A stretch of 64,000 bases of DNA, taken from the NCBI RefSeq assembly GCF_022201045.2, contig NC_068560.1, positions 29,343,501 to 29,407,500 on the forward strand. Reading direction: 5' to 3'. This document shows, piece after piece, positions 1-64,000 of this stretch. This DNA is from Citrus sinensis (Eukaryota > Streptophyta > Magnoliopsida > Sapindales > Rutaceae). The translations under genes and the position numbers were made by a program. Position 1 is the stretch's first letter. Every line of letters begins with the position of its first letter. The notes under the pieces were generated by a model, which did not search any database, was not told where the DNA came from, and saw nothing but the letters and a program-made list of their open reading frames with translations.

Positions 1-637
1 GCTCCTCTCTTCAAAATTGATAGTTTAATTGTTATTTGCGTATTCATAAGTAAAAAAAAAATCAAGCATTAATAAAACCATCATATCTGGTAAAAAAAAA
101 AAAGATTTTATCAACGGAAAGTAAATTAACCCAACAGTCAAACAATTAACCTGAAATTTCTGAACCAGCTAATGCTCTTAACACTGTTGAAGGCCTCATG
201 AAAGACTCACTCCATATTCAGAAAAATAAAATTTTGTAACACAAGTAGATTAACGTGAAACACAAAAAAAAATAATTTGTTAAACGGGTACATTTTCGTT
301 ATTAATAGGACAATATAATGTATATAAATAGACAAAAAGAAAGCTGTGTGTGTGAACACTAATCCTAGACGTAGAACTCAAGTCCCCTCAGAACAAAAAA
401 AATCCAATAAATCAGTCGTGAAAAAGTTCAGATGTAGGGGGAAAATGAATTATTGGGAAGAAAAGCATAACAAACACAAAAAACAAAAAACAACCCAGTT
501 GAACAAATCAAGATTAAGCAGTACCCATCTGCTTATAAACATCAAAATGACAGAAAAAATGATTTTTTTATATTTACCGAAAGAAGCAAACACACTGATA
601 GCATCAAACATAAGAGAAGAAGAAGAAGAATAGGTGT
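1..637. other. No recognisable gene
   Basis: AT-rich sequence with A-runs. Probably downstream part of the leftward transcription unit that starts near 930, but no convincing coding exon or splice pattern is visible; the short ORFs here are composition artefacts. Confidence 0.4.
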
Positions 638-727
638 GAGGCTCAGATAAATGTTGGAATCGATATTCTAGTCCCTGGCCTACAAAAGGCCTCATAGAGC
701 TGGGATTATACATTCATCATCACCGAC
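638..727 (-). ncRNA. Candidate box C/D snoRNA
   Basis: On the minus strand a box C match (GTGATGA, 717-723) is followed about 70 nt later by a box D (CTGA, 643-646). The five bases before box C (GAGTC) and the five after box D (GCCTC) pair at four of five positions, which is the terminal stem expected of a C/D snoRNA. A 5-bp hairpin (GGCCT/AGGCC) sits in the middle. The about 90-nt length is typical. Upstream lie a telo-box and site II type motifs, the promoter combination known for plant snoRNA and ribosomal-protein genes. I could not match the region before box D to an rRNA target, and clear D'/C' boxes are missing, so it could be chance. Confidence 0.4.
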
Positions 728-899
728 TCTTTTAACCTTTTTTTTTTCCTTTTTGGCTGAAAAATACATACCAATAAATAATTAATCTAAAACTCTTCAA
801 CACACTTCAATCGAACAATAACCCAACAGAGAAATTGGGAGGACGGGTGAATGCGATGCGAGGGAGGGAGGGAGGGAGGCTGCAGAGACAGAGGGTTTG

Positions 900-1110
900 T
901 GCCGAGAGGAGAGAAGGAGCGGACTAGGGTTTTAATTTATATAGGGAGGGGTAATGCGTGTAAATTACACAAATATCACGGGTGGCCCGGCATTTGATTT
1001 GATGCCCTCTCTTCAACTTGTTTTTTATTTTATTCTTACCTATTGAGAGATTCAATAAACAGTTGTTTATTTTTTCAGCCCTTGGGCCCGCCCAGTTCAA
1101 CTCAAACATT
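900..1110 (-). promoter_or_regulatory. Leftward core promoter: TATA, telo-box, site II motifs
   Basis: Read on the minus strand, GGGCC/TGGGC motifs (1081-1096) are followed by a TATA-like stretch (about 937-944), an AAACCCTAG telo-box (about 925-933) and a pyrimidine-rich leader made of CCCT repeats (861-882). This arrangement is established for plant translation-machinery and snoRNA genes. The product would be transcribed leftward through the snoRNA candidate; no coding exon is recognisable before the window edge. Confidence 0.45.
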
Positions 1111-1683
1111 AAGGAAGAAGAGTTGGGTGCTATTGGCACCGCCTCAAACTCCTCATTGGACCCCTTCATTCTTGTTTCCTATTCATGTGGCGTCAATTTT
1201 CATTGATAGGAAAATTAAAATTTTAAGGGTTAATTGTGGGTGCTTTTATAAGTGATTATTAATTTTTAATACGGTAAAGCGTTATAAAAGAATTTAAATT
1301 TTGAACGGGTGCTACAAGGTGATCCACTCTGGGAGAAATCACATTGGTTAGCATACAACTACTACTTTTTTTGTTAAAAAAGAAAAAGAAAAAAAAAAGA
1401 ATGTAATACTTTCAGTCAATTAATTAGAACTCGTGTTAGATGCTCTCAAATTCCATTCTGAACGATTTGGTATTTGTCAAATGGGCAATGAGATAATTTA
1501 ATTAATTAATACTTATCATTAGAAAACAGTATGACAAAAATATGAAGTATTAATATAAAATCAAATAAGCAAGGGAAAAAAATTACGGAAATTCTAAGCT
1601 TCATTTTATTAAAAAAAAAAAAAAAACCGCTCTAGAGGATGTGTAAACAAATTAAGAAGAAAATCAATCAATATTCATTAATC
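1111..1683. other. Intergenic spacer
   Basis: AT-rich spacer between the leftward promoter block and the 3' end of the first F-box gene. It holds A-runs and no supported feature. Confidence 0.5.
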
Positions 1684-3143
1684 TCATTCTTTAGGTCTAA
1701 TCTCAATTCCTTCAACAATAAGTCCCCCTTTCAGATGCTGACCCTTCACTTCTTTCAAGCACATCTTCACTTCCTTACCTTCACCTCCGTCATTGTAAAA
1801 ACTTCCCAATTCAATCTCAATCCATCCATCTTCACGTTCCCTAGCAAACCTTTCACCATCTCCTTCGGAAACCCTAGATCTCAGAGCTTCATCGCGATGC
1901 AAAAAGTACAGATGCCCTAGACATTCTAACTGTTTCTTTCTTTCTTGCCAACGCAAATAAACTGTCCCTTGTGACTTGAAGCTGCCATTACCAACTTCAA
2001 GTGATACTTCTGATGGCAACGAGTCTAATCCGAAAGCTCTCTCGGCAAATTTAACGATGAGATAGGCAGCGTATTGTGTTTTTGGTGATATGGTTTTGGT
2101 GTTTATTTTACCAGTTATTTGTAGCCAACTAATGGTTCTAAGTTCGGCTACTTCTGTAAATCTGAAACAATAAGTGAATACGTGAGAGTGAGAGTTTAAA
2201 CATGAAATGTTGGCTATGATACCATGTTAAAAAAAAATCATTAATCGAAAAAATTAAGCTGATAGATGATGATCCAGCATGAGTATCAAATTAAAGATAC
2301 GTTTCAACAGGGTTGATGTGAAAATATATGCAACCTTGACTGAAGGAAGGGTTTCCAGGTCCAATAGAGAGGATTGTTTGCCCACGTAATTGAAAGTTCT
2401 CTTGCACCTAGAATGTAACGTTTCTTGCTCGTTGATTTCTCTAAGGAAAAAGTCTGAAAAATCACTAATTAATGTAATCATCATCAATAAGATTTGTCAA
2501 TAAATTAAATCAATTTCGGCCATCAAAATTGAATTATAAGATCAAGCAAATTTTGAATGGAAACTTTGACCATCTTATATATTTGGAAATTTGATTTTGA
2601 CTGGATACATCAACGTTTTCATTTTCCTTGACGATGCACTTGTTGATGATCTCGGCCACAAAGAATTATTTTGAGAGAAAAAGTTGATCCTAGCGAATGC
2701 GGCAATCTCTAAGGCTGAATTTGAATCCACAGGTGGTGGAACAAATATGAATTTCAATGAAAATTTCATATTTGTTCCACCTCCTGTGCGTTCAGAATCA
2801 CACCTTGAAACTGTCACATTGTCTATTATCTATACATAATTCTAATGTGTTTATAAATTAAAAGTGTTTCTAAGTTGAATGCGTTTACCTTTTTACCTTG
2901 GTCAATTAGAACTGGGCTACATAACCTCATAAACAGCTCTTTCTTAGAAATGTACACCAGCGGCAACACTAATCTTGAGAGAATTTCCTGATAATCAACC
3001 GGCAAAAATTTCTGCCACACATTGTCGGAATCGGCCGCAAATCGTACCGTCGACGAGACAAGCGAAAGCCGGCACGCATCTCTAGGAGATGTGTATGATA
3101 AAATGTGAGCAAAACAATCTTCGGGCAGCAGATCTACGTTCAT
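1684..3143 (-). CDS. F-box protein, PP2-B (phloem protein 2) type, copy 1, intact
   Basis: Three exons on the minus strand: 3143-2889, 2453-2335 and 2161-1684, with phases that join to one open frame of 283 codons. Exon 1 encodes the F-box (LPEDCFAHILSYTSPRDACR, residues about 5-50) and the family signature LIDQG near residue 80. Exon 2 carries the PP2 entry block (ARELSITW, YWTW). Exon 3 carries the PP2 lectin-like domain with TEVAELR, the DGWIEIELG motif and a C-terminal KGGLIVEGIEIRPK-type end. PP2-B proteins are expected to act as substrate receptors of SCF ubiquitin ligases, the PP2 domain binding glycans or partners; the actual target is unknown. Length and the three-exon layout are standard for the family. 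All four copies in the cluster point the same way. Confidence 0.88.
2728..2788. repeat. Long hairpin in intron 1 of PP2-B copy 1
   Basis: Arms 2728-2751 and 2765-2788 are inverted copies (24 bp, one mismatch) separated by 13 bp. Weaker complementarity continues outward for about 10 bp. Transcribed inside intron 1, it would fold as a strong stem-loop. Confidence 0.75.
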
Positions 3144-3225
3144 TTTTTTTCTTTTTCTTCTTTTAGTTAATGTCTTACGGCTTATGTGTTTGTGCTTCTT
3201 GAATTTACTAAGAATTGTATATATA

Positions 3226-3236
3226 GAGCATGTATT
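3226..3236 (-). promoter_or_regulatory. TATA box of PP2-B copy 1
   Basis: A TATATATA-like stretch lies about 85 bp upstream of the ATG at 3143, a normal distance for a short leader. Confidence 0.5.
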
Positions 3237-3787
3237 GTAGGTAATGTTAGTGTAACGTTAATATGACGACATTTTTGTTTGAGGGTCTGGTCTAAATGAC
3301 GACATGAAGTGAACAAATGAGCACATCTCTTGTGGACTTTTAGTTGCCTCATAAGAGCTTCTATACATCTGGCAAAAATAAAAATGTTTGTCGAATAAGA
3401 ATATAGAAATGATTAATTCTTAATCTCTTATTAATAATAGACACGTGACATGACAACTTTAAAAATCAGGGGGAGGATCATAAATAATTTCTACATAGAA
3501 TTATATCAATTAATTATAATACATATACAAGAAAGGGATGACCCTTGAGGTGATATCATATTCTTGCCTGCAACGTCTATCTATTAAAAAAGTTCAAGTC
3601 ATCTAATAAGAATCATCATTTTGACCAACCCCTTTTTACGGCTGTGGTCCATTCAAAAGATTAATTTTCTATCTTTTGTGTTTTGGTAGGCATTCTGGTT
3701 TGATCTCTCCCTCTATGCCAAACAGATAAAAGAATCAAAACAAAATTACAAAACTTTATCTTTCGGCATAAAACTTTATCATCATGA
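3237..3787. other. Spacer between PP2-B copies 1 and 2
   Basis: Upstream region of copy 1 and downstream region of copy 2. AT-rich; no separate gene seen. Confidence 0.5.
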
Positions 3788-4999
3788 TCATTTAGGCCTC
3801 ACTTCAATGCCTTCACTCACAAGCCCTCCCTTCAATTGATAACCCTTTACTTCCCTTAAACTCGTTTTTACTTCGCGATGATCATCTTCTTCATCACCAC
3901 TAAAGAAATCTCCCAATTCAATCCCCATCCAACCATCATCGCTTTCTCGAGCAAACCTTTCATCACCACCACCTTCAGTATTCAGTCTTGACTTCACCAT
4001 CTGCTTTCGGTTGCCGTAAAACAAACTCTCCAGGTGATGTTTCTTCTTGTCTTTGAAACTCAGATAAGCTGTATTAGCAGATATTGTTTGATTTTCCATT
4101 TCTAGGAATGTTTCTGAAGGTATCAAATCCAACCCATATGCTTGATGTGTGATTTTAATCAAAAGATATGATCCACACATTGTGTTCGGTGATAACATAT
4201 GAGTTCTGACCTTGCCTTCAATCTCCAAACGGCTAATCATTCTTAGTTCGGCCACCTCTAAAAACCTGGAAGCAAAATGTTTTTGTTTTACTAATTTCGA
4301 AATAAAGTAAATGTAAGTTAAATAAGCAAGATTAAGGGTGCTACCGTGCTATCTAGTTTCGGTTTATATTCTTGTAACATATATTAAAGTTTTAAAAAAT
4401 AATAAAATATAGCAAACTTAAAGCCTGCAAGCATATTATGCATAAGTAAAAATCAACCTTGATTTTAGTGAGGGTTTCCAGCTCCAATTCTTTGGATTAT
4501 CACTCCATGTAATTGAAAGCTCCCTTGCAGACAATACAGAGGATTTTTTGCCAGTTGATTTATCCACTTTGAAGCTCTGCATTACATGCATTTATAATTA
4601 AAATATGCAATATATGATAAAAGAATTTAACCCTCCGACAAGAGAGCCGTTGATCGTCGGTCTGGATTTTAAAGATTGCGAATTTCTGCAAAAGAGAATT
4701 AAGTAGTGGCTACAGGATTGACGAACCTTTCTACCATTGTCTATGAGAGTAGGGTTACAAAGAAGAAGATAAAGCTCTTTCTTTGACCAGAACGTCAAAG
4801 AAGTGATGGATCTAGATACAAGATCTTGATAATACGACGGCGAGAATTTCTCTCAGACAACATCAGACTTGGCCACCGATCGCAACGTCGATGAAATCAG
4901 CGTAGACCTGCATGCATCTGATGGAGAAGTGAGGGAGAGAATGATAGCCACACAATCTTCAGGCAACATGTTCAAGTTCAATGCACCTTGATTATTCAT
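3788..4999 (-). pseudogene. F-box PP2-B copy 2, one nonsense codon in the F-box
   Basis: Exons 4999-4727, 4576-4458 and 4265-3788 have intact splice sites and phases (exons 2 and 3 are 119 and 478 bp, exactly as in copy 1). Exon 1 reads [20 protein letters not shown], then SDVV followed by TGA (4853-4855, codon 49) where the family has tryptophan (VWEKFLP), then continues in frame to the donor. The rest (ARELSITW, DGWMGIELG, KGGLVSEGIEVRPK end) is open. A one-base TGG to TGA change therefore removes most of the protein. It may be a young pseudogene, an allele, or a sequencing error. A downstream in-frame ATG could in principle give an F-box-less PP2 protein. A TATA-like block lies about 100 bp upstream (5100-5117). 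Confidence 0.85.
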
Positions 5000-5490
5000 T
5001 TTGTATTAGCGAAAATCTTCAAAAGATTACTAACTAAATAAAACTAGTGCAAGACAAAATCTGCACGTTTAATTGACTATCCCTTATACACACACACGCA
5101 TATATATTTATATATAACCAAAAACTTAAATTAAGGGGCTTATTTCAAAATAAAATATTTAATTTGAGATTTTTTTAATTGTTCACTTAAATACATTTTA
5201 AATCTCATAAATTAAATTTCATTACTTTCTTTTAAATTCTGAATAATAATAATAATAAATTATTTATTTTAAATGCATGAAAGTATCATTTTTCTAAATA
5301 GTTTCCACATAATATTTAAAAAAATAAAATAAACTATTACTATTGAATTACAAGTCTTTTGTTATATGAAAAATATATTTAAATTTTTTTATTTAACTAT
5401 TTTAAAAGAGGATTACGGACATTTAAAAAAAAATTAATGGCCCAGAAAGGGTTGAAGCACCTCTTGAGCCTTAGTTGAATCCGTCCATTT
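5000..5490. other. AT-rich spacer upstream of PP2-B copy 2
   Basis: Promoter region of copy 2 (TATA-like 5100-5117) followed by very AT-rich sequence; no gene seen. Confidence 0.5.
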
Positions 5491-5570
5491 ATACATACAT
5501 ATATATACACACACACATACATACATACATACATACATATACATATACATGTATGTACGTATGTCTGTAT
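5491..5570. repeat. (ACAT)n / (AC)n microsatellite
   Basis: Tetranucleotide ACAT repeats with embedded AC and AT runs, ending in a GTATGT mirror segment. Confidence 0.85.
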
Positions 5571-5776
5571 GAAACATGCACGTAAGTTATATACATACAT
5601 ATAACTTAAGACAGTGAAGTCTGAACTCAAGACATAACTTTTTGACAAAGGATAATTTCAAGGTTTTACATTGTTATTACATTCTTACGATCGGTGCAGA
5701 ACATATATAAAGTTGGCAATGTGGAATGGATGACCTAATTAATGATAAAGCACTAATATGTTCCTCGTTGGGGCTC

Positions 5777-5974
5777 CGTGCATTGAGAAATTTTAAAATA
5801 CCTTTAATGTATTATAACTAATTGATACATGTATGACATGTGTAATTGAATTTAATATAACTACCACTTATATGATAATTTTTTAAAATAAATACATACA
5901 TGTCATAGTATTATTTAGTTGTTACATGACTGACATGATACCTCTGATATATTCTAAAATTTCTCTCGTGCATT
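5777..5974. mobile_element. Small hAT-like MITE with 8-bp target duplication
   Basis: A 182-bp AT-rich element (5785-5966) starts with GAGAAATTTTA and ends with the inverse (TAAAATTTCTC). It is flanked on both sides by CGTGCATT (5777-5784, 5967-5974), an 8-bp direct repeat as made by hAT transposases. It is non-coding, hence non-autonomous. Confidence 0.7.
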
Positions 5975-7379
5975 AGGAAATGGCATGGTGAACCGTTCCA
6001 TTCACCATGCACTTAAGATAATATTAGAAATTAATAACAATTTGCACAACTTTCATTTGTGAAACAGATTCACACTCTAATTATTCTAATTGACAACGAT
6101 TAGATAATTTGGTCAGTTTTGGTGTCTACCAATACAGTGGTTCGACTTAACAACTCTGATCATTGACCCGTCAAATTTAAATCTTATAATGTTTAAAATC
6201 AACAATATTAAGTCGGTTTTATAGAATTGGAATGTAAAATTTATATTCGGATCTAACATTCTAGTAATAATTATATGTTAAGTAGTTGTTAACTATTTAT
6301 GTCATCAATAATGTGATAATTATGTTGTAGTAATTGATAAGAAGCGAGTCAAACGCTATCATACAAGGAGAACGTATTTTATATATAATTTAATTGGTCG
6401 TAAAATTGAATTATAATGTACATGTCCTTAAGGTGTTTATTTGACAATGTACCCCTAATTGACATACATGAGTTAGGATCAAAGAGAAATAAACGAAAAG
6501 AGTATGATGACTAAAATCTAAAGTAACCGGGTATATTGTGAATGGTACTTTTCACTTGCCAATAATTCGGCTTTGAGTATAATATATATTTACTGGATGA
6601 GAGAAAACTAATGGCCCAAATCATTCACACATATTGGTGTTGGATAGAGAAATTGAATTGGGTATTGATCGATTTCCATAACTAATAACTAATTGTTGGT
6701 TAAATAGTTTTGATCAATGATCGATTGTATGATTATGAATTACAAGAGAAGACCTTGTTACCTTACATGATGAGGTAACAAACGTTACAGAATTGACAAC
6801 ATTTTTTCTCAAATTTTCACAACTATTTAATGATTGTTCAGTACATTTTTAACCGTTTGATTAAATCTAATAGTTTCAATTCTATAACGTTTACGACCTT
6901 ATCATGTAAGGTAACAAAATCATTTATATATTTATCGTGCAATTTATTTAATTGACCAATTTATCTAATTCATCTCTATCAAAAAATTAGGTTTGTACAA
7001 TGACAATTTTTTTTTTGGTATTTTTTTATAGAAATAATATTCTTACTTATTTTGATGATTCTCGATACAAAAGAAAGAGTTATGAAATTATGAAATGGAG
7101 GACCATGGGAGCACATTCAATCGCTAAAAAAGAGAACTTGATTGAGACTAAAAAAAATGGATCTATGTTCAAAAAGTAATTAAGGACCATAATAGATCCG
7201 AAATAGACATTAATTTGATGTGATCCAGTCCATTCATCTTCACAAACGCAACAGCAACAAATCATATTTAGTTATAGACTTTAAGCTGGGTGTGTAGCTC
7301 ACAGTGAATATGCTTTGCAGTTTTAACTTTTACGTATTCAATCACTTAGAGTTCAAATAATTATAGAGATACGGAGTCC
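5975..7379. other. Intergenic spacer
   Basis: AT-rich, no coding signal. Short related motifs (such as TTACCTTACATGATGAGGTAAC near 6760, a 9-10 bp inverted repeat) suggest more old MITE debris. Confidence 0.4.
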
Positions 7380-7910
7380 ATATTTTATTTTAGTGGGCAA
7401 AATTTCTTGTTCCCATCCAAACTTTGACCAAAAAAAAAATCATGATGTTTTATAAATTTATATTACGAAAAATCTATGTCAGTAAATTTATTTGTTTGGC
7501 GTAATATTTAAGTTGTACCAAAATAAAGATGGAATTCTCACATTTAACATGGAAAAAAATTAATTAACATTACAAGATCAACTCGTCTAAATATTTCATT
7601 TCACAAGGTATAAGATCAGCTTGGACCCATGCAGTTTGATGTGCCACAATGAATATGATGTGTTCAATTTTGGTGTCTTCGAACAAATTATAAGACAAAT
7701 ATTTTTTACCTGCTAGCACAAGTTAGATTCAAACATATTATGGTTAAGGTATATACAGATTCAATCAAATGTTAAAGATGGCAAAAAACTATTAGGCTTC
7801 ACTGAGAATATAATTAATTAATTAACTAAAGAAATTGGGTGGCTGACATAGAATTTGAGAAATTAACAAAAACGTCCCTAAAAGTTTGGAAAAACTAAAG
7901 GCTCAGTATA
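7380..7910. repeat. Duplicated PP2-B spacer segment, copy A
   Basis: Collinear, diverged similarity with 13000-13560: shared blocks include AGATGGAATTCTCA, ATTTCATTTCACAAG, GACCCATGCA and TACAGATTCAATCAA in the same order and spacing. This shows that spacers were duplicated together with the PP2-B genes. Confidence 0.8.
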
Positions 7911-8650
7911 AGAAAAAATTACAGTACCTCACGTTTATATGAAAAATATTATTTGCATGAGTTGTTTATGGGAAAAGGAGACTTTTGTGATGTGAGCTGT
8001 GTTTTGTTTGAAATTGGGTTGATGACAAAGAGTAGTTTATGATATGGTAAAAACTTATTTATCCCTTATATTTTGAGGTTAATTAGTTTTTGTATTTTTA
8101 AAAAGAGTAGAGCTATTGGCACCCCCTTATTGAATTTATAAAACTCTTATTTTCTGCAATTATATTTAAGGACACATGTATCAACTATATTATTCTCTTT
8201 AAAATTCAAACCCAGACATATTCCGCACAAGTACAATTTTCAATTGGTTACGATTTCTTAGCTATCATCATCAATCTCATTCTAAAGATCAATGAATTGT
8301 TTTGAATCTTATACATCTAGAAAATCAAAATAAAGTGTTATACAGACAATAATCTTTTGTTGAAAACCCTTAGGAGTCGTCTAATGGCTTAGTATAAATT
8401 AAGGAGTTGGACTAAAAGAATTTATTACGTAGCAAAATTGCAAAAGAAGAAGAACTCAACAGATGGACGAGAAATTGTATGAATGAGGGACGAAAAGCAT
8501 GACATGAGATAAGCGGCAAAAATAGTGCCGATGTTTATTGTAGGTTGTTGGAGAGAAAATCAAATTTAGAAACGGGCAATTTTGGAATTAAAGTGGATGT
8601 TAATAATAAATATAGATTTTCTAACATTTTTTAAATGGGTGTACTTATTT
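7911..8650. other. Intergenic spacer
   Basis: No gene or clear repeat seen apart from AT-rich sequence. Confidence 0.4.
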
Positions 8651-8976
8651 TTTAAAAATACCTCAACATATTTTTATCGTTAACTTATTGACACTACTGT
8701 TATTATTTTTTGTTCTTTTTTTACTTGCATTTACAAGATTATCTTCTTACAATAATATTTCTTTTTTTGGAAATAATAAAGAGAAAAAATTAATGTATTT
8801 TTATTTTTATTTTTAATTTTATTTCTAGAATTAAGTTGGTAATTTAATTTTTACTATTAATGAAAAAAACATTATTGTAAGAGAATAATAAAAGCAAATA
8901 AAAAAGAATAAAAAAATAACGGTAAAAGTGTCAATAGTTCCACAACAAAAATGTTTTGAGATATTTTTTAAAATAC
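8651..8976. mobile_element. MITE with about 105-bp terminal inverted repeats
   Basis: The left arm (8651-8760; ATTGACACTACTGTTATTAT, then CTTACAATAATATTT) and the right arm (8866-8976, read inversely: ATTGACACTTTTACCGTTAT, then CTTACAATAATGTTT) are diverged inverted copies around a short AT-rich centre. No ORF. Target duplication not clear. Confidence 0.65.
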
Positions 8977-10731
8977 ATAAATTAAAATAGCACTAATATC
9001 ATAATATAAAAATTAAATAATCTTTTATCCTTAATGATACCCGAAAGGTAAAAGTACCGGGCACCATTTTCAAAATCAGAGGACTTGGTGTGAAAATATG
9101 TTTTTGTAAATTGGTTTCCGATCGGGTAGGGAGTAGCCCATTAAAACCGCAAAGGTTAGTTTTGGGCTGGACTTTGCAAACCGATCCCAATTGTATTTAC
9201 ATCTGTTAAGCTTTTGACACCCTATAAAATCCTTATAACACCCCTTTAAATTTTTATTTCTTAAAATATTCCTGCTCAAGTTACAAAGTACTGATCATAT
9301 ATTAAAATCAACCATCTTGTCGTAAATTTGGTCTTAAAGAAAAAATATTTCTTTTTAAGTTTTTATTTTAAAATACATAAATATTTCAAATTATTTTTTT
9401 CTTATTGTATAGTGTTTATCTGCATAATTGTAAATTTTTATACATTTTTTTAAATTGTAATTAAAATTTAATATATAAATATAAATACAAATATAAATTA
9501 TGAAACATGGCCGGTGTAAAAAAAAACTTTTAAAAGAAAATTGCATTTAAGTATTGAATTGAATTTCTATTTAAAAGAAATGAATTAATTTGACTTTGGT
9601 TATTTTAATGGTTTCAATTGAAAATGGGTTCTATGAATTTCGAGGGGCGGCAGAAGGCATCCTCTCTTTAACATCTAGTTAATGATAGAATGTTTGACAT
9701 TGGCCCAAATCATGCATTTATATTATAAATTTTAAAATTAGAGGAAGAAAATGAATTGGGAATTGATTTTCATAAAAGAAGTGTTAGACATCCCAATATT
9801 TTATAACAAATAATATGTTTTTCATCAACTAAATAATGGGATAATGTAATTAATTTAATTAAATTTTATATAAAAATAAATAAACCACTTAATGTGCAGT
9901 CTATTGTAAGCCTTTCAATTAATTTGTTTATTATTGTGAGAGAGATTTTTGGCAAAATGGCTTTTACTATTTTATTACTCAATTGGTGGTCCTAACTCCT
10001 AACTGACTTTGCGAGCTGGCCAACTTGTCGAATCCATCTCCATCGCAACAGGATTTGGTCTTGACACAAAGTGGTGACATTTATATGACATATATAGGTT
10101 ATCACTTAAGTCTTCTATCACGTAAAGTAAGTACCAAAATAACTTTAGTCACGGAAAAATATCTTATTGGGATGAGTTTTTATTCTATGACATTAATATA
10201 TGTTATGACTACATCATAATCTTAGCTTTTATTTAAACAAATACATGACATTGATCGTTGGATAATTTATAATCAAGAGAACTTTAGTCCAGCTATTACA
10301 ATAATCATAATTACTAAAAAAAAATCAACATTTAATAATAAACATATGACATTGTAAGGGATATTTAATTTAACAATCGTTCACTGGGTTGTCATTCCAT
10401 GCTCATTAGGGTATATAATTGATTCCTTTTGTCTCATACTCAATGAGCTGGCCAAATTGCCTAATCCGTCTCTATCACCTGGAACAATTTTTGGTTTTAA
10501 CATGCAGTGTTGACATAATGTTGGCATTTATACGATCTATGGTTTGGTCCGAGTCTTTTTCTCTCTAAATTGTAATTACCAAAAATAACCCAACATATAG
10601 ATTTGCAATTCTGATTCACGGAACCATATTTGTGGGAAGAGTTTTTCCTTACATTAAACATCACAATTATTAAGTAATTATAACAATTAATCAACTTATT
10701 GTAGAAACAAATCTATTTGCTTTCATAACTA
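8977..10731. other. Intergenic spacer with old repeat modules
   Basis: No gene found. Modules around 9930-10080 and 10440-10540 (GAGCTGGCCAA, TCCATCTCCATC or TCCGTCTCTATC, then GTGTTGACAT) recur near 14390, 14540 and 16050, evidence of repeated local duplication. Confidence 0.5.
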
Positions 10732-11874
10732 TTAATGCTTAGGTCTCACTTCCATGCCCTCAACTATAATCCCACCTTTTAGTTGATACCCTTTCACCTC
10801 CTTCAAGCTCATTTTCACCTCATCATCATCATCATCATCACACACACCATTAAAGAATTTTCCAAGCTCAATTTCCACCCACCCGTCTTCTTTTTCACAT
10901 GGGATTTGTTCATTTTCGCCGTCTGTATCTATCAACTTTGATGTCACCATCATTTCCATGCCCTCCACTAGCACTGATGAATTACTTTTTTGCTTGCTGC
11001 CCAAATAAGCCTTGCCTTTGGACGCCTGACGACCACCAATTTCAATTGAAATTTCAGCGGCTTCTGAATCAAGCCCGTATGCTCTATCACTTATTTTCAT
11101 TATAAGATAAGCTCCATACATCGTGTTTTGTGACAACATTTTGGTCTTGATCTTGCCTTCAATTTCCAGCCAATTTGATGTTCTCAGCACCGCAACTTCT
11201 GAAAATCTACAATAATAAAAAAATAATTAATTATCACATAAAATGTGCGTTTACTTGGCAAGTTTATATATCGTTTTTTTTTAAAAAAAAAAAAAAAAAA
11301 GAGACCAACCTTGATTCCTGCATGGACACCCAGCTCCAATAAATTGGATTGCTACTCCACGTTATACTAAGAGCTCTAGCAGACAAAATATAAGATTTTT
11401 TGCCTGATGATTTCTCTAACTTGAAGCTCTACACATGTTGACAAAGAAACATAATTGAACATTTTATAACTGATTTTCTTCAAAGCAGGCGTCTGCATTT
11501 TATAAACTTAGCAAGCTTAATTAGCACCAAGACTGCATGCAAACGTTCGTACCAGAGAAGGGAATGATTGGAGGAAAAAGTAATAAAGTACGTACGATCT
11601 TGCCGGCATCAATGAGAAAAGGGTGGCAAAGGAGAGCGAAGAGCTCTTTCTTGGAGGAAAATGCGAGGGGAGAGACTGATTTGGAGACGATCTCGGGCCA
11701 ATCTGAGGGCAAGAACTTGTCCCAGATAATGTCGGAGTCCATGGCCGATCGAAACGAAGAAGAAACAAGCGATGATCTGCATGCATCTAACGGACAAGTG
11801 AGGGAGAAAACAGTGGCAACGCACTCTTCTGGCAACACGTTGAAGTAGCAATTGGTATCGAAATTCGCTTCCAT
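10732..11874 (-). CDS. F-box protein, PP2-B type, copy 3, intact
   Basis: Exons 11874-11596, 11428-11310 and 11206-10732 join to 290 codons. The start MEANFDTNCYFN precedes the F-box (LPEECVATVFSLTCPLDACR). The LIDAGK signature closes exon 1 before a GTACGT donor. Exon 2 encodes ARALSITW and IYWSW, and exon 3 the PP2 domain with DGWVEIELG and a KGGIIVEGMEVRPKH end. An acidic Asp run (seven D in eight residues, from CAT repeats at about 10820-10840) lies in the variable loop. Expected role: SCF substrate receptor with a phloem-lectin-like domain; substrate unknown. The nearest relative in the window is the collapsed copy at 16630-17175, which shares its promoter and both gene ends. Confidence 0.88.
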
Positions 11875-12354
11875 TGTTTTTCAGAAATACGTATAGCTTT
11901 AATTCTTTGTTCATCAGAGTCCCTGAAACCTACTGATATCTTTATGCCTGGTTTTGATTTTTGTCTTTGTTTTAAGGTTGCTTTCAGGGCGGGCATAATG
12001 TTGTATAATTGTCCAAAGAGAGATACGTAATTCATCAAAAAAAAAAATGTGTTGAAATAATTGCGATAAAGAAGTGTACACGTTAGCTGGTAGGGAATGC
12101 AGTTGAATATAATTAATTAATTAATTAATTACTAAAGATAGAAATATATTGTGTTAAAAGAAATCTATTATGTTCTTTTTGCCAGTTCACCTAAAATATA
12201 CAGACCCGCCCAAGCAAATGTTTACAAAATAAATAAAGATACTTTATTTTTAATTAAATGCGCATTATAATATTTATCTAATCCACTTATAATATATATT
12301 TTAAAATTTAAAATTTTTAATGTTAATTTATAAAGCTTAACAATCATGCTTCTT
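11875..12354. other. Promoter region of PP2-B copy 3
   Basis: The first about 190 bp are matched by 17176-17370 upstream of copy 4, so promoter and gene were duplicated as one unit. No other gene seen. Confidence 0.55.
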
Positions 12355-12601
12355 TTGCATTCCCATGAACTTCTGATAGATTTATATGCGTCCGGATGCT
12401 CAGATTTTTTTTTTAAATTTAGATTTGTTAAGCTGAACGACTTAATAGAGTCATTTTTCAATGTAATATAAAGTCGTGTGATTTAATAGCATTAAATTTG
12501 ATTCTATTAAACCGCACGATGTAACAGCGTATCTACATAGAAAAAAAAAAGAGTGATAGCACCAGAGAAGGATTGTATATATTTCAATATTTGTGCACGC
12601 G

Positions 12602-12639
<38 letters not shown>

Positions 12640-12965
12640 AACTATTCTCAAGTGCGAGCAGTCTCATTTTTTTTTTAATTCAGACACTCTATTAAGCTAT
12701 TTGATTGAATAGAGTTAATTTTTAATAAATTATAAGATGTAAAGTTTAATAACATTAAAAATTTAACTCTATTGAACCGCAAAGCTTAATAGTGCGTTCG
12801 CATGAGGAAAAAAATGAGGGTGCCCCCCCCCCCCCAACACGTACAATTCTTCTTTAGTGTAAGCTCTCTCATTTTTTTTCACACGAACATATTGTTAAAT
12901 TGGACAGTTTAATAGAGTCAATAAATAACACTATTAAAACGCACAATTTTATAGTGCATAAGAAT
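12355..12965. mobile_element. Cluster of related MITE-like units
   Basis: Three related AT-rich segments (about 12390-12540, 12670-12800, 12880-12965) share TTAATAGAGT near one end and ATTAAA...ACCGCA or CGCAC at the other, with partial inverted symmetry. A (CT)n(AT)n microsatellite (12602-12639) and a 13-base C-run (12823-12835) lie between them. Confidence 0.45.
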
Positions 12966-12999
12966 TTAATGTTTAGTGGTTGAGATTTTTCATTCCTAT

Positions 13000-13560
13000 C
13001 CAAACTTTAATAAATACATTTAAAAAAAAGGATCAACATTTCATGCATGTTATACATATGATTGTTCTATCGTAACTATGCATATGATATGTTTTCTATA
13101 AATTTGTATCACGAAAAGTTATCTCAATAAAGGTATTTGTTTAGCGTAATAATTATGGTGTACCTAAATGAGATGGAATTCTCATATTTCAACATGAGCA
13201 AGAATTAAGTAACATTACAGAATCAACTTATCGAAATATATTTCATTTCACAAGATCAGCTTCGACCCATGCAAGTTGATGCCACCATGAATGTGTTCAA
13301 TTTGTTGTATTCGAACTAAAACAAATATTTTTGACCTGGTAGCACAAATGCGATTCCAATATATCCTGGTCAAGCTATATGTATACAGATTCAATCAAGT
13401 TAATTATAATTAAGGTTAAAGAGAGCAAAAAAATTCTAGACTCCGCTAAGAGTATATTTAATTAACTACGATAATTGGGGGATTGGCTTTGAATTTGGGT
13501 AGTTATCACAAATGTCCCACGAGGTTTTGGAAAAATTAAAAGCGGCATGAAAAATTGAAG
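13000..13560. repeat. Duplicated PP2-B spacer segment, copy B
   Basis: Diverged collinear copy of 7380-7910, at about the same distance upstream of its gene as copy A is of copy 2. Confidence 0.8.
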
Positions 13561-14249
13561 AAGATTCCTCATTTCATTTATTTACAAGAAGTTATCACAT
13601 GAATATATAACAGGGCTAATGAGCTGCATAAGGTAATGAATAAATCTAATATCTAATTCATATATCAAAGGGATTGCAAATAAAATAAATACAGAAAGTC
13701 AAGACAATCTCTCGACAGAAATCAATTACATAAATTAAGGGAAATCAATCTTGACACAGCACAATGCTAATCATAATATTCTAGCAAAGAAGAAATAATT
13801 GGCATCGCGTACCAACTAAGAAGATTAATCAATCTTTGTTTAACCTTTTCTGCTTATTTTTATTTTTTGCTGGAGTTTTGTGCTGAAAGCTGTTTTTTTT
13901 TTTAATTTATTTTATGAAAGCGGGTTGAGAAAGACAAGTTATATTATATATGATACCCTAGCTAGCGATTTACCAAATAATAGCCATAGTATTTTCTTTT
14001 CTTTAATAATGCAGCAGCAATAGCTTTTAGATTACAATATTTCAATGGCTCAATTTCAAACAAAATCTTAATTCAATTAAAATTTATGAAAAAATTGCAA
14101 CCACTTAATAAATAGATGGAACAAAAAAGAAATATAAGATAAAAAATTTAAGATTTCTAGCCATCTTGTTACTCTTTTCATTAGTTAATTTATTACTCAG
14201 AGAGATGCTTTTGACAATATGGCTTTATTGTTTATTAGGATCCCCTAAA
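13561..14249. other. Intergenic spacer
   Basis: AT-rich; no gene seen. Confidence 0.45.
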
Positions 14250-14346
14250 TTACATTTCATGTACCTTACATCCACTCACATGAATAGTGTGTGGTGCTAC
14301 ACCACATACTATTCATGTGAGTGGATGTAAGGTACATGAAATATAA
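14250..14346. mobile_element. Near-perfect 97-bp palindromic MITE
   Basis: Arms 14250-14296 and 14300-14346 are inverted copies with only a few mismatches (core TACATTTCATGTACCTTACA). A half copy follows at about 14445-14510 and a related palindrome lies at about 16160-16245 (ACTATTCATGTGAG core), so the family amplified locally. Confidence 0.75.
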
Positions 14347-14977
14347 CTTAGAGTTTGTCTTATTTATTATTCTATTGTTAATCGTAATTGACTTTATGAG
14401 TTGGCCAATTTGCCGAATTTGCTTTTGATGCGAAGTGTTGGCATTGATATGACACTACACACTATTCATGTGAGTGGATATAAGGTACATGAAATGTAAT
14501 TTAGAGTTTGCCTTATTTATTATATATTCTATTGTTGATCATAATTGACTTGACCAATTTGCCGAAGTTGGTTTTGATGTGAAGTGTTGGAATTGATATG
14601 TCATAGGATGTCAATCAAGAGAATCACTGAAAAAAAGTAAGAACCACAATAACTTAATCAAGAGACTCTCTATGGTTCACAGAAGATAGGATTGGGGGTA
14701 TTCAAGTTCCAATCCAAACCAATCGATCCAATTTAAACTAATCTAATTGTTGTTGGATTGATCTTTTTAATTAGATTGAATTAGATTACAAAATAAAAAA
14801 ATCCAATGTTATCGTATTGGTTTGGATCTATGCGTTAAAATCGAACATAAATCAATCCAACCAATTAATTTTTATTTTTTATTTATTTATTAAAAAAGCT
14901 ACATGTCACTTTTATATTTTACTTTAAAAAAATTAATTTTTCTTATAAAAAATAAAACATGGTTTTGTACAACTATA

Positions 14978-15017
<40 letters not shown>

Positions 15018-16150
15018 TAGACTACAAACTGCAAGCCACAATAAGTGTTTACTTTTAATATTCAAATTTTAATTTTTTTTTTCACCCATATAGTAATAAA
15101 ACACATGAATCATGAAATATTAAAGGAGTTGATGTATAATTGTTTTTTCAATTGTCAGTAATTAGAACTTTAGAAAGCAATTGACCATTTTTACTTATAA
15201 TTTTTATTTTAATTGGATTAATTGGATTGATAGGATATGATTGAATTAGATTTGATTTTTTTTACTAGTTTGGATAATATTAAAGTTTAATTAGTGATTG
15301 GATACCATTGGATCTAGAATATAAAATTCAACGAATTTTATCTATTAAAAAATATTAAATTTCAACCGTTTTGTATAACTTTTCAAGTAGGGTTTGTTTA
15401 AGTAAAGTTTTTGTTAGCAGAATTTTTACAAGTAGAGTTTTTACTTAAAAATTTAGTTGTATGATTGTCAATGAGAGCTTTTATTAAAAATTATAAAATC
15501 ACTTTAATAGATAAGTTTTTTAAATTTGTGTTATGAAAAAAATAAAAATAAGACTGTCAAATAAATAGAGGATATCTTAGATTTTTAACATTTAAAAAAA
15601 TTCAACCTCTAGTCCTAAAAGCTTAAATTTTGAGCTTTTACCTGTAGAGGAAAAATAGCTTATTTTAATCTTCAAAAGCTCTATTAAAAAAAACTAAATA
15701 ACAATAAAAATTTTGACAAGAGCTTATGAAATTAAATAAGCATTTATGGTTATTAGACAAGTCATACTAAACATGCACTGACTATACCATAATTGAGTTT
15801 TATCCAAACAAATATATGTTTGTGATTTATAGTTGATCACATGTACGCATCTTTATATTTATTAAAAAATCATTCCAATGCTGAGTAAGCTTCCATCAAG
15901 TGAGAATTCTCTACTAAAATGACAATAGTTACTTCAAACTTTCACATTTCATACAAGACATTGACATTGTAATAGATAAATTTGAACAATGGTTCATTAT
16001 GTTGTCATTCCATGCTCATTAGATCAGTTATCGATTCTTTCGTCTCGATTAAATGATGAGTTGACCAAATTTCCTAATCTATCTCTATCACCTAAACAAA
16101 ATTGTTGGCTTTAAGTATATATGGCAATTTGACAAATAATGTTAGGCTAA
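14347..16150. other. Intergenic spacer, AT-rich repeats
   Basis: Contains a half copy of the 14250 palindrome, a (TAA)n microsatellite (about 14978-15017), and a region rich in ATTGGATTGAAT-like words (14690-15320) resembling the composition of the element at 54162-54960. No gene seen. Confidence 0.5.
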
Positions 16151-16629
16151 TGCTAAGTTACATGCATGTACCTTACACCCCTCTCACATGAATAGTGAAT
16201 GATGTGGGTTCACTCACTATTCATGTGAGAGAGTTATAAGGTAGTGTTAACATGCCTAATGTTAGGCATTTATATGTGACATAGGGTTTCAATCAACTCA
16301 AGTACCGAAATAACCCAAAATAGGGAATTTTTTAGTGCATGTTCATACATTTAAAAAATGGAAATTTAAGATTAGACAACATGTTTAACTACAGAACAGT
16401 GTTAAATTATAGCTAGTTAGACAATATCATTCAACCATAATTTTTGAGCAAGACAAATATTTTATACACGTATAAACGAGTATGATGTTTTATGTATGTT
16501 ACAAAAACATTAACTACAGCTTAGGTCTTCCTTGAATGAGACACGGAAACTCATATATGTCAACAGCAGATAGGAATATTACTACAAATCAACTTAACTG
16601 TAGAAACAAATCTTTTTGCTTTCATAACT

Positions 16630-17175
16630 ATTGATGCTTAGGTCTCACTTCAATGCCTTCAACTATAACCCCACCTTTTAGTTGATACCCTTTCACCTCC
16701 TTCAAGCTCATTTTCACCTCGTCGTCATCATCACATGCGCCATTAAAGAATTTTCCAAAGCTCAATTTCGACCCACCCGTCTTGTCTTTCACATGGGATT
16801 TGTTCATTTTCGCCGCCTTTATTTATCAACTTTGATGTCACCATCGTTTTCACGCCGTCCACTAATATTGATGAATTACTTTTTTGCTTGCTCCCCAAAT
16901 AAGCCACGCCTTTGGACACCCGATGACCACCAATTCCATGTGAAATTTTCGCGGCTTTTGAAGCAAAAGCCCATATGCTCTATCACTGTCGGAAGCGATA
17001 TTGATATTATTGTATAGAGTGTCTTATTTTATAAAATTAGCAAATTTAACCACGAGTGCATGCGATGATTTGCATGCATCTAATGGACAAGTGAGGGAGA
17101 AATTAAACAGTGGCCACGTACACACTCTTCTGGCAACATGTTGAAGTAGCAATTGATATTGAAATTTGCTTCCAT
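16630..17175 (-). pseudogene. F-box PP2-B copy 4, collapsed remnant
   Basis: Begins at ATG 17175 with an F-box start like copy 3 (MEANFNINCYFNMLPEECV), then frameshifts. At a GCATGC repeat the sequence jumps from within exon 1 to what is intron 1 in copy 3, and near 16990 jumps again into the middle of exon 3 (equivalent of AYGLDSEA). Exon 2 and most of the F-box are gone. The exon 3 remainder has further indels (an extra A around 16757) but keeps the KGGVIVEG-type end. No function expected. Confidence 0.88.
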
Positions 17176-19349
17176 TGTTTTTCAGAAATTCGTATACCTT
17201 TGATTCTTTTAATATCTCTGTGCTTGCTCTTCATTTTTGTCTCTGCTTTTAGGTTGCTTTCCGGACGGGGAAGTCGTTGTGTAATTGTTGAAAGAGAGAT
17301 ACAAAATTCATCCAAAAAAAAAAAAAATGTGTATTGTGAATTTGTGATGATGATGTGTATTGCGTTAGTTGTAGGGAATATGATGGAATGTAATTAATTA
17401 ATTCTTAAAAGATAGAAATATGTATCGTGTTGACTAAGGCATTTCAAAAAAAAAATTACATGGAGATTCGCATGAATAAAATTTCATTCACCATTAATCT
17501 ATATAAAGAGGTAGAAATTCAATGATAGAATTTAGAAATAAATTTAGAAAAAAAGTACGAATCTGCCTGAGCAATGTTTATATATAAAAATAAACAAAGA
17601 GAATTTATTTTAATTTGAACACAGAATATAATATTTGTTTATCCCACTTCCACCGTATATTTAAAGTTTTCAATTATTTAAGCCGGACTTATTAAACCTA
17701 AATTAATAAAAATAAAATTTTATAAACTATAATTTATAAAATATAATAAAAAATTATTTTTTAAAATATAAAAAGTAACATCTGGGCTTTTTTAGGCCCG
17801 ATCCAAAAAGGTCTGATCAGGCAAAAAGAGTTAGAACCCGGCCCGAACCCAGGGTTCTGACAACAATAGTTTATAATATTTGAATTTATTACTAAATCAG
17901 GCAATAACGAGCAAGGAGGACAGATTTGTAACTGCGTTGCTTATTAGATTCAATAACTAAATAGGGATGCAAGGAAATTAAAATTCACAGCAATCTCCAT
18001 TATTTTAAAGTATTTTTGTAATAATAATAATTTAGCATAATGATTTGCATTTTTATTTCTCCCTTTGATTTTGATGTCGCCCTCACATGCAAAACTCTTA
18101 GAAAATATACATGTCACGTACAAGCACATGCTTAAAATGTATAATACACATTTAAAAAAGTCATAATTATTTTGCATTTCCATGAACTTTCGAGAGACTC
18201 TAATGAGTCAAATAAAATGTCAACACACACACACACACACACACACATATTATGTACATATATTGCTGTTTTTCCTTTCCTTTTTAACTTTGCTTAGGTT
18301 GTTTAGTTTTTAAAATTTTATCGGCAAAGATGTATAAATAATTTTAAGACATTAGAGGAAACTAATAAAACAAACTTTTGTTCATAAATTTTGGATAAAC
18401 CCTCATAAATTGATTATTTTTAAATTACTCATAACTTTAAATAATAGAGATCGATCGAACACGTTGATGTCCTTATGTGTTACTGATAACCCATAAAACA
18501 TATGCCACATGCAAAGATCATATGAGGCCATTGCTTCTAAGATTATTGCGGACATGACCAACATACATCCCTTTCCATACTACTGGAAAGGGATGAGCAA
18601 ACATGCCCTGAATTTTTTCTTTTTTTTCTTTTTTGTCTTCGATTTGCAATGGCTATTGCTACGTTAATCTCTACTTCATCATCTGATGATGATGAATCTG
18701 ACAGCATCTCTATCTTAAAATTGCTAGCGATGAGCAAACATTCTAATAAATTAGTTAATAGGTGGAAGGATGACTGGATGAGCAGCTCCATTCACAAACA
18801 TTCTAATTTATAGATTTAAAAATACTTAGAAAAAAACAAAGGTCAATTTAAATTTGTTGAAAATAGAGTGTAATTAAGTTTGTTGGAGTGGAAGAAAAAA
18901 AGGAGAATAATTAAAATAATTGGAGTGATAAAATATAGGGTAATTAAATTTGTTGAGAATAAAATAGAGAATAGTTAAATTTAATAGAGAAAAAGATTTA
19001 ATTAAAATAATATTAATTTGTTCTTATTTATTGAGTATTTTGTAAAAGATCTTATTTTTTCATTCTATTATTTATTACAACAATTAACAAATAGTTATTT
19101 TATGAGTAAAATTTAAATAATATTTTTTTTGAAATTATTTTTAAATTATATATAAAAATGCTTTTTTTAAAAAAAAAAAAATCTAGTTAGCACAGGACAA
19201 AACAAACCACCATCAATAAACATGACGGGTACCTTTGGCGCGTTATCCCTCTCACAAACCTACCAAAAATCAAGAACCCAACTCCCAAAAATCCTTCACT
19301 TGCATCAACCGTACTACTACAAATTTTGCATCTTTTTCAATTCACGTCA
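17176..19349. other. Spacer between the PP2-B cluster and the TPR gene
   Basis: The first about 190 bp are the duplicated PP2-B promoter. A (CA)n microsatellite lies at 18232-18247 and a 12-bp perfect inverted repeat at 18566-18595. A minus-strand ORF near 18543-18791 has an SSSSDDE acidic stretch followed by KRKKRK, possibly an old transposon relic, not supported further. Confidence 0.5.
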
Positions 19350-21996
19350 ATGGCTTTAACCCAACACTTTTTGAAACCCACCATTAATCCCCCTCCATAT
19401 TCCTTTCACCGCTCATTACTCACTTCAAAAGCTCCACTTTCAGTCCAAACACACATAAACTCACTGTTTTCAACCCCAAGAGGTCACTTTCTTCAGAACC
19501 GAGCTCCCACATTCACTAGAAGATTGTTCATTCCTTCAGTTTCTGGCATCTGGGATGCTTTAACTGGTGGCAACAACAATTCTCGTGAAGCCGTTGTTGC
19601 CATTCGAAGGGGAATGCTACTCTTTAGACAGGTGAATTTTGTTTCGATTCGTGTTTGTTACTTACAATGTGTATAAAGTTTTATTTTTCTTTGTGAGTTC
19701 TAGATGATACTGAGAAGCATTTTTTGTTGTTAAGGGTGATGTTGTGGGGTCTGTAGCCGAATTTGACAAGGCAATTGAATTGGATCCTCGACAAAAGGCA
19801 TGTATGTTTTTAATTTTTTTCCTTGGAAATGTGAATCGTTATATGCATATGAGTATATTATGATTAATTTGTGAATTGATTGTTGTTTAGATCTCTGGCA
19901 AAGGGGCTTATCGCTTTACTATCTCGATAGGTACTAAATTTTTCACGTTTTATAGCAGATTGAAAAAGGGTATATTTGAGCACAATGAACTGCTTAATTT
20001 CTTTCAATTAGTTGGGATCATTCTGAAGAAGTTGATTCGAGTTTCACATTTCAATAGGTTTCAAGAAGGTGCAGAGCAGTTTCCGATAGATGTTGCTCAA
20101 AATCCAAATGATACCGAGGAGTCAATATGGTGCTTTCTTTGCGAAGCTCAGCTGTATGGAGTTGACGAAGCAAGGAACCGATTTCTCGAGGCACGTTAAA
20201 AGTTGCTAAGCAAACATCATTATAGAATCTATTTAGAGTTTTAGACCATTCACTGACAAATGAGATCCTAATGAAATGAGAATGTTTATAAGAAATGGTG
20301 AAATGGAAAGGTATTGATGCTTAAGATGCTGAGATGAAAGGGTTGCTACATTATGCTTCAAAGAATAAACTAACTTCCTTGTGGTGTTTAACCCATCATC
20401 TTTGTCTCTGAGTCTATCTAATTATATAAAAGCTGAATGCAGGTTGGTAGAGATCCTCGTCCTGTAATGAGGGAAGCATATAACATGTTTAAAGGTGGTG
20501 GTGATCCAGAAAAGGTATTTTTTGCTATTCTTTTTAATTCTGAGGTCCTATTAGCTCTGTTTCTATATTAACATCTAGGACATACTTATGTCTCATTAGG
20601 TAGTTACGTGGCCTATTCAAGTTAATTATAAGGTTTCGTTCGTGATTTTCACCATGTAACCTATCTACTTTCTAGCTAAAGATGATTTAAAAAGTATTTT
20701 CGTCTGCGTCTTCTAGATGTGTTTATTATAGAGGGAGGACAGAATTATTAACTTACACTGCTTGTGTCTCGAAGTCCTTAAGTTTGGTAGGCAAAAGGAC
20801 TTTGGTGCTTGCACTTATTGGCCAATGGGATGGATATCCTCGTGCTTTTGTATTTATAAACTATTTTTGGCTAATAGGGGCCCCTCCTGGCAATCATTAA
20901 TATGATAAGATATCTTATATATACGTTACAATCATTTACCATGGTAGACATACTTAGGAAATTAGAATATGAATATCCCAGCTTATTTACGAGATACTTT
21001 ATATGTTACATCTCTATGCGCACTCTCAGTTTGTACTTTGGACATTAGTGCACTTAACCTGAATACTTCAAGGATAGTAGGTGTTATATCAAATTAGTAG
21101 CTATGGATTAGCAAAACTCTCGCTTATGTAGGAAGCTGATAATATGTTCTGTGATGTTGCATTGCACTTTGGTCTTTGCAGTTGCATTTATTGTAAGAAT
21201 GTCATTTGACTAAGCAGTTATATTTTCTGCATAGCTTGTTGCTGCATTTTCGAGTGGCCGTGAAAACGAGTATTTTTATGCTTCCTTATATGCTGGACTG
21301 TTCTATGAATCTCAGGTTTGTTCTGAAACTCTAATATTTCTTATGGACCTTGAAAGGAATGCTTCTGTATAAAGCATGGCTTTCATACCATGATAGACTA
21401 ATAAAAAATTCTCCTACAACACTATTAATGATCCACAAGGATGACTGGGTTTATTCATACTTACATTTGCATATTTTCAAAAACTAGACTGAACTGACTG
21501 TTTGTCTATATTACATTCATATCAATAAGGAGTTTCTGTTGGTATATGGACCATTGTTTCGAAAATGGAAACTATTAGTTATGTGATACACTTGCATAGT
21601 GTTGAGCTTACCTGAGAACATCTGAAGGAAGATGGACCAATTTATATTCCTGAGTATATATGATATCTGAAACAAGAAGTGGCCCCGGACAAAAGTACTT
21701 GCTGGTGTAATTTTCATTTTGGTAATTCCTTGTGTACGAGTTACAGTAACCATCTTTTAATAATTTGCTATCTGCAGAAGAAAGCAGATGCTGCCAAGCT
21801 TCATATTCTTGCAGCATGCGAGTCTCCTTATGGACAAAGGTCTTGATTCAGAATACATTCCTGCTAGTTAGTCAGTCAATTATTCAGCAATTTATTTCTC
21901 ATGTTCATGTAGATTGCTTATTATTTCAGGTCTGATGATTACATGGCTGCTCTTGCTAAGGTTCACTCTCTTTGTCGGAACTGGAGCTCTGTTTGA
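19350..21996 (+). CDS. Plastid-targeted TPR-like protein
   Basis: Eight exons: 19350-19631, 19735-19801, 19891-19930, 20058-20190, 20443-20514, 21235-21315, 21778-21839, 21930-21996, together 267 codons. The first about 65 residues are rich in Ser, Pro, Thr and Arg with almost no acids, as in chloroplast transit peptides. A helical tetratricopeptide-like part follows (GDVVGSVAEFDKAIELDPRQ, then YLWQRGLSLYYLDRFQEGAE), then a conserved helical tail (RDPRPVMREAYNMFKGGGDP; FYASLYAGLFYES; AALAKVHSLCRNWSSV end). TPR proteins are assembly scaffolds; here the likely site is the plastid stroma or thylakoid, partner unknown. The intron after exon 4 has a GC donor (GAG/GCACGT) because only that boundary keeps the frame. 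The family is annotated in other plants only as TPR-like superfamily protein. Confidence 0.85.
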
Positions 21997-23239
21997 ATAT
22001 TCAGCTTAAAATTGGCTTCATATTCAACTTTTGACGTTCACTTGATGGGTATACAGATATTTCACATTTTTCATTAAATTAAAGCACTCTTGAGGTGAGT
22101 CAGTAGACCATAAAACAATCTATAAATTAGCTGTATCATGCATCTAATTCAATTATAAGATTGTGTTACCTTATTTGCTTTCGTTTTTTGAATACTGTAG
22201 GACTCGGATCCATACAGATATGCAAATATTCTATCAATTTACATTTTTGTTTCTATTAGCTATTGAATAATATATTGTTATATACCTATCCCGGCCTTGT
22301 AAATCAATGTTAGGAAACTTGCCCCGGCAAGAAAATCATTGAACCTTTCACATACATTTTCAAATAAAGTTCTCGGCTCTGGAAATAGCAAAAAGAATGA
22401 TACAACAAAGGATTAAATGTGCAGTCAAAGGTTGATAAAAAGAAAATGAGCTTGAACGACCCTCTGACAAGGACTGAATCATTGTCCAGGTAAGCCTTAA
22501 AAAGTTCATGTTTAATATATTCGTTGCGTCCCGTTTTAGGCATTCTTAATTTAGCTTAAAGCACACTATGAGCATATACCTTTGTGCCAAATCCAAAAGA
22601 CCTTCATTATCAGTCATTTAAAAAAATAGAAAGGAATGCCAAGTTGCCAACAAACTTAAAAACTGCTCAATTTTGACCTTGGGTTTGTCTGCTTGTACAA
22701 TTTTAGATGACTTAATTGATAAACCAAGTGATCTAAGGCAGATAAATTTGGAGACCCTCTTGGTCTTGGGTTGTTGGACACTTAGACCTCAAAAGCCTTT
22801 CCATTTAGCACGTTCCATCACCATTGATTTTATCCAGTCACAAAGGCCATCTTTTTCCATTGCTAGTTGATGAGTTAACACCCATTCTTATCCCAAATCT
22901 ACACATCCACATGAACTTGTTGCCACTAGAAACAGAAGAAAAGAAAATAAAAGATATGTTTACGACTGTTGTGCTTCTATGGCTGCGGGTGAGGCTGTGA
23001 CCTGTCCAATTTGTGCAAATAACACAAGCCAGTTAATCTAGCCGTGTCAGACAAAATGTTCCGAGCATGCATTAATTGTATTTGCTTCATTTTCCTCAAC
23101 AAAGTGGAATACAGAATCTTACGTAAGTGGCTTATCCCAGATGCCAATTAATATCTCAATTAAATAAATAAGAGTCTTAATCCAAAGCATATTTGGCTTG
23201 TACTTGTAACTTGCAAGATACCAATCATTTGCCATTTCA
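21997..23239. other. Spacer between TPR gene and PLD zeta
   Basis: 3' flank of the TPR gene and distal promoter of the PLD gene. Several short ORFs, none recognisable. Confidence 0.5.
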
Positions 23240-23277
23240 GCATATTCGCAGTGCTAAGCACATAAGGCAGCATATTC
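23240..23277 (+). promoter_or_regulatory. Two P1BS (PHR1-binding) motifs
   Basis: GCATATTC occurs at 23240-23247 and again at 23270-23277, both matching GNATATNC, the site bound by PHR1-type MYB factors in phosphate-starvation genes. They lie about 650-690 bp upstream of the PLD start codon. Arabidopsis PLDZ2 is an established phosphate-starvation gene. Confidence 0.55.
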
Positions 23278-23680
23278 TTGAAGTGATTCTGCTTTTGACA
23301 TATGCCATTTGGCCTCAAAATTCACCGACCACATTGTCCAAATCCAAAAGCAATCGATCTTGGCTCCATTAGAAAAATAAACTGAAAATTCAAAGCTACA
23401 GATTTTGTGGGTCTAATGATTTTATAAAAATGTCAAAAATAGAAGGGTAAAAGGATAATTCACTTCCATTCATTTGCTACATTTTTTTAAGCTTGCCAAT
23501 ATCAAATTGAAGTAATTATGAGAAAATAAGGTTGCTTTAGCTCATCAAAACAAGAAAAGTTAACTTTAAACTACATCATGACACAAAATTAACGAAGTCT
23601 CTATACAAAAGCCTTTGACGGGTCCCACGTGTAAATCAAGCCCTACTTGTCATACTTAAAAAGAAAGTTTCATGAAAAGT

Positions 23681-23688
23681 CTATATAA
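23681..23688 (+). promoter_or_regulatory. TATA box of PLD zeta
   Basis: CTATATAA about 245 bp upstream of the ATG, followed by a pyrimidine-rich leader. Confidence 0.5.
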
Positions 23689-23929
23689 CCATTGGTTACT
23701 TAATCACATCATCACCCTTTTCTTTGCCTTCCCGGTTCTTACAACCTCCCACCAAAAAAGAAAAAAACTTCTTCAACTATAAAAACTACTAGACTCTGTC
23801 TTTCAAAATCTTTTCTTTCAAAAAAACCCATCTCAGTTTCTTTTCCTTTTGTAAACATCAAAGCTTTATAAAGGACATGCAAGAGCAAGTTCTTGGTGAT
23901 TTTCTTGGGAATCAAACGGGAGTTTTTCC

Positions 23930-26900
23930 ATGTCAACAGAGAGACTCATTGTTGGCAACGAACATTCTGATGATTATCATCAGCAGCAGCAGCATCACAC
24001 AATGCAACAGCATCATCCAACGGTGACTGTATTGCCCCGTAATAACTCCTCCAAGCAATGTGCTGCAGAACATGAACAAGTTTTTGATGAGTTGCCAAAA
24101 GCAACAATTGTGGCAGTGGCAAGACCAGACTCAAGTGACATTAGTCCCATGCTTTTGTCTTATACAATTGAGCTTCAATACAAACAGGTACTGATATGTT
24201 GCTATTTATATATATATCAAACATGCAAATTTGTTAACAGGTTATGTGCTTCTGTGTGTCTAATTATGCTTCTTCTTTTTTTTTTTTTTGGTATGATATA
24301 TTGAAGTAGTGGGGAAGGAACGAAAAATTGGTTTTGTGATTTTTTTTTCTTGTTTCGAATTTAAAATAAGAACAAGGGAATTTTACGCGCCAATTGTGCG
24401 TACATATAGAGGTACAGATTTGACATAATGTAGAGTTTAAGAATTCATTTGTTATGTGTATTGTACGTTTGCTAAACGGTTTTGTTTTCTGTATTTTTCT
24501 TTTTCAGGGTAAATAAAATGATCAAAAGAATAAGAACGAAAATGGAAAAGATCTTACATTTTGTTTTATGTTTTCTACAAAGCTAGTTGAATTTGGAATC
24601 AGGCATTGGTTGTTAGTATCTAGAACCTGCCAAATAATCTCAATCTGTAGTCTTTTTGATTCATTTGTATTGTTATGTGCCTTTACATGCTGCAAGAATT
24701 GTTCAAGTACTAACTGTACTTTCTATTGGACAGTTTAAGTGGAGTTTAGTGAAGAAAGCTTCACAAATTCTCTATCTACATTTTGCTGTGAAGAAACGTG
24801 CTATTATTGATGAACTTCACGAGAAACAAGGGCAGGTTTGCCTTTTAATTGAACTTGCCCTTACCTCCTTTATGTCATTTCTATACCACATTTTCAGAAG
24901 TATTCAAATCCATGATGTAGTGTGCGTGTTTGTTTTGCCCAGTGTTGGTAACTTCTGTAAGTTCTCATTTGTTACTGATTTTTTCTGATTTTTGATCATT
25001 TTCTTATTGGCATATTGCATTTTAGGTTAAAGAATGGCTTCAAAGCATAGGAATAGTAGATCAGGTAGCGGTTGTGCAAGATGATGATGAACCTGATGAC
25101 GGAGCTGTACCTATGCATCCCAGCGAAAGTGTCAGAAATAGGTAATTTCTTCTTATGCACCTCTTATAATTGACAGAGGAATTGCATTCATAAAGCCCTT
25201 CGTACTATTCCATTTGTCTTTCTTATGAGGTATTTTGTTTTGCAGATACGTGCCGTCCATGGCAGCTTTATCAATTCTTCGCCCAGTGCTAGGAAAGCAG
25301 ACAGTTGCAGAGAGAGCAAAGGTGGCTATGCAAGGGTATTTGAATCACTTCATGGGAAACATAGATATCGTAAATTCTCGAGAGGTGAGCATACAAACTT
25401 CGCTAGTAGTCATCTTCAATGGGTCAATTATGTGATGCCTAACTTGTTGGAAATTGGAACTTAGATTACATGATAGAGTTAGTTTTCTTTTCTGTTGTTT
25501 CTTATCAACTTTTACGTAACATAGTCATTTGTCATAACAAGTGGCTCTGGATTATAGGTGTGCAAATTCTTGGAGGTATCAAGGTTGTCATTTTCAGAAG
25601 AGTACGGTCCAAAGTTAAAAGAAGGTTATGTTATGGTGAAACATTTATCAAATATCTCCAAGACTGATGATGCCATACATTGTACAGGCTGTTGCTTTAG
25701 TTGTTGTAGCAATAAATGGCACAAGGTAATAGAATACTTTTGATCATGGTTTACTTATCTTTATCCTTGTAATGTCAATTGAGATCATCCAGCTGTCTTC
25801 ACACAGTCATACAGGCAACAGCATTTGTAATTAACAGATTTTTCAACTATTAGAACCTGTAAATAAATCCTAATAGGCTTACAGATACCTCACTTAAGCT
25901 CTTGTGGAAAATCATATAGGTTCTTGTTTCTAAAGAATGATAACAAAGAGTATCATCAAATTCCTTTAGCATTGAAAAATAGGATATCCACAACAATTGT
26001 TAGAGCTGTTCTGACATCAGTTTGCTAGTAAAACCAATTCTATTTTCAAACCATGATTAAATACTCTGTCCTGTTACCTTTTTAAAATAAAAATTACCAT
26101 CTTCATTTCAAACTTTATCTATATACAGGTCTGGGCTGTTCTGAAACCTGGATTCTTGGTCCTGCTAGAAGATCCTTATAACACCAGAGTCTTAGACATA
26201 ATTGTATTTGAACTTCTACCAACCACGAATGGGAATGAAGGACCAGGAGTATATTTGGCAAGCCAAGTAAAGGGATCCAATCCATTGCGCTACGCATTTC
26301 AGGTCAGCTGATTTTGTCTTTTGTGTGTGGAAACTAGATGAATTTAGTAAGCTTTAGGCTTGAGACCTTGGTTTATATTTTTTTCATGAATACTTTTCTT
26401 GAATGTACTATTTTTACTTATAATTACCATGTTTGGACATTTGAAAAGGTTTCTTGTGGAAATCGGAGCATAAAGTTAAGAACCACAAATAGTGGCAAAG
26501 TTAAAGAATGGGTTGCTGCAATTAATGATGCTGGTCTTAGACCTCTTGAAGGGTGGTGCCATCCTCACCGATTCGGTTCCTATGCTCCTCCAAGGGGTTT
26601 GACAGAAGATGGGAGTCAAGCTCAGTGGTTTATAGATGGTCAAGCAGCTTTTGAAGCAATTGCTTCTGCCATAAAAAATGCAAAATCACAGGTTTAAGTG
26701 TTCCTCTACCAAGACCAACTGCATTGAACAATATGCCAGTGCCTATTCCTTGTAATGCTGAATGATAAAAACTTGCCTGCAGATACTCATTACTGGCTGG
26801 TGGCTTTGCCCAGAGCTGTATCTCATACGTCCTTTTGAAAATCATCCTTCCTCTCGCCTTGATGCTCTACTAGAAGAAAAAGCCAAGGAAGGGATTCAGG

Positions 26901-29900
26901 TACAAATATAACAACTCTTTCTATCATTGGTAATTTATTGTGTTCAGGGAGTTCAGTGCCATCATTTGCAATTTTGACTTAGCTGATTGAATGTTTAATA
27001 TAATCTTTTAACTCGTTGCTTAGCTTGGGATGATATGTTCTTATATTTCTTGTTCCCAATCAGGATGTCCATATTTTAGTATATGATAGATCACCAAAAC
27101 TGCACCATTCTAAACAAGTCCTTTGAAAGTTTCTTGACATTGCTTTATCGACATTTTTGTTATAAATGTTACAAATTTCAATTTGGATGGTTATGCAGGT
27201 TTACATTCTTCTTTACAAGGAAGTTTCTATTGCTTTGAAAATTAACAGTATGTACAGTAAGAAAAGGCTCCTAAAAATTCATGAGAACGTGAAAGTACTG
27301 CGCCATCCTGACCATGTCTCAACTGGAGTTTATTTATGGTATTCTTCTTAGGCAGTTTACACCAAGTACTTTCCTTCTTGCTTGTTTTCTTGCTTCTGAT
27401 CACTGATTATATATATACATGCAGGTCTCACCATGAAAAACTTGTTATTGTTGATTATCGCATTTCTTTCATTGGAGGATTGGATTTATGCTTTGGTCGT
27501 TACGACACAATTGAACACAAAGTGGGAGATTGCCCTCCTTCTTTGTGGCCTGGGAAAGACTATTATAATCCAAGGTGTTTACTTATTTATTTTTTCTAAT
27601 TTGAGAAAATGGTTTTAGCATGACTAGTAGGGATTCAACTTCATTTTTATATAAGTATGCATTATATCAAATGGAATAAAACTTTTCCGATAGTTTAGTA
27701 TTGGTTATACATGTCAATATGATATGATTATAGAATTTTGTCGACTGCTGTTTGGTTATTCAAATAGTTGAAAGTGTTTGGTGGTAAGTGTATGGACTTT
27801 GATCTTAATACTTCTTTAATGTTGTTCGGCCAGAGAATCTGAACCAAATAGTTGGGAGGACACAATGAAAGATGAACTGGAGCGTGAAAAATATCCACGT
27901 ATGCCGTGGCATGATGTCCATTGTGCTTTATGGGGACCACCTTGTCGTGATATCGCTCGGCATTTTGTTCAACGCTGGAATCATGCAAAGGTTGATCTTC
28001 TGAGACTTGTGATCTTCTTTTTTTTCTTTTTTTTTTATTATTTGCCAAACTTATTGGCTGATATTAATTAACCATACTTTTAGAGAAGCAAAGCTCCAAA
28101 TGAACAAAACATTCCACTACTCATCCCTCATCACCACATGGTTCTCCCTCACTACATGGGAAGAAGTCGAGAGATAGGCATTGAAAACAAGAGCACAGAA
28201 GAAAATCAGAAAGATCTCACCAGACGGGATTCCTTTTCCTCACAATCACCATCAGAAGATATTCCATTGCTTTTGCCTCAGGAATCTGATAAACTAGTTG
28301 CTCCTAATGTCGATGACAAGTCAAATGGCCTCAATACAAATCATAATATTCTTGATAGGACATCTGGGTTCTATGGAAGTTGTACAATCCCTTCTAATGA
28401 GTACAAAACTGAAGCTTTAGCCCCAAATTCTAAGATAAGAGGTACCATAGATGGCCTTGATGCTGTGGATCTTCAACGTGAGATGAACTCAAATTCAGTT
28501 CGGGAGTTTGGCTTGGACAAGAGAGAAGAGTGGCGGGAAAAACCGGAAGAAAATCATGACATTTATTCTAGTAAATGTGGACAAGTTGGTCCGCGTTTGG
28601 CATGCCGCTGCCAGGTTAGCTACAACTCTGGCTATTAAATAAAATCTTGTAGTGTCCTTAGATTCTATTATGTCCCAAAATTGTGATATAAACTTTACCA
28701 GCAGTTATATCCATACACCATTCCAGCCAGACATGTTTGCCATGTGCTATTTCTAAGCTTCTTTGAGTTTTTGTGCCAAAGCATGTATTTAGACAAGTAT
28801 TTTGTGCCAATTAAAATCGTTAAAGGCCAGGTAAATGGTGTCATCAACATAACATGTAGGTTGCAGAACTCAATAAAACTCAAGTAAAGGAAACTCATGT
28901 GGATTAACTTGTTCACAGTGATATGTGAAGGAAAAACATAAATCTTGGTCATTATGAAAAAATTATACCACGTACATGGATCATGTATTTAGACAAGTAT
29001 TTTGTGCCAATTAAAATCGTTAAAGGCCAGGTAAATGGTGTCATCAACATAACATGTAGGTTGCAGAACTCAATAAAACTCAAGTAAAGGAAACTCATGT
29101 GGATTAACTTGTTCACAGTGATATGTGAAGGAAAAACATAAATCTTGGTCATTATGAAAAAATTATACCACGTACATGGATCTGGTATTACTGTCTTTTC
29201 TGCCTAATGTATCTGAACTATAATCTTGTTCTCTTTGTAATTTTAGTTTCCTGCCATAATGAATGAATATGTGCAGATTATCAGAAGTGTCAGCCAGTGG
29301 TCTACAGGAACAAGTCAAACAGAAGGTAGCATTCACAGTGCTTATTGTTCTCTGATTGAGAGTGCAGAACATTTTATTTACATCGAGGTAGGAGAACTTT
29401 ATTTGATGAAATATTTTCTTTTCCTAAGATGTTGGTTATTGAATGAACTTTTAGTCTTCAAGATTGTTCATTTCTTATGCTGACCATTTTGCTACTGCTG
29501 TTTCCTTCTTCCAGAATCAGTTTTTCATTTCAGGTCTTTCAGGAGATGAAACTATACAGAACCGCATCTTGGAAGCATTATACAGACGTATCATGCGAGC
29601 ATACAAAGAACAGAAATATTTCCGGGTTATTGTTGTCTTACCGCTCATACCAGGTTTCCAGGTACATACTTTTTTGGGGTTTCCCCACCTCAAGTTTTAG
29701 TTATAAATTAACAAGATACTTAGAATCTTTCTTTTGTGCATGCATCGACAGGGGGGTATTGATGATGGTGGGGCAGCAACTGTTAGAGCCATAATTCATT
29801 GGCAGTATCGAACTATTTCCCGAGAGAAAACTTCGATATTACATAAACTCAGTATGCTGCTTGGACCTAAAACACGAGACTATATTAGCTTCTATGGTTT

Positions 29901-31297
29901 GAGATCATATGGAAGACTTTGTGATGGTGGGCCTGTAGCTACAAGTCAGGTACAATTTAAATTGCATTCCTTCAGTTTATTTAGCTATTTTGTTTTCTAA
30001 GATGGCTTTGTTCTAAGCTCGACCTTGATTTTTTATTATTCCCTTGATGAAAGAAATGAAGCATAGTGTTTGTTCATGGAGTATGGCTTGATTAGTTATC
30101 TCATGTGAGCTTTGCCTCATCACATACTTTAACCAATTTTTAACCTTGATTTCCATACAGGTGTATGTGCACAGCAAAGTGATGATAATAGATGATCGTG
30201 CTGCTTTGATTGGCTCATCCAACATTAATGATAGAAGTTTGCTTGGATCAAGGGACTCTGAGGTACCGTTTTAATTGTACCAAGTTATGTGAGGAGGATG
30301 ATTAATTATGTCTTAACGGTTTATTTTAACAAGTTAAAGTCAGATAAAAGTTTATGCATTTTTCCATCTCCTCTAATTTGAGTATTTGACTAAACCCTCT
30401 CTCATAAGTTGATTCATTTACTATTTCTGCTTCAGATTGATGTAGTAATTGAAGATAAAGAATTTCTAGAATCATCTATGAATGGAGAGCCTTGGAAGGC
30501 TGGAAAATTTTCTCATTCTCTCCGTTGCTTCCTTTGGGCTGAGCATCTTGGTCTTCATGCAGGAGAGGTTCGTACAATTGAAGATCACAATGTACTCCAG
30601 ACTTCTTGTTTACTCAATAATTTATATCAATTCCTGAATTTAATGAGTTCTTTTCTCTTTGCTTCCTTAAAAAGTGCTGAAAAACAACACTCTAGTGTAA
30701 TTCAATTCTGCTTTTACTTTCTACAGATCAGCCGAATAAGTGATCCTTTGGCAGACACAACATATAGAGACTTGTGGCAAGCAACAGCAGAGGTTCATAG
30801 AACAGTTTATTTTAAGACAAAACATCTACTGCTTGTCAGCATTTTTATGTGGAGTGTATTTGATGATTTTGACTCTAGACAGTCACTTAATATTTTTCTT
30901 CTCATAGGAAAACACCCTGATTTACGAAGATGTCTTCGATTGCATGCCCAATGAAGTTATCCACTCAAGGTACAAAACGCTACCATTTTTTTGGTCTTTT
31001 CTTTCTTTCACATGTAGGTAGTCTCTCATTTTGCATTCAAAATGCAGGTCTGCTCTCAGACACAGCATGAACCAGAGGAAGGAGAAACTTGGGCATACCA
31101 CAATTGATTTTGGGATAGCCCCGGAGAAGCTAGAAACCAACGAGAACGGAGAGATTATAGCAACAGACCCAATGGAAAGACTGAAATCTGTTAAGGGACA
31201 TCTTGTTGCTTTCCCGTTACAGTTCATGTGTCAAGAAGACTTGAGACCAGTATTAATAGAAAGTGAATTTTATGCATCTCCTCAAGTATTTCACTAA
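23930..31297 (+). CDS. PLDZ2: Phospholipase D zeta (PX-PH type)
   Basis: Twenty exons: 23930-24187, 24734-24835, 25026-25141, 25246-25384, 25558-25725, 26129-26302, 26449-26691, 26783-26899, 27199-27338, 27425-27574, 27834-27990, 28084-28614, 29277-29387, 29515-29661, 29752-29949, 30161-30262, 30436-30567, 30727-30792, 30908-30969, 31048-31297; one frame of 1120 codons, near the family's usual length. A His/Gln-rich N-terminus leads into a PX domain (about 55-200) and a PH domain (about 220-350), then two catalytic HKD motifs: HEKLVIVD (H489) and HSKVMIID (H921). A variable linker in exon 12 separates the catalytic halves. The enzyme hydrolyses phosphatidylcholine and similar lipids to phosphatidic acid. 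PX-PH PLDs need phosphoinositides rather than the Ca-binding C2 domain, and act at vacuolar and endosomal membranes in root growth, auxin traffic and lipid recycling under phosphate shortage. Wording of the N-terminus and PX domain is nearer PLDZ2 than PLDZ1. Confidence 0.95.
28782..29181. repeat. Exact 200-bp tandem duplication in PLD zeta intron 12
   Basis: 28782-28981 is repeated without a visible mismatch at 28982-29181. It lies wholly inside the intron between exons 12 and 13, so the protein is not affected. Confidence 0.95.
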
Positions 31298-31922
31298 GAA
31301 ATAATCTCATACAGGGACAAATGCTATAGAGAAACAAAAATTTGCACAAGTTGCAGTAGTTGCAATCGTAGATATTCATCAAGTAGTTTAAACTTTAGGG
31401 AGATATAGAGTGAGCATAGCATCAGCAGTAACATCCATTAAAACGTTTCGGCACTGATAATGTCAGAAAGTACAGATTGAGAGGGATATCTATGGCCCCA
31501 TTGGGCTTGATTAATGCCATTTGTAGATGCCTTGATGCACATAATTCCATTTCCCTTAGCTCAAGCAAATGAATGAAATGTCAGTAATTATCCATGATTA
31601 TGCTGTCTCTTAAAGTACCTGAACAAAGTTAAACCTGTTCAGGTTACTTCAAATTATTGCATAAGTTGATTAATTGAATTGCTTCAAGGCCCGTTCGTCA
31701 TTGTTGCGTTCAAGCTTAATTTGGAAATCACGGCAATCAACTAGAGATTGCGTAACCTCAATCTCAAACAGAGTAGTGGCTGATTAACGGATTAATGGAG
31801 AAAAAGCAATTGAATTTGAATATGCACTTGATGTGAACAACTTCTAATCACCTACCTTGAACAAGGTACGATATATATGAGAAATGCTAAACAAGGAGCC
31901 ACTTCCTAGCTCATTTCCATTA
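31298..31922. other. Shared 3' region of PLD zeta and PP2C
   Basis: The two stop codons face each other 625 bp apart. The interval must hold both 3' UTRs and polyadenylation sites; no other gene is seen. Confidence 0.6.
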
Positions 31923-33616
31923 CTATTTTGGAGTTACAACAGCATGAACTTGCTGAGAAAGAGGAGAAGAATGAAAAAAGAGACAAATGGCTGAAATATC
32001 ATCCATTGCAATTCCCTTCCTCTTGCGTTTCCATGCATGTACGGCACACTCAACCAGACGCTTAGCTGATTTTGCCCTGTTTGGCGTTGAAGATACAATT
32101 TGAATTGCTTCTTGATTAGAGATTACATCCCATACCTGAAGAATTAAACCAATAAAAATTTTCAACTTATTTTCTTTAATCTTTACAAACAAAAATAATT
32201 TGAAAATAATTGTAATATCGTAATAATGCATTATGGATACCCCATCAGTTGCGAGCACAACAAACTGGTCTCTGCTGGTTATATGCCTTTGTGTCACTTC
32301 GGGCACAGAAATGAGTCCATAATCCTTGACACAATAATCACCAAAGGCTCTAGACATTGCCAGCCCCGGACATTCCTCATTCGGAAGCCAGACTCTGTGC
32401 ACTCCTGGCTCGTCTTCTAAACAGAAGACCCGTCCCTTGCATTGAATTATCCGCTCAGCTTCATCTGCAAATACAATCAAGAATAATATAAACAATTCAT
32501 GATTTTTATTTTTTTTTGTGTTGGAGAGAGACAGAGTGTGTGTGTGTGTGTGTGAGAGAGCGAGAGAGAGATACAGACAAGGTAAGTTGGGCTTGAAATC
32601 GACTGTTAGCTGAACTGGAACCAAGCTTCCATCTTCTGAAGTGGTGGCTAATACAGCTCGTGAGTCGCCAACATTAGCAACCATTATGAATTCACCCTGG
32701 TGAAACAGAAATAACTAGCTCGTTAATTCTGATGAACATGTGCAAGATACAAGTGGCTGGTTAAAATAATTTCCAGTACCTGTCTGACAATTGTCAAAGC
32801 AGTTGTTCCGCTGTAGAATGAATCAATCTGTCGATGCTGCTCAAGCTCTTGATCAACAGCAGCACAAGTCTTAACATAAGAATGCTTCCATATGTTGAAT
32901 CCATGAGTCTTTTTATCCGAATCCAAGTCAATATCTGGGAGAAGAGAAGCTTCAGCAAGAGTCTCCTGCCAATTACAAAGCAACGATGAAGGCATTGATT
33001 CCCGGACCTTTTTAGCCACAAAATGACCCCAAGGACCATGCCCATCAAATATCCCACAAAACATCATGTCTGCCTGACATCCAAATTCCTGCTCCAAAAC
33101 AAAGAATGAGCACATTTTTCAATCAAAATTGAACCAAGAACCAAATATTGCTCACAGCTTGGCTATCAAAAGCAGCTTACGATTACATAATTATCAATGC
33201 CGCTTTCTATGATAACACTTCATTTGATAGCCAAGAAAAGCACAAGAGTAGCCATTTCCACATAATTTGGCTATCAAAAGCAGCTTACGATTACATAATT
33301 GTCAATGTCGCTTTCTATGATAACACTTCATTTGATAGCCAAGAAAAGCACAAGAGTAGCCATTTCCACATACCTCCCAGACAATTGCGCAATCTTGATT
33401 TACTCCTTTTTCGCCTCGCTTGGAGAAAACTGAGGCAAAGTTATTGGAACTATCAACATTTACAAAACCAGAAGACCTTAAAATCATTTCATTCCTTTTG
33501 GCTTCTTTAGCCATTGCTTCTGCAGCTCCTCTCCCAGCACAACTCTCAGAATTTTTCCCTTTTCTGATTGAAAAGGACCTTGCCAATCCGTAAAACATGG
33601 AGGAGAAATGCCCCAT
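31923..33616 (-). CDS. Protein phosphatase 2C, clade with N-myristoylation motif
   Basis: Five exons: 33616-33374, 33088-32780, 32696-32579, 32464-32241, 32135-31923, one frame of 368 codons. The start MGHFSSMFYGLARSFSIRKG has Gly2 and Ser6, a myristoylation signal, so membrane attachment is likely. PP2C motifs occur in order: EKGVNQD (about 69-75), FDGHGPWGH (D96 and G97 of the metal site), GTTA, NVGDSRAV (D195), LATDG (D297) and MDDISAI (D343, D344). It is a Mg/Mn-dependent Ser/Thr phosphatase; the sequence resembles the Arabidopsis group that includes PP2C52 and PP2C74, not the ABA-receptor-regulated clade A. Introns 1 and 3 hold a tandem repeat and a (CA)n run next to their donors. Upstream leader exon and uORF: see 34681-34975. 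Confidence 0.93.
33161..33373. repeat. 108-bp tandem duplication in PP2C intron 1
   Basis: Two nearly identical copies begin at 33161 and 33269. Each is bounded by an inverted pair, GGCTATCAAA and TTTGATAGCC, spaced about 70 bp. The copy next to exon 1 supplies the splice donor; the second copy differs at that point and lacks it. Confidence 0.9.
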
Positions 33617-33691
33617 TTCCTCAAATTCAATCCCCCCACACCAGAGTCAATGTTGGCTTCTTCTTTCCCTTTATGTAGACTCAAAATCTGC
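33617..33691 (-). other. PP2C 5' leader, second part (predicted)
   Basis: Purine-rich non-coding stretch directly upstream of the PP2C ATG, preceded by a plausible acceptor (TTTCAAATAG). It would join the leader exon near 34681. Confidence 0.45.
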
Positions 33692-34680
33692 CTATTTGAA
33701 AATGAAGAATAATCACACACAATCAAAATCTAGCTTAAAAGGAAATGCATTGAGATACCTAAGAAAAGAAGATTCCAATATTCTTCTTATTTCTAACAAA
33801 TTCTTTATTAAGAACCAAACAGATAATCAAAGCATATCAAATACTTTATTAAGAATCAAACAGATAATTAAAACAGAAGTAAAAAGACATGATCCTACTC
33901 AGAAAGGCAAGAATCTTTCAATTTAATAGAGTAAAAACAAGAAACGGTGAATGTGAAACATAATTTTATAAAAGTTAAAAACAAAAAGCTATGAATCTGA
34001 AAGACATCACAGAGAATATTCATCATGACATGGAATTCCAATATCTCATGATCTAGAATTTTTAGCAAGCAAACGAAAAAAGTTATAAAATAAACTTAGC
34101 AGCCCTATGCATTGTTTGCTTCCTGAGAAAAAAGTAGCATGACTTTTAAAAATTTGTCTTCTCATATTTTCTTCCATGTAACCAGCAACCAAACTTAAGG
34201 TGACCCTTTTGTTTGTTTCTTAAGAAAACAAAGGAGGAAAAGGAGAAGCTCAACATAAGTCTTAGCTAAGCTCATCAAGAATCAAAACATTGCTCTATAT
34301 TTTCAGCTACACAATCTTTGATTACCAAATCATTTAAAAAAAAAAATCAAATAAATTTTAACCCACCTTTGAAGCAAATTTAGATTTTGAGAATCCAAAA
34401 TATAAATTTATTATGAAATGCAACTGTGAAACTTTCATTTTCTCCTTGTTTTTCTCCCAAAACTTGCTTGGAAGTTGGAAACCAAACAAAGCAAAGAAAA
34501 AAGAAACTTTTTTCACTCAAAAAAAAAAAAACCTATTTTTCCCATTCATCACACATCAAACATTCCTTTCATTTCCCTTATTTTCTTGTCAACTTTCTCA
34601 GAAACCAAACAACATGCCCTTTGACCCTTTATCCAACACTCAAACAAAAACAAACTCAAAAAAAGCATATGCATGAAAGA

Positions 34681-34975
34681 CCTTTGATGGAGAAACAAAC
34701 AATATCAGATAGCCGGGCTCTGAACCAATAGCCGGAAAGCTGACGTCAGCCGCCGGAGTCCGAAGCAATCCCGGTGATCCCTTATTGAGCTGAGAATTCT
34801 AGAGAAAAAATCTTGAGATGGATTATTGCTGCAATAATCCATAATGAAAAAGAGCTTTTGTTGCCTTGTGTTCCTCTCCTTTTCACTGTGGAGAAGAAAA
34901 CAAAGGCGCAACTCTTTTGTTGTTGTTGTCGTTGTCGTTGTTTTCATACATCTTACACGTACATACAAAAGCACT
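34681..34975 (-). promoter_or_regulatory. Predicted PP2C leader exon with 45-codon uORF
   Basis: The minus strand holds an open frame from ATG 34842 to TGA 34705 (45 residues, starting MDYCSNNPSQDFF). It has more GC than its surroundings and is followed by an AAAG/GTCTTT donor. If spliced to 33691, it is an upstream ORF in the PP2C leader and would reduce or condition translation of the phosphatase. Its ATG lies in a 25-base inverted repeat (34818-34842). Confidence 0.4.
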
Positions 34976-35124
34976 TTGTTTATTTAATTTGCTTCTCCTT
35001 TGAACTGCTTTTCAACTAAATGTGCTTTTAGTTTGTGGTTACAAAGCTTCTTGTAATCTTGTTAGTTATTTGTATACTCCGTGCTCATACTTTCCATTTT
35101 ATAACATGTTAGTTATACAACGAT

Positions 35125-35159
<35 letters not shown>

Positions 35160-38100
35160 CAAGAGCTATATTACAATTTTAAAGCACCATTTTTGACCAT
35201 GTGTTCTTGAAAATGATGAGTTGAAAAATAGTTACCAATTGCAGACTTATTGGACTCTTGATAGCTCCAATTTTATAGGATTATTAGCATGTTAATGAGC
35301 TTGCATTATATATAGAACTTTGGTTTTATTAATTAAATAGTATTTAAATCTTGAGATTGGTATATCAACTAATTAGTTAATCATCATCTACGTTCTTGAT
35401 AAAACGAATAAAAAATTAAGAAATACATAGATGCCTTTTGTTGGCCAAACATGATCACTTGGATTAATATTTTAAATCAAATAGAATGTCTACCTCTACC
35501 ATATGATTTGTTCCAAAGGGTTTTTCTTTTTTTAATTTAATGTTTTGCGTATTTTTCAATGTATATTTTATAGTAACAAATTTTGTGCCAAAAAAATGTG
35601 TACCATACACATGGCAAATTATAAGCCAGGTGCTTCTTTTATTAATTCTAGCACCGTCAAAATTCAAATTGATTAAAATAATGAATGTGATAACAATTAT
35701 TTGTTAATGGAATATGAGTGATAATTTAGATAGGGTCAATGGGAGGAGTCAATTAGGGTAGCCAATCATAAGAAGCCACCAAGTGAATAAATTAAGAAGA
35801 AACAAGTAGAAAATGTTCCTTGAGTTTGCATCATATAATACCTAAAATTCTCTCACATGACTAAGCTTGTTGACCATGTTTATGCCAAATTTATAAATTC
35901 AAGTATAATTTTCTCTGGCTAATTTCATGACAAGAAATTTTTTTTTTTTTTTTTTTGAGGAATTGCCTTTAGAAAATAAGTTAACAATATTTTTCCTAAT
36001 TTTTTACGATAAAAAGCTGATGATTTAAAGCATTCTATATGAAAGTAGTTTAAGAATTACCACATTTTATTGATATACATTATGTGAGAAATGGGTTTTG
36101 GAGTTTACCCAATAATTGAAAAATATCTCTACAGAACTTACGCTATTTATATAACAAAATCTTGTCAAAATTGGAGGTTTTGAGGATAACACATGGATCT
36201 CTTTATTCATGACCAAAAGGAATCAAAGACAAATTGATGCCTCTTGGACCAAAAGGCAAATGCAAATATCAATTCAAGGAAAGCTGGGTGTCAATAACAA
36301 ATCGTTGAATCCAGAAACAAAATTTTGCACGTGAGTAATATTATTCTTACCACACATGCAAAGATTGAAAAGATTAAAAAAAAAGAAGAAGAAATATTGT
36401 GGGGTTTTCACTTCTAACGAAGCCTTTGTCTTTTATTAGGAAGTTCTATCCACTCTTAATAAAGCAATATCTTCTAAATTTCCATAAATATGTAGTATCG
36501 TGTTCTTTCTATATCTACGCAATTGGGTGAAAAAATGGTAGAGAAGATTGAAGAAAGAAGTTCCGTGCAAAAGTAATGAACCAAGAGGCACTTTTGTACT
36601 TGGTGCTCTCTCAAACGAAATCATTTATGAATTATGAGTACGTATATTAGGCCGCTTCTAGTATATATTCTTTATTTATTAAATTAATATCACACTCTAG
36701 TGTGATTGACCTAGAGGTACTTATAACAAGAATATAAATAATAGTTTAAATAATGTACAAATGGAGAACTCAAAATTTTGATTTGTCTAAAACAATTTTA
36801 CTTATTTTTGGCATCAAACTATAAGCTTATCGATATTATAATTACAGCCACTGAATATTACAACGATCGACAATTGGAACATTGTAATAAAATTATTTCT
36901 TGTTATTTAGTGTCTGCAAATACACCCATGACATAGTAGAGGTAAAAAAAAAAAGCCTATATATAATAAAGTTAGAAAGAAAGGAAATGGAAAATTAGGA
37001 AGTGATAAAACCCAAACCAAAATTGACAAAGATCTTATGAATGTTACTCCCACGGTACATTTTAAGAAAAGTGGTGGCGGTGATGGTGGAGGGGTTAAAA
37101 TCGGGTGGGTCCGATGCCCACCAAAAGAATACGACGGGCAATGACCAATCACTATTGATTTCACTTGGACCGAGTCAGATGATCTCACAGACTCCTTCTT
37201 TTGGGTTGATGAGGTGGGACCTCCTGGTGGCTGTCGGTAACAATTATTTCCCTTTACGAGATTGTTTTCAGAGTTGGCGACGCCTGTACCTTTCCCTGTA
37301 AACACCTTACACGTGGCCGGCCTACAAATAATCACACGCGTAATTACATTTCTCTTCCAAATTCTATAATTAAAACTCTAATGGAGGATGCACTCGAAAG
37401 AATCCAATGTGTACGTGTGTAGACATAATTAATAACAAAAACCACCCAATCCAACGGATATAATGAATGATACGAGGAGCCGAGGACGTGGCGACCCTGA
37501 AAAAATGCAAACAGTAACAGCAACGCATGTGATGCACAGAATTGCAACAGCCCACCTTCAGACCCCATGATGGAGTCGGTGGGAAAAACAAATGGAGCGA
37601 CCGATCGATTACATGGGGGCCACGGGATGATCAGGAGGGGACCAGCGGCCCAGGAACCATTAATGCATCCTAGAATTTAACGAATAAGGAGCTAACCACG
37701 TAACACCGAACAATCACATGCGGGGCGGCGCACTGGATGAGGACACGCAAGCTTCCACACAAATGCATAAGCATGAGAAGCAACAGTAATAGCCAGTAGC
37801 CCACGCCCCCTTACTTTTCTCCTTTTCATTGGGTAGGTGTTGACTTGTTGACTTTCAAGTCTTTTTAGCTTTCGAGTCTTTTTAGTCGTGTCTAATTAAT
37901 TAATTAAATTAAATTAACCTTTCAAAAATTAAAATAAAATAATGAGAAATCGAGGGTTTGGTCATTTTAATTGGCTAATTTGGAACAAAGGGTGGTGGTG
38001 ACCCATGGAAGATCTCTTGGGTCACATTAGCACGAAGATTAGATTTCTCATGCGGCCGAGACGATCATTCTAGAGTTTTTAAATATTATTTTAAGTTTTT

Positions 38101-39329
38101 AACATACTAATCATTGTTCAATTTACATAACTTTTTTTTTTAAAATTTTTTTTCCCCTAATGAAGATTTTGTGTGATGGCTTTTGGATGAAGAGTCGTGT
38201 TTATAATATTTTGATGATGGGATTGGGAGAGGTACTTTTTATGGGTGTCTTTGACTAAGAAAGCTTCATTGTCTTTGAATTGATGAGTTAAAAAAATGTC
38301 CAGTTGGGGGTGGGGTGGGGGTGGTCATATTCTAATGAATAGAAAAAGAAGACAAATGGCAATTGAGTGTTGAGTGTTGAGTGTTGAGTGAATGAGTGTA
38401 AAAAGTTGCAGAGCCAAATGAGTGGCAACAAGGAAAATGAAAGTGAAACTGACAGTCACGTGATGATGAAAGGATGGATAAAACTATTCATTGTCAATGG
38501 CATTGCATTTCAGGCTAATGCAAAGTTACATTGATTTTATACTGTAGATAAAGAGATTTTATTCTATAAGTTGTTGATCCCAGATGAGGAGAACTTTAGA
38601 TTTGACACCCAAGAATATCACCTATCGGTTCTTGAATGTATTATAAGATGTGCGTGCTAAAACTGGACAGCTGTGAATTTTCAGATAAAAATTACTAAAA
38701 TAATAAGAAATTAAAAAACCCATAATAATTAAGAAACATGTTACATGTGCATGTAAAGAGTCTACTGTTTCTTGTATTATCGTCTGCAAAAATCAATCCC
38801 CAGCACATTTGCCTGGGTGAGAGGAGAACACAGTCAAGAAGCATATCGATATGCCAGTCTAGCCTGTTGTTTTGTAATATGACTCATATTTTATTAAGAA
38901 AGGAAAATCAAACTTTGACGATTGAAACCCCGGTTGCATTCTGCTAACTTATTCTAATTGCGTAAAGAAGAGTTGGTAGAAAAATAACCAACTTTTAGTG
39001 GGAGCTTCTGTATAAAATTATCAACACTACTGGTGTTAACTGTGAATAAGATGCGATGTAATATTATTGGTGGTACAGCTAGACCTTTTTATTATACCTA
39101 ACAGCCCATTCCAAGGTCCAAAGCCATTATGTTAAGCACTTGATCGGATGGCTATCGATTCACTTCAGCCACTGACACCACACCACATGGGAAAGGCTGA
39201 GCTAAGTTGTTTTTCAATGTTTAACTTGCGATTCTATCATAAACAGACAGCTTTTCCAGCTACTAGTTCTACATAACATAGAACATGGCTATTGTTCGTT
39301 TATATGTAACAAACAACACAAAGAAAGCT
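34976..39329. other. Gene-poor intergenic region
   Basis: AT-rich sequence with a (TA)n run (35129-35157), a triple TGAGTGT repeat (38364-38390) and a G-rich tract (38306-38324). Around 37030-37340 and 37480-37760 base composition is richer in GC with ACGTGG (ABRE-like) words, suggestive of a promoter, but no coding exon is visible on either strand. Confidence 0.5.
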
Positions 39330-40640
39330 ACAGTTTTAAAGTCCAATTTGACAAATATTTTCTAGAAATAAAGCAAGTTCACTGCAGAGGTCCAACAGTT
39401 AAGTACTGAATATATGAAGAGTTTCATCAGCTCTCTGCTTGTCTTAACATTTATGTTCTGATAAATTCAATTTGATACCTTTAATTAATTGTGTCTGTTC
39501 AATATGCGAACTGCATTCTAAGTTGCTGGATTGTCTCATGCGATCAGCCTCAAACTGTCATATAATCTGCGAAGACTGGTGGTACAGGTTAAGGTCAAGG
39601 CCAGCAACATTCCCACCTACTCGTGCCCGCAAGATTGCCTGAAAGAGAACGGAACATGGGAACACTTTAGTTTAATAATTAATTCGGGAAGCCTTCAACC
39701 TTTTGGAATGATGATATCAACCTCTTACCTCAGGAAGCCTTCAATCTTCAGGATGGCATTTCGATCAGCAATTATAGCTGTATCTGTCTCTACAGCATGA
39801 TTTGTAACCTGGTGGCAAAGATTTTAAGCTTTAAATTGGTAGGCTATTATCATAATAAATAATAAAAACCCGGTGCAATCATCCGGCGTCTAATTTCAGC
39901 ACCAGCAAAACAATACTGGAATGGTTGGCCTGTCCCAATAATTAATCTCACTTAGCGGATCAACACCACATAATAGGAAAACAATACTCATAAGAAATGG
40001 CTCAAACATCATTTGTTGGCACCGAAAACAGAAGATAATTTCCTGGTCAAAAGGAAAAACCAGATTGGATAAATAATGTTTTCTGTTGACATCCACATGA
40101 CAAATATCTAGATAACTGTAAACAGCTTTTCAATATTTTTCTCTTTTACATGATGAAACCTACTAATTAGTAGTCTGCCCGCAAGAGTAAAATAATTCTT
40201 TAGACAGAAATCATCAAGGGATGACACACTCTCAAATCTAACTAGCTGTTCATTTAAATTGTTATTAATCAATGTGAGCTGCAAACCAATTGCTGAATGT
40301 AAGAGTTTTATCCTGGATCTAGTCCCTCGAGGGCATTTACTCCCAAGAGAACAATCAAACAAATTGCTGCGTCAGCACAATATGTCAGCTGCAAACACAT
40401 CTGCACAAGATAGGAAAATTATTATTTATAAATATTAAAGAAATCCTTATATGTAATGCCCACCTGCACATGATTTCCTCCTCTGCTAGATACTTATTAG
40501 ATGCCTTTGTTTTAATCTTTCTTTTAACCATTGAACTTAACAACCTTTGCTGCACATTTATTTGATGTGCTTTGTTATGCAACTTGTAACTGTTTGCTGC
40601 ATATCTTAGAGCAGAAAACTACAGTAAATCTTGTTATTTT
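39330..40640 (-). pseudogene. TEN1 duplicate, degenerate 3' part
   Basis: Collinear with 49265-50850 of the intact TEN1 gene. The exon 3 homologue (about 39530-39635) keeps words such as AGGTTAAGGTCAAGGCCA but is disrupted. The exon 2 homologue (about 39727-39810) has lost roughly 75 bp of its centre. Intron 1 homology continues to about 40640. No exon 1 copy was found. It is a non-functional partial duplicate on the other side of the large palindrome. Confidence 0.8.
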
Positions 40641-40810
40641 CACTGAAAATGAAGGCATTTTCATTATCTGACTATTCAGAGTATCTTAATTTATATAAAG
40701 AAATTGGCAAATAAAAGAAGTGTGATGCATTAAACAAAATATGCCAAGAGAATTAACTGACTATTGAGAGAGCCAACGAGCTAGTTTATGCTTTAATTTT
40801 TCTAAATATT

Positions 40811-41810
40811 AAAGCAGCTACTTGTGCTTGGCTTGTAGCAGCTCGGATCCTTTCTTCCGGTTTGGTTTATGATTATCACAGGAATGGCACATGAGGATTC
40901 TATCTGACCCACACAATGTTGAATTATTCATCATTAAAGCTGCCTCAATAATCCCACTTGCCTCATTCACCTCCTCTGCCATAGCAGTTGTATGTCCACT
41001 AGACATAGAAGATGTACCCTCGTTCACAAGATGTCTGTCAGACACAGAAGATGTTCCCGAAACAGAAGTTGCCTCATTCACTTTTCCAAAGAAGATAGAT
41101 GTACCCACCTCAGGACTGGACCCTCATTGCTGCATTAATTACAATTTGCAGCTGCTGAATGCATGCTTTCAGAATCATCACCAATGTGATGAGGCATTTC
41201 TCTCTCAATAGGCTCAATATCACATCTCCCTTCTGCAGACAATACTTTTGTACCCACCACTTGAAACCAAGATATGTATTACATTGATCCAGTTTATCCA
41301 TTCTAACCAGCAAGCATGCTTACCAAATTTCCTGTACTATGCTTGATTACATTCTTCTCTGCCTACAGGGCGTTTCTTTTTCAAAATTTTCTTCTTGAAT
41401 TGGCTTTTCTTTGCCTTCGGAACATTTACGGTCTCCTCAAATTTAGCCAGCTCTGTTCCTGTTTTTCTGGAAAGGATTACAGTCGACAGAGCTTTGCCAA
41501 CTAGTATACCGGATAACTCAGATGCTCTTGATTGGATAGCTAGAAGAGAAAGCAGTTCTTGCAGCTTTGATCTCTGCTTCTCTTTTTTTCATTTTTGATG
41601 CACCGCCACGTACTAAATGCCTCCAATATCTACAGTACATGCAAAATGCACTTTCTCTGATGCTCCATCTTTTCAGCCCTGAAACAAAAGGAATAGTATA
41701 ATTCATATTTTGAGAATATTCCTGTGGTAAATTTTTGCAGAAATCTGTTTCTTGCTGGACAAGGCACCCTTCAGAGGTGTTAGCTGTTAGTAAGAAAATT
41801 ATCGAAGACA
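40811..41810 (-). pseudogene. Relic of a double-stranded-RNA-binding protein gene
   Basis: On the minus strand near 41655-41530, VDIGGI, a stop, then GGASKMKKREAEIKAARTA is followed by a frameshift into LLAIQS. This is the final beta strand and second helix of a dsRNA-binding motif as in plant DRB proteins. A lysine-rich stretch follows (KAKKSQFKKKILKKKRP), then a Ser/Thr/Glu-rich part (about 41110-40820). Stops and frameshifts make it a pseudogene. The family assignment rests on the helix pattern only. Confidence 0.5.
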
Positions 41811-42485
41811 AGTAAAAAGGAGAACATTTTCTGCATTAGGAGATAGGAAAAAAAATGTATAAAAGTTGTTTGAAAAATTCTGCATACCAACTTTCTGTAA
41901 CATTTCAGATTGACCTTTTCAAAAAGCTAGTTGAACAAGAACAATGAACTAGCAATATTTTCACCTCATTTTACAAATAATAAAACTAAAGAATTCAAGA
42001 TTCAATTGAAGAACAATGTATTCAACTTGAATAACCATGAGTTGCAAAAATCAAAAGTACCATTTACAAACATCAATCTACCCTCACTGGTGGCAACAAA
42101 ACAACAAATGCTTACATTTTAACTCCAGTTGCAACAGTCCTGTCACCCTGTGTGCTTCATGTATCAGCGTGTCTACATGTATTACCAGATAACTGATAAA
42201 ACCAGGGCTGATCTATCACTATATATTCTATGTGCAACTAAAGAATGAATGGTACCCTTCATGTGTTAAAAGAAGCTCTTTACTTCATCAGACCATCAGT
42301 TTTCTGCCACATCCAACGACCCATCTTCAGAATGCTAGTTCTTTCATCCTTCAAAGCACATTCTGAATGGCACGACATTGATGACAGATACTGCACTGAC
42401 AACTCTTGCGAAAAGCATCATCCAAAAGTAAAGCAGCTCTTCATGCAGCATTCTCACGCAATTGAGTTGTAACATGTTTGGCTTT
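41811..42485. other. Left flank of the large palindrome
   Basis: Minus-strand fragments with a coding-like look (for example QLRENAA, stop, RAALLL near 42470-42425) may be further pieces of the same broken gene; they are too short to name. Confidence 0.3.
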
Positions 42486-43490
42486 ATGGGGTTCCGGCGT
42501 AGACCCTCCGATGCTTAAGTCAAAAATTGTGTATAAAGAGATAAAATTGAGAGTGAAGAATTGTGAATGAGTTCAAAATAAATGAATTTTCCGATAGAGA
42601 AACTAAAAATCTGGTCGGGAATGTTAAGGCTCTTAGATAGGTCACTTATAGAGTTTTTGGTTGATTTTTGCTAACCCCCTTCTCTGTTGCCCTCTTCAGC
42701 TTAAATAGCCATTGGTCGTGGGCGGTTACCACCTTAACTTTAGCCCACCTTCTTCAGCAATTGCGAGTGGTTAATAATTGGAGACTGTTTAACAAATCGT
42801 GGCGTACAACTTCCCTAAAAATTAGGCTACGTTATTTAAGCCAATAACTTTCCATGTCAAACTAATTCCCCGAGTCGGACAAATAAATTTTGAGGTCGGA
42901 TTTCTTCATTTCCAGGTGGGACTGGTGAATTTTCCTGTCGCTCATGTAGGTTCAAGGTTGTATTTTTAAACCCGGTTGTTCACATAAATCTCAGGTCGTA
43001 TTTGTAAACCAGATTGCCAACATAGGCTCCAAGTCATACTTATGAGGTCAGCTCGATACTGATGAGTTCTGAGTAGATTGGGGTTGACCATATTTTCAAA
43101 CGTTACTGGAAAAATTTAACACAAACACCAGTCCCCTAGTTTTCAATACCGAAAGTAATTGCTGGTGTTGTAAACTAATTATTTAAGATTAGAAAATTTT
43201 TTTCTCAAACCCAACACCAATCTCCTAGTTTTCAATACCGAGAAGGTACGATCGGTGTTGGAAACTTGAGTAGAAATAACTAGACAATCAATAACAATAA
43301 CGGGAAAAACTAATAATTATGCAAGCCTTTTATTATAAAGTGAATTATTAAATTAAGGAAGATAATAAAGAAAAAGTGAAAGAAGTAATAAAGTGGTGAG
43401 AATTGATTAAATTTGCAAATTAATTAAAAATAAAAGCAAGAAATGAGTGCGAATTTATAACTAGCAAAGATTTAATGAATGAAAGTAGAA

Positions 43491-44372
43491 TAAAGTTAAG
43501 GGAAATTTGTAACCTACTCCCAAATAAATTGACATTTTGCACTGCGTCCCCAACAAATTTGACTTGTTGCACTACGCACCTAAAAAAATTGACATTTTTG
43601 CACCATGCCCCCAATTCCGTTATTTTCTCAGTTAAGTTTAACGGTGGAGGGGTAAAATTGGAAGTTTATTCCTTAAATTAATTTTAATGGGAATTCTCTT
43701 TATTGTAATTAAAATAAAAATCTTTAAAAAATTAAAGGAAAAATAATAGTGGTGACAATGTACATGTAACAAGAAATTTTTTTATTACAATTAAAATAAA
43801 AATCTTTAAAAAATTAAAGGAAAATAATAGTGGTGATAAATGTACATGTAACAAGAATTTTTTTTATTAAAATTGAAATTAAAATCTTTAAAAAATTAAA
43901 GAAAAAATAATAGTGGTGACAATGTACGTGTAACAAGAAATTTTTTTTATTGCAATTGAAATAAAGATCTTTAAAAAAATTAAAGGAAAATAATAGTGGT
44001 GACAAATGTACATGTAACAAGAATTTTTTTTATTAAAATTGAAAAAAAATCTTTAAAAAATTAAAGAAAAAATAATAGTGGTGACAATGAACATGTAAGA
44101 AGAATTATTTTTTTTTATTGCAATTGAAACAAAAAACCTTAAAAAATTAAATGAGCTAAAAATTTTGTTTTTTTACATAGAGGGGCATTTTTGTCATTCA
44201 ATCAAAAGTTAAATGGAGCCGTTAAACTTAACTGAGAAAATAACGGAATTGGGGGCGTGGTGCAAAAATGTCAATTTTTTTGGGTGCGCAGTGCAACAAG
44301 TCAAATTTATTGGGAACGCGGTGCAAAATGTCAATTTATTTGGGGGTAGGTTACAAATTTCCCTAAAGTTAA
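43491..44372. mobile_element. Mutator-type MITE, 864 bp, 9-bp target duplication
   Basis: Element 43500-44363 has 145-bp terminal inverted repeats (43500-43644, 44219-44363) starting GGGAAATTTGTAACCTAC. Flanking direct repeats TAAAGTTAA (43491-43499, 44364-44372) are 9 bp, the Mutator signature. The right palindrome arm (about 46730-46755) shows the uninterrupted target with one copy of that word. No coding capacity. Confidence 0.92.
43680..44160. repeat. About 83-bp minisatellite inside the MITE
   Basis: About five AT-rich units, each containing AATAATAGTGGTGACAA and CATGTAACAAGAA, spaced about 83 bp apart. Confidence 0.85.
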
Positions 44373-45184
44373 AATAGCAAAATTAAAATGAAAAAGGAAT
44401 GGGTAATGGGCATCACCTGTGGCTGTGACAAATAAATAAAGTAAAATTAAAATGAAAAAGGAATGGGTAATGGGCATCACGTGTGGCCTAAAGAGAGTTT
44501 GAAATTTAAATAGCAAATACCGTGCTTGACTGCAGCCATCTGACAAACTGGCCACACTCCACACCATCATAGCCATCCGTTTTCTACAGCCAGGATCTTG
44601 TTTTGATTATTATTCTCTACGGGCACCCTGCGCATGACCTAGGTTTTTCCTCCTCTCCAACTTGTGCGGCTGATTTTGGGAGCTCGTCTTTATCAGCATG
44701 AATGGTCACACGAGTCTTGGTGAGTTCAGTTGTCCTTCTCCATCCGCTGCTTTCCCTTTTTTTTTTTGGTGAAAATCAAACTTCTTATTTTGTCAAAACC
44801 CGAAGTTCTTTTTTTTTTTTTTTGTTGGCGAATGCTGGGCTCATGGTAGTGTGTACTGTTGATGTAGTAAATACTGTGTTGCTTGCTTTTGTCGTTTCTG
44901 CATACTATAGAATCCATCTGGGTTGCAAACAACTTTGGTGAGTTGCCTCGTTTCAAGCATTATCTGGCTGTTGCATTCTTGTATTTATGAATAAGAATTT
45001 TATTGAGTGTTGGGATAGTTGTGCTGTGTACTGTGTTGCGTGTAAGCTCTGATGAGTAAAGCAAAGTGACATTGGTAGTAAAGGGTTGCTGTCATTTAGC
45101 TGGGTTAACAGTGGAGATATTGATGCATTATGTATTGGCATTTGAATGAGGAATTAGGTTTTTAAGTGTATATGTTAGGCAATA

Positions 45185-45499
45185 ATGGAGTTTAGGAGTG
45201 AAGATGGGTCACTTTGTAGCGATTCGCAAAATGCGAATAAGGAGTTGTTGGATGGGCTCAGTGATATTGCATCGGGTGTAGATAATAATGTTAAAGTCAG
45301 GGAAAATAATGTAGAATTAAATTGTAATATGGCCGAAACTAAGTCTAAGAAAATAAGATGCGGAAATGAGGTGAATGAGGAATTGAGTTGTGCACAATTT
45401 GAAGATGAGGGAGATGAGCATGAAGAATATGGCGTGAACAGACTAAACTTTGATACAACAGAGAAAGAGATTGAAGAGTTGAGGAAAGAATATAACTAA
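45185..45499 (+). pseudogene. Captured host-gene exon, left arm (104 codons, open)
   Basis: Open frame starting MEFRSEDGSLCSDSQNANKE, acidic, with FEDEGDEHEEYGVNRLNFD before the palindrome centre cuts it off. It is preceded by an AG acceptor-like site, an intron-like stretch, and a leader with a TTG/GTGAGT donor near 44720. I do not recognise the family with confidence; acidic N-termini of this kind occur in FAR1-related and other nuclear proteins. It is truncated, so a functional protein is unlikely. Confidence 0.55.
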
Positions 45500-45683
45500 A
45501 CTTTGATACAATAGAGAAAGAATATATGATTCACAAACCTAAGTGTGAATATATGATTCACAAACCTAAGTGTAATATCGTATATAACTAAACTTTGATA
45601 CAATAGAGAAAGAATATATGATTCACAAACCTAAGTGTGAATATATGATTCACAAACCTAAGTGTAATATCGTCTAGAATCAG
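45491..45683. repeat. Palindrome centre: 92-bp unit twice
   Basis: Two direct copies (from 45491 and 45583) of a unit that itself contains GAATATATGATTCACAAACC twice. This is the only part not mirrored between the arms. Confidence 0.85.
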
Positions 45684-45992
45684 ATATTCTTTCCTCAACT
45701 CTTCAATCTCTTTCTCTGTTGTATCAAAGTTTAGTCTGTTCACACCGTATTCTTCATGCTCATCTCCCTCATCTTCAAATTGTGCACAACTCGATTCCTC
45801 ATTCACCTCATTTCCGCATCTTATTTTCTTAGACTTAGTTTAAGCCATATTATAATTTAATTCTACATTATCTTCCCTGACTTTTCCATTATCATCTACA
45901 CCCGATGCAATATCACTGAGCCCATCCAACAACTCCTTATTCGCATTTTGCGAATCGCTACAAAGTGACCCATCTTCACTTCTAAACTCCAT
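45684..45992 (-). pseudogene. Captured host-gene exon, right arm (nonsense-interrupted)
   Basis: Inverted copy of 45185-45490. It starts at ATG 45992. The codon for Glu in the MAET segment is TAA here (GCTTAAACT instead of GCCGAAACT, about 45840), so this arm cannot encode the same fragment. Confidence 0.75.
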
Positions 45993-47748
45993 TATTGCCT
46001 AACATATATGCTTAAAAACCTAATTCCTCATTCAAATGCCAACACATAATGCATCAATATCTCCACTGTTAACCCAGCTAAATGACAGCAACCCTTCACT
46101 ACCAATGTCACTTTGCTTTACTCATCAGAGCTTTCACGCAACACAGTACACAACACAACCATCCCAACGCTCAATAAAATTCTCATTCATAAATACAAGA
46201 ATGCAACAGCCAGATAATGCTTGAAACGAGGCAACTCACCAAAGTTGTTTGCAACCCAGATGGATTCTATAGTATGCAGGAACGACAAAAGCAAGCGGCA
46301 CAATATTTACTACATCAACAGTACACACTACCATGAGCCCAGCATTCGCCAACAAAAAAAAAAAAAAGAACTTCGGGTTTTGACAAAACAAGAAGTTCGA
46401 TTTTCACAAAAAAAAAGGGAAAGCAGCGGATGGAGAAGGACAACTGAACTCACCAAGACTCGTGTGCCATTCATGTTGATAACGACCAGCTCCCAAAATC
46501 AGCCGCACAAGTTGGAGAGGAGGAAAAACCTAGGTCATGTACGGGGTGGCCGTAGAGAATAATAATCAAAGCAAAATCCTGGCTGTAGAAAACGAATGGC
46601 TATGATGGTGTGGAGTGTGGCCAGTTTGTCAGATGGCTGCAGTCAAGCACGGTATTTGCTATTTAAATTTCAAACTCTCTTTAGGCCACACGTGATGCCC
46701 ATTACCCATTCCTTTTTCATTTTAATTTTGCTATTTTAACTTTATTCTACTTTCATTCATTAAATCTTTGCTAGTTATAAATTCGCACTCATTTCTTGCT
46801 TTTATTTTTAATTAATTTGCAAATTTAATCAATTCTCACCACTTTATTACTTCTTTCACTTTTTCTTTATTATCTTCCTTAATTTAATAATTCACTTTAT
46901 AATAAAAGACTTGCATAATTATTAGTTTTTCTCGTTATTGTTATTGATTATCTAGTTATTTCTGCTCAAGTTTCCAACACCGATCGTACCTTCTCGGTAT
47001 TGAAAACTAGGGGACTGGTGTTGGGTTTGAGAAAAAAAATTTCTAATCTTAAATAATTAGTTTACAACACCAGCAATTACTTTTGGTATTGAAAACTAGG
47101 GGACTGGTGTTTGTGTTGGATTTTTCCAATAACGTTTGAAAATATGGTCAACCCCAATCTACTCAGAACTCATTAGTATCGAGCTGACCTCATAAGTACG
47201 ACTTAGAGCCTATGTTGGCAATCTGGTTTACAAATACGACCTGAGATTTATGTGAACAACTGGGTTTTAAAATACAATCTTGAACCTACATGAGCGACAG
47301 GAAAATTCACCAGTCTCACCTAGAAATGAAGAAATCTGACCTCAAAATTTATTTGTCCAACCCGGGAATTAGTTTGACATGTAAAGTTATTGGTTTAAAT
47401 AACGTGGCCTAATTTTTAGGGAAGTTGTACGCCACGATTTGTTAAATTGTCTCCAATTATTAACCACTCGCAACTGTTGAAGAAGGTGGGCTAAAGTTAA
47501 GGTGGTAACCACCCACGACCAAGGGCTATTTAAGCTGAAGAGGGCAACAGAGAAGTGGGTTAACAAAAATCAACCAAAAACTCTATAAGTAACCTATCTA
47601 AGAGCCTTAACATTCCCGACCAGATTTTTAGTTCTTCTATCGGAAAATTCCTTTATTTTGAACTCATTTACAATTCTTCCCTCTCATTTTTATCTCTTTA
47701 TACACAATTTCTGACTTAACCATCGGAGGGTCTGCGCCGGAACCCCAT

Positions 47749-49264
47749 CAACGTATCCTAACCGTGTTTTCTGGTTGACATGTACAAAAAATTGCGGTCA
47801 TATTGGCGTTTGAGCTTGGATTCGCGCTGTAATTCCCCAAAATAAACAAATTCAGCTGTTGAGGTCGTTTTTCGGCATCAACACTCTCCTCAGAAACGTT
47901 ATCTTGATCCCTTGATAATTCAGGTATGGGTAATGGGTTCTTCTTGCCTGTTCCTCTTGCTTGGCAAAGAAAAAGCAAGAAACTGAAAGTATCATTCTTG
48001 TTTGTCTTGCACTTCTGAGAAAGCATATTGTATTGTTAATATAATGTAATTTATATAAAAACTTGTATCATTTTTTTATTTTATTATGATACAATACAAT
48101 ACAATATTAAATATTTTTATATTATAATAATTAATATATAAAAATAATTATGTAATAATTAATTTAAACAATAATGATGGACATGTCATGTGCAGATTAT
48201 CAGAAGCACTTTGTTACATAATTTGCTTTTGCTTTGAACTGGCTTTTAACGAAAAGTGCTTTTAGTTAACCTAGAATCAACTAAATTCAGCTAAAATTTT
48301 ATTGGCTAAAATCTATATAAATTTTTACTTTGTAGAATTTTTGTTTCAGAAATTAAATTTTACAAAACATGATTCGTAAAAATATATCATCCGCTTAACA
48401 TTATTATAAAATTCTTCAAGTATTTTATGAACCTTTAAAGATGTTGTTATCGTATGAACTCATTTTTGCATGAGCGATGTTTTCTCGTTTATAATTTTTC
48501 AATGTCACTAATCAAATTCGACCGAGAAATTGAGAATTGTGAGAATGCATCTAAATAGTTTGCCGGTTCTATTAATTTAGTGTGGTTTTTCTCTAAAAAC
48601 TCGGAGGGCTCCGCCAGAAAGAGTTTGGGGATTCAATCGTTACATAAATTAATTTGAAGAAATTATTTATAGTTTATATAACAATTTAAAATACCATATT
48701 TGATCTTTTATTCTTGAAAATGATGAGTTAAAATAGTTAGAAATTGCTAACATATTGGACTGTTGACATCTCCAATTATATAGGATTATTAACGTGTTAA
48801 TGAGCACAATTATAAAACTTTGGTTTTTTCAAATTTAATAACATTTCAATCTAGAGCTAAGTATAAATCAATTATTTAATTAGTTAATTGATATATAAGT
48901 TCTTGATAAAACCAATAAAATGTAAAAGTATACATAGATGCCTTTTGTTGGTCAAAACATTTAAAGCTTAGATTAAAGATCCGTTTGGAATTGAAATTGA
49001 GTAACTTTAGCTTAAAAACTATAGCACTAAAGTATTTGGTACATACTATATATTGTAGTTTAAAAGTTATGTTGATATAATTTTTACTTATATGATGAAA
49101 AATCTATTATATCTGTAATAATTTTGTCAAAATTATTATTTAAAATTTGTATTTACTATATACTATTAACTTTTGTTTTATAATTACAGTTTTTTTTCTA
49201 CAACAACTGTCGCTTAACACTTCAATTCCAAATATAACCTAAATTTTTAAATCAAATAGAATGT
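47749..49264. other. Right flank of the palindrome
   Basis: A 92-codon minus-strand ORF (48026-47748; with KKNPLPIPELSRDQDN) reads up to the palindrome edge and may be a coding relic, not recognised. The rest is AT-rich spacer. Confidence 0.35.
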
Positions 49265-49452
49265 CTACAGCTTTTAAAGCTCAATCTGACAAATATTTTC
49301 TAGAAATAAAGCAAGTTCACAGCAGAGATTCGGACAGTTTACTGAATCTATGAAAAGTTTCATCAATTTTCCACTTGTCAAACATTTAGCTTCTGATAAA
49401 TTTAATTTGATACATTTAATTATCTGTGTCTGTTCAATATTAAAACTGCATT

Positions 49453-51451
49453 CTAAGTTGCTGTATTGTTCATGCGATCAGCCTGAAACTGTCTCAGAAG
49501 CTGCAAAGACTGGTGATACAGGTTAAGGTCAAGGCCATCAACATTCCTACCTACTCTTGCCTGCAAGATTGCCTGAAACATAAGGGAACATTGGGACAAA
49601 TTAATTGAATAATTAATTTAGCAAGCCGTCAACTGTGTAGAATGACGATATCAACCTCTTACCTCACAGTCCGCTTGAATATGAAGTTCACCGATGAACT
49701 GGTAGATCGATCCAACTTGAAAGCTAAGGTCTCTCAGGTGCTGAGTGTCAATCTTTAGGATGGCATTTCCATCAGCAATTATAGCCATAGCTGTCTCTAC
49801 AGCATAATCCTGTAACCTGGTCGGAAAGATTTTTAAGCTTTAAAATGATAAGCTATTATCATATAAAAAATAATGATAGTTTGACCCAAAAAAAAAAAAA
49901 AAACATTCTGGTGCAATCATACAGTGTCAGTGTCTAGTATCAGGCTAACAGCACCAGCAATACAATACTAGAATGGTTGACCTGTCCCAATAATTAATCT
50001 CACTTAGCAGCTAAACAACGCATAATAGGAAGACATTATTAATAATAAATGGCTCAAACATCATTTATTGACACTGACAGAAGATAATTTCCTGGTCAAA
50101 AGGAAACCTGATTGGATAATAATGTTTTCTGTTAACATCCACATAACAAATATCTAGACAACTGTAAACAGCTTTTCAATATTTTGCTCTTTTTCATGAT
50201 CAAAAACCTACTAACAAGTAATTTGCCATCAAGAGTAAAATGATTCTTTAGACACAAACTATCAAGGGATGACAGAACACTTAAATTTACTAGCTGTTGA
50301 TTTTACTTGTTATTGAGTAATGTGGTACACATAAAAGCATTCACTTCATTGGTTTTGAAGGATACATGCCACCTTAATGCAGGAAACCAAATATTATAAC
50401 AACATGTAGGTATATGGTTAACCAAAATGTGTAAGAAATTTTTTAGAATGTAAGGAAGGGAATTTTATCCTAGACCTTGTGGGCATTTACTCCGATGAGA
50501 ACAATCAAACAAATTGCTGCTATAACGCATGAGCTGCAAACACATCAATACAAGATAGGAAAATTATTATTTATTGATATTAAAGAAATCCTTTCATGTA
50601 ATGCCCACTTGCAGATGTTTTCTTCCTCTGCTACATACTCATTAGATGCTTTTTCTCTCTTTTTTTTTTCAATCTTTCTTTTGACTATTGGACTTAACAT
50701 CCTTTGCAGTACATTTATTACTCTTTGCTGCATATTTTTTATTACTGTTTGTTGATCTGGTATTTGATGTGCTTTGTATTATACGATATATTACTGTTTG
50801 CCGCATATTGTTTTGACACAAACCTATAGTAAATCTTATTCTTTTCATTGAAAATGACGGCATTTTCCTTGGTTCCAATTCTAGGTCAACAAACTTTCAA
50901 AGTTTTAACCACCTTAAGGCCATGGTAACCCACACTTTTAAGCAATCAATCCCAACACCACCACGGCAATTGTAATGTTATTTATCACCAGCACTAATGC
51001 CACCACCACAGATCCATCTCATCTCATCATCCAACATATTACAGTACCACACTCACCACCATCTTCAACAACCCCTCCATTGCACTCTAGCATTTTTCAC
51101 CAATAACAATCTTCACCAAACTCTAATTTTTTACTTAACTACGTTATCACAACTCAAAAATCCAGAAAGAGAATCAAATCATAATCTAATACTATCAAAA
51201 CTCAGGAATGCTCCCAAAAGATACAAAAAACTTGACAAGGAACATAGACACTAGAGCCACTGCAGTATGAAGATGCATGCAAACAAATAAAATTACAAAT
51301 GCAGTTAAAAGCACCGCTACTAAACTTTGGAATATCAGAAATCTTACTTCCCAGTAACTCTTAGTGAAGCCCCTTCCTCGTAGAATTGCGAAGATGGGTG
51401 TAGCTCTGTTAAATTAACCAATGCCCCAGATTTTATTGCAGAAGATGCCAT
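49453..51451 (-). CDS. TEN1: CST complex subunit TEN1
   Basis: Three exons: 51451-51348, 49816-49663, 49572-49453, giving 125 codons, close to the Arabidopsis protein. The start MASSAIKSGALVNLTELHPS leads to GASLRVTG joined across the first intron to KLQDYAVETA. Exon 2 ends with SIYQFIGELHIQADCE and exon 3 starts AILQARVGRNVDGLDLNLY. This is the OB-fold subunit that with CTC1 and STN1 forms the CST complex, which protects telomere ends and helps fill in the lagging strand. In Arabidopsis, loss (mdo1) disturbs meristems. The first intron (1.5 kb) holds the sequence shared with the degenerate copy at 39.3-40.6 kb. Confidence 0.9.
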
Positions 51452-52440
51452 CGAAACGCCTCCAATATCAGTTCAATCTAGAACCTATTAAAGAAAAAGA
51501 CCAGCAAGAATACGAAGGATCACTAGATTCTGTAACTGAATTTCTTTAAATCTACATCCAAAAAAAATTCGGTATTCTATAATTTCAACAGCAATGTACA
51601 ATTTCATAAAATTCAAGCGTGCAGCAAGTAGCAACTACAATTCTGAACGTGATGGGATACTAGTTCCAACCTAAACTCTGTAAGCAATCGCACGATAACG
51701 GTGTCAGGCTAGAACACAGCGGCTGTACCCTTCCAGTTGCCATATTTTTCGTTACACTTTTCAAGTTTTTTTCAAGTTCCTTTAAAAGCAAAATATAATG
51801 CATAAATTGAGAAATTAACAGAAAACATAACACTTGTAATGGAAAATTTGACGACTGTAACGCCACAGATGTTCTACTGTAGATTGATCCTAATTGTTTA
51901 TGCATGAATGAGACATCAAACTTCAGTGATACCCAGACGGAAAAATAATGAAATAAAATAAAATCTCATTCTATATGAGGAAAAAACAAATATCAAACAA
52001 CTGAAAACAGTATGAAAGCTTCTTTGAGGCATATAATCAAACAGGTTCCGCACAATCATGCAAATTAAAAACTAAACGGGAACTCACTAGCATATCAAAG
52101 TTTCATCAGCAATGGATTTGCTGTGATATCGTCAAATATCTTTCTGGGTCTAAGTGACCTTACATATAGAACTGTTTGATTATGGCGGGTTTCATGTGAT
52201 TTTTGTAATAGCGGGAACTGTCGAGCTGAGCAATTTAAACGACTTTTAAACTGTCTAGATGACGTGTCAAATTCCAATTTGGTGCGGTATATAAAGAATT
52301 CTTTTGAGATGTATTTGTGTTCGGATTTTAAATAATGATACAATTAAAGGATTTTAAACAAATATTTGAAAAGCTCATAATGTTAGTTTAAGGCGCTGCA
52401 CTAATGTTGAATTTGAAAAAAATATTTTTTTAAAGAGTAA

Positions 52441-52634
52441 TGATCTAGTCACAAACTCTTGTACAAACTTATTTTGTACAAATTGATATGACATGATAAA
52501 ATTAATTGAATTAAAAATATCTTGACCCACATGATTTATTTATATTATTTTATATTTTCATTCAACCAATGAATTAATACTACATCAGTTTATACAATAT
52601 AAGTTTGTATAAGAGTTTGTAGTTGTATCATCAC
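52441..52634. mobile_element. MITE with about 40-bp terminal inverted repeats
   Basis: ACAAACTCTTGTACAAACTTAT on the left is mirrored by ATAAGTTTGTATAAGAGTTTGT on the right around an AT-rich core. Non-coding. Confidence 0.6.
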
Positions 52635-54161
52635 TTTTTTTTTTTAAATGTGAGCGTGTGTATTAATAATGGAAAAAAATGATTTTTTGAAGGGATTTTG
52701 AACAACTTCTAAAATTGATTGGGACTACCCGAATTGACTGCATTTAAAAAAAGAAAAGAAAAAAAAAAGAAAAACCATAATAAGAAGAGACTGACAAAAA
52801 AGTTCTAAGGTTGAATATTGGACTAATAATATGAGCTTTTAATTTTTGTACAATTTTGATTTGTAAAAGTCATGGTCCAAGATGTGTAAAAATTACAAGA
52901 AGAATTTTGAATCCCCAAGTCTATGTTGAATAACAAATTTAGAGTTGAATTTTCGTTTCTTGATTTTTATAAACACGTTATGTACGCGTCAAAAATGTTT
53001 GGAATATTTGAGGCGCCTTGTTGTGTTGACAGTTTTATCAAACTCCTTTTGATTTGAAGTCTCATCGTGTTTTCTATTTTTGCCACTCGCACCAAAGCTT
53101 GGTTTTATTGGAAATTTAGAACCATATAATTGAAGGAATAATGATGGCCGCATTATAGAGGTCAAATATATTCCCTTTAATTTATATATATATTAATAGG
53201 ACTCGACTAGCTTACGGATTCTGTAAGCTACAGACTGCAGCATCAGCCGTTGGATGTGGTTGGATGTGGAGTGAGAAACTAAACAATAGAAAATCGGATG
53301 GTGGGATGACGGGAGATGTTTGTTACAGAATCTGTACCATAGACAGGTCCATATTAATATATATATTTTTTAAAATATGGTACGTAGATGTCTACGTCAA
53401 GGTTTCATATTACAGTGAAATTAACTTATTAAATTAAAATGAAATTCAAGATTTCAATCATTATAACATACCATATCTATCCTGTAATTTCGATAATGGT
53501 GGGGTTGAGGTGGCAACCCGATACTGGTTCGCGAAAAGAATTCGGTGAAAAGAATGAAGGAGCGCGTGGATCCAAACAGTGAAAATGCCGCGTGAAGGGG
53601 AGTGAACCTTATCGCGATAAAAACGAGAAAAACTTTCTATCGCTGTCATAATGACTCACAACGTGCGCACCATACGTTACTTCACGTCTTAACTTCGAAC
53701 TTTACGCGCTTCTGACAGGTGCGTGGGCAAGTGCAATTCGAGCAGGCAACATTTAGAACTTGTACTTGATGGGACACCTACCACTTTTGTGTCCTGCAAC
53801 TCTTCCTTCTTTCTTTTTATTTTTTATTTTAAAATAAAATACTTGTAATTTTTTCCTGTTAATTGACAATAATACTATTTTTTATTTATTTTGGAACTCA
53901 TTTAAAAGTATTTACGTTTTAATGTGTGATCCGTATTTTTATTCCCCCTTTTAACGACACACTCAATTTGTTAAAATTAGAATGTACTCATTTGAGAACA
54001 CATAATTATTAAAAATATATATATATCGGAGAAATTAATTCCTATATTAATCCATCAAAAAGTTCATGTTATCACCATGCTATTAAGTATTTTGATTTTA
54101 AGTTCTTTTTTTTTCTAAGAGGTGGATTGTTCCAAAAGAAACAAAACAAAAGATACGGTTA

Positions 54162-54960
54162 GGGGTGTTCAAAATCCAATTCGATCCACTTAATTTATCT
54201 GATCTGTAAAAATTTGATCCGTAAAAATTTAATTTGTTGATTGAATTGGATTGAAAATTTAAAAATCTGCAGTCGGTTGATTAGTTCGGGATTTACTTTT
54301 GTAAATCCGCAAAAATATATGAATATGTAAAAAAAATAAAAATATGTATTTATTTAATTAAAAAAACTTATGAATGTGGGGTTACTAGATACTAATAAAT
54401 AAATAAGTTAAAATGTAGTTACATTAAAATTGTACATATATTATCCGATAATAATATATAATAAACATAATTAAAGAATTGAATAATTAAATAAACAAAT
54501 ATAGCTTTTAAAAAAGTTAATTTTAGTTTATTTTTATAATTTAATTTAATTTAATTTTCATGTATTGATTCAAACAAATTATATTTTTTTTTCTTTTTAC
54601 TGTGTTATATTTTGAGACTTTGAATGTATTATTCTAACTTTATTTAAACACTCAATTTATTAAATCTTATTCAATTTTGAATTTGATCGGTAGTAAAATT
54701 ATTTTTATATTAGATTTTTTTATTTAATTAATTCGTAGAATGAACATAATTAAAATGTTTAATCAATAAATCAATCCGCAAAATGATGGATTGGATGTAA
54801 ATTATGTCAAATCCGCATCCGATTCGTAGACATATCGATTGGATTTGTATTGAATTCGCCAATCTGTGGATTGGATTGAATTGAAAATTTACAATCTGCA
54901 AAAATCATGGATCAGATATAAATTGATATTCAATCCGTAAAATCCAATTAGCGAACACCC
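54162..54960. mobile_element. Non-autonomous DNA element, GGGGTGTTC ends
   Basis: Starts GGGGTGTTCAAAATCC and ends GCGAACACCC, flanked by TTA on both sides (possible 3-bp target duplication). Both ends consist of repeated ATTGGATTGAAT and AATCCGTAAAAT words. No transposase. Confidence 0.55.
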
Positions 54961-57186
54961 TTAGATATAATTTTCTTTTAAATTAACACCCATCAACGTG
55001 TTTATCAAACTATTGTACTCTTAAAAAATTTAGGCAAATTATTTTTTATTGTTAAATTTTTATTAATTAAATTAATGACAATTAAATTTCCTCCCCATTC
55101 ATGTGAGCATAACTTTAAATAATTAAACATGGGAAAATTTTAAAGTGATGCATCGTACCACGTCATCTACAGGCTAATGCTATAAATTTTAAAGACACAC
55201 ACAGATCATTTGAAGCTACCAATCCGAATGATAACAATAGAGATAAAATAGAATAACTTAGACGATAAATATATTTATTTATGGATTATCATAAAAGTGC
55301 ACGAGCCACGTGTTCAAGAATTATTGGTTGACTGATGCCGTTGGCGACATTGAGCAAACCGATTTGATATTAATGTACTTATCAATCTCCGACCATAACA
55401 TCAATAGAATTAAGATATTACTTACAATTAAAATATATATTTTAGCTATTTTCGGTCGCGCTTTGATGTTTATTTTGCCCGACAAATGCAAAATATAGGA
55501 ATTTAGGATTCCAAAAAAAAATCCCATAATATTGTAGTAGTGGTGTACGCGATTAAAAAATAAATAAAAATAGATGAGGATTGGGACCACTAACTGCGAA
55601 ATGGGAAAAGTAAAGAGCTTTTAAATGTGGGGTGATGGGCTCAGTCCTTGTCTTGTCATAGACACAGTACACGGAGACGTATCTAACGGTCCTGACTCGC
55701 ACTGACTAACCAAGGCACACGTCATCACCTTCCCGTAAAAAGCGAACGAATCTGCTGCCCACTGTACCGCCTTAATATTTGTTCCATAAAACTAAAAGGT
55801 TCTAAAAGTCTCTCACGAATTAAAATGTGACAAACCCTTCATTCACTTTTTGTAAACTTTTTATTTATTTATTTATTAATGGGAAAAAAATCCTAAAAAT
55901 AGATAACTGCATTCCATTTTCTTCGTAAATTTTGTGTATTTAGATGGAGATAAAAGATGTCAAGATTAATGTTAACCGTATAATGTTGACGCGCGGACTT
56001 TTATAATAATGTTAGGTAAATTATACTTTATTCAAATATAATGTCCCCATAAAATTTTCAAACATTTGACCTCACTGGTACAAACTATATGTACGAGTAT
56101 TTAACTAATTTCTCTCAAGATTACATTGGACAATTTTTAATCGATTTTATGAATTTATGGATATAATACCCTTATTTTTATATAAGACTCCAATAAAAAT
56201 AGTTTTCATTTCAGTATGTCAAATACCGTTATTTCAAGAACAAGTAATAATCAATGTATTTGATAAGTAAAATTGTTTATAAATATACGACAAATGGTGA
56301 TACTAAATATTATTCATGTTAAGTTTGACTTCATATCGTCGTTATTTATTCTTTCTTTTCATATACCGATTATTAATGAGTCGAGATCATATAATTGATT
56401 TAAATTTTCACCGCTCACTTTATCTTAATCAAATCTAAGTTAAATTTTTTAATCTCTAATTTCACTCTCATCAAAATCATATTTGATAACTCAATTAGAC
56501 TTTACTTTGACACTAATGTTGGATCGCAATATTGATATTTTTAAAAATAAAATTATATTTCATTATAAGATGCTTTAAATGATAAGAAGGCTCCCTCACC
56601 AGAACAAGACAAAAACCATGTGATCATTGGGAGACCCCTGCCCCCCGGCATCAATATCGCGTGAGCACCACCGCGCGTGGGATTCATCCACCGCGAGAAA
56701 AAGAAACACAGTATCGCGAGATAACAGTTCCAAGTGAATCCCGAAAATTGCCAAAAAAGTGAAAGTGACAGACAGGCGGGCCCCAGTGGACGTGTGTGGC
56801 GAATATTCACCAAATTTGAATTAGTGGTTTCGAATCCGCTTATCCACCCACTCTTTCGTATTATCTCAAGTAATGATAACCAGATCAACCGAAAGTGATA
56901 AGTACTTTTACTTATCAAATAACCAGACAGCTTATCAAAAATCGATCAGTAGAAAAAGATAGAACTCTGTGCAATTTTATCGAAGATAGCGAGACTAAGT
57001 CTCTCTCTCTCTTTCTTTCTCTCTATCTTTTTCTCTCTCTAAATTATCTTCTTTCTACGCAGCCTTTGAAACCCTAGAATCCTCGAAACTTGTGCTAAAT
57101 TAGGGATTCTAGAGGCTGAAGGGCTCTTCGATTTAAGCTCGCGTTGAGCTTGTTTGAGCTACGATTGTCGTTTTAAGCCGGGGAAG

Positions 57187-60100
57187 ATGTCGTCTTTGAG
57201 CAGGGAATTGGTGTTTCTTATACTCCAGTTTCTCGAAGAAGAGAAATTCAAGGAGTCTGTTCACAAGTAAGGCTTTTTTAATTCACTCTTTTCTCTGTTT
57301 TGTGACATGAAATGAAGGTTGAGGATGGTTTTGTTAGATTTGGGTGAGTTTGAGGGTCTATTTGTGAAATTATGTGACTTTCGGGGGTTGAATTTGGATT
57401 TTGTGAAACTTTGACCTTGTTTTGTTGGTAGAAATGGAATTGAGGGGCTTTTGTAAAATTATATGACTATTAGGGGTTGAATTTGGATTTTGTGAAATTT
57501 TGACTTTGTTATAGTGCAAAGTTGTATTTCATTTGTAGCTCCAAATTTGTTCGTCAGTTTTCAAAATAAATGTATGCACGACAGGACCTTATTGGGTTGT
57601 TATAAGGATGATGTGGTATAATGAATATATTTAAAACTTTTTGATGGTAGAGTTACTGTGACTATCAACTTGTTTAGCAGTTTTCAAAATAAATGTACTT
57701 TGGAGGGACTTTATTGGATTGTTGTACAGATGCTGTGGTATGCCTGACATGTTTACTACTACGTAGTGAATAGCTTTTGTTTTGTGATTGTGGCATTGTG
57801 ATTTTGTCCAGAAGTTTTGAAAACAAACGGATGTATGGCGGGATTTTATTAGGTTGTTGTATGGATGATATGGTATATCGGATGCTACCTTGTAGAAAAG
57901 ATTTTTGTTTTGTGCTTTTGGCTTTCTTGATTTGTTCCGTAGTTTTGAAAATACATGTATGTATGGCAGGACAGACATGCTTCCTAATTTATAGTGAAGA
58001 GTTTTTGTTTGTGCTTGTTGCTTTGTTGTTTTGTCCTACGGTTTTGGAAAGAAATGCATGTATGGCAGGACTTTATTGGGTTGTTGTACGGATGATGTGG
58101 TAGAATGTATGTATTTAAAACTTTTTGGGACTAACTAGCTTGACTGTTTTCAAAACAAATGTATGTATTGTGGGAGTTAATGGCTTCTTGTATGCATGAT
58201 CTGTTATAACGGATGTATTTACTACTTCCTATGGAATAGTTTTTGTTTTGTGCATGTGGCGTTGTCGTTTTCATTGTAGAGCGTTAAATTATTATGGATT
58301 GTTTCGTAGTGAGATTAGGACTGAACATTTGCATTAATTTTGTATTGTTCTGTTGGAGTGATTTTTAACCTAAAAAAATTGCTCTAAGCTTTTTGAGAAG
58401 CAGTTTAGTAGGTGCTTTACTAAAAGCACTTTGTAACAAGAAAAGCACTTAAAATTACTTTTTGTAAAATTTATTTGCGTGCTTTTTTCGTGAAGCGCTT
58501 AGTTTAAACAAAAGCATCCTAGCAACTAGTAAAAACCTCAATAGACAACTAAAATTTTAGAGCTTAGCCTAAGTGGTCTATTGTTAGACTTGGAATAATG
58601 GAGACTAAGTGTAGAAGCTCATCTGCATTTTAACTGATTTATTTAAATGAAAATCAATAATTGTTAAGATTTTCACTTTTGTTCTTTTGGGGTAGGCTTG
58701 AGAAAGAATCAGGGTTTTTCTTCAACATGAAGTACTTTGAGGAGAAAGTTCAAGCTGGAGATTGGGATGAAGTTGAGAAGTACTTATCCGGATTTACCAA
58801 AGTTGATGATAATCGATATTCCATGAAGATATTCTTTGAAATTAGGAAGCAGAAGTATCTTGAAGCGCTTGATAGGTATATGCACTCTATCGTTATGGGT
58901 TTGAAAATTATCTGTATTTTCTCTTTGTTTCGGAGGAGTATAATCTTAGTCACCTTTGATTGTTTTATTGATTTTACAGGCAAGACAAGGCAAAGGCGGT
59001 TGATATATTAGTGAATGATTTGAAAGTGTTCTCGACGTTTAATGAGGAATTGTTCAAAGAAATCACACAGCTTTTAACTCTCAGCAATTTCAGGTATTTT
59101 TTTTTTAATTTTAACCTCCTTCCAACATATATTGTCATGTTTATCTCCTAGATAGCAAGGTCTAGTTGATAATATAAATTTGTTTATGATGAATTGGATT
59201 GCTGACAAATTTTTTTTTTTTAATATTCTGAGTTTGAGAAAATAGAATCTTTGTTTAATTGAGCTCAAGTAAAAGCTCTGCTTTTCAACGAAAAAGAGCT
59301 AGAAACTTAGCTTAGGTGAAGAGTGTTGATGTGTGTTTAATTTCATATAAAGATTAAGCAATGTTTATGATAGTATTATGATTTTTATTGCTTGATCTTT
59401 CCTCTACTTTCTCATTAGCTTATCAGAAGATTGTGTCCTTATAAAGCCATGTGCTTTTAAGTGTTATTAGTAGGGAGGTATTTATGATGTTACTTGTTTT
59501 AGATTTTTTGACTTAATGACACACTGATACCACCTAATTATATTTTGTGTGGTTGTATATTCCTTTTTTTAATACAGGGAAAATGAGCAGCTGTCCAAGT
59601 ACGGTGACACTAAGACAGCGCGTGGCATAATGTTGATAGAACTGAAGAAGCTCATAGAAGCAAACCCCCTGTTCCGTGATAAGCTTGCTTTTCCTACCCT
59701 GAAGTCATCAAGATTGCGGACTCTAATAAATCAGAGGTAAAAATGATATAATATTCGATAAAGGACTAATTACGGTTTCTCTGTTTCTATTTCGTTTTGC
59801 CGTAGATCAGCCAACTTTTTTTTTTTTTGTCAACCATTCATCATGCTTAACAAGCAGCCCCTCTGCTATTCTTTTCTGTTGAAGTTTTTTACCCCCCTCT
59901 TTTGACTCCTATGCTATTCCTGGTAGAACTTTGTTGTTGTTTGGGCTTGCTTCCCTATCAAAGTAGCTGAACTTGAGTCCACTTGCATGAACTTGGATTA
60001 TGTTATTTGGGAAAGATTTTGTAAGTTATGGTTATTGAATTATTGAAGAATAGTCATCTTACCTGAAAACTGGAGTTGTCTTTCCCTCCTTTATCTGTAT

Positions 60101-63100
60101 GCTTGCGTAAAAAAGAGGGAAGCACATTCCTTTCCAATTGTGTGTCATATTTATGTGGCAAGGCTATGGTAGACTGCCATTAATTTTGCATGTTCTTCAT
60201 ACAAAAGGTGTTGCAGCAAATTATTTTATTTGTTTCCTTTCAATATTTGTCTGTTATGTAATTCATCAGTACTTCCTCTTTGCAGTTTGAACTGGCAGCA
60301 CCAGCTATGCAAGAACCCAAGGGCAAACCCTGATATTAAGACTTTGTTTACTGACCACACATGTTCACCTCCAAATGGTCCTCTTGCACCTACACCTGTC
60401 AATCTTCCAGTTGCAGCAGTTGCAAAGCCTGCATCCTATGCATCGCTTGGAACACACAGTGTATGATGCTCACATCTCGTTTTTCTTAAAAAGATGTTAA
60501 CAAGATTGAGGATATAATAAACATTGAATAATCCCTTTTTTTTTTGCCAATTTTCTTGTGCACAGCCTTTTCCACCTACTGCAGCTGCTGCAAATGCAAA
60601 TGCAAATGCTTTAGCAGGTTGGATGGCCAATGCTTCTGCTTCTTCATCTGTTCAAGCAGCTGTTGTTACTGCATCATCTATACCTGTTCCTCAAAATCAA
60701 GGTTTGAATTTCAACTGAACTGCAGTTGTTCGTTTAATTGGATATTATGGCTTTGAGGGAACAAGAAAAAGCAAAGAGGACATGGCTTAAGAGAAATTGA
60801 GCTGATGAGCACTCGGAGAACTAGTTGCCTATGACTTCCTTCCCGCCCCTGGATTTTCAAGGAAAAAGAGTTTGGAGGATTGGGGTCAAAGAAATTTATT
60901 TTGATGTCATTTTCATCATTGCTACCATCTGAATGAATCTTGAGTAGATTTCTGAAGTTATTTTAGATGCTTAACATCTATATTTCTTAAGTCTATATAT
61001 CTTGTAAATTTTTGTCCTAATTTTTTAGTATGGCCCTGGCAGACTTAGTTTTACTCAACTAGTGACCCAAAAGTTCTAACCTTTGGTATGAGATAAGAAT
61101 GAGCTGTCACATGCACTTTAGCTTAGTGACCCAAAAGTTCTAACCTTTGGTATGAGATAAGAATGAGCTGTCACATGCACTTTAGCTTATGTATGTAAAG
61201 AATATCCTTTTAGTTGTCATGCATATGTGCTTAAATGGTATACTTTCTCATCTGTGTAGTTTCGGTCTTAAAACATCCAAGAACACCTCCTACTCCTGGA
61301 ATGGTTGATTATCAGAATCCTGATCATGAACAACTTATGAAACGGCTACGTCCCGCTCCATCTGCTGAGGAGGTAGTTCCAAAATTCATTTGTTTCATGC
61401 ATACAATTTTAGGATGTTTTATCTTCTTTTTTTTCCATCCGCTACCAAGCAATTCTAAGATAGTTTGCTTTGTATTCGTTACGATGCTGGTTTTCATCTC
61501 TGTGCTTTAATTTTCAGGTTACCTACTCATCATCTCGACATCAAACTTGGTCACTGGATGACCTGCCAAGGACAGTGGCTGTGTCATTGCATCAAGGATC
61601 AACAGTCATAAGCATGGATTTTCATCCTTCCCATCAAACATTGCTTCTTGGTATGAAAGTTCATCTTTCCAAATAAATCATTTTGTTTGCTTTTGTACAT
61701 AAGTTCTGATCAAATAGGTTAAAGCATATTTATTCATTTGCTGGCTTATTTTTTCATTTGAGCAGTTGGTTCTAGTAATGGTGAGATCACACTGTGGGAA
61801 CTTGCGATGCGGGATAGGTTGGTTTCAAAACCATTCAAGATCTGGGATATGGCTGCTTGCTCATTGCCCTTTCAGGTTTTTATGTTGCCAATGTTTCATA
61901 GATTTCTGATGTAAAAGTGCCGCAATAGGACATTTGGCAATTTCATTGGAATTTATTCAATATCCTGTATACTGTTGCTTGAGAATCTGAAGGAACTTGA
62001 TGCAGTGCAGAAATGATACTACCAATATGACTAAAATATACTACCAAGATAAATCCTAATAAATACTAATTACTAAATTACCTCAAAATTTAGAATTCCG
62101 AATTTATTCTACCTATATGCTTCCTACATCAGAACTGTTTCTGGTGAAGCCTTATACTTGAGGATTTCTTACAGGCTTCCATTTTCAAAGATGTACCGAT
62201 CTCTGTCAGCCGTGTTGCATGGAGTCCAGATGGAAATTATGTGGGTAAGTTTCTTTGATCCGAATTGGTGTTTTTGAGGTGCCAAGTATGTATCTTATTG
62301 ATTTTTGTGCTGCAGGGGTTGCATTTACAAAACACTTAATTCAATTGTATTCCTATGCTGGATCGAATGATTTGCGCCAGCATTCACAGGTCAGTTGATG
62401 TTTTGCCATCTGTCTGGCAAGGCAGAAATTGCAACTTCCAACTTTGCCCCCCTTTTTTTAACTTAAATTTGAGTTGAATCTTTTTGTCATCACAGATTGA
62501 TGCTCATGTTGGCGCAGTAAATGACTTGGCCTTTGCTTATCCAAACAAACTATTATGTGTGGTTACGTGTGGAGATGACAAGCTAATCAAGGTATGAGAT
62601 AGACATGCTTATCAAGAAGCTTTTGATTAGATGGCCAATTCTATGATTCTTTAACGTTGTAATTAAAACAGGTATGGGAATTGTCAGGACGGAAGCTTTT
62701 TAACTTTGAAGGCCATGAGGCACCAGTATATTCCATTTGCCCTCATCACAAAGAGAACATTCAGGTATCACGAAAATGGAAAAGGCTTCTTGTTCTCTGC
62801 TTCATGCACTTTGTTGATAATGCTCAAATTAAGAAGCGCATTCATATCTGTTAAACTTAAAGCTTCTGCTTCGCTTATTATTAATGTCTCATTCCCTAGG
62901 ATGGGAGGCATCAATAAGAAGCTTTCATTTTAACTGGATTTTTATGGTGGGGAATTTGTTATGGTTATTCCTGCCATCATCTTGTCAATTATAGTAATGA
63001 TGCCAGTACCCATTGATTGCATGGATTTGCAGATATGGTATGACTGGTAGCTGATGTTAAGAATTGTTTCTAACGCTATCATTTACTCAGTATTCTCAAC

Positions 63101-63937
63101 TTCTTTGACCTAGTTCTAGTGAACCTGTGTTTCACTGGCTTAAAGCCTTTAGTTGTGGATCTGCAGTTCATATTTTCAACTGCTATTGATGGGAAAATAA
63201 AGGCCTGGCTGTATGACACTATGGGTTCCAGAGTTGACTATGATGCTCCTGGACACTGGTGTACTACCATGCTTTACAGTGCTGATGGAAGCAGGTAAGA
63301 TCTGTGGAATGAGAAATGCAATCCTAACAATTTGGGAGTAAAATTGGTTTTTGCTTCTTTTTCCAGACCTACTTTTTATTTTAAACAGTATAGTGACTCG
63401 ATATATTTTATACAAGGTTCTTTTCTTGTTATTATCACTTTTTTTCCAGATTGTTCTCTTGTGGAACAAGTAAAGATGGAGACTCTTTCTTAGTTGAATG
63501 GAATGAAAGTGAAGGAACGATAAAGCGAACATATGCTGGATTTAGAAAGAAATCTAACGGTGTAGTGCAGTTTGACACAACCCAAAATCACTTTTTGGCT
63601 GTTGGTGAAGATAGCCAGATAAAGTTCTGGGATATGGACAATGTCAATATTCTGACTAGCACAGATGCAGAGGGTGGTCTCCCGGTGAGTTAACAAAATT
63701 GACTTCATCTCTCTGCAAAACTCACCTACTTGGAAGTTCGGACTTACATCATCATCTTAATTTTGTCAGAATCTTCCTCGACTGAGGTTCAGCAAGGAAG
63801 GAAATCTGCTAGCTGTTACCACTGCAGACAATGGATTCAAGATCCTTGCTAATGCTATAGGCCTCAGATCTTTAAGAGCAGTTGAGAATCCACCTTTTGA
63901 AGCGTTGAGAACACCAATTGAATCTGTGGCATTGAAG
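57187..63937 (+). CDS. TPR3: TOPLESS-related corepressor (TPR2/TPR3 clade), 3' end beyond window
   Basis: Sixteen exons seen: 57187-57266, 58696-58875, 58980-59093, 59578-59736, 60286-60460, 60566-60701, 61260-61372, 61518-61650, 61766-61875, 62175-62244, 62316-62389, 62496-62591, 62672-62764, 63167-63294, 63450-63684, 63770-63937; 688 codons in frame, more to follow (the family has about 1130). The N-terminal LisH-CTLH-CRA block (MSSLSRELVFLILQFLEEEK to about residue 210) is the tetramer that binds EAR motifs (LxLxL) of repressors such as Aux/IAA. A Pro/Ala-rich linker follows (PFPPTAAAANANANALAGWM; HPRTPPTPGMVDY), then the first WD40 propeller (CGDDKLIKVWELSGRK). It recruits histone deacetylases in the nucleus to silence hormone and defence genes. 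The linker wording separates it from TPL, TPR1 and TPR4. Confidence 0.95.
57541..58280. repeat. Diverged minisatellite in TPR3 intron 1
   Basis: About six units of 110-130 bp share AGTTTTCAAAATAAATGTAT, GGACTTTATTGGGTTGTTGT and GGATGATGTGGTAT blocks, with clear divergence between units. Confidence 0.75.
61060..61187. repeat. 64-bp tandem duplication in TPR3 intron 6
   Basis: Two exact copies (61060-61123 and 61124-61187) inside the intron between exons 6 and 7. Confidence 0.92.
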
Positions 63938-64000
63938 GTTAGAACAATTTACCATTTTTGGTTGCTTCCTGGAAAATGTTCAAATCCTGATATCTATTGG

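Follow-up and report, generated by a model that had tools for sequence, protein, structure and literature searches.

A palindromic derivative of a Retand-type LTR retrotransposon in Citrus sinensis, probably formed by tail-to-tail joining of two incomplete cDNAs

The window analysed here is a 64,000-nucleotide stretch of Citrus sinensis DNA (NC_068560.1, positions 29,343,501 to 29,407,500, forward strand); positions without a prefix are counted within it. Two inverted arms, 42483-45493 and 45684-47751, align in ungapped blocks at 94–98% identity, so the near-perfect palindrome claimed in an earlier sequence-only reading is real. The arms are about 2.1–2.2 kb each. In a gapped alignment, the outer 1 kb is 95.6% identical and the part from 44440 to 46732, spacer included, 92.3%. 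The arm-versus-arm K2P distance is 0.040; of the 2065 sites aligned, 80 differ, 62 by transition and 18 by transversion. The 190-nt spacer that forms the turn (45494..45683) is element-derived: it prolongs the element sequence of the right arm and then re-copies pieces of 27 bp and 92 bp in tandem. An 820-nt strand spanning the centre has a folding energy of -576.7 kcal/mol, compared with -173.75 +/- 6.59 for 20 shuffles. The left arm is interrupted at 43500..44363 by one single high-copy inverted-repeat element of 864 bp, a later insertion flanked by the 9-bp target duplication TAAAGTTAA (43491-43499 and 44364-44372), which from the length of that duplication we take to be a MULE-like MITE. 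Because the arms are 4% apart, one of them alone holds an insertion flanked by a target duplication, and a second palindrome has a different joint (see below), an assembly artefact is an unlikely source of the palindrome.

Judging from its sequence, each arm represents the 3'-terminal part of a Retand/Tat-type Ty3/gypsy LTR retrotransposon and comprises an LTR, a polypurine tract and the first part of an antisense gene. Specifically, the right LTR (47108..47883, plus strand) is complete at 776 bp, ends in GGCATCAACA, is preceded by the polypurine-tract-like AAAACTAGGGGACTGG and matches the LTR of an ordinary family member on C3 by BLAST (c3 12462-11701). The left LTR (42485..43127, sense on the minus strand; BLAST match to the same C3:12033022 element, c3 201-826) has an intact inner end; the loss of 137 bp from the outer LTR end explains why, by BLAST and flank comparison, the left arm starts at about 42485. 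The two LTRs are inverted, with their U5 sides facing outward. Between them lie the left 3' internal region (43128..45493, minus strand), which contains the polypurine tract, the antisense leader and the antisense ORF start and is split by the 864-bp insertion, and the right 3' internal region (45684..47107, sense on the plus strand), in which the antisense ORF starts on the minus strand at 45992. The sequence-only reading had proposed ATGGGGTTCCGGCG as the terminus of the element. However, the left LTR is simply broken there, and the right arm continues to the LTR end at 47883. Beyond ATGGGGTTCCGGCG, an outward 25-bp stretch is common to 22 of 22 other aligned genome places (19–25 of 25 letters; C3:11543 kb, where the locus sequence ended, is left out of this count), and is matched at 24 of 25 letters in the right arm of the window and at 10 of 25 in its left flank. 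A transposon with the terminus ATGGGG is ruled out, as homology carries on outward. That the unit resembles a mobile element is supported, and relatives are found elsewhere in the genome.

The antisense gene contains a candidate leader intron in the left arm (GTGAGT...TTAG, 44720..45178, plus strand), read by eye, as was a like layout in the C3 member, followed by an ORF start of 104 aa (45185..45499, plus strand) that is cut off at the turn. The layout of promoter, leader, intron and first exon that had been ascribed to a host gene is present in both arms, but it matches an LTR-retrotransposon antisense ORF and not a host gene. The gene start recurs at many places in the genome; thus, a single-copy host gene, which had been expected as its parent, is not its source. 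Duplication of a host gene is ruled out by the PF04195 ORF within the family: in the C3 member (L050), the antisense ORF contains Transposase_28/TRP28 (PF04195, E 9.9e-8), a domain that spans residues 131-195 of the ORF scanned. In the window the ORF ends before this domain and has no match at the Pfam cut-off. An antisense TRP28 ORF located between pol and the 3' LTR is characteristic of the Retand/Tat lineage. The opposite strand encodes gag (PF03732, E 4.3e-9) in another relative (L070, minus strand), and Pfam found no reverse transcriptase in six ORFs of relatives and one window ORF. The assignment to the Retand/Tat lineage is suggested by TRP28 and the layout. In the available parts of PMC11963269 and PMC7264820, Retand/Tat-lineage Ty3/gypsy elements carry antisense TRP28 ORFs; the word 'inverted' is absent from PMC11963269.

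The ordinary member, C3:12033022-12045420, has direct LTRs with TG...CA ends that are 100% identical over 763 bp, TTGGCGCCGTCTGTGGGGA adjoining its 5' LTR, and a 5-bp target duplication, AATAA/AATAA. The arm sequence of the window maps to the LTR and the 3' internal portion of this member, with no BLAST match across c3 964-1823; the leader missing from this match is matched at 89% by the palindrome on C8 and at 76% by an ordinary C6 member. The family thus resembles Retand/Tat elements in its LTRs, its polypurine tract, the antisense PF04195 and gag of its relatives and the 5-bp duplication of the C3 member. In contrast to this ordinary layout, LTRs are inverted in the window, C8 and C2 copies, of which only the 3' part is present, and a target duplication is absent from the window copy. 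Inverted LTRs are also found in DIRS-1, a tyrosine-recombinase element (available part of PMC5633606). However, standard DIRS members have inverted terminal repeats and no duplication, whereas the LTRs of the C3 member are direct and flanked by one. Inverted ends, several copies and a gene-like promoter, intron and exon could also suggest a DNA transposon of the foldback or MULE type that has long inverted repeats at its ends and has captured part of a host gene. This is scarcely credible: the ends consist of LTR sequence, whose relatives include direct-LTR and solo-LTR copies, the duplications are of 5 bp (C8 and C2) rather than 9 bp, with none at the window, the gene is the retrotransposon antisense ORF, and the direct-LTR C3 member refutes it.

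The second palindrome, C8:23624407-23629386, has both ends exactly at U5 LTR termini and is flanked by TATAT/TATAT (5/5). C2:22774439-22782713 likewise ends at U5 LTR termini, is flanked by CCTTG/CCTTA (4/5) and has a single internal part; it is an older, asymmetric case of the same plan with a different joint. The probability of such duplications by chance is 0.0016 for 5/5 and 0.022 for at least 4/5. C9:20690300-20692300, with arms of 76–78% around a joint resembling the others, is a possible fourth case; in 11.5 kb at this locus no LTR was recognised, only a piece from just inside the LTR (c3 892-941). In C3-element coordinates, the joints are at 2184/2213 (window), 2388/2426 (C8), ~2393 joined to LTR position 586 (C2) and ~2390/2647 (C9). 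The spacers of the window and C8 are parental sequence, and the C8 joint shares ACC/GGT. Three of the four joints lie near position 2390, which the model proposed below does not explain.

In the LTR similarity searches, scores were obtained for 40 of 94 candidates and for 40 of 113. A typed pattern located 95 LTR U5 ends, the window copy not being counted as its left U5 end is missing. These ends form 19 neighbouring pairs within 20 kb (8 ++, 6 --, 4 +- and 1 -+). Of the four inverted +- pairs, the two at C8 and C2 agree with the dimer plan. Neighbours less than 10 kb apart, inverted and with U5 outward, were seen twice; random placement, repeated 2000 times, gave a mean of 0.07 and a P(>=2) of 0.003, a control that ignores the clustering of transposons. 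The pair C6:16634559/16649662 is a duplication that takes in host flank, with 95% similarity between its inverted copies, which comprise the LTR plus at least 58 bp of flanking sequence. The pair C3:29141052/29155272 consists of another end beside a 5' LTR that has a primer site. C6:287500-288400 was set aside as an apparent local inversion in an otherwise ordinary relative.

The pair C6:16634559/16649662 seems to be a case of chromosomal inverted duplication, in which a broken chromosome folds back and duplicates an element that was already in place. As an origin of the window palindrome this process is highly improbable. At both the window and C8, inverted homology ends at the element ends, save ~10 bp of AT-rich target at C8, and the host flanks are single. 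Moreover, the left (42377..42484) and right (47884..47958) flanks of the window copy are 81% and 83% identical to C5:31163382-31163489 and C5:31163492-31163559, respectively; joined, they match this near-empty paralogous site, which largely refutes the explanation. Comparison with the same site shows that the window copy lacks a target duplication, and 2-bp CA and TT matches, seen by eye, possibly mark its junctions. The window copy probably entered the chromosome by end joining; with its truncated end and no duplication, it does not demonstrate integrase action.

We consider it likely that the palindrome arose from two incomplete minus-strand cDNAs of a Retand-type Ty3/gypsy element, joined at their 3' ends and then inserted. 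Minus-strand cDNA starts from the LTR's U5 end and continues through U3, the polypurine tract and the antisense gene. Two such strands would have halted about 2.1–2.2 kb in, and their 3' ends would have met at a short homology, each being extended on the other; alternatively, one strand may have folded back on itself, or the ends may have been fused by repair. The product would be a dimer with an inverted LTR at each end and both U5 ends outward. The C8 and C2 dimers would have inserted with an integrase-type target duplication, whereas the window dimer would have gone in with no duplication, apparently through end joining once one of its LTR ends had lost 137 bp. What we observed is the element family, its structure, the joints and target duplications, the near-empty site and the grouping of arms by locus; the minus-strand cDNA stage of joining and the enzyme responsible we infer. 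Such joining seems to have occurred more than once in this family.

Host double-strand-break repair could instead have done everything, joining the cDNAs and inserting the window dimer by end joining, perhaps by polymerase theta with templated insertions, with no role of reverse transcriptase or integrase in the joint. We regard this as a tentative alternative. In its favour, the window copy lacks a target duplication, its left LTR end is broken, the CA/TT matches may be present at its junctions, and its turn holds repeatedly re-copied pieces. In yeast, Ty1 cDNA pieces caught at breaks come mostly from the 3' LTR region (PMC11724301, available part), and such incomplete cDNA resembles the duplication-less window copy, although no palindromic dimer is described in that part of the source. 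On the other hand, C8 and C2 keep both LTR termini and 5/5 and 4/5 duplications, which are not expected from break capture.

The arms group within each locus. Among the site patterns of the window and C8 arms, 112 are within-locus, 2 left-with-left and 0 crossed; with a mosaic tract excluded, the counts are 38, 2 and 0 (1709 sites). The two palindromes therefore formed separately, or their arms were homogenised. The tract, of 307 sites, contains 74 of the 112 within-locus sites, and there the window arms are C3-like (90%); these 74 sites are not independent mutations, because the parent of the tract is mosaic. Within-locus similarity could also stem from gene conversion after one common origin, and in the leader (window 44370-45219) the window and C8 are mutually closest, at 89–90%. 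However, a single ancestral element that replicated as a palindrome, its arms kept alike by conversion, is improbable: the within-locus pattern persists outside the tract, the C3-like tract is present in both window arms and neither C8 arm, the joints differ, and the layout is unfit for normal reverse transcription. Among scored candidates, the window and C8 joints were found at no other place (16/16 and 22/22).

Arm differences are more frequent in the LTR than in the internal part at both the window (36/642 versus 44/1423, p 0.009) and C8 (35/773 versus 44/1697, p 0.014), which is not predicted by an origin at one moment without uneven mutation or conversion. C>T/G>A accounts for 79 of 128 private changes in the four arms and for 40 of the 104 earlier changes that could be polarised (6 unresolved; p 0.0006). 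We dropped a methylation signature as the reading of this excess, as there is no control locus and the mosaic tract holds most earlier sites (71 of 104); outside it the C>T/G>A share is 16/33.

Complex LTR insertions in grasses, attributed to template switch, likewise reflect abnormal joining in one reverse-transcription cycle and single insertion, as judged by 5-bp duplications (available part of PMC1950507). Unlike the window palindrome, the elements described there have three LTRs and share an internal LTR, and 'inverted' is absent from that material. The available part of PMC2151762 concerns PCR between neighbouring LTRs, and in that of PMC7215508 'inverted' refers to primers. Among the titles and abstract openings listed from the open-access literature, none describes a palindromic U5-to-U5 LTR element.

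Having no normal 5' LTR/primer-site layout, the window insertion is most likely a dead end, and it cannot collapse to a solo LTR through direct-LTR recombination. The inward-facing antisense promoters may give hairpin RNA, and long dsRNA or siRNA from the arms is structurally possible. Mu killer likewise holds transposon ends in inverted copy and can produce hairpin RNA; it derives from another element class, and the hairpin RNA of the window is a predicted one. A bolder proposal, which we find doubtful, is that the family repeatedly makes U5-U5 palindromic cDNA accepted by integrase as a normal substrate, and that inverted LTRs spare these insertions solo-LTR collapse, so that the last internal copies of a subfamily survive in this form and serve as hairpin loci by which it is silenced. 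If the dimer model is right, it would mean recurrent integration of retroelement DNA with two U5 ends rather than one U3 and one U5 end. Dimers would be a natural source of long inverted repeats, and programs that seek direct LTRs would be expected to miss them. A genome scan could then address how frequently tail-to-tail dimers emerge from reverse transcription, and whether they initiate the silencing of their family.

The inverted repeat in the window consists of a left arm (42485-45493) and a right arm (45684-47751), the latter followed by unpaired LTR sequence to 47883. Consistent with the sequence-only reading of a near-perfect palindrome, ungapped blocks of the arms pair at 94-98%, the K2P distance between the arms is 0.040, and the 820 nt at the centre have a folding energy of -576.7 kcal/mol, compared with a mean of -173.75 kcal/mol for 20 shuffles. 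The palindrome is therefore real, far beyond chance. A search of the 299.7-Mb assembly (11 contigs) finds the arm sequence at many other places in the genome.

The decisive relative for the identity of the arms is C3:12033022-12045420, which has two direct 763-bp LTRs (TTGGCGCCGTCTGTGGGGA at the 5' LTR, AAAACTAGGGGACTGG at the 3' LTR) flanked by AATAA/AATAA. Because these LTRs are 100% identical over 763 bp, the insertion is very recent; the internal region of this locus (L050, C3:12032959-12042900) contains tandem arrays. Each window arm comprises a 3' LTR, truncated in the left arm, and ~1.4-1.5 kb of 3' internal sequence. The gene-like features of the arms are oriented antisense to the element. 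Specifically, the first coding exon, previously taken for the duplicated start of a host gene, matches a retrotransposon antisense ORF, which carries Transposase_28 in the C3 member (PF04195, E 9.9e-8). In another relative (L070), gag is found on the opposite strand (PF03732, E 4.3e-9). In the leader part (positions 964-1823 of the C3 member), BLAST gives no match between the window and the C3 member; this part of the window arms is 89% identical to a palindrome on C8 and 76% identical to an ordinary member on C6. The window family probably belongs to the Retand lineage, a name given by layout and TRP28. In one study, 97% of the Retand clusters are reported to carry antisense TRP28 ORFs (PMC11963269), and antisense transcription of TRP28-type ORFs has been described, for example in maize Grande (PMC7264820).

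ATGGGGTTCCGGCG, proposed earlier as the identical terminus of both arms, lies inside the LTR and is not an end of the element, as the homology continues outward with a common stretch at 22 of 22 other places. The complete right LTR (47108-47883) ends with GGCATCAACA, and the outermost 137 bp are missing from the left LTR. The host flanks have a paralogous counterpart elsewhere on this chromosome, at C5:31163382-31163559, to which the left flank aligns up to 42484 (81%) and the right flank from 47884 onwards (83%). The joined window flanks align as GCTT|CTCTC against GCTTCACTCTC, so the window copy has no target duplication. Judged by eye, CA at the insertion may be lost, or be shared with the terminal CA of the LTR, and the left junction may share TT. 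Fold-back of the chromosome was rejected as the origin of the palindrome, since the host flanks join up to match the C5 region. The window copy therefore came in as additional DNA, which would most simply have occurred by end joining.

The same plan recurs on C8 and C2, and possibly on C9. C8:23624407-23629386 is a palindrome with ~2.5-kb arms (K2P 0.033) and a 35-nt spacer, both ends of which lie exactly at U5 LTR termini, with flanks TATAT/TATAT. At C2:22774439-22782713 the LTRs are inverted, their U5 ends facing outward, and share 83.7% identity across 514 aligned positions; the flanks are CCTTG/CCTTA, and the internal part is present once and apparently contains a later insertion. The chance probability of the target duplication is 0.0016 for C8 and 0.022 for C2. 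At C9:20690300-20692300 the arms are older (76-78%), with no recognised LTR. At spacings up to 10 kb, two inverted U5-outward pairs occur, compared with 0.07 expected from 95 randomly placed U5 ends with clustering ignored (P 0.003; U5-outward pairs only). L062 and L063 (C6:16634500-16638500 and 16645700-16649720), 15 kb apart, contain an LTR together with 58 bp or more of host flank as inverted copies, 95% identical, and are probably a chromosomal inverted duplication. In the open-access literature searched, mainly titles and abstract openings, we found no description of palindromic LTR elements of this plan.

Synthesis of minus-strand cDNA starts at the LTR's U5 end, with the 3' portion of the element as the first to be copied. 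Two unfinished minus-strand cDNAs joined tail to tail would yield linear double-stranded DNA with a U5 end on either side. The C8 and C2 dimers then appear to have integrated in the normal way, and the window dimer appears to have been end-joined into the chromosome. It is quite probable that the window palindrome is such a tail-to-tail cDNA dimer. In coordinates of the C3 element, the halves stop at 2184 and 2213 in the window, 2388 and 2426 in C8, ~2393 and LTR position 586 in C2, and ~2390 and 2647 in C9. The spacer in the window and C8 is parental sequence that continues one half. The C8 joint is at ACC/GGT, and within the window turn are GAATCATATATTC-type copies, a repeated 27-bp unit, and an exact repeat of a 92-bp unit. 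Such joints would be the expected trace of two minus-strand cDNAs of unequal length linked through their 3' ends, in the window with some back-and-forth copying. Joining by repair, which we hold to be rather unlikely, would leave the same structure and differ in the enzyme. For the cDNA dimer, template-switch insertions with 5-bp duplications, reported as three-LTR complexes, are a precedent in form (PMC1950507), and Ty1 cDNA at yeast breaks is reported to originate mostly from the 3' LTR region (PMC11724301).

Among two-versus-two sites in the four arms of the window and C8 palindromes, 112 unite left and right arms within a locus, 2 unite the two left arms and the two right arms, and none is crossed. 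The start of the antisense ORF, a 307-site tract, contains 74 of the 112; here both window arms (45142-45493) are C3-like (89.8% over 354), C8 matches only in pieces, and the preceding leader is C8-like. Thus, the parent element of the window copy was a mosaic of two subfamilies, carried by both arms. Outside the tract, 38 sites are within-locus, 2 left-with-left and 0 crossed (1709 sites). K2P between window and C8 arms is 0.093-0.100, tract included. The simplest reading of these patterns is that the two palindromes formed separately, from different parents; the alternative is that gene conversion between arms made them alike within each locus. A C>T excess in the arms disappeared once the mosaic tract was removed. 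The left arm also contains an 864-bp inverted-repeat element (43500-44363) with ~150-bp terminal repeats and 82-bp internal repeats. Its absence from the right arm and a separate 9-bp target duplication show that this element was inserted later than the palindrome. Among the best 40 of 237 candidates, it has at least 31 other matches >800 bp at 89-98%, 19 of the 31 at 97-98%, and thus was probably active recently.

On either side of the palindrome, direct repeats (39328-40665 and 49265-50870) lie ~10 kb apart and are 79-85% identical, suggesting a tandem host duplication around it; 34966-35449 and 48201-48956 form a further direct-repeat pair. Repeated blocks at 1652-16966 include ORFs for Phloem protein 2 (PF14299) at 3791-4348 and 10735-11226 and are likely a tandem gene cluster. 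A 200-bp unit is present at 28782-29181 in two tandem copies with 100% identity.

Outside both palindromes, the closest LTRs to the window LTR (among the best 40 of 94 candidates) are L033 (96%), L034 (93%) and L036 (90%), all read by eye as solo LTRs, with flanks AGAGG/AGAGG, AAAAC/AAAAT and TGTGT/TGTGT, respectively. No ordinary member matches the window or C8 internal region at >85% over >400 bp (16 of 16 and 22 of 22 candidates scored); the antisense-ORF start of the window copy has six shorter matches (324-368 bp, 86-91%). Inverted LTRs do not collapse to a solo LTR through direct recombination, and we infer that this escape would explain the survival of the internal sequence.
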